Shown: positions 1-42,812 of the stretch, piece by piece
Layout: every line of letters starts with the position of its first letter
Numbering within the stretch: the first letter of the stretch is position 1
DNA from: [Clostridium] aerotolerans DSM 5434
GTDB lineage: Bacteria; Bacillota; Clostridia; Lachnospirales; Lachnospiraceae
Length of the DNA stretch: 42,812 bases
Direction: 5' to 3'
Assembly: GCF_000687555.1 (NCBI RefSeq)
Contig: NZ_JHWJ01000023.1
Location: 1 to 42,812 of the forward strand
Position numbers and translations under genes: made by a program
The notes under the pieces: model-generated
The model's database searches: none
The model's input: only the letters and a program-made list of their open reading frames with translations
Told to the model about the DNA's origin: nothing

Positions 1-189
1 ATAGAGGGCTTTAACCGGCAGCTCCGAAAGGTCACTAAAAGTAAAACGGTATTCCCCACAGATGACAGCCTGCTAAAAATGCTGTATCTGGCAACTATGG
101 ATATCACAAAAAAATGGACGGGTCACCGACAGGATTGGGGTCAGATTCATTCCCAGTTGGAGATCTTCTTTGAAGAAAGGTTATCTTAA
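1..189 (+). CDS. IS256-family transposase, C-terminal part (cut by window edge)
   Basis: The frame is open from the first base and stops with TAA at 187-189, giving 62 residues. The C-terminal sequence contains IEGFNRQLRKVTK, then a K-x-FPTDDSLLKMLYL segment and a W-rich tail (KKWTGHRQDWGQI), which are typical of the C-terminus of mutator-type (IS256 family) transposases. These DDE enzymes catalyse cut-and-paste or copy-out movement of their own IS. The N-terminal DDE catalytic part lies outside the window, so I cannot tell whether the gene is intact. It is the only accepted gene on the plus strand, consistent with an insertion next to the minus-strand module that follows. Confidence 0.85.
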   Translation: MEGFNRQLRKVTKSKTVFPTDDSLLKMLYLATMDITKKWTGHRQDWGQIHSQLEIFFEERLS

Positions 190-246
190 AAATCAAAGAG
201 CGAGGTATTAAGACTGCCAAAGGGGAGTTTTACTTGACAACCCCAA
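190..246 (+). mobile_element. Right end of the IS256-family element (approximate)
   Basis: Non-coding tail between the transposase stop and the flanking DNA. A G-run followed by TTTTACTTGACAACCCC at about 227-244 looks like the terminal inverted repeat of this kind of IS. The matching left end is outside the window, so neither the exact boundary nor a target duplication can be established. Confidence 0.4.
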
Positions 247-261
247 AAACAGTTTTATAAT
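234..261 (+). promoter_or_regulatory. Near-consensus sigma-70/sigma-A promoter at the IS boundary
   Basis: TTGACA at 234-239 and TATAAT at 256-261 are both perfect consensus boxes, separated by 16 bases. The -35 box lies inside the inferred IS terminal sequence and the -10 box outside it, the arrangement known for hybrid outward promoters made by IS insertion. The expected start is near 268, directly at an inverted repeat (GGGCAAG at 270-276 with CTTGCCC at 294-300). Confidence 0.55.
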
Positions 262-550
262 ACAAGCATGGGCAAGAACCAATGAAAAATGGCCTTGCCC
301 ATAAATAACAATCAATATTTTATATCAGTTTTTGGAGTTTACACGGACTTTGAAACGGTCTCGTAAAATTTCAAAATGGTTATTCCACCAGCACTCATAA
401 ATACATGAGTCCTTCTGAATTTAACTGATGCCGTGCTAAACGCAGAACTGAATTAATCTTGTAAAAATTGCTCTTGTAAGGAGATTATAAACACACCCTC
501 TGTTAGTGCTTAATTTCACCACACAATATGATACCACTTATAACGAAGTT
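262..550 (+). other. Gene-free stretch, possible untranslated transcript
   Basis: About 290 bases with no convincing reading frame on either strand. If the promoter at 234-261 is active, this would be a plus-strand RNA beginning with a 7-bp hairpin (270-300) that includes a five-codon ORF, ATG at 268, and ending at the long hairpin at 551-584. No known RNA family is recognised. Confidence 0.3.
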
Positions 551-584
551 GAGCCGTTGCATCAAAACAAAGATGCAACGGCTC
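551..584. terminator. Perfect 13-bp stem-loop, likely bidirectional terminator
   Basis: GAGCCGTTGCATC at 551-563 pairs perfectly with GATGCAACGGCTC at 572-584 around an 8-base loop. It lies 9 bases past the stop of the minus-strand gene at 594-932, and at the end of the possible plus-strand transcript. Neither flank has a strong T-run, so termination efficiency is uncertain. Confidence 0.6.
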
Positions 585-593
585 CTGCTTTGC

Positions 594-932
594 CTATAGA
601 CCCAAAATGCTCCAGATATATAAAGGACATGTTAAAGTAAAAACAAGGCAAGCAAAAAGAATAGCAGGAGCAGCAAATTCAAACTGACCATGCTTACGAT
701 AATCAAAATATGCAGTCCCAAGTTTAGCAAAAAAACAGACTGCCAAAATTAAGTCAATAGCCGGAAATACAACCTTGTTAACAACAGTCTTTATTTGGCT
801 GGACGCATCATTCCATGTGCTCTCAACGGCTCCAGCAACATCACCGCTTCCAGCAGCGAGTGCAGTCATTCCAAACAGAAAAATCAACAACAATACTATA
901 TTAAGGATTATAAGGATACGTTTTAGCTTCAT
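594..932 (-). CDS. DUF3852-like small membrane protein
   Basis: A 112-residue protein with a hydrophobic signal or first membrane segment (about residues 5-27, ending near ALAAGSG) and two further hydrophobic stretches near 55-70 and 88-110. The core (GDVAGAVESTW, then VVNKVVFPAIDLILAVCFF, then YFDYRKHGQFEF) matches what I know as DUF3852, a family found in clostridial integrative conjugative elements. No enzymatic motif is present; the layout recalls VirB2/TrbC-like small membrane subunits, but that is inference. The start has a good AGAGGTG ribosome site. It is the last gene of the leftward module and is followed by a strong hairpin. Confidence 0.7.
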   Translation of the reverse strand: MKLKRILIILNIVLLLIFLFGMTALAAGSGDVAGAVESTWNDASSQIKTVVNKVVFPAIDLILAVCFFAKLGTAYFDYRKHGQFEFAAPAILFACLVFTLTCPLYIWSILGL

Positions 933-1002
933 TGAAATTGCACCTCTTTCTTTAATTTAAATTAGACCACTAAGTTAACAGTGCACTTTTTCCATCTGCC
1001 AA

Positions 1003-2697
1003 TCAGGGCATTACAGGAGCGATATGCCAATCGTCCCAAAGACTTCCATGAATGTACACCGAGTCAGTTAGATTCATGGATAGCATACCATCAGGGGTCC
1101 AGCAGTCAAAAAGCCATGTATACGGGGTATATCTGCCGTCTGGCATCCATATGGGAGTGAAATGCGTCCGTCGTTTATAAGTTGAAAATTTATTTTTCGG
1201 AAATTCAAATTTTGCATTATATCCAGACTGAGTCTGATCAAGCAACCTCCAATAGTTCTGGTAATTAAATTCTGGTAAATAAGTCAAAGCCGTCTGTGCA
1301 TTCGTCACAGCTGATGATTGATTGGTACTAACATGAGCAGCTGTAGCTTGATTGATTCCGTATCCACTTTTCAAATCTTTGTCTGAAGCAGTTGGGCCTT
1401 TTTCATCCGGAGTGATACTCATCGAGGCTGAAAGACTTGCACTATATGAATTCCAGTCAAATTCCCACCATCCCTCATCATCCCAATACCCATCATCATC
1501 GTCATCTCCGTCATGCCACACCCAATTTTCCTGCCACCATGGGTGCCAGATTCCCCATGACGCCGAGGTCTTCTGGGTATTATTTGGTATAGATGAGGTG
1601 GTGTATGAGTCGTTACGATCACCCGCCAGTGGATTCGGAGGGTCATTTCCTATCAGGTCTACAATCTTTGCGATAATTGTCCCTTTATTTACCACACCTC
1701 CTCCTGTCACAGATACACGTATAATCATGGTCTGGGGAGTAGACGGTGTCGTCCACCTTACCCAAACCAACTGACTATCCCCCTCCGGATAATACACACC
1801 ACTTACTGTATAAGTCTGACTCCCAATGTTAAATTTAACTTTTACAGGATTATCCGGATCAGCCTGCCCACCGCTAACAGTTACTGAGGTAATGACCTCT
1901 GTGTTGATTCTATATTCGTAATCATAGTCCTCAGCTTCTGGCGGTATATCTGCCACTTTAAATCGAACAATCCCCAAACCCAAGGCTATTTTTATTTCCT
2001 GATTAGTTCGAATACCTGTTTTTGGTCCACTCCATGCTGGATACCCCAAATCTTCCGCCTCCAAAAACATGGAAAGAGGTAAGTTTTGAAAAGCAGACGT
2101 TGGAAGCACAGCACGTACCGCTCCGCTTGTTAATTCATCATACATGGCTGCTTCTGTTGCCGTCATCGCCATATATAATCCCTGGAATTTAACATATATA
2201 ATTGGTTCCAGCAACAGCTTATACCTTCCACCAATCAATACTTCAAAATCCATTCCTGTCTGATTTGCGATGCTTCGTATGACCTGCTCATCTGTGAAAT
2301 AACTTTTTATCGCCTCAATGCTGGCTGCTCCAAGACTTTGGGAACTGATAATCTTCGGAAGTGACTGATCCGGTTTCTTACAAACATATACTCCTGTATT
2401 CAAACTAAGCGCCGATCCACCCGAATAAGAAAGCTTACAAACCTTTCCAAACGAATAAGAAATATTGCTTAATCTCTTATTTGTCAGGTCAATGGGTGTA
2501 GTGATCGGTGTGCGACTTACTGTCTCCACAACCGTTACCCGAACCCCTTCCATTCCCGGAGTCCAACTGTTTTGTGAGGTTCCCTGTCCCATGCTTCCTC
2601 CACCATTGTCAATATTTCCATCGCCGATTGCATAGACTGTTACTGGAGATAAGGTCACCATAAGAATCATAAGAATCAGATGAAAAATACCTCTCAT
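1003..2697 (-). CDS. Secreted protein with Trp/Asp-rich segment, unknown function
   Basis: The frame is open upstream to 2841, but I place the start at 2697 because GGAAGGGAG lies just in front of that ATG and the protein then begins with a classical signal peptide (MRGIFHLILMILMVTLSP, cleavage near VYA). The mature part, about 540 residues, has a Gly/Asn-rich beginning, a probable beta-rich middle and a very unusual segment with WHPWWQENWVWHDGDDDDD at about residues 385-410. No LPXTG motif or terminal membrane anchor is present. It lies inside the Tad-like operon next to pilin-like proteins, so a surface, minor pilus or adhesion role is plausible but unproven. A terminator-like hairpin lies just in front of its ribosome site. 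Confidence 0.75.
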   Translation of the reverse strand: MRGIFHLILMILMVTLSPVTVYAIGDGNIDNGGGSMGQGTSQNSWTPGMEGVRVTVVETVSRTPITTPIDLTNKRLSNISYSFGKVCKLSYSGGSALSLNTGVYVCKKPDQSLPKIISSQSLGAASIEAIKSYFTDEQVIRSIANQTGMDFEVLIGGRYKLLLEPIIYVKFQGLYMAMTATEAAMYDELTSGAVRAVLPTSAFQNLPLSMFLEAEDLGYPAWSGPKTGIRTNQEIKIALGLGIVRFKVADIPPEAEDYDYEYRINTEVITSVTVSGGQADPDNPVKVKFNIGSQTYTVSGVYYPEGDSQLVWVRWTTPSTPQTMIIRVSVTGGGVVNKGTIIAKIVDLIGNDPPNPLAGDRNDSYTTSSIPNNTQKTSASWGIWHPWWQENWVWHDGDDDDDGYWDDEGWWEFDWNSYSASLSASMSITPDEKGPTASDKDLKSGYGINQATAAHVSTNQSSAVTNAQTALTYLPEFNYQNYWRLLDQTQSGYNAKFEFPKNKFSTYKRRTHFTPIWMPDGRYTPYTWLFDCWTPDGMLSMNLTDSVYIHGSLWDDWHIAPVMP

Positions 2698-2712
2698 ACT
2701 GCTCCCTTCCAC

Positions 2713-2746
2713 AAAAAAAGCACCACCCCTAAATTTGAGGCGATGC
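2713..2746 (-). terminator. Terminator-like hairpin directly before a ribosome site (possible attenuator)
   Basis: On the minus strand GCATCGCC pairs with GGTGGTGC (8 bp, two G-U pairs) and is followed by seven T residues (2719-2713). It sits between the stop at 2768 and the ribosome site of the gene starting at 2697, so it would limit transcription into that secreted-protein gene. Confidence 0.6.
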
Positions 2747-2767
2747 ATTTTCTGATAATTGTTACTT

Positions 2768-3346
2768 TTAATCCATTGAACCAATTTTATTTCCATTTTC
2801 GTACATATCCTCAATAGTCTCTTGAGATACGCCTCCGCCATTGTCTTCTACCCAACCAAAACCTGGAACATAAATTTCCCCTTCATGATTATTTTCTGAT
2901 GGTGATTGCGTAGGTGCAGTCGTTGATTGAACCTTATTCTCTTCCGCCTGCACCGCGGTAGTTACTTTTTCTCCGCTTGGTGTTTTAGTCGGATCTTTTT
3001 TTGCTTCTTCTATAGGTTCAGCGGGTTTTGTTACCTCTGGCTGAATACTTTGCTCGGTACCACTTGAATCTCCGGTATCCATATTCTGTATACCCGCTTC
3101 TGTGGAAGCAATCGGCTGAACGCTTACTTCTTGCGTAGTAACCGGAGTTGTCGTTTCCTCTCCCGTGACTCTCAGTGTTGAAATGGTCGGAGAATCTGTA
3201 GTTGTTTTCAACGCAGCGGTAGTTGCCTCTGCTTCAACAAGTGTCTCCGTCTTAAATCGGGAAACAATTGCAATTACCAGGATGATACACATAAAACTGA
3301 TTCCTGTGACAATACCCCATTTCTTTTTCCTGTCAGATAGTTTCAT
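2768..3346 (-). CDS. DUF6550-like single-pass membrane protein with Thr/Pro-rich ectodomain
   Basis: A 192-residue protein with a short basic cytoplasmic N-terminus (DRKKKW), one membrane segment at about 11-28 (IVTGISFMCIILVIAIV), and a long low-complexity extracellular region rich in T, E, P and S. The C-terminus carries GEIYVPGFGWVEDNGGG and a DMYENGNKIGSMD-type tail that I associate with the DUF6550 group of clostridial mobile elements. The ATG has a GGGGGAG ribosome site. Position within the Tad-like operon suggests an envelope role, perhaps a stalk or assembly factor; no catalytic residues are visible. Confidence 0.65.
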   Translation of the reverse strand: MKLSDRKKKWGIVTGISFMCIILVIAIVSRFKTETLVEAEATTAALKTTTDSPTISTLRVTGEETTTPVTTQEVSVQPIASTEAGIQNMDTGDSSGTEQSIQPEVTKPAEPIEEAKKDPTKTPSGEKVTTAVQAEENKVQSTTAPTQSPSENNHEGEIYVPGFGWVEDNGGGVSQETIEDMYENGNKIGSMD

Positions 3347-3442
3347 TCAAATCTCCCCCTTTTTCAGTATAAGTTTCTCCTTTATTCAGTAACACACATT
3401 ACCACAGATACTTTCGCAAGTCTATGGTACATATGTGAGAAC

Positions 3443-3994
3443 TTAAAATAAAGGCATATATTTAGCCATAACCTTCAGATTTACTGTCATAGGCGGGAGG
3501 AAGTTTCCTCCAAAAGATACCGGAACTTCCAACCGGATTGTCGTATCAACCAAAAGGCCATTGGAATTGTCAGGAATTGCAGGAGCAAACGGCATGTTAT
3601 CTAAACTGACAGATAGAGCTGACAATCGGAACTCGGCTGTGCTCCCGGCATATTTCACATGATATCCTTTTTCCTGTCTTAATCCAAGCACTTGATCCAA
3701 ACGACTGTAAATATCACCATAATCCAAACTTTCCTCAAAATCACCCGCAAACGGCTGATATGCTCCCGAGTAGCCTTCCCTTACACCGTGATATACGTCA
3801 TCATAGCTGTCATTTACAGTCGAAATCACAGCGGACTGTACTGCATCACGAACACCTTGTGCAACAATCATCAATCGGAGGCCCTCCAAAATAACACACA
3901 GAAGTAGTAAAAGGGCAAGTGCTGTTGCAACGGTAAGAGGAAAAGACGAACCTTTCTTACTTTTTAGTATATCACCGACTTTAACAGTTGTCAC
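3443..3994 (-). CDS. TadE/TadG-like pseudopilin
   Basis: The frame can begin with TTG at 4000, but GTG at 3994 is better: GAGGTG lies 8 bases upstream and the start overlaps the TGA of the preceding gene in a GTGA arrangement. The 183-residue product has a short polar N-terminus, KKGSSFPLTVATALALL with one strong hydrophobic segment (about residues 19-45), then a soluble domain of about 135 residues. This is the layout of TadE/TadG-type pseudopilins, which join or prime Flp-type pili. The neighbours upstream (TadC, TadB, TadA) support this. Translational coupling to the DUF4320-like gene suggests the two act as a pair. Confidence 0.65.
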   Translation of the reverse strand: MTTVKVGDILKSKKGSSFPLTVATALALLLLLCVILEGLRLMIVAQGVRDAVQSAVISTVNDSYDDVYHGVREGYSGAYQPFAGDFEESLDYGDIYSRLDQVLGLRQEKGYHVKYAGSTAEFRLSALSVSLDNMPFAPAIPDNSNGLLVDTTIRLEVPVSFGGNFLPPMTVNLKVMAKYMPLF

Positions 3995-4509
3995 TTCCAA
4001 TACACCTCACTTTTACCAGATGACTTAGCTGCCAGAGTAATAGGGAAACTGCCGAAACCTCCGAAAATCCCGATATCTGTCTGCATGGTTAAAGTTACCG
4101 TAAACTCTTCATTCAGCTGGATTTTTCCAGTCTGGGACCATGAGATATCCGGTTTAAGACCTGTCTGTTCCGTTAATATCTGTGCTCTACGGGTGGTTTC
4201 CGCCCCAACACCTCCTGCTACTTCTGCTTCACGGCAAAGCTCACTTGCATAGATGTCCAGCTTATTTTTGGAGATAAATACTGGCAGAACACTGACCCCT
4301 ACGGCAATTACCAGCATAACACACAGAACCAGTACCGCCACATCCACATATCCCTCCCCACACTGAGAACGCAGGAGTTTTAGTATAAATGTGCAACCTC
4401 GTCTAAGTTTTAAAACATAGCGTCCTCCATCTCTCCCACTCTCTGAACGTGATACGCCAAAGCACATGCTTCCACCATCCTCTTTCTGTCTCTTTTCATC
4501 TTTAACCAT
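3991..4509 (-). CDS. DUF4320-like pilin-related membrane protein
   Basis: A 172-residue protein with a perfect AGGAGG ribosome site 5 bases before the ATG. After a basic, Gly/Arg-rich N-terminus of about 48 residues comes CGEGYVDVAVLVLCVMLV, a prepilin-like junction of a GEG(Y/F)VD motif and a hydrophobic helix. The remaining ~100 residues form a small ectodomain. DUF4320 proteins are common in clostridial mobile elements beside Tad-like genes. The GEGxVD motif is shared with the small pilin-like protein at 9836-10126, suggesting both are handled by the same peptidase (9421-9846). Confidence 0.65.
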   Translation of the reverse strand: MVKDEKRQKEDGGSMCFGVSRSESGRDGGRYVLKLRRGCTFILKLLRSQCGEGYVDVAVLVLCVMLVIAVGVSVLPVFISKNKLDIYASELCREAEVAGGVGAETTRRAQILTEQTGLKPDISWSQTGKIQLNEEFTVTLTMQTDIGIFGGFGSFPITLAAKSSGKSEVYWK

Positions 4510-4518
4510 AAATTCCTC

Positions 4519-5391
4519 CTAAAACATGCTGCCTAAAGAATCCATAATCTGTATTGCAATGATGACCAGATAGGTTAGCAGAAAGCACATCAACATCACA
4601 AAGGAATACACACGGATCTTCGGAGGGACTTTTTGTGCCTGACCTTTTAAACGCTGAAGTTCCAGCGCCTTGAAGTCATGAGCCAGCATTTGAAAATATA
4701 CAGCACTATCGTCTCCTCTTAGGACGCCAATGAGTCCTCTGACTACATCGGATAACATGGGGGAATTAAATCTTGCCTCAAATCGAGTAAGTGCTGCCTC
4801 ATAGCTGGAGGAACGCATATCGGCCGTCAATATATCCAGCTCCTGAGCAAAAGCAGAGCTGGCGTTCTTCTTGTATGTTTCCAACATCGCCAGTACATCA
4901 CGACTGGCTTTTAAGGTCTGCTCTATGGTTGCCACGAACCGCGGCAGTTCTCCTTCAATCTGATCCCTTTTTACCTTCAGCTGTTCGTCCGCCTTTCGGA
5001 TCTCTTTGAAATATGACAGTACCGCAAGGAACACCACAATAGGAGTAAGTAACGGATGCAGAATCAGACATGGAATAATTCCGGACAGAATAGCTCCGGA
5101 CTTTGTGATGGCATATGCCTCATATACTTCCGGGGTCATAGAATAACCTGCCGCTTTTAGAACATGGCTCATACGACTGTTCTTATATTCGTCCAATCGA
5201 ATGTATTTCGACACCTTTACTGCACCGGACATCAACCAGGCTTCCACGGTTCCAGAAGCTCTTTTACTGCTGCTTCCCGCTCCCCGCATAGCTTTTGACG
5301 TACTCAAAGTGGGGATCTTCAAAACATCTGCCAAAAGAAAGAACAGTCCTGCCGCAAGTAAAAATCCTACCAAAAATAGTTGTCCCATCAT
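4519..5391 (-). CDS. tadC: TadC-like platform protein (type II secretion F domain)
   Basis: A 290-residue membrane protein with an N-terminal membrane segment, a central hydrophobic pair (about 105-128), a cytoplasmic helical domain (FVATIEQTLKASRDVLAML, then ELDILTADMRSSSYEAAL, near 150-215) and a C-terminal membrane segment. This is the T2SSF arrangement of the inner-membrane platform on which the TadA ATPase acts to assemble Flp pili. It follows the TadB-like gene by 4 bases and has a strong AGGAGGTGA ribosome site. Naming as TadC rather than TadB rests on order and size. Confidence 0.8.
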   Translation of the reverse strand: MMGQLFLVGFLLAAGLFFLLADVLKIPTLSTSKAMRGAGSSSKRASGTVEAWLMSGAVKVSKYIRLDEYKNSRMSHVLKAAGYSMTPEVYEAYAITKSGAILSGIIPCLILHPLLTPIVVFLAVLSYFKEIRKADEQLKVKRDQIEGELPRFVATIEQTLKASRDVLAMLETYKKNASSAFAQELDILTADMRSSSYEAALTRFEARFNSPMLSDVVRGLIGVLRGDDSAVYFQMLAHDFKALELQRLKGQAQKVPPKIRVYSFVMLMCFLLTYLVIIAIQIMDSLGSMF

Positions 5392-5395
5392 CTCA

Positions 5396-6325
5396 TCACC
5401 TCCTGTACTCTACGGGCTTTGTAAGCTTAATCACAAAGGCTGTTGAAATAAAGATTGCTGCTGCACATACCGCCAAAACAATCTGTCCAACTGCCGTATG
5501 TGTCAAAGTATAGTACCAGTCTCTGTTTAGCAGGTACATAATGGGAATATTGCCGACTACAAGGAGTGCCATCATTATAAATTCTTTTCTTGGTTCGAAC
5601 ACCATATACTCCAGCTCCGCGTTAACGATACGCATATCGGACAGCTTGCTTACGATAGGAGTCAGAGTCGTTTTTAAGCTCCGGTCATATTGACAGGCTG
5701 CGATAGCATCACACCACTCATGGAATACTTCATTTTCAATTTGTGAGTTCATGCCATGAAGTGCCTCTACAATATCCGGATTAACCAGTTTTACCTTTGT
5801 CAAAAATCCGGCGAACACACTTTTTACAGGAGGATTTAAGTAAGAGACGCTTTCTTCTACCGCAGTAACGATATCTTCATTCCGAAAGTATGCTGAGGTA
5901 ATAATAGATAAAGCAGTTTCTAACTCATCCGCAATGTTTTTTTTGTAATGGCTGGCGGTCAGCCTTATATACCAGAATGGCAGAAACATCATACCGACAG
6001 CCAGAACTGGAACAAGAAATAAATTATTCATAAGTATAGCAAGGCTGACACCGGTGGCGAAGCCTAACAGTGAGGCGGCACAGACAAGAGAAAACCATCC
6101 GCTCCGTTCTGTAATCTTTAGAATTTCCTGTATCTCTGTAATCTCCCGCCGGAAAAGAGACATCTTTTTCCGCTTGGCTGCCTCGTTGATTTCGGAACGA
6201 ATACTCTTATTCTTTCTTGTCAAAAATCCAAACAGGCTATCTGTAAATTCCATGGGAGTTAAGCCTAATAAAAGGAAAAAGCCGGCTATTAACCCAATAC
6301 AGGAGGCTAAAAGAATTGTGGTCAT
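5396..6325 (-). CDS. tadB: TadB-like platform protein (type II secretion F domain)
   Basis: A 309-residue membrane protein with a membrane segment at residues 3-24, another pair near 78-118, a cytoplasmic F-domain (DELETALSIITSAYFRNEDIV at about 145-165) and two C-terminal segments. In Tad systems TadB and TadC form the inner-membrane platform. The start ATG overlaps the stop of the TadA-like gene by 4 bases (ATGA), and GGGAGGTGA lies just ahead, so the two are translationally coupled, as expected for an ATPase and its platform. Confidence 0.8.
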   Translation of the reverse strand: MTTILLASCIGLIAGFFLLLGLTPMEFTDSLFGFLTRKNKSIRSEINEAAKRKKMSLFRREITEIQEILKITERSGWFSLVCAASLLGFATGVSLAILMNNLFLVPVLAVGMMFLPFWYIRLTASHYKKNIADELETALSIITSAYFRNEDIVTAVEESVSYLNPPVKSVFAGFLTKVKLVNPDIVEALHGMNSQIENEVFHEWCDAIAACQYDRSLKTTLTPIVSKLSDMRIVNAELEYMVFEPRKEFIMMALLVVGNIPIMYLLNRDWYYTLTHTAVGQIVLAVCAAAIFISTAFVIKLTKPVEYRR

Positions 6326-7722
6326 GCTATGTCACCTCCCAGCCCAAAAATCCGTTTTAAGGTATCCTGTGGCATCCCATTTTCAAGAAAGCGTTTCTGC
6401 AGACTTTGAGAGATGCCTTGTATTGCCTGATGGTTTCCACTTATAATAACGTTTCCGTCCTCTACACGATTTTCCGTAATTTGAAACTGAAACAGGCTCC
6501 GATAGTTTCTTGTGCCATCAGGTAGGATTTCACACTCCATAATTTCCATCATACGCCTTTTTTTATTTTCAAGCTGTTTTGCGAATACCACGATTGGAAA
6601 GGCTTCTGTGACCAGATCCATGAGGGTGTTATCTGCCATATCGTATTTCCGCTTACAAAGGGTAACCATACGGCGCCAGGTGGCTTCACAGGAATTTGAA
6701 TGAATGGTGGTCAGCACCGTATGCCCGGTCCTGGCAGATTCCTGTGCGGCATAGGCTTCCGGCCCACGCATCTCACCCACACAGATAATTTCAGGATTAA
6801 AGCGCAGAGCCATATCCAGAAGAATATCCTGATCAATGTTCTGTTTTTCATTTTCACTGAACCGGGTCAGGGTATGGATTACACTGTTAGTAACTTTGCC
6901 GTCCTTTTTACGGATCAGTGCCAGTTCACGGGAACCGTTTTCAATGGTAAAAATACGTTTATTGTCTGGGATTGTGGTAAGCAGCCAACCGGCCAGTGTA
7001 GTTTTACCGGAACTGGTAGCACCAGCAACGCATACGGAAATACCATACCGCAGACATTCCGTAAGAAAATCCAGCATAGGTTCCGTGGCTGTGCCACCCT
7101 TGATAAAATCAGCTTTTTGCATACTCTGAGGATTTACAATACGAATGGAAGCAGCTACGCCTACCTCCTCATCTACCACCGGGGATTTTAAAGCCGCAAT
7201 TCGAATGTTTTTACTTAAATGTCCCAAGATGGCGGGGCTTGCATTATCTAAAACCATACCGGAAACATGAAGCATGCGTCGTACCACATTGACCGCGTGT
7301 GCCGGACTTTCAAACTGTTCATCTAGTTTTTTGGTCACTCCGCTGCTATACTGCACCTCGATATCATTCCAGGCATTAACATCGATTTCCTCAATTCCTG
7401 CACCAAAAACGTATTTAGTCAGGAAAGAAAACTCTGCCATCTCAGTGTAAAGGGCATCAACCAGCTGGGATTGTGACATTTCGGCAACTGCCAGGCGGTA
7501 ATCCTGAATATATTTGCTGATATAGCGCTTCACCTGGGACTTGACTTCTTCGCTATCTCCGTCGGTGATTAACGTTGCATACTTGCTGGAAATATAGGAC
7601 TGCACCTCTTTGAGCACCTGACGAAACTCTCTGATCGACCCTTCCGCAGAAAAAAACAGTTCCTGATTACCGTCTGTGCTTTGATTCAACAGGATGTCCG
7701 TTTGTACGGGTTCTTTTCTCAT
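6322..7722 (-). CDS. tadA: TadA/CpaF-type pilus assembly ATPase
   Basis: A 466-residue cytoplasmic ATPase of the type II/IV secretion family. The Walker A loop GATSSGKT is at residues 234-241, an Asp/His box follows (IFTIENGSREL, 257-267), Walker B is EIICVGEMRG (311-320), and the His box RTGHTVLTTIHSNS is at 331-344, all in the expected order. It powers pilin polymerisation through the TadB/TadC platform. The N-terminal ~200 residues correspond to the CpaF N-domain. The gene overlaps both neighbours by 4 bases, so the ATPase, TadZ-like and TadB genes form one translationally coupled block. Confidence 0.92.
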   Translation of the reverse strand: MRKEPVQTDILLNQSTDGNQELFFSAEGSIREFRQVLKEVQSYISSKYATLITDGDSEEVKSQVKRYISKYIQDYRLAVAEMSQSQLVDALYTEMAEFSFLTKYVFGAGIEEIDVNAWNDIEVQYSSGVTKKLDEQFESPAHAVNVVRRMLHVSGMVLDNASPAILGHLSKNIRIAALKSPVVDEEVGVAASIRIVNPQSMQKADFIKGGTATEPMLDFLTECLRYGISVCVAGATSSGKTTLAGWLLTTIPDNKRIFTIENGSRELALIRKKDGKVTNSVIHTLTRFSENEKQNIDQDILLDMALRFNPEIICVGEMRGPEAYAAQESARTGHTVLTTIHSNSCEATWRRMVTLCKRKYDMADNTLMDLVTEAFPIVVFAKQLENKKRRMMEIMECEILPDGTRNYRSLFQFQITENRVEDGNVIISGNHQAIQGISQSLQKRFLENGMPQDTLKRIFGLGGDIA

Positions 7723-8531
7723 ACACCGAACACCTCCTTTGCGATTTCTGCTATCTCCTTCCGAAAGCCCCGGCTGTCCTTAAGCGAAAGATCTCCCAAG
7801 AGATTCCCATCTAATCCCAGCTTCTCAAGTTCATCAGAATGCGGAAGTTTAAAGGTTACATTGCCAAGCACCTGCTCAATATGTTCGCTTGCCTGATTTG
7901 ATTTTACATTAGATGCAACCTTATATTGTTTATCCGCATCCCATTTCTGATCCTTAAGAAGTGGGAGCTGGCTGGACAGATAACTGATGGATTTTAAATC
8001 GCAGCTTACCAGCCGTAAAACTGAATCGGCTTCCAGAAGAGAAACTGCTGAAAGAACATCATTGGCAATGTAACTGCTGCAATCGATGATAATATAAGGA
8101 GCAATATCCCGAAGACGGTCAATTAATTCCGTCGCCAACTCCGTGGTATAGGGTGGGTAAGTATACATATTTTCCCCCTTCTTCATTCCTATGATGGTCA
8201 AATACTCCATCTTTTTGAGGGTAATACAATTTTGACGGATAAGCTCATCTGTAATATGAGTTGCTGCCAAAATACTTCCGAGGGAACGCTCACATTCCAG
8301 ATCTGTCGGCGCACATATGCATGGTAGCATCGGTGCCGTCATGTCACATAAAAGCAACAACGCATTGCGTTTATGAGCAGCCAGATATTTGGCAAGCCGT
8401 ACACTGACTGTGGTCTTTCCACTGCCAGGGCTGCCCCACACCGCTAACACCTGAACATCTGTATTTAAGTTCTCCTGGGATGGCTTCAGCTGATTCCTGA
8501 AAAAAAGACTTCCTTTCATAAAATTAATCAT
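7719..8531 (-). CDS. TadZ/CpaE-like P-loop ATPase
   Basis: A 270-residue protein with a Walker A motif VWGSPGSGKTT near residue 31, followed by a strand ending NALLLLCDMTAPMLP and later PYIIIDCSSYIANDV, the layout of MinD/ParA-like SIMIBI ATPases. CpaE/TadZ proteins of this class place the Tad machine at its site in the cell. The usual deviant Walker A signature lysine is not obvious, so this is a divergent member. It overlaps the CpaB-like stop by 4 bases and the TadA-like start by 4 bases. Partner ATPase is almost certainly the downstream TadA-like protein. Confidence 0.75.
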   Translation of the reverse strand: MINFMKGSLFFRNQLKPSQENLNTDVQVLAVWGSPGSGKTTVSVRLAKYLAAHKRNALLLLCDMTAPMLPCICAPTDLECERSLGSILAATHITDELIRQNCITLKKMEYLTIIGMKKGENMYTYPPYTTELATELIDRLRDIAPYIIIDCSSYIANDVLSAVSLLEADSVLRLVSCDLKSISYLSSQLPLLKDQKWDADKQYKVASNVKSNQASEHIEQVLGNVTFKLPHSDELEKLGLDGNLLGDLSLKDSRGFRKEIAEIAKEVFGV

Positions 8532-9409
8532 TCATTCCCCCCACTTTCCGGTTCTACAGCAGAATTGGCATATGTGTCCGTTTCAGAGCTGTCATTTGAT
8601 GATGTATCACCAGAAGAACCATCTTCTGGCACTGTACTGTCTGCCTGAGAGGTACTGTTCTGGCTTGGGGAAGGATACAAAGCCTCCAATAGTTTACTTT
8701 GAATATCTAAAAACTTATCTGCGTTTTCTTTGCTCCCCCGATATGCAAGAGAAAGATGGATATTTCCCTCGGATTCCAACTCTGCCAGGATTTTCGCCTG
8801 TTCCGGCGAAGCTAGCAGGGTCACAGAAGCAGGTAATTTCTTTTCTTTTTCTGCCGATTGATTGGATTCGGTGTTTTTCTGATTTAAATCATAACCGGAG
8901 CTTGCAGTTACGCCAATTACCTCGATATAAGTCAGTTCTGGTGGAATCACGGTCGCCCCCTGTTTTTTATAATCCGGTGCAATGACTCTGACAATATCGC
9001 CGGATGCCAGTTTGCCGGATAGCCCTTGTGCAAAGTTTTTGATACTGACTGATATAGCCTGTTTGTTTCCATCGAGGTCATATAAGTAATCATTTTCCTC
9101 TGCTGGAGCAGTCGCCAGTTTTGAAGTGAGAATATAATCACCGGGTGACAAGGCCGTTACGGCGTACTTACCAATGGCAGAATCCATTTGCCAAACCACC
9201 TGCTCCGGTAGGTTGTAGCTACCTACTTCTACCGACTGAACCATATCTTTAGTAATCTCCTCTCCGCTTCCAATCTCTTTTACTACCCGGACAATGGTTG
9301 TTTTTTGCGATATACTCTGGTTATAGAGAGGGTTGATTCCAAAACAGATAATTAATGCCAGCATAATACAAATAACACCAAGTACTGTGCGGTTCTTTAA
9401 AAAACGCAT
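8528..9409 (-). CDS. CpaB/RcpC-like SAF-domain pilus assembly protein
   Basis: The frame is open to 9511, but AGGAGG lies 7 bases before the ATG at 9409 and the protein then starts with MRFLKNRTVLGVICIM, a clean membrane anchor. Residues ~35-100 form a SAF domain (IGSGEEITKDMVQSVEVGSYN, then AVTALSPGDYILTSKL), the domain of CpaB/RcpC, followed by a second beta-rich part and an acidic, Ser/Thr-rich C-terminal tail from about residue 255. In Gram-negative Tad systems CpaB works with the secretin; here no secretin is seen, as expected for a Gram-positive, so it may act at the cell-wall side of the platform. Confidence 0.75.
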   Translation of the reverse strand: MRFLKNRTVLGVICIMLALIICFGINPLYNQSISQKTTIVRVVKEIGSGEEITKDMVQSVEVGSYNLPEQVVWQMDSAIGKYAVTALSPGDYILTSKLATAPAEENDYLYDLDGNKQAISVSIKNFAQGLSGKLASGDIVRVIAPDYKKQGATVIPPELTYIEVIGVTASSGYDLNQKNTESNQSAEKEKKLPASVTLLASPEQAKILAELESEGNIHLSLAYRGSKENADKFLDIQSKLLEALYPSPSQNSTSQADSTVPEDGSSGDTSSNDSSETDTYANSAVEPESGGNE

Positions 9410-9420
9410 GAATGTTCCTC

Positions 9421-9846
9421 CTAACATAAAAAATAAGCTGCAAGGCAGCCAATTGAAAGAAAAGGTGCAAGGGGATATGATTTTTTTATATCCTTTCTGT
9501 GCCGTCTCCAAATCAGAGTATGGATCATATGGAATGCCAGCATCAGAATCAGTCCTAAAATCATACCGGTCATACTCTTTTGAAAGCCCAATACCAGACC
9601 CACTGCGGCCGAAAATTTAATATCGCCGCCGAATAAACCACCCAGGAAAAGCGCGAGAAACAGAAACACTGCAGCGGTTAACAGTCCAAACAATTTTTCC
9701 GATGTAAAGTCCAAAAGCCCTGTCAGAGCAATTCCAAGACAAATCACGTCAGGAATGATTTGTTTTTTTGCATCCCATATGGCAGCTGCAACAAGTAAAG
9801 CAATAAAAAAGCCGCCCTGAAGCAGATGCGGCCAATCACTTACCAT
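9421..9846 (-). CDS. A24-family prepilin peptidase (CpaA/TadV type)
   Basis: A 141-residue polytopic membrane protein. The two Asp motifs of A24 aspartic prepilin peptidases are visible: WDAKKQIIPD (about residues 24-33) and the GGDIKFSA motif (about 73-80, corresponding to GxGD). It would cleave the leader peptides of the pilin-like proteins of this module. The short form without an N-methylation domain is the TadV/CpaA type. The start overlaps the stop of the pilin-like gene at 9836, so translation is probably coupled; its own ribosome site is weak. Confidence 0.85.
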   Translation of the reverse strand: MVSDWPHLLQGGFFIALLVAAAIWDAKKQIIPDVICLGIALTGLLDFTSEKLFGLLTAAVFLFLALFLGGLFGGDIKFSAAVGLVLGFQKSMTGMILGLILMLAFHMIHTLIWRRHRKDIKKSYPLAPFLSIGCLAAYFLC

Positions 9847-10126
9847 AGTTGAACATATCTACAATGCGCTCTTTCAAAGTCGGGAGTACCGTTTCTCCAA
9901 ATAAGGCATAGAGTCCCGACAACACCAACGCACCAATGACTACAGAAATTAGAATCTTAATAGCAGTATCCACAAAACCCTCCCCACGCTGGGAGCTAAG
10001 AAGCTTCCATGCGTTTGAAACAGTCCGAGTATTTTTTGATTTATCAAATAGGGATACCAGCTTACTTTCAATAGTTGCAGAAATTCCTGACATTTTGTAT
10101 CTTACCTTATTTAATAGATTTCTCAT
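9836..10126 (-). CDS. DUF6133-like small pilin candidate
   Basis: A 96-residue protein with a long basic N-terminus of about 46 residues, then QRGEGFVDTAIKILISVVIG and one hydrophobic segment (about 53-75), ending in a short tail (VLPTLKERIVDMFNYGK). Size, single hydrophobic helix and the position next to the prepilin peptidase make it the best candidate for the main Flp-type pilin. The GEGFVD junction resembles a prepilin cleavage site and recurs in the DUF4320-like protein, but it is not the classical Flp G/xxxxEY form. The ATG has a GGAGGG ribosome site. Confidence 0.65.
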   Translation of the reverse strand: MRNLLNKVRYKMSGISATIESKLVSLFDKSKNTRTVSNAWKLLSSQRGEGFVDTAIKILISVVIGALVLSGLYALFGETVLPTLKERIVDMFNYGK

Positions 10127-10179
10127 GACAATTTCCCTCCAAAATAATTATTTAATAACAGATGATAAAATGTTGAACC

Positions 10180-10545
10180 TCAAAGCCCTGCCATTTGTAT
10201 GCCAGTATTCTGTTCTGGCATTTGATCCGAAGTAGGCATCTCGGCTTTCCGCTGGTTTTGTTCATGATTTTTTGTTAGAACAAGATCATAAGCCTGGAAA
10301 ACTGCCTGATTTAGTTGTTCCCGAAATTCTTTCGTAACCGGAAAGCAGATATCCTTGTATTCGCCGCTCCCTGCCTTATAACTTGGCATTGCAATGAACA
10401 GCCCCTTAGTACTGTCAACAATTTTTATGTTGCGAATGGCAAAACAGTCATTCAGATTAACAGATGCATAGGCGCGAACATTACCGTCCGGGTGAATAGA
10501 GCCGATCTTCACTTCTATTTTCATAGGTGTTGTCTGTGAATCCAT
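10180..10545 (-). CDS. SpoVG-family protein
   Basis: A 121-residue protein with the SpoVG fold signature: MKIEVKIGSI near the start, AYASVNLNDCFAIRNIKIVD at about 26-45, GLFIAMPSYKAGSGEYKDI at about 50-68 and CFPVTKEFREQLNQAV. SpoVG proteins bind nucleic acid and act as regulators in Firmicutes; mobile elements often carry their own copy. The C-terminal 30 residues are polar and Gln-rich. AAGGAGG lies 8 bases before the start. A terminator-like hairpin (10570-10593) precedes it, so its expression may depend on read-through. Confidence 0.85.
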   Translation of the reverse strand: MDSQTTPMKIEVKIGSIHPDGNVRAYASVNLNDCFAIRNIKIVDSTKGLFIAMPSYKAGSGEYKDICFPVTKEFREQLNQAVFQAYDLVLTKNHEQNQRKAEMPTSDQMPEQNTGIQMAGL

Positions 10546-10569
10546 TTGAGTTCCTCCTTGTTCTAGAAT

Positions 10570-10593
10570 AAAAAATGCAGTCCTTCAACTGCA
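10570..10593 (-). terminator. Intrinsic terminator-like hairpin before the SpoVG gene
   Basis: On the minus strand TGCAGT pairs with ACTGCA around a 6-base loop (10593-10576) and is followed by six T residues. It lies 10 bases after the stop of the YodL-domain gene and about 25 bases before the SpoVG start. Confidence 0.65.
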
Positions 10594-10603
10594 CTGCTTG
10601 TAA

Positions 10604-11164
10604 TTATAAATTCATTTGCGGTTCCTGACCTTGCTCCTGTTGCGGCTCCTGAAAAGAAATTTCTTTGAAACCACAGGTATCACAGTAGTAAAATGCACAG
10701 CCATTTTCATCGTACAATTCCAGCACATCAGACATAGAAAGGCTATGTCCCTGGTAGCCGGGTGGGTGGTCGAGATTAAATTTCGTATAGAGTGCTTCCA
10801 AATCATTAGTCTCTACCTCGCCGTCATACACTACTTGATAGCTGGCAGAGTCCGGCTCCCCGAAGCGGCTTGTGAGCGTATCATAGCTAATGAATTTCAT
10901 CATAATATCTACTTCGGGTGCAAGCTGCCACACGCGGCAGCGTTTAAGCAATGCTGCGTTGCCCTCCGGATCAATGGTTCCTGCCGCCAGTCTCTCAAAG
11001 GTGCCGGGCTTCCAGTCCACCTCCAGTCCTCTCTTTTCTGTAAGATAGGACTCCAGCTCATTGGTCTGAAACATGGGATCTACCACAGCTTTTTCTCTTG
11101 AGAGGTAACCAGCTATGTTGCCGTAATAGAGAATACGGTTGCTTCTAATTTGAATGTTGCACAT
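10604..11164 (-). CDS. YodL-domain protein
   Basis: The start is placed at 11164, where TAGGAGG lies 8 bases upstream, rather than the in-frame ATG at 11188. The 186-residue product has an N-terminal DUF-like part (MCNIQIRSNRILYYGNIAGY) and a C-terminal YodL domain: PDSASYQVVYDGEV, then LEALYTKFNLDHPPGYQGHS, LSMSDVLEL and a CxxC-containing FYYCDTCGF, at about 118-175. YodL domains are frequent in clostridial mobile elements and their function is not established. The Gln/Glu-rich tail is probably disordered. Confidence 0.75.
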   Translation of the reverse strand: MCNIQIRSNRILYYGNIAGYLSREKAVVDPMFQTNELESYLTEKRGLEVDWKPGTFERLAAGTIDPEGNAALLKRCRVWQLAPEVDIMMKFISYDTLTSRFGEPDSASYQVVYDGEVETNDLEALYTKFNLDHPPGYQGHSLSMSDVLELYDENGCAFYYCDTCGFKEISFQEPQQEQGQEPQMNL

Positions 11165-11190
11165 GAAAATTCCTCCTATCAAGTGCATTC

Positions 11191-14100
11191 TTACTGAAAG
11201 TAAAACTCAACACTGTAGGTGATATTGCTCTTGTTGTACATGCAATTGTGATTTGTGTAGTAGTAAAACTCCAGCTGACTGTAGATGCCGGGCGAGATGG
11301 AACGGCTGAAGGTGATACCGTTTGTGGTGGTTCCGTAATCCAGCTGGTCCCACTGCCCGGTCAGGATGTTATAGCCTCGGACACGGCCATAATCATTGCC
11401 GGAATGCCCGGATACTGGTGGCACAGTAAAGGTATAGTTGGTGATGGTTGCGCCGGAAATACCCTGCTCCAGAATCACTGACTCCGGACCAGTCAGGGTC
11501 ATACCGCCACCGCGGTTTGGGTCAGCTACAAAGAATACAATGGCTGCCCAGGAGGATTCGGCTCCGGTGGAATCCACTGCTTTTACCCGCACCACATTTT
11601 TGCCCAGCGGATATGCTGTGCTGGTTTCAGCAGGGCGTCCCTCCCAAATGTAGGTAATGGCATCACCATCCGGATCTGTGCTGTAAGCAGTAATGGTGAC
11701 AGGAACACCAGGGGCTATACTGTTTCCGTTTGGTGTACGGGTAATGACTGGAGTGCTGGGTGCAGAATTGGTTACAGTAAAGGTAATATTCGTCCAGTCG
11801 GAATATAGCCCCCATGCATCTTTGGCACGGACCCTAACGGTGTGGGTACCCACAGCATAGTAGCTATCCGCAGTGTTGCCTGAGTATTCCAGCGTTACTG
11901 CATCGCCATCCGGGTCTGTTGCTGATGCAGTAATGTTTACCAACAGCTTACCGTTCCGAGCAGTTCTATAGAATGAGGCATATCCTACAGGTTTATTCGG
12001 CGCATTATTAGTGACCGCAAAGCTCTGGGAATAGCTGAAGGTTCGGCCCATGCTGTCTGTAGTGCTGGCAGTCAGGACATAGCTTCCTGTGACATTAATA
12101 GAAATATTACCTCCGCTGTTAGATAGGTTTCCGGTATAGCTGGCGGTACTGCCTCCTTTTGTTAATGACCACGAAAGGATTCTGCCGTCCAGTCCGGTAG
12201 CTGACGGCAGGGATACTTGAAAACCGGAACCAATGTGAACATTAGATGGAACTGTAAATGGGAAACTGGCAGTGGGCTTGATGGTCCCGGTATTGGAAGT
12301 AAAGGTGAATTTCCGACTGTTGGAATCAGTCACCTCTGCCACCAGCTTCACAGCTATTGTTTTGTCTGCAGAGATACGCAGATTCCCGCCATCGGCAGAA
12401 AGAAAACCCTCAGCATGCTGGGTATAGGGCTTTGCTGCGCCGCCATCCACTGAAAGGAGCCATGCTATACTCATATTATCCAGCTCTGAACCTGTGGCAT
12501 TGACCGCCATAGAATCTCCGCTGTAGGTCATTGCTGGAATACTTATGTTCATATCAGGGATTGGGTATACGGTGAAGCTTTGAGTTCTTTCGTATGTACG
12601 GCCGGCAGGATCTGTCATTGTCAAAATCAGCTGATATTTACCCTTTGCAGGGAATGTAATTGTACCGCCCATTCTGGTAAGAGTTCCGGAGGCGTAGATT
12701 TCATAAGGCTCCAAGCCTCCATCGTCCTGAATAATCTTCCAGCTGGCAGTGAGATTCTCCAGGTCCGTACCGCTGACGGTGACTGTTCCGGCTTCACCTG
12801 TATACCAGATGAGAGGTACATTTAGTGTAATCGTAGGAACTGGATAGACTGTAGTACTGGCACTGTAGGAAAATATCCGCCCCAATGCGTCTGTCATAGA
12901 AGCGGTCAGGGTATAAGTTTCCACTTCTTTAAAACGGATTTTCCCGCCATAGGCATTCAGGCTTCCCTCCAATGCATTGGTAAGCTCTGCAGGATTTCCA
13001 TCCTTTGTGAGCGTCCATTCTACCGGCAGTGTGTTATTGTTACCGCGGGTGCGCAGGTCAATAGTTCGGTCGGTGTGAGTCGCTTTCGGAAGTTCGAAGG
13101 AAATAGACAGTACAGGAAGTACTTCGATTTTTCCTCCAGTCTCATACAGGAATACACGCCCGGTTTCATCGGTGATTCTTGCAATGAGATCATAAACTCC
13201 GGCGTGCTTAAAGCGGATGGTGCCGCCGCTATTTGTCAGTGTACCATCAAGATAAGTCGCAAGATTCTGGAATCCAAAGCTATTCTCTAACAGCCATTCC
13301 ACAGTTAAGCCATCCAAATCCATGGTTTTTGGAATCACAGAAACGGGGGTATCCGTATGGGCTGTTTCCGGCAGCTGGTAGGTAATACCTGGAACCGGAT
13401 AAACCTTAATGGGTGAGGTATAGCTGTAGCTGCGTCCGGCAGGGTCTGTAAAGGCGGCTTTTAAAACATAATCTCCCTTTTTCTTAAAGCGGACAGTACT
13501 GTTTTTATCGGTTAGCGTTCCTTCAATATAATCAGAAAGAGTGATGTCTTCACCGTTTCGGGTCAGTGACCACTGGATTTCAGAAGTCCCAAGATTCTGG
13601 AATGTAGCTTCTATCTGAACACTCTTGTCCGTGTGTGTAATTTCTGGCAGGTAAAAACCTACAGAGCCTACCGGGTAAATAATAATAGTTTGCGTAGCAT
13701 CAAAGACTCTGCCGGTTTCATCAGTTAGCATTCCGGTAATCCAATACACGCCCTTGTCCTTAAATCGAATCTTTCCACCCGCATTGTCCAGGGAACCTTC
13801 CAGCTCGTCTTCGATTTCAGCCGATTCACCGTTTTTCATTAAGCTCCAGACCACAGGTAATCCATCTGCATTCGTTCGTGCTGCAGTGACTTCCAAGGCG
13901 GTATCGGTGTGAGACGCTTCTGGAAGCGTGAATGCAATCTCCGCGACGGGATAGACTCTTGTTCTTTCCGTATGGATAAAGATGCGCCCGGTTTTATCCA
14001 CGATCGTGGCAGTAAGGGTGTATGTACCCTTGCTTTTAAAGACAAAGCTGCCTCCCTCATTAGAGAGAGTGCCGTCCAGAATATCGGCTGGCTGAACCGC

Positions 14101-15240
14101 TTCTCCGTCCTTTTCTGCCGTCCACACAATGTCATATCCATAGAGTGCTTCCAAAGAATAGTCCAGTGTAACAGATTTGTCTGTATGAATCGTTTCGGGC
14201 AGGGCAAAGGTCAGGTCAATCGTCGGATAAATGGTCACTGTTTTAGCGAGCAGAGTTTCTTTTCCTCTGACATTTTTTGCAGCTGCGGTCAGGGTGTATT
14301 TCCCTGGCTCTTTAAACTGGAGCGTTCCTCCCTCCAGACCGAGAGTGCCAATACCTGCAAGCTCCATTGGCTGTTCGGAGCCATCCGCAGCAGTTTTCGT
14401 CAATGACCAGGAAAAGCTCTCCATGTATTTCCATACTGGCATGATTTTAATTTCAGTATCGGTATGAGCGGTAACGGGAAACTCAAAGAGCACCTGCGTA
14501 TCTGGATAGGAATAGGAGCCACCGCCGGAATCACCGTGGTTATCAAAATCCCGTCCGGGTTTTGGTGTAGGTGTAGGCTTCTCTGGGGTAGGCGTAGGCT
14601 CCACCGGCATTGGCGTTGGCTCCACCGGAACAGGCGTAGTGGGCTCTGGGGTCGGTTTGGGCATTTCAGAGGTTGGAATAGGCAGCGGCTTTGTCTTATC
14701 AATCATTTTCTCTGCTTCGCCCTTGGTGATTGGTTTATTCGGCTTCAATTTGCCGCCAGCCTCATCTCCAATAATGTCATCCTCTCTGCCAACGATGACA
14801 TAGCCCTTGTCACTATTCTTAATATCCTTGTCATCGTCATATCCACTGTGGCCTTTGGTATTCTTGGCTTCCTCATCCCTTCCGCTGATACGCACCAGCA
14901 TCTTGATAATCTCTGCACGGGTAATTGGTTCATCTGGTTTAAAGCCATCTGGATAATCAGCAGGATCAATAATCCCCGCATTAATGAGTGCCTCAATATA
15001 CTTTTCCGACCAGTGACCGCGGGTATCTGGGAAGCTGGCTGTATCCTTTTTTGCATCCGCCGTATCCAGCGGAATGTCCCGTACTAAAATTGCGGCAAAC
15101 TCACCGCGGGTAATGATTTCATCCTTCGGTATAAACAATTCCGGACGCTCCTGGGTATAAATAAAAAAACCGCTGCCAAGCAGCAGGAATAGAAGGAGGA
15201 TGGCAAGCACGCCGACCCTCTTCTTTTTTTTATCTGTCAT
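11191..15240 (-). CDS. Giant SLH-domain surface protein with nine Ig-like tandem repeats
   Basis: A 1349-residue protein with a basic N-terminus and a membrane segment or signal anchor (residues 8-30). Residues ~38-180 hold two to three S-layer homology modules (ITRGEFAAILVRD, GHWSEKYIEALINAGII, ITRAEIIKMLVRISG), which normally bind cell-wall pyruvylated polymers. A PTPEPTTPVP-type linker of about 40 residues follows. From about residue 255 there are nine repeats of 80-95 residues, each beginning with a P-x-x-x-HTD-like element and containing GTL-x-x-x-GG-x-I-R-F-K and TD-x-x-GR-x-F, then two PKD-like domains (ATDPDGDAVTLEY; STDPDGDAITYIW). It is probably a long wall-attached adhesin stalk. 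AAGGAAGGT precedes the start. Confidence 0.85.
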   Translation of the reverse strand: MTDKKKKRVGVLAILLLFLLLGSGFFIYTQERPELFIPKDEIITRGEFAAILVRDIPLDTADAKKDTASFPDTRGHWSEKYIEALINAGIIDPADYPDGFKPDEPITRAEIIKMLVRISGRDEEAKNTKGHSGYDDDKDIKNSDKGYVIVGREDDIIGDEAGGKLKPNKPITKGEAEKMIDKTKPLPIPTSEMPKPTPEPTTPVPVEPTPMPVEPTPTPEKPTPTPKPGRDFDNHGDSGGGSYSYPDTQVLFEFPVTAHTDTEIKIMPVWKYMESFSWSLTKTAADGSEQPMELAGIGTLGLEGGTLQFKEPGKYTLTAAAKNVRGKETLLAKTVTIYPTIDLTFALPETIHTDKSVTLDYSLEALYGYDIVWTAEKDGEAVQPADILDGTLSNEGGSFVFKSKGTYTLTATIVDKTGRIFIHTERTRVYPVAEIAFTLPEASHTDTALEVTAARTNADGLPVVWSLMKNGESAEIEDELEGSLDNAGGKIRFKDKGVYWITGMLTDETGRVFDATQTIIIYPVGSVGFYLPEITHTDKSVQIEATFQNLGTSEIQWSLTRNGEDITLSDYIEGTLTDKNSTVRFKKKGDYVLKAAFTDPAGRSYSYTSPIKVYPVPGITYQLPETAHTDTPVSVIPKTMDLDGLTVEWLLENSFGFQNLATYLDGTLTNSGGTIRFKHAGVYDLIARITDETGRVFLYETGGKIEVLPVLSISFELPKATHTDRTIDLRTRGNNNTLPVEWTLTKDGNPAELTNALEGSLNAYGGKIRFKEVETYTLTASMTDALGRIFSYSASTTVYPVPTITLNVPLIWYTGEAGTVTVSGTDLENLTASWKIIQDDGGLEPYEIYASGTLTRMGGTITFPAKGKYQLILTMTDPAGRTYERTQSFTVYPIPDMNISIPAMTYSGDSMAVNATGSELDNMSIAWLLSVDGGAAKPYTQHAEGFLSADGGNLRISADKTIAVKLVAEVTDSNSRKFTFTSNTGTIKPTASFPFTVPSNVHIGSGFQVSLPSATGLDGRILSWSLTKGGSTASYTGNLSNSGGNISINVTGSYVLTASTTDSMGRTFSYSQSFAVTNNAPNKPVGYASFYRTARNGKLLVNITASATDPDGDAVTLEYSGNTADSYYAVGTHTVRVRAKDAWGLYSDWTNITFTVTNSAPSTPVITRTPNGNSIAPGVPVTITAYSTDPDGDAITYIWEGRPAETSTAYPLGKNVVRVKAVDSTGAESSWAAIVFFVADPNRGGGMTLTGPESVILEQGISGATITNYTFTVPPVSGHSGNDYGRVRGYNILTGQWDQLDYGTTTNGITFSRSISPGIYSQLEFYYYTNHNCMYNKSNITYSVEFYFQ

Positions 15241-15290
15241 GAGAGTACCTTCCTTTCATTTTTAATAAAAATAGTTAAAGTATGTAATCT

Positions 15291-15449
15291 TCATAGCTTA
15301 AACTCCATGCCGCCATTTTGCTCCTGTTCCTTTTGATGTGCTTCCAGCATTTCCTGCGTCGGATAAAGGAGCTTTCCCTCCTGCATCTCAAATACGCAGA
15401 AGTCATTCCGGTCACAGATCATAATCCTATGCTGGTAATCCATCTGCAT
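15291..15449 (-). CDS. 52-residue ORF in frame with and downstream of the 139-residue gene
   Basis: Starts with ATG at 15449, nine bases after the TAA of the preceding gene and in the same frame. The translation (MQMDYQHRIMICDRN, then DFCVFEMQEGKLLYPTQEM) looks like real coding sequence. Its ribosome site is weak (AAGGAA about 17 bases away). Either it is a separate small gene or the C-terminus of the upstream protein cut off by a TAA mutation. Confidence 0.5.
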   Translation of the reverse strand: MQMDYQHRIMICDRNDFCVFEMQEGKLLYPTQEMLEAHQKEQEQNGGMEFKL

Positions 15450-15458
15450 TTCTATAAA

Positions 15459-15878
15459 TTACTGCATTTCCTTTTGGCTGCAAAGCCATACGCCGGAGGT
15501 GTAGCGGTCATCTGGCAGAAAACAATAGCCGCTGAACTGTGGTTGATGGCTTTTTAAATCCAGCGCTCCTGCCGGGCGTATCTGACTAAGCTGGAGCCTG
15601 GCATGGTCTGTGAGAATTTCCGGCTTTGCAATGCCCATGATATCGCTGCGGTTCCAGCGTGTTTGCTCGCCGTTTTCCAGAGACACGGCAAAAACCGCCC
15701 GTCCGCTGGGATTGGGCTTGCTGCCAAAGCCTCCGGTACAAAAATACAACTGATTCTCCGCACTTCTATCGTTTTCAGGCAGAGAGGAGGCGCAAAGAAT
15801 GACAACCCTGCCGGCAATAGAAAAGTCATATCCAATCTGCCGGCAATCCAGAGGGGTAAAAAGCATATTTTCTTTCAA
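15459..15878 (-). CDS. Hypothetical mobile-element protein, 139 residues
   Basis: A soluble protein with no signal peptide or membrane segment. Features seen are LYFCTGGFGSKPNPSGRAVF at about 45-64, then a TRWNRSDIMGI motif and an NPS/GR-rich turn region. I do not recognise a named family, although genes like this accompany YodL- and AbrB-like genes in clostridial conjugative elements. The frame ends with a TAA after CSQKEMQ, and the same frame continues as coding-like sequence to 15291. It lies 4 bases after the stop of the AbrB-like gene and has an AGGAG ribosome site, so it is part of the same operon. Confidence 0.6.
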   Translation of the reverse strand: MKENMLFTPLDCRQIGYDFSIAGRVVILCASSLPENDRSAENQLYFCTGGFGSKPNPSGRAVFAVSLENGEQTRWNRSDIMGIAKPEILTDHARLQLSQIRPAGALDLKSHQPQFSGYCFLPDDRYTSGVWLCSQKEMQ

Positions 15879-15881
15879 GAC

Positions 15882-16166
15882 TTATTCCTCCTTTCGTTGC
15901 TTCAGTAGCTCCGTCAATTCACTGATCAGTCCAAGACGTGTGCCGTCTGGCATTTGCTTAATGGCTACACAGACGAAGGCTTCCACCGCTTCCGGGGACT
16001 GGTCTCCCACCTCGATGAGCTCCACCTTTTGAACACTGACTGCACCCTGTCGAACATTCATCTTTACGATATCACCATAGTCCAATCCAGACGCGGAGCG
16101 CATCTCCTTTGGAATCAGTACACGGCCCTTGCAGTCAATAATTCGGTATGTTTTTTTTGAATTCAT
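15882..16166 (-). CDS. AbrB/SpoVT-type transcription regulator
   Basis: A 94-residue protein with an N-terminal swapped-hairpin AbrB domain: YRIIDCKGRVLIPKEMRSAS at about residues 6-25, then GLDYGDIVKMNVRQGAVSVQK. Such domains bind DNA as dimers and are found in AbrB, SpoVT and antitoxins. The C-terminal half (GTRLGLISELTELLKQR) is helical and may be for oligomerisation. Its start overlaps the stop of the next gene upstream by 4 bases (ATGA), so the two AbrB-like proteins are translationally coupled. No toxin gene is adjacent. Confidence 0.75.
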   Translation of the reverse strand: MNSKKTYRIIDCKGRVLIPKEMRSASGLDYGDIVKMNVRQGAVSVQKVELIEVGDQSPEAVEAFVCVAIKQMPDGTRLGLISELTELLKQRKEE

Positions 16167-16606
16167 AAATAGTATCCCTCCTTCCTCATTACCTCCCGAA
16201 TAGTATCGGGGTGAATACCAAGTTCCTGGAAGAGCCCAGCTAGTTCCTCCGGCAAACGGTTCAAAATATCCGAGGCTAAAATAACAATCGCACCATCCCC
16301 GCAGATGATTTCCAGATCACTGTCGGCAGAAATCCCCGCCCCCTCCAGCAATTCTTCTGGAAGATTCAGACCGTCCTCATTCTCTGGTTCATCCTTCTCT
16401 TCCAGCGTATCCTCCTCCGGCAGAGCGCACAGTGGTATGGCAATTTCAATCCCTGACTGCGTAAGTAAAAGAAGTGGAGCTACTTCATCTCCCCTGGATG
16501 CAAGCACCACTTCAACCTTGTTACCAGGGGTAAGTCCGGCAGGAATCACAGGAATAGTCAGAAGCCCGTGGTCGTCGACTGCCGCTTTTGTTTTCATAAT
16601 TTTCAA
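16163..16606 (-). CDS. AbrB-like two-part protein, 147 residues
   Basis: The N-terminus (KAAVDDHGLLTIPVIPAGLT, then GNKVEVVLA) resembles a divergent AbrB hairpin. An acidic linker (EEDTLEEKDEPENEDGLNL) follows at about 65-84 and a second domain begins with LPEELLEGAGIS, also AbrB-like in pattern (SDLEIICGDGAIVIL). The final part (LAGLFQELGIHPDTIREVM) is helical. It is coupled by a 4-base overlap to the shorter AbrB-type protein. A regulatory or DNA-binding role in the mobile element is likely, but no target site is identified. The TTCCTCC complement shows a good AGGAGG ribosome site before the start. Confidence 0.6.
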   Translation of the reverse strand: MKIMKTKAAVDDHGLLTIPVIPAGLTPGNKVEVVLASRGDEVAPLLLLTQSGIEIAIPLCALPEEDTLEEKDEPENEDGLNLPEELLEGAGISADSDLEIICGDGAIVILASDILNRLPEELAGLFQELGIHPDTIREVMRKEGYYL

Positions 16607-16636
16607 AATAAGTTCCTCCTTTATATTTTTTTCCGG

Positions 16637-17569
16637 TTAAGACTCATTGAAAAATAGTTCAGAATCAAAAAGATTCATTTGTAATGGCCTATCTCTCAGC
16701 CGTTCCCCGGTGTCATAGTTAGAGATGAATACCTCCGCGTATTCACTTCCGTTGTCATAGCGCTGTGCCAGGTTGTTAAGACGGCTGACTGCTTCAATGT
16801 GAAAGCCTTGGTACAGCTCCCGGATAAATTCGCAGTCATTGTAGCTGACCAAAAACTTACCCTTGCAGACTATCAGCGTATCCCGCAAGCGATAATGATC
16901 TTCCTTTCTGAACTCTACCGCATAATGTCCTTCTGTCTGGTAGTAAGGAGGGTCACAGTAAATGAAGGCATTCTCCCGGTCGTACTGTCGGATGAGATCT
17001 TCAAAGTCCTTGTTTTCAATGACTGTGTCCCTTAAACGAATGTTGGCCTGCCATAGCAGATGGAAGGTCTTTCGAATATCAAACGGCTGACAGCCAAAGC
17101 TGGTACAGCCGCTTCCGTAGCTGTAGCGAATGAGCTTAAAAAATGCAGCGGCTCGCTTGACGTCATTCATTACCGCTTGCTCCGTTAGAATCTGCTGTAT
17201 GTCCTCATAATCAGGTGGAGGTAGGTGACGCTCAGCAAGATCCAGCTCCTTTGAAAGATACTCGCTGGTGAATTCCTTCTTTGAGAGATACCTGCGCAGT
17301 ACACTAAATTCATCCCGGCTGTTCAGCGGCAAAAAGTTCAACTCCCGAACCAGGTCAAGAGTCTGCTCCTTTGCACACTTGAATAAATTTGCCAGATCGG
17401 AGTTAAAATCGTTATACACCTCCATGGCAGTATCCATGGGACGCCCGAACAGCACCCAGCCACCACCGCCAAAAACCTCAATGTAACGTCCGAACTCTTT
17501 GGGCATTCGCTGATAAATCAACTCTCTCAACGCCTTCTTTCCTCCCACCCAGCTGATGATGCTGTTCAT
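16637..17569 (-). CDS. D12-class DNA adenine-N6 methyltransferase (Dam type)
   Basis: The frame is open to 17611, but AGGTGA 5 bases before the ATG at 17569 and the start MNSIISWVGGKKALREL fit the family. Motif I region is WVGGKK and EVFGGGGWVLF (about residues 8-40); the catalytic motif IV is FIYCDPPYYQTEGHY (about 200-214). This family methylates the N6 of adenine, often in GATC-like sites. Such solo methyltransferases are common in clostridial conjugative elements and may protect the element from host restriction. The NgoPII-type enzyme 0.9 kb upstream would need a cytosine methyltransferase, so this gene is not its expected partner. Confidence 0.88.
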   Translation of the reverse strand: MNSIISWVGGKKALRELIYQRMPKEFGRYIEVFGGGGWVLFGRPMDTAMEVYNDFNSDLANLFKCAKEQTLDLVRELNFLPLNSRDEFSVLRRYLSKKEFTSEYLSKELDLAERHLPPPDYEDIQQILTEQAVMNDVKRAAAFFKLIRYSYGSGCTSFGCQPFDIRKTFHLLWQANIRLRDTVIENKDFEDLIRQYDRENAFIYCDPPYYQTEGHYAVEFRKEDHYRLRDTLIVCKGKFLVSYNDCEFIRELYQGFHIEAVSRLNNLAQRYDNGSEYAEVFISNYDTGERLRDRPLQMNLFDSELFFNES

Positions 17570-17573
17570 TTTT

Positions 17574-17777
17574 TCACCTGCCCTTGCTGCGGCGGTTGAT
17601 CGCATCAACATCCGTTTTCATACAGGTTCCATCTGGACTCCAGCAGATGAAACCGACTTGGGGGTATGGGCAGCCATCACAGCGTGTAAGATCCTGTGGC
17701 AGTGAGACACCATAGCTTTTGGGTAAACTGGTTACTCCCATACCTTTTCTTTCTGTTGGTTTTGTATTTTGATTCAT
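17574..17777 (-). CDS. Small Cys-containing protein, 67 residues
   Basis: The frame is open to 17840, but the ATG at 17777 has AAGGAG 8 bases upstream and the longer version would translate a terminator hairpin. The product contains RCDGCPYPQVGFICWSPDG followed by CMKTDVD, four Cys in all, a possible metal-binding knuckle. Its stop overlaps the ribosome site of the methyltransferase gene. Function unknown. Confidence 0.6.
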   Translation of the reverse strand: MNQNTKPTERKGMGVTSLPKSYGVSLPQDLTRCDGCPYPQVGFICWSPDGTCMKTDVDAINRRSKGR

Positions 17778-17802
17778 GCTTTGCACTCCTTTCGCTAAAA
17801 CT

Positions 17803-17838
17803 AAAAAAGGCACCATCTTTTTTTCAAAGACAGCGCCC
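17803..17838 (-). terminator. Terminator-like hairpin before the small Cys protein gene
   Basis: On the minus strand GGCGCTGTCTTT pairs with AAAGATGGTGCC (12 bp, three G-U pairs) around a 5-base loop and is followed by six T residues. It lies about 25 bases before the start at 17777, at the upstream edge of the mobile-element module. Confidence 0.65.
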
Positions 17839-17982
17839 ATTTATAAATATTTTGTTATTAGGTTGTAAAAAAAGAGCGTCTCTCAGTTTCCATTGAAACC
17901 CAAAAACGCAAATTTAATTATTATGAATATGTAAAATGGTTATCCAAGCTGCCTCCCCCATCTGTTGCCGTTGGTCTTGCCC

Positions 17983-18173
17983 CTATTCCAGTTCTTCCTG
18001 CGTCATTGTACTCCAGCTACTGCCGCCGTTCAATAAACTAACATAGATTTCTCCAGCCGAAGTTTTAATCGGTCTCCGCTCCAGATCTTCTCCAAGGCAT
18101 CAGCAACCTGCCCAATGATTATCTCCTTAAGCAGGTCAAGTTCCTCTTCGGTCAGTTCACAATGTACCCGCAT
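17983..18173 (-). pseudogene. Frameshifted small gene
   Basis: ATG at 18173 has a GAGGGA ribosome site. The frame reads MRVHCELTEEELDLLKEI and on to KIWSGDRLK, then stops at 18030 with 47 residues. In the next frame coding-like sequence continues from the same place (RPIKTSAGEIYVSLLNGG) to TAG at 17983. The natural reading is a ~67-residue gene with one frameshift; alternatively the 47-residue ORF is intact and the rest is chance. Confidence 0.45.
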
Positions 18174-18438
18174 ATTCCCTCATCTACTACATTATATTTC
18201 CAATGCCAAACGAATTGCTTTGTTCCCTGATAACGGCAGGGAACTCTACAAACTTATATCTTTCATCCATATAATCCGTTGTTTATAAGCGTATCGTGTG
18301 GTTTCTTTAGTACCTCTTCGACATATTAACGTATCCATTGAGTTGCAGGATCAATCCAGCTTTACATAGTCCAGTGTTGGCAGTAACTCATTTAATCACT
18401 CTATGAAATTAATCTGCAAATTTTTATTATGCTTACAC
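18174..18438 (-). other. Decayed coding-like stretch at the junction
   Basis: No complete gene. Broken minus-strand frames with protein-like sequence occur (LDYVKLDWIDPATQW; MDERYKFVEFPAVIREQ), separated by stops and frame changes. A 7-bp inverted repeat (TTCCCTG at 18223, CAGGGAA at 18237) has no T-run. This looks like the eroded edge of the mobile-element module. Confidence 0.35.
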
Positions 18439-19287
18439 TTATACTGAAAATGTCACTAATTTAGCTGGACGTAATTTAGCCGGATTATCAGGCTCCTTAA
18501 TTTCAACATCTAACATATTTAAGTTCTCAACCTCTCTTGCTAACCGCTCCAATTCATCTGTATATTGTAATGTATTGTACTTATCTTGATTTATCAATGC
18601 CATAAAGTTCAATTGTTTGCTTTCGTCTCTACGATATATATAATTGAAAACTTTCATAGGATTTTCAATGCCCCACATCCCTCTTACTCTAAGGTATGTT
18701 ATACCAAGTGGGTCTACTTTATTTACTCTACCTAACTCGTTTGTTACTGAAAATTCAACTCCCTCTATGGAATTAACTCCTTTACTGATTACATCTTTTA
18801 TTCTTGTATAAATCCCCTCGCTTGCAGCATAATCTTCCCCGTACACCATGCACAAGCCTGATAAAAGATTATTCTTCACTATCCCAACAGTATAAATAAT
18901 ATCTTTTTCAATCCAAGTTTCACAGTTTCTACAAGCATCAGTAATCATTGTACTATTAGAGAATATTTTCGTTTTTGGATAAGAACTGTTCAGCGCTAGA
19001 AAAGAACCTTTATTCTCAATCTTCTTAACCTCTATTGCATCTCCTCCATTGATAATAGAATCGGGTGGGTTATTTTGATTACCTAAATAAGAGAAACATT
19101 GACTTATTTTTCTGTTCCTTACCATCATATCATTTTCATTAACGGTACCCGCAAAAATATCTTTTATATATTCTTCAAGACTTTCTCCCATACTATTGGT
19201 CCTATTATGACTTTCAGAATATTGTTTAAGTTCAATAATCGGGTTATTAACTAGGTTAATGATTGCTCTTATAATATTAGTTTCCAT
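18439..19287 (-). CDS. NgoPII-type type II restriction endonuclease
   Basis: A 282-residue protein whose N-terminus (IRAIINLVNNP, then NRTNSMGESLEEYIKDIFAG at about residues 29-48) matches what I know of the NgoPII restriction endonuclease family (GGCC-recognising prototype). A PD-(D/E)XK-like active site is visible: PDS at 75-77 and DAIEVKK at 83-89. It begins 172 bases after the helicase stop in the same direction, with an AGGGG ribosome site, so it may be co-transcribed or separate. No C5-cytosine methyltransferase is present in the window, which is unusual because self-methylation normally protects the host. Its specificity cannot be read from the sequence. Confidence 0.75.
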   Translation of the reverse strand: METNIIRAIINLVNNPIIELKQYSESHNRTNSMGESLEEYIKDIFAGTVNENDMMVRNRKISQCFSYLGNQNNPPDSIINGGDAIEVKKIENKGSFLALNSSYPKTKIFSNSTMITDACRNCETWIEKDIIYTVGIVKNNLLSGLCMVYGEDYAASEGIYTRIKDVISKGVNSIEGVEFSVTNELGRVNKVDPLGITYLRVRGMWGIENPMKVFNYIYRRDESKQLNFMALINQDKYNTLQYTDELERLAREVENLNMLDVEIKEPDNPAKLRPAKLVTFSV

Positions 19288-19459
19288 TTAGACACCCCTT
19301 AATATATTTTCTCATATCACTGTATATAAAATGTTAATATGCTTTAAATTTTTGTAATTTTTTGATATCCTTCAGTTTGCGTTGTTTCATTTTCTATGAG
19401 ACTATTCAAACCGCGAGCAAGTTTGACGCTTACTATACATCTTTTTTGTAAACTATACA

Positions 19460-22400
19460 TTAAATTTTTATTCGAATCATAACATCCGCTTTCGGCAATG
19501 CATATTTTAATATTTTGTCGGAAACGGTGATAGCACCTGCAGGTAACAATGTGCTATATTCATTCCACATTGACGGATATACCACTATTTCATGCTGTCT
19601 GTCTACTGTCTTAATAAAATGCTTTGTTCCGTTGCCAATGATCTCAAACTCTGCGCTGAGTGCATTTAGCGGTCTCAGCAGCTTGTCCTGTTCTTCATAT
19701 GACAAAGCATCTGGGAGAACAGAATCCTCGCACCAATTCAGCAGTTGCAGCGCAGCCGGCCTATCCAACATTGAATGGACACGTTGGTTCCAGTAATGCA
19801 TTAAACAATCGTGACAAGCGCTATCGCATCCCGCTGGGCAATTCGTCAGAACTTCTCTGGTAATCGCCATTAGCTCATCTGTTCGCTCTGCCAGGGTCGA
19901 GCAATAACCAGCACCACTTGAAAGACTATCAAACAAGAAAACGTCAATATATGTTTTATGTTTTTCTGGTGAGTATCTCAGTCTATATCCGCTTTTTATT
20001 TCGTTGAACTCAATATCAAGTAACCGTCCACCCGCTAAAGTCAGTGCATCGGCAAGGGTCTGACCTGCTCTTCTAATCCATAAACCACTCGGTTCCACAT
20101 TGATTTGTTCTGAGTCAAGCGAAATCTCATATACAACCATATCAGTCAGGAACTGATTGCCCAAATAAGTATTAACAATCTGAGCTGCTGGGTGGTGACA
20201 CTCATAGATTCGATGAGGATGTCTGTAAGGTTTCTTAATACGGACTAGAAGGGACTCGTCATCACCGGGAATAGCTGCACCGCAGTCTTTGCAAACCATG
20301 AACCCTGTAGCTTTAGGTCCCTTATTCAAGATAATCAGTGGATCACCAGACCTCTTAGAATAGCGAAGATTATCAAAACCGTTTGGAGTCACCATTTCAC
20401 TTTCTGCAGGGGTAATTGAATAACACGGATCTTCCGCATATGTCATCTCAGCCTCAGCTTCAACTTCCTTTGCATTGATTCCATTAATTGGTGCAAACCC
20501 CCATGGTTTTAGCAAATTCTGCTGTTCAATAGTTTCCTTACCACAAAACGGGCAAATATGCTTGTACTCAAGACCCATCCAATTGCACGCACTGTTGTTG
20601 CAGTAGTATAGCGGCTTAAAATATTCCTGACTCTCAAAGAACGGACGTGCAGGGTGTTCCTGTTGATCTGGACGAAACTTGGAATGAAAGCTATAAATAC
20701 CACCGGATTTATATGTAGTCTTATTGATAACAACCAGACGTCCCGGTGCATATTCGTTTATAGCCATCTCTATTGCACGTTCGGGTTTTTGTATGATAAC
20801 AGCACCTTTATTATTTTCGACATAGAAACCAACAACATCCTTGGGAAACGAATATGTGGGGAAAATGCCACATTCAAGGAATGTGTCTAATACGCTCTTT
20901 TCATGGTCATCGTCATCCCGATATTCTCTTGGGAACTCTTCAACTTGTGTCTTTAAATGTTCAAGCTGCTCTAAAAAATCGAATTTAAAATTATCGATAT
21001 CAATTTTTACCTTGCTGGGGATAAGGGCTTTAAGATCAAAATTTTGGGATCTTAGCCCATAGATGAATGCTGTAAATTTAGCATAGGTATTTTCAATAAA
21101 GTCACAGATACCAACTGTATCCGCGCCAACACCCATTTTGTCAAAGAATTTTGTTACACATATAACACTGAGATGTCTATATGCCAATTTATTGTTTTCC
21201 ACATCGATCCAAGGTGTTCTTGGATCACCAGAAATTATTTTAGCAGGGTTATGAAAATAGTAGCTATCATGCGGTCTATTATCTGTATATGTAACAATGG
21301 TAGAAATGGCTGCACTCCTTCGCCCTGCTCGACCTGCTCTTTGCTGATAATTTTCGCGCATTGGCGGAATGTTTCTCAGACCGACTGCAGTCAAAGAGCC
21401 AATATCAATACCGACTTCCATTGTTGTTGTGCAACTAAGTACATCCACCGGACGGTCATTATCCACATGTACATTTTGAAACCGCATTTCATAATCCTCA
21501 GTGGTAGACCATGTTTTTTGACGCTGATCTTTATGAGAAAGCTGAGCGGTGTGTTCTTCAGTGTTGATACGGGTCATCAACGCCTGAGGATCGCCATGAA
21601 CTGCTCTCAAAACGGGATTTCTCCAAAATTCTATACCAGCGAAATCGTCTGCTGACATCTTTTTGGGCACGTCTTTTCCGCAATGCGCACATCTTCCCCA
21701 AAGTTTATATGGGAATACGCCACTGCATCGAGGACATTTATACCATTCATGGTCTTCATCAAAACGCAAAGCCACCATATCGGTGTTTAAATATTTTGCA
21801 GAGGAATTCACTCCTTGTACCAAATATTGCGAAAGGGTATTAGTAATCAAAAAAATTTGCTCTTTTGTAAAATCTTTTGCTTCAAGCATTTTTCTGATGC
21901 GTGGTGGCAGTGTTTTTTCGTTCTCAATTCCCAAATGTTGATGGTATGAGGTGAGTCTCCTACGGACATCATCATCAATTTCGGAACCCACCGCATATTG
22001 GGAGGTCATGATCTCCATTGCCCAGGCAGCAAAGAGTATCTCAAACTCATTAAGAGATAAATTAATCTCCGCCGCTTTAAATGCCTCCTCAATCTCGTCA
22101 AAGGTTTCATCATCGATGTCACATGGCTCTATCCAACAGAGTCCTGCATCGGTCAAGGAGCGGAAGTTACTGCATAGCTGCCGCAGCAGATGTTCATTAT
22201 ACTGATCAGGTATCGTTTTGAATAACGTTTTAGCAACAACGTCGTATTTTACCTTCCCCTGCTTCTTTTCATATTTTTCGCCCATTAAATGCACTGCTTT
22301 GAGAAGATGCTCTTCGTTATTCCCATAAAAGAAACGAAGGTTATTCTTATATGCAACTTTTAAGAATACTGTATAAAGCAGATTAAGGGTTGGTATTTTA

Positions 22401-24703
22401 TTTTCCGATTTAGCCCATTCTTGCAATTCAAACGCCGCAACGGTGAGTGCTTTTTTCATAGCATCTTCATCTGCTGCCCGTGTTAAATCCCTTGCTAAAA
22501 CCGCAGCCCTTTGACGGCTATCAGAAAATAACAACACTTTTCTGCCCTCATTTACTAGATCCCTATATTTGGGCACTGGTGGTTGAACATAAAATTGTTC
22601 TGATACCAGGTTGAAAAACGGCTCATTTCCTTTAGTTTTAAAATCGGTCGCTACAAAATGCTGCTTTTCGCATTTGGGGCAAGTTTTAAAGGTCCACGCA
22701 TCCGGCCTTCCCTTGATTTCCGTGTCACAATACGCAACCTGGATGAAGTCTGACTCTCCCGTATGATCATTGAACTCATCCAGTCGTCCAATAATCGTAT
22801 TGAGCCAAGCAACTTTCTGATCGCCTGATCGCTTATAACTCCCGTCATTCTGAATTATATAAAAATACACTTCCTTCATATCGGCGGTGAATTGCAGACC
22901 GGGTTCGTTCCAAACAAATGGATCTATGCGTTCTGAGGTATTCAGGTAACCCTTTAAGAATAATGCACCACAAGCACGTTCGTTTACCAGTTCATATATC
23001 ATTCCACCGCATTCACATCTAGAGCTTGGCTTATTCAGATATATCCGACCAAGACCAAGTGTAGTGGCATCATGATTGTTACATGTACATGCCGGATTTG
23101 AACAAGCATATATCCCTTGCAGACCACGAAACATCATATGCAAGCGTGCAGGATAAAGTATGTTTCCTCCAGAATTCTTTGCTAACGGAGCAATTGCCAA
23201 AAGGGAACTTGTAGCTTTTTCGGCAACAACATGATCAATATCCGGAAATGCAACTGATGCTAATTTGTTAAAGTTTGTTGCATTTCCACGTGTTTGCTTC
23301 ATTATACGGAGCATTGGGTTGCAAGATTCCAATTGATCATACAGCCAGTTTTCAACTGCTTCTTCATCAGTAAAATCACACGATAACTCAAATCCAACTC
23401 TTCGACCAAATTCCCGAATAGCCTCACTTTTTACACTCCATTCCTGTTGGAGAGCATCAAAATCATAGTCCATAAGAACTAAAGGATCAAATTCATTACC
23501 ATTGATATTAACCGTCACTTGTGTTCCTTTAATAAGCGCAAAAGTATTATTCTCTTCCTCTTGTGCGCTTAAATCACAAGCAAATTTATACACCTCCTGC
23601 TCCTTTTCGCTTCCAGAAGGGACACTGGCACTTGTAAGAATAAACTGCACTCTATTGCGTCCAATCCCTAACTTATGAAGAACACGGCGAACCAAAAGTG
23701 CAACCTCGCCGCCAGAAGATCCACGATACATATGTGCTTCATCAATAATGAAAAGTAGTTTGTTAGCAGGATCACTATTAAGCCATGCTTGTGTTTTGTC
23801 CCAGATTCCCTTTTCTATGGGACGCATCAGCATATATTCTAGCATGGAATAGTTTGTAATTAAAATATCTGGGCATTGTAGGTGCATCTCCTGGCGAGTA
23901 ATCAACTCCGCATCTTCCGGATCGGTTAAAAAAGTTTCGTTATTTTTCAACCGTTCAATAAAAGTAGCCAGATCCTTTTTGGAAGGGTATTTACCCAGTT
24001 CACGCAATTTGGTCTTAACTTTCTCCGGCTGCTGTAGAATATCCTTATCTATGGTTTCGGCAAGTTCATAGTTCTGGTGTCGATCCACTGTTCCTGGATA
24101 CGGTGTACGACCAGTATACATACCAAATTGCGGAACACGACATCCAGGTGCTAAATCGGAAAGTAAACTATGGAATCCGTTATCTCCGTTGCCGATCATA
24201 CGTCGAAGACGACCCAATTGGTCAGAAACAAGTGCATTCATAGGATAGAGCATAATTGCTCTAACACCACGCACTTCCCACGTTTTAGGAGAATATATCT
24301 GTTCAAGTACCAGTTTGCTGACCATTGGCCACATAAAGCATTCCGTCTTACCTGAACCCGTTCCTGTAGCCACAAATAAGTCTTTCCCACGATAATATGC
24401 CTCTAACGAGTCAATCTGGTGCTTATAAGGACTTTTGAAAACTCCAAGTGCCATTTCTGACATAGATATAAGTGTTCTTTTGACATCCTCTCCCACATTC
24501 GCAGTTTCCAGTCCATTTTCCACTGCAAGATATGCATGGCTTGCCTCAATATACGGTTCCTGATATAGCATTCCCTGACTTTGTAGCTCCGCCTCACACG
24601 CCTCACGCAACGCATCGCAGTTTCCCAAGTATACCGTGTTTATGTAGTCAAGCAGTTTATTTTTTATGGCATCATGGGTACTTTTTACTCCATACTTATC
24701 CAT
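19460..24703 (-). CDS. Large SF2 helicase with zinc clusters and DUF1998/MZB-type C-terminus (DruE/DrmA-like)
   Basis: A 1747-residue DNA helicase-like protein. Q-like SPYKHQ is at 91-96, Walker A ATGTGSGKT at 112-120, LYPMNALVSDQ near 152-162, DEAH at 321-324 and motif III TSAS at 357-360. The second RecA-like domain holds TTTMEVGIDIG and QRAGRAGRR near 1090-1130. Between and after them lie several CxxC pairs (CSNPAC/CECGG, CPKCEKQ, CPRCSG/CAHCGK, CPFCGK, CKDCG). The C-terminus has CPAGCDSACHDC near 1615-1630, the cysteine signature of DUF1998/MZB helicases. Giant helicases of this type occur in Druantia (DruE) and DISARM-like systems. The start overlaps the upstream gene by 8 bases, so it is translationally coupled. 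Likely a defence effector that tracks or unwinds DNA. Confidence 0.85.
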   Translation of the reverse strand: MDKYGVKSTHDAIKNKLLDYINTVYLGNCDALREACEAELQSQGMLYQEPYIEASHAYLAVENGLETANVGEDVKRTLISMSEMALGVFKSPYKHQIDSLEAYYRGKDLFVATGTGSGKTECFMWPMVSKLVLEQIYSPKTWEVRGVRAIMLYPMNALVSDQLGRLRRMIGNGDNGFHSLLSDLAPGCRVPQFGMYTGRTPYPGTVDRHQNYELAETIDKDILQQPEKVKTKLRELGKYPSKKDLATFIERLKNNETFLTDPEDAELITRQEMHLQCPDILITNYSMLEYMLMRPIEKGIWDKTQAWLNSDPANKLLFIIDEAHMYRGSSGGEVALLVRRVLHKLGIGRNRVQFILTSASVPSGSEKEQEVYKFACDLSAQEEENNTFALIKGTQVTVNINGNEFDPLVLMDYDFDALQQEWSVKSEAIREFGRRVGFELSCDFTDEEAVENWLYDQLESCNPMLRIMKQTRGNATNFNKLASVAFPDIDHVVAEKATSSLLAIAPLAKNSGGNILYPARLHMMFRGLQGIYACSNPACTCNNHDATTLGLGRIYLNKPSSRCECGGMIYELVNERACGALFLKGYLNTSERIDPFVWNEPGLQFTADMKEVYFYIIQNDGSYKRSGDQKVAWLNTIIGRLDEFNDHTGESDFIQVAYCDTEIKGRPDAWTFKTCPKCEKQHFVATDFKTKGNEPFFNLVSEQFYVQPPVPKYRDLVNEGRKVLLFSDSRQRAAVLARDLTRAADEDAMKKALTVAAFELQEWAKSENKIPTLNLLYTVFLKVAYKNNLRFFYGNNEEHLLKAVHLMGEKYEKKQGKVKYDVVAKTLFKTIPDQYNEHLLRQLCSNFRSLTDAGLCWIEPCDIDDETFDEIEEAFKAAEINLSLNEFEILFAAWAMEIMTSQYAVGSEIDDDVRRRLTSYHQHLGIENEKTLPPRIRKMLEAKDFTKEQIFLITNTLSQYLVQGVNSSAKYLNTDMVALRFDEDHEWYKCPRCSGVFPYKLWGRCAHCGKDVPKKMSADDFAGIEFWRNPVLRAVHGDPQALMTRINTEEHTAQLSHKDQRQKTWSTTEDYEMRFQNVHVDNDRPVDVLSCTTTMEVGIDIGSLTAVGLRNIPPMRENYQQRAGRAGRRSAAISTIVTYTDNRPHDSYYFHNPAKIISGDPRTPWIDVENNKLAYRHLSVICVTKFFDKMGVGADTVGICDFIENTYAKFTAFIYGLRSQNFDLKALIPSKVKIDIDNFKFDFLEQLEHLKTQVEEFPREYRDDDDHEKSVLDTFLECGIFPTYSFPKDVVGFYVENNKGAVIIQKPERAIEMAINEYAPGRLVVINKTTYKSGGIYSFHSKFRPDQQEHPARPFFESQEYFKPLYYCNNSACNWMGLEYKHICPFCGKETIEQQNLLKPWGFAPINGINAKEVEAEAEMTYAEDPCYSITPAESEMVTPNGFDNLRYSKRSGDPLIILNKGPKATGFMVCKDCGAAIPGDDESLLVRIKKPYRHPHRIYECHHPAAQIVNTYLGNQFLTDMVVYEISLDSEQINVEPSGLWIRRAGQTLADALTLAGGRLLDIEFNEIKSGYRLRYSPEKHKTYIDVFLFDSLSSGAGYCSTLAERTDELMAITREVLTNCPAGCDSACHDCLMHYWNQRVHSMLDRPAALQLLNWCEDSVLPDALSYEEQDKLLRPLNALSAEFEIIGNGTKHFIKTVDRQHEIVVYPSMWNEYSTLLPAGAITVSDKILKYALPKADVMIRIKI

Positions 24704-25706
24704 AAGTCCCCTCCGTTATCTTCAACCCGAGCCCTGCCAAATACGGCTTTATGTACTCCCACACCGGAAATGGCATATCCCACTCTAATCTATCAGTAAT
24801 GCTGTTATGTGGCCATGCACATGATTCCAGAAGTACACCTTCCCTCGTTGGTAAATGGATTCTTAATTTCAGTTCTATATGATCGGAATATTGAATGACT
24901 TGAATTGGAACAGGATTTCCAGAAACCGCTCGCATCCCTATCATAAACCTATGGTGTTCTCCAAGTTCCTGCAATACAGGATCAATCCTATGGATTTTGT
25001 ATTCATTGGGTTTATATAACAAATATTCATATGAATTTTTATTGACGATTCGGCGAAGCAAAACTATATCCCCAACTATCTGTGGAAGTATTGTTTGCCA
25101 GCATGCATGATTATTTCTGGATTTTTTGTAAGAATCAAAATACTGAATTCCTTCATCTAATAAATCTGTCTGATGCCACCAGGCGCTCTTGATGTATTGA
25201 CCAAACCACTTGCTTACATGCGGAACCATTTCTGGAATTATTTTTTTGTCATGTGGTGTCAAAACAATATTTGCTACACCAGAATATGTATTGTTAGCCT
25301 GTAATACATTACCTTTGATACACTCAAGATTTTGCGTCAATTGTACCCGTTTTGGTGTCGTAAGAGCTACATTAGTACTAAATCCAACATTCACCAAATC
25401 ACCGTTACGTAGCAATCTACTTCGGAGCATGATAACAGGATTTTCTGGATTACCTTCGGTTTCAAACCACATTTTGCAATCGGGGTATCTCTTTAACAAT
25501 TCAGCTAGAACAGCCGAACACTTATTGTTAATATGCCGACGACTTATACCTGGGGTTGTATTAATGCTTCCGGTTATAGGGCAATCCATACTCGCGGCTT
25601 TTATCCAGCATGCCATTGCTGAATATAGGATCCTATACCTATATTGAACATCGGTCTCAATCTCATATTTAGTTATACCCAAATCAGAAGCCATCACGTA
25701 CAGCAT
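24696..25706 (-). CDS. Unknown protein of the helicase operon, 336 residues
   Basis: The frame also allows a GTG start at 25727, but ATG at 25706 has GGAAG 6 bases upstream and is preferred. The protein starts MLYVMASDLGITKYEIETDV and contains STNVALTTPKRVQLT at about 110-125, a W-rich helix (VSKWFGQYIKSAWWHQTD, near 165-182) and an FMIGMRAVSGNPVPIQVI stretch near 255. No membrane segment, zinc motif or catalytic signature is evident. It lies between the coiled-coil protein and the helicase and is coupled to the helicase by an 8-base overlap, which suggests a stoichiometric subunit such as an adaptor or specificity factor. Its size fits small core genes of Druantia type I, but I cannot confirm homology. 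Confidence 0.75.
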   Translation of the reverse strand: MLYVMASDLGITKYEIETDVQYRYRILYSAMACWIKAASMDCPITGSINTTPGISRRHINNKCSAVLAELLKRYPDCKMWFETEGNPENPVIMLRSRLLRNGDLVNVGFSTNVALTTPKRVQLTQNLECIKGNVLQANNTYSGVANIVLTPHDKKIIPEMVPHVSKWFGQYIKSAWWHQTDLLDEGIQYFDSYKKSRNNHACWQTILPQIVGDIVLLRRIVNKNSYEYLLYKPNEYKIHRIDPVLQELGEHHRFMIGMRAVSGNPVPIQVIQYSDHIELKLRIHLPTREGVLLESCAWPHNSITDRLEWDMPFPVWEYIKPYLAGLGLKITEGTYG

Positions 25707-25728
25707 CTTATCTTCCACTTTTTTCACC

Positions 25729-28700
25729 TCACAGATACCGCGATATTTCTTTGTTTGCCTCTAAATCGATACCAATAGACGAAAGTTCTCTCAGTAACAG
25801 TTCTTTTTTTCCTGTAGACAGCGCATGAAGTGTGATTTGCGTCAAAATCTGAGTATTATCCTTTAGTGTACTATCGGTTTCTGCCATAAATTTGGCATAG
25901 TTTAGCATTGCGGTATTACTAATTATGCTAGAAAGGTTTTTCAATTGTTTTCTCTTGCTTGTTGTTTCCTCAGATGTGCATCTAATGCCAAACTCAACAA
26001 TTGTTGTATGTATGGAAATATTCTCTGTCCCCATATAATCCAGCCCTGTATCCCCATCAATGAACATAGTTTGACCCCAAACATAACTAGGAATCATATT
26101 AACAGTAACACCATTCAATGGAAATATCAGGACAACGTTATTTCTCCAGATTTCCGACTGAAGTGTGATTTCGTTGAAGCCGTTCAGGCTCAACCCATCA
26201 AACACTCCATTTACCACAACTACACACTTCTTATCAACGGACGCGTTTTGAATTGCTGCACAAATACCAGAACAGTCCGGCTGGCTTATAGATTGCGATG
26301 TTGTGTATGCCCCCACATTTCCAAACATTGCCGCAACACAATCAGCTATTTTGAGAGCATTTGTACCACATACGATCGGCAAGCGATTTTCGATACAAAA
26401 TGTGATCATCTGAGCCATATAGGTTGCTATGATATCATCATACCCTACCGCACTCAGATTATCTGCTAATTCGTCAACAAACGTTTCTACATCTGTTATT
26501 TCTTCACCCTGTATTCCATCAATCCTTCGCGTGGTTAAAACCATTCTCAGAGAAGAATTTACCGCCATGGAATACTCTTCCGTTGCGAATGCAGGAGTGG
26601 AAAATGCCATTTCGCAAATGAAGTCCGATGCGTTCTTCCGTGCGGTAGCAATACGTTCTGCTATTTTCCGCTCCACATCGTTGACCAATGCAATTTTCTC
26701 ATCAATTGCCACTTGAACTTCTGCCTTCTTATCCTGCAGAATGCTATAAGAAGATTCGAGTGCTTCAACTTCCATACGTCGCGCAGTAACTGCACTTTCT
26801 ATCTCATCAAGTTGTTGTTGTGCATAATACAATCTTTCAGCATTTTCAGATTCCCAAGTAGCCGTCAGCAAATCTTTGCATTTGTTTACTAGTTCTTTAT
26901 TATGATCCAATGCAACAGCAAGCGTTCCAATATCTAAATCATTTTCTGCTAAATAGGAATCGGCCTGTTCGATAAATGTCAAAACATATTCCTGAGCCTC
27001 AGCTTCTGTACAAGCGTAGGCATCAGCGATCTCCTGGAATATCGTCTGGAGTGGCAGATTCTTCAAGAAACTTTGGCAGTGTTGCGCTTCTTTTTTACTT
27101 AGCCCTTGCTGCCGGAGTACAGCGCTTGTAGCGCGCAAAATTATAACATCTTTTACAACGTCCATCGGATTCCTAATCTGAAATACTCCTTTGGACATGC
27201 CTAAGCTGGTAAAGCCATATATCTTTTTTCCAGCGACTGTTAGGATATCGGTCGAAGTTATTTCAAACCGTGGCAGTGTGTAAACCGTGGATTTTAACTT
27301 TGCATTTCCATTATTAACATCAAAATCTCGCTCATTACACAGCAAACCAATTATTTGACCAGCATTATCTCGACAGATAAAAAGACACTTTCTCCCCTGT
27401 GTTGGAGAAAAAATATTGCTTTTCAAAGCTTGAGCAATATCCTCATATCTCCGGCATTCGGAAAGCTCAATAACTTCAATAATTTTGGCATTGTCAGCAT
27501 ATGCTGTAGTTACATAGTCAGTAGACGGATCGGATTTATTAGGTGCAGCATTCCACTGCCAAATGCCAATAAATCCCTCCTCTCTCGGACCATTCTTCCA
27601 AAAGAGACGATCCCGGTTTTTAAAATAATGTGGTGCAACTTCATTCTTGGTGAAACGAGTGATTTTTCCGTCCTTTATGTCTGCCAAACGGGACAACCAC
27701 ATTTGCCCAGAGTAGTAGTCTAAAAAAACCTCACAGATTGAGGCATATTCGTATTCATTATTATAAGCATCTTCCGCTTCTGTATCGGTATATTTTGTTA
27801 GCTCATAAAAATGATCCAGTTCCGCCTGCATTACCTGCACTTTTTCAGCAAGCGTAATATTTTGTGCAACCTCCGCATCCAAGTCCTGTTGCATAGTTGT
27901 CTTTTCTACTTTAGCATTAGCCAATGATTCCTGTATTCTACTGTATAATACCTTTTCTACTTCTATTTTCTGTCGCAGTTGTTCTATCAACGCCAGTAAC
28001 TCAGCGTTTTTCTCTTTCACCGCAGAAAGTTCAGATGCATCATGCTGATCTAGCGCAACTGCTGCACCATTATCACTTTCCTTCACCACGGATTTATCCT
28101 TAAGTAGCAATAATGCTGCCTTCACCAAAGCAATATATTCAACTAAATATTCCTCGTCTGAAATTTTGAAAAACAAATCAATGTTGTCCGAAAAAATGCT
28201 CGTAGAAATGGCAAGCAGTAATGATTCTTGGGGCGAAGCACCTTTCTGATCCAGGTCATTACGACACTCTTGGATCTGCAGCAACCATTTATCAATCCAT
28301 TTTTTCAAAAATGAGGCAACAAAAGGGCTATTCGAGTTTTTACAAACAAGCGTAATGGTATCATCATCTGACAAAGAATTCACCCGGAATCCAGGTCGAA
28401 TTTTTGCAAATTCCTTCGGATGTTTCTGGAAATAGGTGCGAATTTCTTTTGGGGTAACCAAACGACTAACATACACGATTTCCTCGTCTGTCAGGTCAAA
28501 AAGTACGGCTTCTTTCTTTGATGCTTTCACTCCCTCCGTGAGCACCAGACTGGGAAAATCACACAAAGCCATCTCTTCACTATCGGTATTATTATTGCCT
28601 GTCTGCCTCTGAACAGATTTCAAGTATCCATAGCAACCGTTACAAATTTGGAGTGTTACACCATCTATAATACACTCTGCGTATTTTTTTGCTGCTTTCT

Positions 28701-28782
28701 GCTCACTACACCGAGCACATGTAAAAGGCATAATCTTATCTTGCTTTATGTATTTTGCCTTTAATATATCTATTTGTTTCAT
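25729..28782 (-). CDS. Zinc-finger/coiled-coil protein with P-loop-less ATPase-like C-terminus
   Basis: The start is placed at 28782 (AAGGAT, 9 bases upstream); the frame is open to 28821. Of 1017 residues, the N-terminus has a four-Cys cluster (CARC at 22-25, CNGC at 47-50). A long coiled coil spans about 255-335, a mixed domain about 340-620, and a second coiled coil about 660-740. The C-terminal ~280 residues look like an AAA-type core (PIVCGTNALKIADCVAAMFG near 800, KKCVVVVNGVFDG, NNVVLIFPLNG) but the GxxGxGK loop is replaced, so nucleotide binding may be lost. The gene is flanked closely by operon partners on both sides. A structural or sensor role is more likely than catalysis. No family is recognised. 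Confidence 0.75.
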   Translation of the reverse strand: MKQIDILKAKYIKQDKIMPFTCARCSEQKAAKKYAECIIDGVTLQICNGCYGYLKSVQRQTGNNNTDSEEMALCDFPSLVLTEGVKASKKEAVLFDLTDEEIVYVSRLVTPKEIRTYFQKHPKEFAKIRPGFRVNSLSDDDTITLVCKNSNSPFVASFLKKWIDKWLLQIQECRNDLDQKGASPQESLLLAISTSIFSDNIDLFFKISDEEYLVEYIALVKAALLLLKDKSVVKESDNGAAVALDQHDASELSAVKEKNAELLALIEQLRQKIEVEKVLYSRIQESLANAKVEKTTMQQDLDAEVAQNITLAEKVQVMQAELDHFYELTKYTDTEAEDAYNNEYEYASICEVFLDYYSGQMWLSRLADIKDGKITRFTKNEVAPHYFKNRDRLFWKNGPREEGFIGIWQWNAAPNKSDPSTDYVTTAYADNAKIIEVIELSECRRYEDIAQALKSNIFSPTQGRKCLFICRDNAGQIIGLLCNERDFDVNNGNAKLKSTVYTLPRFEITSTDILTVAGKKIYGFTSLGMSKGVFQIRNPMDVVKDVIILRATSAVLRQQGLSKKEAQHCQSFLKNLPLQTIFQEIADAYACTEAEAQEYVLTFIEQADSYLAENDLDIGTLAVALDHNKELVNKCKDLLTATWESENAERLYYAQQQLDEIESAVTARRMEVEALESSYSILQDKKAEVQVAIDEKIALVNDVERKIAERIATARKNASDFICEMAFSTPAFATEEYSMAVNSSLRMVLTTRRIDGIQGEEITDVETFVDELADNLSAVGYDDIIATYMAQMITFCIENRLPIVCGTNALKIADCVAAMFGNVGAYTTSQSISQPDCSGICAAIQNASVDKKCVVVVNGVFDGLSLNGFNEITLQSEIWRNNVVLIFPLNGVTVNMIPSYVWGQTMFIDGDTGLDYMGTENISIHTTIVEFGIRCTSEETTSKRKQLKNLSSIISNTAMLNYAKFMAETDSTLKDNTQILTQITLHALSTGKKELLLRELSSIGIDLEANKEISRYL

Positions 28783-28836
28783 AAGCAATATCCTTTCAAA
28801 ATTTATGTGTTTACAACACATTATTTTGCAGCATTA

Positions 28837-30420
28837 TCATTCTTGCATTTTTACTGAAACTTGAAGTATCTTTAGCAACCCTCGTGGAATTTTCCCGTTG
28901 TGTATATATCTCCGAACAGCGAAAGACAAAGTACCGTGCCCATTTCTTTGCCACTCAGACAATAGAAATCCAATCCATCGCGGAGCAGGAACATACTCTC
29001 CTATACAATTTTTATTGATTTGACGCAGTACATTCTGCTCGTTTATGCTTAGCTCCTGTATGGTATTAGTTCCATACTGCTGCAAGATCCCGTTTTCAAC
29101 AACAAAAATTATTTCCGCTGGGTTTCGTCTGGCTGGTATAGTTGTATAGGAACTGCGGATTGGTACATGTAAATAGGTTTTGTCATGACTCCCAATATAC
29201 AACTCCATTTTGGCATTACTTTTTAAAACTAGATCAGATGATAGGGAAATGGATGTTAATGCCTCAAAATCAAGAGCCGTACCATCTTGCTTCTCAATAG
29301 CAATCTCGTAGGCATAATCTTCAATAGCAAGCAGCTTTTTCCGAAATATAATCTCTCTGCCTATATACTTTCTATCTACCGAAACTACCGTTTCATGTTT
29401 ATAAATTGGTAGTACCAATGCATTCACACCATTACCGTCCTGATTAATAATAAGGGGAGAAACAATATTAGAATTGTAAGAATAAACTTTGGGAACAGTG
29501 TTCCCACTTGATACTCCACAATAAATGACCGATGTGTTTTTTGTTGGCACCAACACATCCTGCTCCGTCACCGGAGGCCAAAGCACAATCAATTCCGGTG
29601 CTGTTTCCAGTAACAAAACTCCAAACTGAGATTTCAGATAGTTGCTAATCACTGTAAACCTATTCTCATCGTCGATAGATACATTGACCGAAGCGGTGTA
29701 TACCAAATAATTACATTCATTCAGTCGTATCGATCCTATACGCTCGGTCTTAATTTCACTATAAGGGGAATGAAACTGTTTCGTAACAATATAGTACAGC
29801 CGTCCGGGCGAAATACTGTCACCACGTCTTATTTTCTTCCCTCCAGTTTCTTCGTATGTAAATATCGCGCCGCCCTGAGCAAATCCATCCGAATAATCAG
29901 ACCATTTTCTTTTAATTTCGTATCCGGCATCGACCTGTATAGAATAGTTTGTCCCCCATTGGGGTACAAAATCTACGGGTAGCATCGTTGTAGCATCTTC
30001 CCGAAAATAAGTATGATTGATTGGAAATATCCTATCTTTTCCATAACCCGATATACATATTTTTAACTTTTGTCTTGATGCTATCTCAAGAAGTCTTTCT
30101 CCTATTGCTGGGAACATAATGTTTATGCGGAAATTGGATTCCCCCAGTCGTATTAAACTCATCGGAAGCCCCACTCTTTCGTAGAGGTTCAGTTCAGATC
30201 TTCCATCTACACGTTTATCACACTCTGGTGATGATGCCATTTTTGTATAATGGCAGAATTTATTCGGTTGAGTTCCTCCCCTAGATCTCCAAAAGACGGG
30301 TTCTCCACATTCTGGGCAGAAAAAACGTATTTTTCTTTGGGGTATATACAAGTTATAATACTCATCAGCACTCACTTCTTCTTCGGAACCGATTCTGATG
30401 CGATCAATTGCATATTTCAT
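28837..30420 (-). CDS. CoiA-like zinc-domain protein, first gene of the helicase operon
   Basis: The start at 30420 has GGGGGGTGA 7 bases upstream; the frame is open to 30489. The 527-residue product has an N-terminal cluster FFCPECGEPVFWRSRGG at about 33-50 and, after a short linker, HYTKMASSPECDKR. This resembles the zinc N-domain of CoiA-like and related nuclease-associated proteins. The remainder is beta-rich and otherwise featureless, without a clear PD-(D/E)XK core. The next gene begins 55 bases after its stop. As the promoter-proximal gene it is probably a core subunit. Its size is close to what I recall for DruB, but sequence homology could not be tested. Confidence 0.75.
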   Translation of the reverse strand: MKYAIDRIRIGSEEEVSADEYYNLYIPQRKIRFFCPECGEPVFWRSRGGTQPNKFCHYTKMASSPECDKRVDGRSELNLYERVGLPMSLIRLGESNFRINIMFPAIGERLLEIASRQKLKICISGYGKDRIFPINHTYFREDATTMLPVDFVPQWGTNYSIQVDAGYEIKRKWSDYSDGFAQGGAIFTYEETGGKKIRRGDSISPGRLYYIVTKQFHSPYSEIKTERIGSIRLNECNYLVYTASVNVSIDDENRFTVISNYLKSQFGVLLLETAPELIVLWPPVTEQDVLVPTKNTSVIYCGVSSGNTVPKVYSYNSNIVSPLIINQDGNGVNALVLPIYKHETVVSVDRKYIGREIIFRKKLLAIEDYAYEIAIEKQDGTALDFEALTSISLSSDLVLKSNAKMELYIGSHDKTYLHVPIRSSYTTIPARRNPAEIIFVVENGILQQYGTNTIQELSINEQNVLRQINKNCIGEYVPAPRWIGFLLSEWQRNGHGTLSFAVRRYIHNGKIPRGLLKILQVSVKMQE

Positions 30421-31147
30421 ACATTTCACCCCCCACTTCACACACATTTTTGTCAATTCCCCGAACAGAGTTCCAGTAATTTCTCCCAATCAGAATTAGC
30501 TTCTTTAAAACGCTTAGTTTATTCAAACACAGTATTTGTTAACTGGGGCAATAATCGTTTTTCCAATCCTTTTTCCCATATCAATGGGTACATTGCCGAT
30601 TTGCCGATATTTAGCTGCCGTCGTTCCACTAAAAACTTACGCATCCGGAAATTGATGTATTAGCTCACACTCCTAGACACTCAACGGCTTTCCAGAGTCA
30701 GATGGCATCATAGTCATCTTTTAAAATTGACCTTTCAGTCTACCTTGAAAAACCAATTAATTATACCTTAGCCATATTCTTTACTCCCATATTAGGGTTA
30801 TAATCATTAATCGATATTATCTATATCTGCGAATATCACTTGACAAGAAATTTTCACTCGTTTGGCATTCGTTATCAATACTACGCTCATTGCAATCTTT
30901 AACATTATAATTGTATATCTTTAGGATCTTTGTTTCAACAAAAAGAACTAAATTTTTCTAATATTTAATATATATAAAATGACATGAAAGTTTTGTCCCT
31001 CATGTCCTAAATTTTAGTACACTAATTTATTTCTCCAATAATTTAGTTACTTTTCTTCTGTAATAGGATTATAGATTATACATATGTCAAGTATGTAAAA
31101 AAGGTACATGTGAGTCTTGTTTAAGCTCTTATTATTCACCATCATTA
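30421..31147. other. AT-rich gap without clear genes
   Basis: About 730 bases upstream of the helicase operon, so its promoter must lie here or beyond. A 41-codon minus-strand frame at 30519-30644 has no ribosome site. TTGACA occurs on the minus strand near 31090 with TATAAT-like boxes at unsuitable spacing. Nothing else is supported. Confidence 0.4.
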
Positions 31148-31552
31148 TCATTGCTGTGACAGCCTGCTATCTGTAACAACTACCAGTACTGATGGAATAG
31201 ATTCAAACGAATAGTTTCTCTGTACCGCTAAATCACGGTCCTTATAATAGCTTAATAATTCATCTATTACACTTGAATCATCAGCTCTCTCCCTTATGTC
31301 CCTTAATAAACTTAATGCCCAAGCATCTATTGTTGAATCTAATGGCGCGCCCACTTTGCATAATTTCACTTGTTCTTCAAAAACATCTATTGAGCAACTA
31401 GATATCGCTTCTTTATGAGAAAGCCCCTGTGTGCATGTTCTATTTGGACTTCCCAGCATGACCGGACAACTAAAATTAAAAGTACGATTTCCCTTTACCA
31501 ACCGCTTAATTGGATAGGAATGCGGTTTAATATGTTCAGGAAGTGTATACAA
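31148..31552 (-). CDS. Hypothetical protein, 134 residues, possibly N-terminally truncated
   Basis: The frame reads from TTG at 31552, and stays open further upstream to about 31600 with protein-like sequence (YIEVENGIFYHDIIDYL) but without an ATG. The product contains SCPVMLGSPNRTCTQGLSHK and a helical second half (IDAWALSLLRDIRERADDSS). No family is recognised. The weak start, low-GC surroundings and lack of a ribosome site suggest a remnant of a larger gene. Confidence 0.4.
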   Translation of the reverse strand: MYTLPEHIKPHSYPIKRLVKGNRTFNFSCPVMLGSPNRTCTQGLSHKEAISSCSIDVFEEQVKLCKVGAPLDSTIDAWALSLLRDIRERADDSSVIDELLSYYKDRDLAVQRNYSFESIPSVLVVVTDSRLSQQ

Positions 31553-31692
31553 ATAATCAATAATATCATGATAAAAAATCCCATTTTCTACCTCAATATA
31601 CTTCTATATAAAAGACTGTACTAATTATAACATGCCAACCTGTTTTTTTCGATACCTAATCTAGTAAGTAAGTGTCAAATAAAAGCTTATAT

Positions 31693-31803
31693 AAAAAAAG
31701 CACATTAAGACTCAAAATGAAAATGTATCTTTTTAGCCTTGATCTATCAAGTGCCTTACCCTTATAATTTAGGTCACAAACTTTCATGTCTGCGACCTAT
31801 TAA
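31693..31803. repeat. Structured intergenic repeat, copy C
   Basis: Diverged direct copy of the sequences at 42092-42210 and 42546-42660. Shared parts are AAAAAAGCACATT, a (C/T)TGAT(T/C)TA(C/T)CAAGTG box, and a terminal hairpin (here AGGTC...GACCT). The hairpin arms differ between copies by paired changes. Confidence 0.6.
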
Positions 31804-31841
31804 TTATCATATCGTAATACACTCACTGTCCCTTACTTAAT

Positions 31842-33479
31842 TCATAACTTTTTCACAGGACGCATTACCTCATCTGTTTCTCCATCTATTAAATTTCCTG
31901 TAATATACTTTTCAAGAAGGTCCAATGATAAACACGTTACAACTCCGTCTTTATCTTGAAATTCCATCTCAATTGGTTTCGATGACAGAAACAGCATATG
32001 AACTGATATCTCCTCTTTAGTATCCAAAAATTCTTTGATTTTTTGTGGCTCTGCTAATACTAAATCGTATCTTCTCCTACAGTGATCATAATAGCCATCT
32101 TTTTCAAATATTTTATGATAATCTGTCACCATTCCACTTGAATTTAGTGAATCAGAAAAATACTTCGATTCAATTAAAATAAGTTCTTTCTTACTTTCGT
32201 CAAAGTAGACAATGTCAAAATCTCCGTAATTAATTGAACGTTCTCCAAAAATTCTATAGTATTGAACATCTTTATAATCAACTTTAGGAGTGTAATGCTT
32301 CTTCAGTATTTCTCTTGCTTTAACCACCAGAATATCTGACAATTCCTTATTTCTCTTTTCCATCGCCCGGGTCAAGCTATCTGGATTTTTAGGATTAGTA
32401 TAGCACATTCCACCATTACTAAAATAGGATACCCATAGCTGCTTTGCTTGTTCTAATGCTCCATATGCAATAAGAACATTTCCGTCATCCAAACCAATAA
32501 ACGGTCTGAGTTCATGTCTATATTTATTGGCTCCTACAATCCATACTATTTCTTCCTTTTTTCTCAAATGCTGCTTTATTTTCTCTTTTGTCAAAACAAA
32601 GCTTTTGTAAAAGGCTTCGCCATCTTCTATTTTCGAATTAGTATAATTTTCTACTAAGGAAATGAATGTTTCCTTAGTAATTACAGTCAATGATTTATCA
32701 TCTCTCCGCAGTTGATCCTCGTGAAAACTTTTTATTGTTGCCAGAAACAATAAAAACTGCACTTTATTTTCATCAAAAAAACCTTTCCCAAACTCTGTAT
32801 CGTTTGCCTCTGGAGTCAATGGTCTATCAACCAGTACGTTTTGATTACCCACAATAGCAGTGTTAAAATAAATATACGGATGATATTTCAGAACTTCTGC
32901 TGGTATATCTTCTCCTTGAGTTATCTCCAATCCATAGAATGTATTTTCTTCTCCAATCTCTTTAGATAACATAAGAAGTGAAATCGAACGAGATGCAAAA
33001 CCGTATAAATACATATCTATTATTAAAGAGTAATCCATTACAAATTCTTTTTTGACATTTAATTTTCTAATATCTAAATCATGTTGATACAACACACAAT
33101 TTTCAATCCAAATATTACAAGCATCTATTATATCTCTTTCGATATTCCTATTAACAGTAAATGCCTCAACCACAGCTTCGTCATTAATATTCTGTTCTAC
33201 CAATTCTGCTCTAATTTCTTTTTCTGTCAAATAAAGAGAATGCACTTCATCAAACATAAAATACAACTTCAAAAGTAATCCATATGTACTCTCCACATTT
33301 AAACGAGCAACCATTTCTTTTTGTATTGTTGAAGTAATATTCATAAGAATCTTTATTGCTTCTTGTCTATCTTCAACTCTACAATGTTTTTTCCCAAAAA
33401 AGAATTCAAATCTGCATTTTAATTTGCTACGTGGTATTCTCATTCCATCCCAAAATGACATTATCTGAAACATTAGCAT
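31842..33479 (-). CDS. Unknown protein with C-terminal PD-(D/E)XK-like nuclease motif
   Basis: A 545-residue protein with AGGTAAGAT just before its ATG. The N-terminal ~380 residues are helical and polar with no named domain. Near 418-441 the sequence runs NYGDFDIVYFDESKKELILIESKYF-like in pattern: an Asp followed about 16 residues later by E-x-K in a beta strand, the core of PD-(D/E)XK nucleases. A nuclease role is therefore inferred. It lies downstream of a DUF262-DUF1524 gene with a decayed gene between them, which fits a restriction or defence function. What it recognises is unknown. Confidence 0.7.
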   Translation of the reverse strand: MLMFQIMSFWDGMRIPRSKLKCRFEFFFGKKHCRVEDRQEAIKILMNITSTIQKEMVARLNVESTYGLLLKLYFMFDEVHSLYLTEKEIRAELVEQNINDEAVVEAFTVNRNIERDIIDACNIWIENCVLYQHDLDIRKLNVKKEFVMDYSLIIDMYLYGFASRSISLLMLSKEIGEENTFYGLEITQGEDIPAEVLKYHPYIYFNTAIVGNQNVLVDRPLTPEANDTEFGKGFFDENKVQFLLFLATIKSFHEDQLRRDDKSLTVITKETFISLVENYTNSKIEDGEAFYKSFVLTKEKIKQHLRKKEEIVWIVGANKYRHELRPFIGLDDGNVLIAYGALEQAKQLWVSYFSNGGMCYTNPKNPDSLTRAMEKRNKELSDILVVKAREILKKHYTPKVDYKDVQYYRIFGERSINYGDFDIVYFDESKKELILIESKYFSDSLNSSGMVTDYHKIFEKDGYYDHCRRRYDLVLAEPQKIKEFLDTKEEISVHMLFLSSKPIEMEFQDKDGVVTCLSLDLLEKYITGNLIDGETDEVMRPVKKL

Positions 33480-33535
33480 ATCTTACCTCACATTCATATC
33501 CCTCTCTCCGCTTAATAATTGTAAACTCCGAGTTC

Positions 33536-34032
33536 TTATTCAGTGTTATTTTTTTTCTGATTAATATTTGTTTTTCCCTCAAGAACTGCAATCATTCCAC
33601 CAGAAATAACCGCTATCGCTAAACTTGCAATTGCTAACGCTTTTATAGTACAGTCCTTGTTTTCTGAATCTATATTACTCATTATTTTAGAAACTTCAAT
33701 CTTTTATCTGTAATATCTTTACGTTCCTTATATGATAAGTCCTCTTTTTCAAGAAGTTTTTCTAAAGATTCAATTATTACATTGCAAGCATTATAGCAAA
33801 CTTTTGTGCTTGCTGCGTTTTCCTCTAATCCTTTTTCATGAAATTTATTGTTATTTCATATTGTTTTTGCAAACTCCAGAAACTATCCCAATGCTTTTTT
33901 AGCTACTTCAGGATCCATATCCGGTAGCATTGACGCAAAGCCCATCACCTTATCTTTTGTCATGTGCCTAAAATCTGGTATATCCAACTTATTAAGTACT
34001 TTCTGTTCTGTTATTGTTTCGCTCATTGTCAT
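33536..34032 (-). pseudogene. Broken ~150-residue membrane-protein gene
   Basis: Starts with ATG at 34032 or 34026 (MSETITEQKVLNKLDIPDF, GGA ribosome site). A stop after KKALG, a second stop and a frame change interrupt it; continuing pieces are KVCYNACNVIIESLEKLLEK and KALAIASLAIAVISGGMIAVL, ending with TAA at 33536-33538. The pieces in order match a small Firmicutes protein I recall, with a helical N-terminus and a C-terminal membrane segment. It is no longer able to give a full protein. Confidence 0.65.
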
Positions 34033-34058
34033 CTATTTCCTTTCTGCAAAACTACGGT

Positions 34059-35777
34059 TTATAATAAAATTGCCTTAAGCGCATCGCTCATCAGCTTCTG
34101 TCTCTTTTCAATAAACTCTTCAAAGTGCGCCAAATCATAAACTACATCAGTAGGCAGATACTTAACATTATCACTGTTCTCAGGTACCTTAAGCCAGTCT
34201 TCTAAAGGAGTAGCATTTTTACTTTCATTTTCTCGACCCTCAAGCAATTGAAGATTTGCGAGTGTATTTCTTCTACGTCGCCATTCTTCTTTTTTCTCAT
34301 CATCAATTACCGTATTATCTGGCAACACAATATCATTAAGTTTTTTTCCTTCAAAGCTTGAGTGAGGATGCATATGATCTTGATGAAACCCTTTCTGGCT
34401 GTACTTCAAATTTGGATACAGGAGTGACAATAGCATAAATGTATATGCACCAATCTCGTACGTATCAAATAACGTATCAATCTCATCTGATGTATAACGC
34501 AAGCTTCTATCCCCTGTAAAACGCACATTTGATAAATGGCCCATTTTGAACGAATTATATGGCCAAATCTTAAGTGCTTCTCTAATATTGGTAAGCGCTG
34601 AATTAGTTGCTGCACCAAATATTTGTTTAACTTGTGCTATTACAATGTATTTTCTTAATTCTGATTTACTGTCCGCGTCAAATGCACCGCCTTTAAATCT
34701 ATAGTAAACAATAGGTGTTACTGCAACATATGAAATTATGTTCTCTGAGTTAAATCCAAATTCATTTAGCAAATCTACAGTATCTTTTACTGCAGTACGG
34801 ATTGCTCCCCAATTATCTTTTATTCTTAATACACTATCCTTTTTGAAGGTCTCTACTCTTAATGTTACAGACATATCTAAAAGATACAGGCAAGCACGCA
34901 TTACAAAATCATTTGTGAATTTATATCCTTCTCCAATCTTATTTATTTCAGCTAGTAGCTTATCTATTTCGTCTCTTGCCTTATCCCAGTGAGAGACAAT
35001 AGTTGAAAACAAAAGGTCACTCTTAGATAAAACTGTTCCTCCGGAATTAACGCGCACAAAGATGTCCAACACACTGTCAATCGAATCAGCGCTGACTTCA
35101 AAATAGTTTATTATCTCATCGCCGGTAAGTTTTGAATGCAGCAATGATATATTATCCATCGCCAGGTCATCAGCCACCCATCCATTTTTAATGATGACTT
35201 CCTTTACAAGCTCTGATTGCGTATATTTTAGGATGTTTTTGACTAAATACCACAGTTTATCATCTTTGGGATTCTGTGCTTCATTAGCAGTAAGAAATAT
35301 GAACTCATACGAAAGATCCTCATCATCAGTTTTCTTGCTGTGAAGGTTAAAATATAGTTCCTTCTTCGGAAAAGCATCATCATTTTTCCAACGCTTCATA
35401 GGTATCTTACGCCCCATGCTTCCTTGTAATGCTATATAAAGCGATGTTAAACGCTGCTGACCATCAAGGACCGCCCATATGCTTTCCTCACCATCTCCGC
35501 CAGGAAAAGGCTGTGGGGCTGCAGGATTCTTATACATATCCCTTTCATGGAAGTCTTTTATGAACTCGTACATAGAGTACTCTTTCTCGTTTACGATTGA
35601 CTTTCTTACCCTCCAGAAAAGGAATGTTCCTACAGGGTATCCAAGCATGATTGAATCCATCAGTCGTGTTATCTGATCATCATCCCAAACATATTTTCTT
35701 TGTATAGCCGGAAGGTAAATCTTGCGACTATTTATATCTTCAATTACAGCTCTAATATTTTTCTTCTCATATGCCAT
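34059..35777 (-). CDS. DUF262-DUF1524 nuclease (GmrSD/type IV restriction-like)
   Basis: The start is the ATG at 35777 (GGAG 9 bases upstream); an in-frame TTG at 35792 is less likely. The N-terminal DUF262 (ParB/GmrS-like) domain shows IYLPAIQRKYVWDDDQI at about 18-34, GYPVGTFLFW near 47 and WAVLDGQQRLTSLY near 100-115. The C-terminal DUF1524 HNH domain shows QDHMHPHSS near 463-471 and RRNTLANLQLLEGREN near 505-520. Single-chain enzymes of this type cleave modified phage DNA in an NTP-dependent way (GmrSD, BrxU). At 572 residues it is a normal length. Its key residues all look intact. Confidence 0.88.
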   Translation of the reverse strand: MAYEKKNIRAVIEDINSRKIYLPAIQRKYVWDDDQITRLMDSIMLGYPVGTFLFWRVRKSIVNEKEYSMYEFIKDFHERDMYKNPAAPQPFPGGDGEESIWAVLDGQQRLTSLYIALQGSMGRKIPMKRWKNDDAFPKKELYFNLHSKKTDDEDLSYEFIFLTANEAQNPKDDKLWYLVKNILKYTQSELVKEVIIKNGWVADDLAMDNISLLHSKLTGDEIINYFEVSADSIDSVLDIFVRVNSGGTVLSKSDLLFSTIVSHWDKARDEIDKLLAEINKIGEGYKFTNDFVMRACLYLLDMSVTLRVETFKKDSVLRIKDNWGAIRTAVKDTVDLLNEFGFNSENIISYVAVTPIVYYRFKGGAFDADSKSELRKYIVIAQVKQIFGAATNSALTNIREALKIWPYNSFKMGHLSNVRFTGDRSLRYTSDEIDTLFDTYEIGAYTFMLLSLLYPNLKYSQKGFHQDHMHPHSSFEGKKLNDIVLPDNTVIDDEKKEEWRRRRNTLANLQLLEGRENESKNATPLEDWLKVPENSDNVKYLPTDVVYDLAHFEEFIEKRQKLMSDALKAILL

Positions 35778-35906
35778 TAAACAGTTCTCCAAATTCTTTA
35801 TTCTAAGATCTTTTCTTTACGCATTCTTTTCTAGCGTCTTGTTTCAATATGATTATAGTTAATTATACATCTTTGGTCAAAATTTTTCCATAATTGTCAT
35901 AAATAA

Positions 35907-35948
35907 AGAGACTTAGTTTTATGGAACATTTCCCAAAACTTAGTCTCT
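35907..35948 (-). terminator. Long stem-loop, probable terminator
   Basis: AGAGACTTAGTTTT at 35907-35920 pairs with AAAACTTAGTCTCT at 35935-35948 with one T-T mismatch, giving a 14-bp stem and 14-base loop. It lies between the minus-strand genes at 36139 and 35777. The T-run on the minus side is weak (TTATTTA). Confidence 0.5.
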
Positions 35949-35970
35949 TATTTCTCTATATTAAAACATA

Positions 35971-36114
35971 TCAACCGTTTTCTAATACATTATCATAAGT
36001 TAAAATGGGACGAATTGATTGTAAGTACGTCTTGTGCCACAGGTCAACCTCGTCCGTTGCCGGAAACATATCCACTACCATTTCATGTGTACGTGGAAAT
36101 ATATCCACTTTTCC
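35971..36114 (-). pseudogene. 47-residue C-terminal gene remnant
   Basis: An open frame bounded by TAG upstream and TGA at 35971, reading KVDIFPRTHEMVVDMFPAT, then DEVDLWHKTYLQSIRPIL. There is no start codon with a ribosome site. The sequence looks like the tail of a larger protein, but I cannot name the family. Confidence 0.35.
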
Positions 36115-36138
36115 CTAAACCTTCGAACAAAAGTTTAT

Positions 36139-36504
36139 CTATTTGGCTGTCAATAAGACACTTGCATCAAAGCTAAAATTAATGCCATCATTTGTGTAAA
36201 CATCCACCCTGTCACCTTCATGAGATTCTATAACTTCAAGCAATTGTGGCGATATTCTCTTTTTTCCAGCTAAAGACAAAATAATTTCATACACATCAAA
36301 AGTAATACTTCTATCAATATCATATACTTTTATTTTAACATTTAACACCGTTCCATAATACTCGCCTCCAGTAACATATGTGCCATTTCCGCCAGGATAG
36401 TTGTCATACTTATATTGATCAGGTCCTTTTATACCTTGCTTAATATAAGTAGCAAGACTCTGGTGTTTTTCTATGTTAACAATTCGACCTCTCATTTTTT
36501 CCAT
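36139..36504 (-). CDS. Hypothetical protein, 121 residues
   Basis: ATG at 36504 has a strong GGAGGTGG ribosome site; the in-frame ATG at 36534 would place that site inside the gene. The protein begins MEKMRGRIVNIEKHQ and contains a Tyr/Gly-rich turn region (YPGGNGTYVTGGEYYGT) at about 37-53, then beta-strand-like sequence (LNVKIKVYDIDRSITFDVYE). No membrane segment or catalytic motif is evident and no family is recognised. It is a stand-alone gene followed by the hairpin at 35907. Phage- or mobile-element origin is possible. Confidence 0.55.
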   Translation of the reverse strand: MEKMRGRIVNIEKHQSLATYIKQGIKGPDQYKYDNYPGGNGTYVTGGEYYGTVLNVKIKVYDIDRSITFDVYEIILSLAGKKRISPQLLEVIESHEGDRVDVYTNDGINFSFDASVLLTAK

Positions 36505-36574
36505 ATATACCACCTCCAAATCAAAATTCTGCAACTACATACAGTTAATAGATCAAAAACTTGTTGCTTTATGT

Positions 36575-36898
36575 TTAAGGGCTATCAAATACTACTATGT
36601 ACCCGGAAGAAAATTTTTCAAAGCACTTATCGACCATGAAACAGGTTCCCTTTAAGTCATCATATAGTTTTCCACTGACATAAGCATCCCTTGCTTCCGA
36701 TTTTTCGAGTAGAACCCATTTGATTTGCTTATATGAGTATTTGACAAATGCGATCCACTGTGGATAATTGATTGCCATCGGATTCTTCGTAAAATAAACT
36801 TTGCCAGCATTTATAGCAGTTGCTCCAGAATGGGCTATAAACAGCATTGTTGCCAGCTTCGGGTGTTTTTCTCCGCCTGCATCTATGCCACTGAACAT
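36575..36898 (-). CDS. Hypothetical protein, probably an N-terminally truncated remnant
   Basis: The best ATG, at 36898, has no ribosome site. The 107-residue sequence (MFSGIDAGGEKHPKLATML, then YPQWIAFVKYSYKQIKWVLLEK) reads as a well-formed globular C-terminus ending SSGYIVVFDSP. The frame upstream is closed by TGA. I interpret it as the 3' part of a larger gene. No family is recognised. Confidence 0.4.
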   Translation of the reverse strand: MFSGIDAGGEKHPKLATMLFIAHSGATAINAGKVYFTKNPMAINYPQWIAFVKYSYKQIKWVLLEKSEARDAYVSGKLYDDLKGTCFMVDKCFEKFSSGYIVVFDSP

Positions 36899-37023
36899 AT
36901 ATAACAATCAAAATAGAAGAGTAGAAATTATAATAGATAGCAACGTAAATGACGGGCGTTCTCCATAACCACAAATAATTAGTGCAATAACTGACTTGAA
37001 TTTATCACCACCATGTAATCCTT

Positions 37024-37299
37024 TTAGCTTACCTTGTCGAGGCACTCTTCATGAACAAACAATTCACTCACCTCGCCATGTAATGTTTTATAGCACATTG
37101 AATGGCGTATTAGTCCACATAAAAATCCAGCTAGAGTATCATCTGTATATGCAATCAGGACTATTTCTTGTTTATTATTCAGCAGGGAATCTTTTACTAA
37201 CTCCTCAGTTGTATAATCACCATTAAATGCTTTATTTAGATTATATAAAGCATTAATATTAGATAATTCTGCCCTTTTTATTGTATGCCCATTTACCAC
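37024..37299 (-). pseudogene. Truncated GNAT-type acetyltransferase
   Basis: The 91-residue product has the N-terminal half of a GNAT fold (IKRAELSNINALYNLNKAF, then IVLIAYTDDTLAGFLCGL and GEVSELFVHEEC). It ends with LDKVS and a stop exactly where the acetyl-CoA-binding RxxGxG/A motif should begin. In the next frame CRQGKLKGLHGG follows, so a frameshift probably disrupted the gene. A complete GNAT would be about 150 residues. Confidence 0.6.
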
Positions 37300-37590
37300 A
37301 ACTTCTTCACCCCTAATGTAAATAGTCTTCAGTTTGCAATTGCCACCAACAGTAAGGTCACAAACTCCTTAGTTCGCTTATACTTTTCATTTGTATCTAT
37401 TTCTTAGCATTAAGGATAAAAAGAGAATACTGGATAATATCCTTTTATTTTCTGCTTTAATTTCTTCTGTGCTTGGTTAAGTGCCTCTAATTCAAATTCA
37501 TTATCTTTATAATACTAAATGACCTCATATATAACATCCGTATACGATAATCACAAAATTTAAAAAAGCCTACAATTTCCGCTTGTACTC
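37300..37590 (-). other. Gap with a small coding remnant
   Basis: Mostly AT-rich non-coding sequence. A minus-strand frame ending with TAA at 37410 reads YYKDNEFELEALNQAQKKL and then KQKIKGYYPVFSFYP, with a TAG just upstream and no start. It is probably the end of a lost gene. Nothing else is supported. Confidence 0.35.
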
Positions 37591-40500
37591 TCATCCCCTT
37601 TTAGAAATACCACACTCCACCATCACACGCTCCAATCCCAGCTGTACATCAGTGTCCACTCCCTCGAGAGCATCGTATATGTTCATAAAGTAACTATATT
37701 CATATGAAGAGCAGTAGGGAGCAAGAAACTGTAGCAGCTTAGCTACAGCATTAAATTGACCCTTAACTATAGGGTTATCCTTGAAATTGTATAAAATCCT
37801 ATGTCTCAGATTTTTAGTCGGCCTCATCTTAATCGCTATGTCAACTGCTTCAGAGAATACCGGACCTAGAAATTGCAACCAGTCAATCATAATGTTGATT
37901 TCTTCGTCATCCAAAGCCATGGGCATTTGTAAAATTCTCTTTTCCCAATACAACTTCAACCACCTATTCCAAAGTGTTCGAGTCGCTTCCTCATTCATAG
38001 ACTGCAACGAGGCATCCACCTGATGTGCAAACTCCGTTCTTGTCTTAAGCCCTCCAACAGAAAACAATTGCGATATAAGCTTGCCCAGCGGTTGCTCGCA
38101 GAAATAAATCATCAACACTGTCAGGTGATGAGTGAACCTCTTTTGATAATCTTCTGAGAACAGTGAAAATCTGTTCAAAGCTACCACAAAGGGTTGCTCG
38201 ATATCCTCTGCAATTTTCATGTGAATCCTGCCCCAAGACAAGAATCCGTGCCACGCTTCTAGGAACAGCTCATCATCTTCGCTTAAAAAAAGTGGAAGAA
38301 TATTTTCCTTGCTCCAGTGATAATCCAAGGTACTTAAAAACGAATACTGACTGCACAGAATCGGTCGCGACTGTCTTCCAATTTCATTCGGATTTGAAAT
38401 AAGTTCTTCAAACAAAGCCTTGAAGGTATCTGAAAGACGCCGTTCTAAATCTCCCGCCTTCAACAATGATACTTCCCGAATCCAAAACTCACACAATGTT
38501 CCTGTCGTAGAATCAATAGCACAAATCAAACGGTCTTCTCCTATATCAGTCGTTCCCTGTAGTGATTTCGTACGTAACATTTTCTCACTCACGTCATGCA
38601 TAGTTTTAATAACTTCTTCTGACAGATTATCGCTTTTTTCGGCACACTGCAGTAAGATGGCAGCACAATTCTTGACTCTACCTTCTAAAACTGACGGATT
38701 TTCAAGGAATGGAATAAGACTCACAATCTGAGAGGTGAGTTCATCGGAATTCTTCCATGCTTGAAGTAACGTATCCCACAAATCGGTTTCAAAAAGCTTT
38801 CCATCAGTCAAGCAATGGGCCAATTGCAAGGACCACCCCATATCTTTCTGAATGGCTTCTGAAATCACAATTTTCAATCCTTCTCTATCCGGTCCTTCAA
38901 ATGAATGATCATCAAAATGAATCATAATATTTAAATTATCACTTGGAGGAGAACTCAACAGTTCTTCAACAGAAATTGGACTTGATTGGTTAATAAAACC
39001 TGATGAACTCCACATGAACAAGTCCGGATTTTCTCGAGGCATCCAATGTGGATATTTTTTTGATAACTCTGCAGCGACAAGCTGAAGGTTACCTTGATTC
39101 TTACAAACTCGTAGCAGCCAATGAACCCATTCATATACATCGCGATCTGCATACTCTTCCTTTTCTATATGTGCTTTCCCTGCATCCTTCTGAATCCGAT
39201 CCAATACTTGAGTCTTCATGCCGTCAGAAAGAGTCGGATAATTCAGCTGAAACAATAGGTATAATTCAGCTTTTTCAGTAGATCTCGCAAGTGATAGCTT
39301 ATCCATGAGATATTGTACTATCTGGTCTGAAGTAAGCAGTGGCGTTCTAGCCAGAGAGTATATTCCCAACCGTCGGAGTAAAGGTGAATTTGCAGACATC
39401 ATACGCTGAGAATAGTGAAGATGATTTTCTATTTGTGTTGAAAGAATAAACGTCATGCATTCACGGCAAATCGTCACTAGATGATATGCCGCACTTTCCA
39501 TGCGATAACCATCGACTTCCGTATCTTCATCCATACGTTGACGAACAAGATTCTGCCGATTCCATACTATATCGGATTCTTTCAGAATGCTGAGTTCCCA
39601 AAGAGATCCCTGTATTGTCCACTGTTCCATCTTGTCAAATATAAGTTCAATTAAAGGATTTGCAAAAAACAATAGATTTTCACAGAAACAGGTCTTCCAC
39701 GCCTCTTCCACATAATAAGGCTCTGTTGTGATATCACAATACGCTTCATATCCCAGATGATTCTCTGGATTCAACGATGCAAGTATTCCTCCGGACTTTC
39801 CCTTTAGTTCAATTCGAATCAAAGAGGAAAACAGTAGCATTGCTAACTGCTTCAAGTCCCTTTTTACGCATTCTTGCAGCAACAGAAGTACCATATTATC
39901 ATCTAGCAGACGTTCTTCGCGACCGAATAGCACTCCAATCCACTTAGCGAACAGCTCATTGGGCAATTGCTTCTGCTCACACAGAGCCCATCCTAATGAA
40001 CCTGCAATATCTCGATTGCAGGAAAAATCATGTATTGCAAGAAATCCAAGCAATCCATCATCAGTATCTATAAAGTGATCTACACACCACCTCATGAGAA
40101 TCCGGTCTCGCTCAGACAGCTTTTGAGAACCGCATAGTGAATCCAACATACCTTCTTTTGCAAGAAACGAAAACCAATTCGGATCCTGAGTAGTTTCCAC
40201 AAATGTCTTAACCAGGTAATTTCTGTCCATCGCCTGTAAAAACTCGGTCACGAAATCAACATCATTTGGCGGATCTTCTAACGCGAATTGTTTCATTCGC
40301 TGATTCCAATCCAAGATGCCCCGCGATAATCGATTAGCAAGACCCTTTACCGAATCATATTCATTTATGAAATCCATTTTATCATTCTTGAAGAAAATTG
40401 GCTTGATGTTCAAATAGCTCCATTTAGAATTGTCCTCATTATCTCCAACCAAGATGTACTTGGGATGATCTGAATTAACAGGCATCGCGCGAGTCAAATA

Positions 40501-41112
40501 CTTCATGACAGTGTCGTCGTAGCTATAACCTATAAAAAGAATCGTATAGTTCATAAACACATCTACCAGAAAACGCCTCGCCCACCCTTCAGTTAAGTAG
40601 GCGCGTCCAAAATCAGTATCCGTTAAAACCATGTCATTCGCATGATTAATATCACCATGGACATGAACAATACCCTTAAACTTACTCCCGCGTGGTAACG
40701 CTGGGGCAGAGAAAACCGTGATGTCCTTAAGTTCTCCACTCAATTCGAGAGCTTGTTCAAACAAGAGATCAAAATTTGTAGTTATAATTCGGATTTCTGT
40801 AGGTAACGAAAACAAACGGACCAAATTTTTATGTAAACTATTGGGCTCTCCACTCTCATTTCTAAGAATCTGAGCAGCCGACTCATGGACTAATACACCG
40901 TCGTGCTCTAATTTCCCAAGAAACGTGTCAAGTTCCTTCGCTGGTGCCTGTTGGCCTGTCCAAGATGCAATCTGTTCAGCAAGTGATTGAAAACTCATTA
41001 AATTGGAAGGCTTTGCAACCGACACTCCCGCACCCGCAAACACAACCAAACTATTCGAGGCTATTGCATCAAAAAGTGGTTGTGGGAAATCTACATTCAT
41101 GATGATTGGCAT
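37591..41112 (-). CDS. SIR2-domain defence protein (DSR-like, DUF4020-type C-terminus)
   Basis: A 1173-residue protein with AGGAGG 7 bases before the ATG. The N-terminal sirtuin domain has VVFAGAGVSVAK at about 23-34, the conserved TTNFD at 111-115, HVHGD with the catalytic His at 150-154, and IGYSYDD near 195. There is no CxxC zinc pair, as in bacterial defence sirtuins. The remaining ~850 residues are helical and repeat-like, matching long C-terminal parts of defence-associated sirtuins (DSR1/DSR2) and what I know as DUF4020. Such proteins sense phage components and deplete NAD+, causing abortive infection. It is a single-gene unit next to other defence genes. Confidence 0.85.
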   Translation of the reverse strand: MPIIMNVDFPQPLFDAIASNSLVVFAGAGVSVAKPSNLMSFQSLAEQIASWTGQQAPAKELDTFLGKLEHDGVLVHESAAQILRNESGEPNSLHKNLVRLFSLPTEIRIITTNFDLLFEQALELSGELKDITVFSAPALPRGSKFKGIVHVHGDINHANDMVLTDTDFGRAYLTEGWARRFLVDVFMNYTILFIGYSYDDTVMKYLTRAMPVNSDHPKYILVGDNEDNSKWSYLNIKPIFFKNDKMDFINEYDSVKGLANRLSRGILDWNQRMKQFALEDPPNDVDFVTEFLQAMDRNYLVKTFVETTQDPNWFSFLAKEGMLDSLCGSQKLSERDRILMRWCVDHFIDTDDGLLGFLAIHDFSCNRDIAGSLGWALCEQKQLPNELFAKWIGVLFGREERLLDDNMVLLLLQECVKRDLKQLAMLLFSSLIRIELKGKSGGILASLNPENHLGYEAYCDITTEPYYVEEAWKTCFCENLLFFANPLIELIFDKMEQWTIQGSLWELSILKESDIVWNRQNLVRQRMDEDTEVDGYRMESAAYHLVTICRECMTFILSTQIENHLHYSQRMMSANSPLLRRLGIYSLARTPLLTSDQIVQYLMDKLSLARSTEKAELYLLFQLNYPTLSDGMKTQVLDRIQKDAGKAHIEKEEYADRDVYEWVHWLLRVCKNQGNLQLVAAELSKKYPHWMPRENPDLFMWSSSGFINQSSPISVEELLSSPPSDNLNIMIHFDDHSFEGPDREGLKIVISEAIQKDMGWSLQLAHCLTDGKLFETDLWDTLLQAWKNSDELTSQIVSLIPFLENPSVLEGRVKNCAAILLQCAEKSDNLSEEVIKTMHDVSEKMLRTKSLQGTTDIGEDRLICAIDSTTGTLCEFWIREVSLLKAGDLERRLSDTFKALFEELISNPNEIGRQSRPILCSQYSFLSTLDYHWSKENILPLFLSEDDELFLEAWHGFLSWGRIHMKIAEDIEQPFVVALNRFSLFSEDYQKRFTHHLTVLMIYFCEQPLGKLISQLFSVGGLKTRTEFAHQVDASLQSMNEEATRTLWNRWLKLYWEKRILQMPMALDDEEINIMIDWLQFLGPVFSEAVDIAIKMRPTKNLRHRILYNFKDNPIVKGQFNAVAKLLQFLAPYCSSYEYSYFMNIYDALEGVDTDVQLGLERVMVECGISKRG

Positions 41113-41682
41113 ACCAGTTCCTCCTAACTCGTATTATGTTTTCATATGAATACTAAAATTAATGTCTTCTACCATTTGCCTTTATCTCTGCGTTTAGTAG
41201 AATCTTCTCGCATTACATTGTAATTTTTTCAGAACTATGGAAGATAATATAGACTTCCATTTTAAATAAAATTTAACGCCCGCTAAAGAAGGTTATCAAA
41301 TTAAGTAGACCGCTATATATGTTGGAATAATGAGAAACGTATCTAAATGTCGCTCGGGGCAATGAGCCCATTACAGTACAGACGTAGTCTGGGACTGGCA
41401 AGTTAAGTCCAAGAAAAAGTCCCCTCCCCCACTTATATGTATAATGGAACTTTATATGTCGTTCCATCCCCGTAGTTATTGCATGATTTGCGACACTGAA
41501 TATCAAAAATATAACCTTCTTCAAATATTTCTAGCGACTTTCAATACTTTATTTTATTTTATTTTATGATAAATTGTAAAATTATTCAATTAAAAATAAT
41601 CGTAATTCATTATTCTATTATCAGATTCTTCTCCATAATGTAAATCAAGACATTTATTACCATAAATATCTTTATCCTCATT
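41113..41682. other. Intergenic region upstream of the SIR2 gene
   Basis: AT-rich and without a convincing gene. An inverted repeat (ATGGAAG at 41237, CTTCCAT at 41254) lies about 130 bases upstream of the SIR2 start. The promoter of the SIR2 gene is probably here, but I could not locate clear boxes. Confidence 0.35.
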
Positions 41683-41988
41683 TGGATATTCCGTTTAAAT
41701 AGTGCATATCTTCCGAAACTTCAGTGCACCCATTTCCAATTAAATAGAGCATGTATTTCCGGTCTCGAGTGCATCTTTTAAATTGTAGAATTTCGTTATA
41801 TTCTGGTTGATTACAGTTTCTATATTTACATTGGTTTGTCAAGGACTTTGCTGCTTGCAGTGCGTTAGCATCCTTGATGAATCAATGTAAATATGGTTCA
41901 ATTGACAATCCAGAATTTACATATTTACAGAAATAGTAAGTCTGCTCTGAATTTCCGGAAAGAGTGCACTATTTAAATGGAATATCCA
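41683..41988. mobile_element. 306-bp MITE-like element with terminal inverted repeats
   Basis: The ends TGGATATTCC at 41683 and GGAATATCCA at 41979-41988 are perfect inverses, and the match extends through TTTAAATAGTGCA and a TTCCG(A/G)AA box to about 45 bases with a few differences. The copy is flanked on both sides by CTCATT (41677-41682 and 41989-41994), a 6-bp target duplication. It carries no ORF. Inside there is a large imperfect hairpin (ATATTTACATTG at 41822, CAATGTAAATAT at 41883; TCAAGGA at 41839, TCCTTGA at 41871) and internal copies of the AGTGCA/TTCCG boxes. Multiple terminal repeats suggest an IS21-like parent, but this is inference. Confidence 0.8.
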
Positions 41989-42091
41989 CTCATTGTCTCG
42001 TTTTATAGATAATTGCAAATTATAATGTCAAATTGTCATCTTTACATATCTTCAATAATACACAATCAGCCATGAAAACGGCAAATAAAAT

Positions 42092-42210
42092 AAGGAACAT
42101 TCTCACCACTAAAAACATGCCTTTTAATTTCTATCTCTGATTTACCAAGTGTTCCATCCTATAAGTGAAAATAATAGCCACAAGCAGTCATGTCTGTAGC
42201 TTATATTTTA
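42092..42210. repeat. Structured intergenic repeat, copy B
   Basis: Shares with copy A a TGATTTACCAAGTGT box, a (C)CTATAAGT segment and a terminal hairpin (AGCCACA...TGTAGCT, one mismatch). It lies directly beside the decayed tRNA copy, as copy A lies beside the intact tRNA. Confidence 0.65.
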
Positions 42211-42216
42211 AGCTAA

Positions 42217-42267
42217 GTGGACCTCTTAAATGCCATTCAAGTGTTCTCCTTGCCGATGAATACCCCA
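42217..42267 (-). pseudogene. Decayed tRNA-Ala copy
   Basis: ACCTCTTAAATGCCATTCAAG and the next bases match the anticodon arm and D-arm side of the intact tRNA at 42667-42739, with three transitions in the best 29 bases. The T-arm (about 24 bases) is deleted, so it cannot fold as a tRNA. Confidence 0.7.
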
Positions 42268-42349
42268 TCCTTTTCCCTATCTATAAAAGCACTTTGGAAA
42301 GATTTTGCCTTTAACTATCCTATGTCATCCGTGGAAAAGCCAAAAAAAC

Positions 42350-42377
42350 GGGGCTAAAAATCGCATTTTTTAGCCCC
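42350..42377. terminator. Bidirectional intrinsic terminator
   Basis: GGGGCTAAAAA at 42350-42360 pairs with TTTTTAGCCCC at 42367-42377. A T-run follows on the plus strand and an A-run precedes it, so it can work in both directions. Confidence 0.75.
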
Positions 42378-42545
42378 ATTTTTTGCTCATTTTTCAGTCG
42401 AAACCCACAACATCTTGTGGTCTAACCCCTGCTTTCTTATCCAAACCACAATACGTCATCATTATCACCGCTTCAACAAGCTCCGTATAAGAAAACATAA
42501 CTACTGTTTTCTAAAGTATAATCATTAGTTCAACTTAGATTAATG

Positions 42546-42660
42546 GCAAAAAAGCACATTTTAATAACTGAAAACGTGCCTCTTTGCTCTTGATTTACCA
42601 AGTGTCCCGTCCCTATAAGTTATAATTTAAGCCACAAGCTTTCATGCCTGTGGCTTATTG
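42546..42660. repeat. Structured intergenic repeat, copy A, ending in a tRNA-proximal hairpin
   Basis: Reference copy beside the intact tRNA. It contains GCAC...GTGC (42554-42578), CTTGATTTACCAAG (42589-42602) and the hairpin AAGCCACA at 42629 with TGTGGCTT at 42649-42656. On the minus strand the hairpin comes just after the tRNA, without a T-run. Confidence 0.65.
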
Positions 42661-42666
42661 TTTTAG

Positions 42667-42739
<73 letters not shown>

Positions 42740-42812
42740 ATATGGTCGAAAACCCTTTATTTATCTGGGTTTCCAGCATTTTACTTCTTTAAATCTACTT
42801 CTTCTTTGAGGG
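42740..42812. other. Window edge upstream of the tRNA
   Basis: About 70 bases with no gene; it should contain the tRNA promoter, but no clear boxes are visible. Confidence 0.3.

Follow-up and report, generated by a model that had tools for sequence, protein, structure and literature searches.

A putative DruA-independent subtype of Druantia type I in [Clostridium] aerotolerans, with an optional and exchangeable type II restriction-modification module

DISARM consists of DrmA, DrmB, DrmC, and a methyltransferase, and the proteins of Druantia type II are named DruM, DruF, and DruG. Druantia type I is encoded by druABCDE, represented in our comparisons by the operons of Escherichia coli MB1 (L036) and Pseudomonas putida pKF715A (L002). 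According to a passage of one report, type II comprises a methyltransferase, a helicase, and two further proteins (PMC10273834), and an excerpt of another describes a predicted inactivated Vsr nuclease in type I DruE (PMC12458937). Type III DruE is described as engaging 3'-tailed and single-strand-containing DNA, and its authors suggest, in the same excerpt, that the partners decide the activation mode of the DruE core (PMC13192584). In the literature searched, partly in excerpts and mostly outside subscription journals, we found no report of a DruA-less Druantia with a restriction-modification front.

We analyzed a 42,812-nucleotide stretch of DNA (the window), which is contig C23 of the 4.73-Mb genome (99.97% complete) of [Clostridium] aerotolerans DSM 5434. 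With a probability of roughly 60%, we propose that its operon represents a subtype of Druantia type I that does not depend on DruA and in which a DruBCDE core would be joined by an optional, exchangeable type II restriction-modification module in front. The operon lies on the minus strand and contains a druB-like gene (positions 28837 to 30420; 527 amino acids, counted from the conserved start), a druC-like gene (25729 to 28782; 1,017 amino acids), a druD-like gene (24696 to 25706; 336 amino acids from ATG), and druE (19460 to 24703; 1,747 amino acids), encoding an SF2 (YprA-type) helicase, and all four reading frames are open. The longest open reading frame of the druB-like gene extends to 30489, and an alternative GTG start at 25727 would give the druD-like gene a 343-amino-acid frame. 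The first-pass annotation of this DNA had the four minus-strand genes, the 22-nt gap, and the 8-nt overlap right, and only its 55-nt gap between the first two genes needs correction, to 54 nt by the gene coordinates; it was also right in placing the operon in defense-rich surroundings.

Counting the window, we compared 26 distinct loci with druB-like genes, and 20 of them have the order B-C-D-E; the other six are truncated by the end of the sequence (L021, L031, and L033) or incomplete (L013, L023, and L025). In L032, which has no direct match to the long-C profile, the C gene was placed by position and a shared profile. Gene maps around druB covered 21 loci of named genomes, four viral contigs, and two further genomes; among the viral contigs, L029 is a prophage of L013 and L030 is the locus of L016. 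The four operon genes are real and conserved. The druB-like gene is rare: it is present in 3 of the 397 family genomes examined (its own counted) and, of 398 genomes of the phylum, only in its own. No family was assigned to B, C, or D in an NCBIfam search.

The helicase matched the PADLOC DruE1 profile over its full length (1860.7 bits, residues 1 to 1741), and it matched the DruE2, DruE3, and DruE4 models at 319.7 to 615.9 bits; its first description as a giant DUF1998-type helicase was right. PADLOC assignments here are searches with the PADLOC profiles. It contains the Pfam domains DEAD, Helicase_C, and MZB and aligned with E. coli DruE at 32.2% identity (residues 2 to 1744). The 336-residue protein matched PADLOC DruD1 (58.9 bits, E = 1e-16), and its profile reached 75% in hhalign with two DruD rows, in a collinear alignment, and 55% when a third row was included.

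The druB-like protein has a CoiA-N-like zinc motif followed by beta-rich domains. A CoiA-like zinc motif had been claimed for this partner, in agreement with the B protein of one relative (L032), which exceeds the CoiA_N cutoff. Neither B nor C of the window matched any PADLOC Druantia model, even at an E value of 10. Based on hhalign, 18 B rows matched 27 DruB rows at 91.3% (E = 9.4e-7), and at 92.9% (E = 3.8e-7) with four more diverged B rows added, whereas the C and D profiles, used as off-target controls against the same 27 rows, reached 0.2 to 0.3%; against only two DruB rows, B reached 18.6 to 58.3%. For B, 291 homologues were found, 120 of them listed, and for E. coli DruB there were at least 95 among the best 7,994 candidates scored. 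The likeness is limited to about the N-terminal 300 residues of B, and both families share the start M-x-YAI-D/N-K/R as well as the zinc cysteines. Besides, the diverged B protein of Clostridium ljungdahlii (L022) matches PADLOC DruB1 directly (E = 1.2e-9). By these comparisons, the 527-residue protein is a remote DruB homologue. When a predicted model of the protein (pLDDT 72.0) was searched against PDB structures, no match was obtained at an E value of 0.001 or below. Beta-sandwich proteins formed the leading rows of that search.

From its N to its C terminus, the druC-like protein has a zinc-like motif, a helical domain, two long coiled coils, and an AAA+-like domain, and it has at least 26 homologues, the window protein counted, among the best 7,994 candidates scored. 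Its comparison with the DruC proteins of E. coli and P. putida gave 94.5 to 95.2% in hhalign (E = 3e-8 to 8e-8), strongest in the C-terminal half, against 0.1 to 1.4% for wrong-partner controls and 0.1 to 0.2% for an unrelated 955-residue protein; the value drops to 82.9% once this unrelated protein joins as a third row. The C profile also matched P. putida DruC at an E value of 4e-9, a score that is partly coiled-coil bias. The predicted model (pLDDT 76.2, pTM 0.36) shows both long coiled coils, with an alpha/beta domain at the C terminus. Foldseek returned four PDB matches at an E value of 0.001 or below, the best being AAA+ clamp-loader subunits (E = 2.9e-4), in accordance with the AAA-like domain annotated earlier; the best match had a probability of 1.00 but a TM-score of 0.30 by target and an rmsd of 17. 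No Walker A motif was seen by eye in the alpha/beta domain, so this domain may be a degenerate ATPase. By profile comparison, the 1,017-residue protein is a remote homologue of DruC. The unrelated 955-residue protein mentioned above, which is encoded beside DruA in Nitrosococcus, had been considered as a long DruC and was rejected on its hhalign value.

Because the operon combines DruE1, DruD1, and remote DruB and DruC homologues in the canonical order, it descends from Druantia type I. The first-pass annotation had recognized no Druantia subunits among the partners of the helicase, which does not hold in view of the DruB, DruC, and DruD homologues; full-length matches to named subunits, which it had weighed against novelty, exist for DruD, and DruB and DruC are reached by profile-profile comparison and intermediates only. 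Its proposal of a new subtype was right in the sense of a DruA-less form of Druantia type I. The window operon thus resembles type I in the order B-C-D-E, a full-length DruE1, a DruD1 match, the zinc N terminus of DruB, and a coiled-coil DruC, but it has no DruA, and in many of its relatives the first position is occupied by a type II restriction-modification pair or by what remains of one. Moreover, DruC has 627 residues in E. coli and 885 to 1,050 in most relatives of the window operon; shorter products of 635 to 721 residues occur in L020, L022, L032, and L033. Druantia type II is similar in having a cytosine-5 methyltransferase beside DruE, as seen in relatives of the window operon; however, the partners in the window are B, C, and D, the methyltransferase of the relatives is accompanied by a type II restriction enzyme, and no PADLOC match to DruF or DruG was found among the operon proteins. 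Likewise, they gave no PADLOC match to DruH of type III. DISARM shares a YprA-type helicase and, with the relatives, a methyltransferase, but DrmA and DrmB matches were confined to short helicase stretches (best 51.1 bits) and, in line with the first-pass annotation, DrmC had no PADLOC match among the operon proteins.

In relatives, a gene pair often adjoins druB upstream and encodes a cytosine-5 methyltransferase and an EcoO109I-, Eco47II-, or BsaWI-like nuclease. A methyltransferase with an EcoO109I-type enzyme was identified by Pfam in L007 and by similarity in L015, L016, and L032, and one with an Eco47II-type enzyme by Pfam in L012 and L018 and by similarity in L014 and L028. L031 has a methyltransferase and a BsaWI-like enzyme ending 51 nt from druB, L006 has a lone methyltransferase 2 nt from druB, and L017 and L033 have an Eco47II-type enzyme alone where their contigs end. 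In eight loci with both pair genes, measured from the longest-frame starts, the restriction enzyme gene lies on the same strand as druB and ends 20 to 50 nt before it in seven, with an 8-nt overlap in the eighth. Three of the upstream methyltransferases were tested against DruM2 models and matched them but scored best against type II methyltransferase models.

We counted upstream methyltransferases in 18 of the 26 loci, those outside the count being L009 and L017 (less than 2.6 kb upstream), L021, L031, and L033 (cut), and L013, L023, and L025 (no complete B-C-D-E). An intact cytosine-5 methyltransferase preceded druB in nine of the 18 complete operons, and with the remnants in the window and L005 a signal within 2.6 kb was found in 11. 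A methyltransferase N-terminal remnant in L020, missed by the profiles, stands outside these 11, and neither pair nor remnant was found in 6 of the 18. Since these six operons are bare and PF00145 had no match in the C. ljungdahlii (L022) genome, the pair is not needed everywhere.

Wadjet operons of the same bacterial family served as a control, covering 21 of the 42 JetA places listed: 20 chosen by upstream room (two with only 1,399 and 2,472 bases upstream) and L053. A methyltransferase signal was seen upstream in 1 of the 21, namely, L053, which had entered the set via the EcoO109I search. Fisher's test gave P values of 0.00025 for any signal (11/18) and 0.0022 for intact genes only (9/18), values that overstate independence because the loci are related by descent. 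The methyltransferase profile of this first count was trained in part on the tested loci; a profile of seven methyltransferases not beside druB again detected 11 of the 18 and none of the 20 other Wadjet stretches. On the downstream side, a methyltransferase occurred within 10 kb behind druE in one of seven operons, the seven being drawn from the 20 complete ones.

The pairs are exchanged among operons. The DruE proteins of L016 and L018 are 73.3% alike, yet their restriction enzymes are unrelated (23.3%), while L032 and L016 have similar restriction enzymes (82.5%) and methyltransferases (76.1%) at 52.7% likeness in DruE, 30.8% in DruB, and 24.7% in DruC. In the DruE tree, 20 DruA-less rows are split from three DruA rows by a 100/100 branch, and the EcoO109I label changes four times, at least three of which are forced by supported branches. 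Linked and free copies are interspersed in the trees of the EcoO109I-type enzymes, with three label changes and a single origin being supported by 0% of the 200 bootstrap trees; the well-supported branches of these trees force only one change. This suggests that EcoO109I-type enzymes were repeatedly recruited to the druB slot.

Among the 397 family genomes, six have EcoO109I-type genes, at seven places in total, one of them linked to druB; no druB or druE was present in the examined flank of the other six. Four of these six are pairs preceding a methyl-directed restriction enzyme (L051), an HD-CE/HATPase protein (L052), Wadjet (L053; JetA and JetC tested), and another methyltransferase with an NsnA-like gene (L054); the remaining two are a divergent copy (L055) and a place on a 3,259-base contig that has no druB (L045). 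The free pairs belong to the same enzyme families as the linked ones (phmmer 354 to 495 bits for the restriction enzymes of L051 to L054) but have other genes behind them, such as Wadjet in L053, instead of druBCDE. Because the same pair also precedes other defense genes, the EcoO109I-type pair may be a general neighbor.

The window itself has no intact methyltransferase in the operon, as stated in the first annotation, and only remnants of one upstream of druB. The broken C terminus of a cytosine-5 methyltransferase lies at 30526 to 30720 on the minus strand (PF00145, 26.2 bits; three internal stops), scoring 39.3 and 40.6 bits against two cytosine-5 profiles, with 46 to 52% identity (E = 6e-12 to 2e-9) to the druB-upstream methyltransferases of L006, L007, L015, and L016. 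Between it and druB, a C-terminal scrap of an EcoO109I-type enzyme (30453 to 30518, minus strand) was seen beside the enzyme ends of L007, L015, L016, and L032, and L005 has a similar scrap; its identification rests on place, order, and a shared stop, because tblastn alone gave an E value of only 0.56. Methyltransferase end, EcoO109I end, and druB still follow one another in this order, which looks like the result of a deletion of the middle part. L005, L020, and L023 carry further remnants of the pair. Comparison of the window with L005 gave dN/dS values of 0.22 for B, 0.19 for C, 0.15 for E, and 0.35 for D (on seven changes only), and the four window genes look to be under purifying selection. 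Since dN/dS is 0.15 to 0.35, the core seems to be kept although the window and L005 carry a broken pair, and this retention after decay argues that the pair is helpful or optional rather than essential.

Under the proposed reading, DruB, DruC, DruD, and DruE would make up the core of the anti-phage machinery, and in about half of the relatives an exchangeable type II pair would take the position that DruA has in the canonical operon. The methyltransferase would mark host DNA, and unmarked phage DNA would be cut by the restriction enzyme, creating ends only there. A DruBCDE complex could then load on broken or single-stranded phage DNA, unwind it, and hinder its replication and repair; nuclease action would come from the restriction enzyme or from host nucleases. 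The pair would be a helper and not a must, as the core also occurs bare. We infer complex formation, cooperation of pair and core, loading on DNA ends, and anti-phage activity.

It could also be that the pair and DruBCDE are layered, independent defenses which share an operon for cotransfer and expression and do not act on each other's products. The bare cores in 6 of 18 operons, the six of seven EcoO109I places without druB or druE in the examined flank (four of them before other defense-type genes), and the retention of the window core after decay of the pair are all in accord with this. Nevertheless, the druB slot is favored far above the Wadjet control and the downstream side, the spacing between restriction enzyme gene and druB is tight or overlapping, and the interspersion of linked and free enzymes suggests, without proving, repeated recruitment; we consider independence somewhat doubtful.

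As the earlier annotation held, the operon has no DruA: PF14236 found none in its own genome and none in 22 of the 23 genomes with this DruB family that were searched, some of them drafts, while both plasmid records used as positive controls (W01 and W02) matched. The genomes of L021, L028, and L031 and that of E. coli were outside this search. The one exception, G017 (L024), has a single DruA-domain frame on a contig other than that of the operon. In the mapped loci, the position preceding druB holds no recurrent gene of an unknown family. We also weighed a 545-residue protein, encoded ahead of the remnants, as a possible substitute partner but dropped it, as different genes occupy this position in L005, the nearest relative; haloarchaeal genes beside DruA were poor matches (at most 24.4%) as counterparts of B, C, and D. 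Conversely, none of ten DruA stretches had the cytosine-5 methyltransferase or restriction enzymes of the druB slot, and eight of the ten show a DruE-type helicase.

The occurrence of DruBCDE together with DruA, next to unrelated restriction-modification pairs, or alone forms a natural series, which points to DruBCDE as the core and to the first position as a swappable module, and the contribution of DruA to the core becomes testable by replacement with a pair. On a more tentative view, which we think rather unlikely, DruA and the pair would be interchangeable self-marking or licensing modules, and the core would read or exploit the difference between modified host and unmodified phage DNA. 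If so, DruA would be an enzyme that modifies DNA or reads its modification, and one principle with three plug-in modules would unite Druantia I, Druantia II (with its methyltransferase), and the DruA-less form. The DUF4338 domain of DruA was called a GNAT fold in a passage of one paper (PMC10853773), on which this assignment rests, as our PDB sequence searches gave no confirmation: E. coli DruA had no match, and a nine-row DruA alignment gave a best E value of 0.0098, with no acetyltransferase among 11 rows.

It seems improbable to us that this is a regular Druantia type I operon with a DruA that has merely diverged or is encoded at another place in the genome. The strong divergence of B, C, and D and the DruA-domain frame of G017 (one of 23 genomes) would fit such a reading; against it, PF14236 was silent in the other 22 with both control records positive, and no unknown family recurs before druB among the mapped loci. 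A nonfunctional relic, a decaying copy in a defense island, would agree with the broken pair in the window but is extremely improbable given the four open frames and the dN/dS values above. The PADLOC profiles applied in this analysis fail to detect DruB and DruC of the DruA-less branch.

Behind druE, at a distance of 172 nt, the window contains a gene for an NgoPII-type (GGCC) restriction enzyme (18439 to 19287, minus strand; 282 amino acids), which matched Pfam RE_NgoPII at 385.4 bits and PADLOC REase_II at 422 bits. The restriction enzyme reported there at first is indeed present; however, it is not in the conserved unit, and the restriction-modification link, which the first annotation had missed, lies upstream of druB instead. 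No NgoPII-type gene occurs within 10 kb behind seven other operons, and L005 shares 94 nt after druE with the window and then diverges, and the L005 contig stops 212 nt behind druE; the enzyme was accordingly rejected as a part of the operon. No cognate methyltransferase gene adjoins it. The only intact cytosine-5 methyltransferase detected by PF00145 in the genome is on contig C1 and matches M.HaeIII at 470.8 bits, and because of this M.HaeIII-like enzyme, protection in trans from the NgoPII-type enzyme is likely.

Synonymous divergence between the druBCDE operon of the window and that of its nearest relative, L005, was uneven from druB to druE, with dS values of 0.166 (druB), 0.107 (druC), 0.014 (druD), and 0.028 (druE). 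This unevenness in the sequences points to recombination inside the operon.

We also observed druBCDE genes on phage-like contigs. One viral contig in IMG/VR (L028) carries a complete methyltransferase-Eco47II-druBCDE operon (7906-20666), which suggests that the system may move on prophage-like elements. An open reading frame that appears integrase-like by eye starts after this operon, at position 21282. Besides, druB- and druC-like genes lie at 10001-14824 of L013 (the same locus as L029 and L035), a prophage-like contig of Succiniclasticum ruminis that is also found in IMG/VR, and druD and druE are absent from the available stretch around them. This pair could represent a unit reduced to two genes, a relic, or something that interferes with the system.

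In the relative L020, all that remains of an Eco47II-type methyltransferase before druB is its N-terminal part, a 69-residue open reading frame (9771-9980), and a second C5 methyltransferase is located behind druE (20171-21583). In the bacterial family of the window, EcoO109I-type pairs precede differing defense-type modules (L051 to L054), including Wadjet genes in L053.

For the NgoPII-type restriction enzyme of the window (18439-19287), no C5 methyltransferase was found in the window. The sole intact C5 methyltransferase detected in the genome by a PF00145 search is encoded on a different contig (C1, 23288-24250) and is M.HaeIII-like (470.8 bits to 1DCT).

Other defense-like genes in the window encode a 545-residue protein of no clear family (31842-33479), a GmrSD-type protein (34059-35792; 643.9 bits with PADLOC HEC-05), and a protein that matches the SIR2 protein Dsr1 in part (37591-41112; 204.4 bits). 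A mobile island may carry the defense genes of the window as cargo. The left part (1-11188) contains pilus/secretion-type genes together with DUF3852, DUF4320, DUF6550, and YodL genes, a set like that of integrative elements, and a tRNA-Ala gene (42666-42739) is located at the right end.
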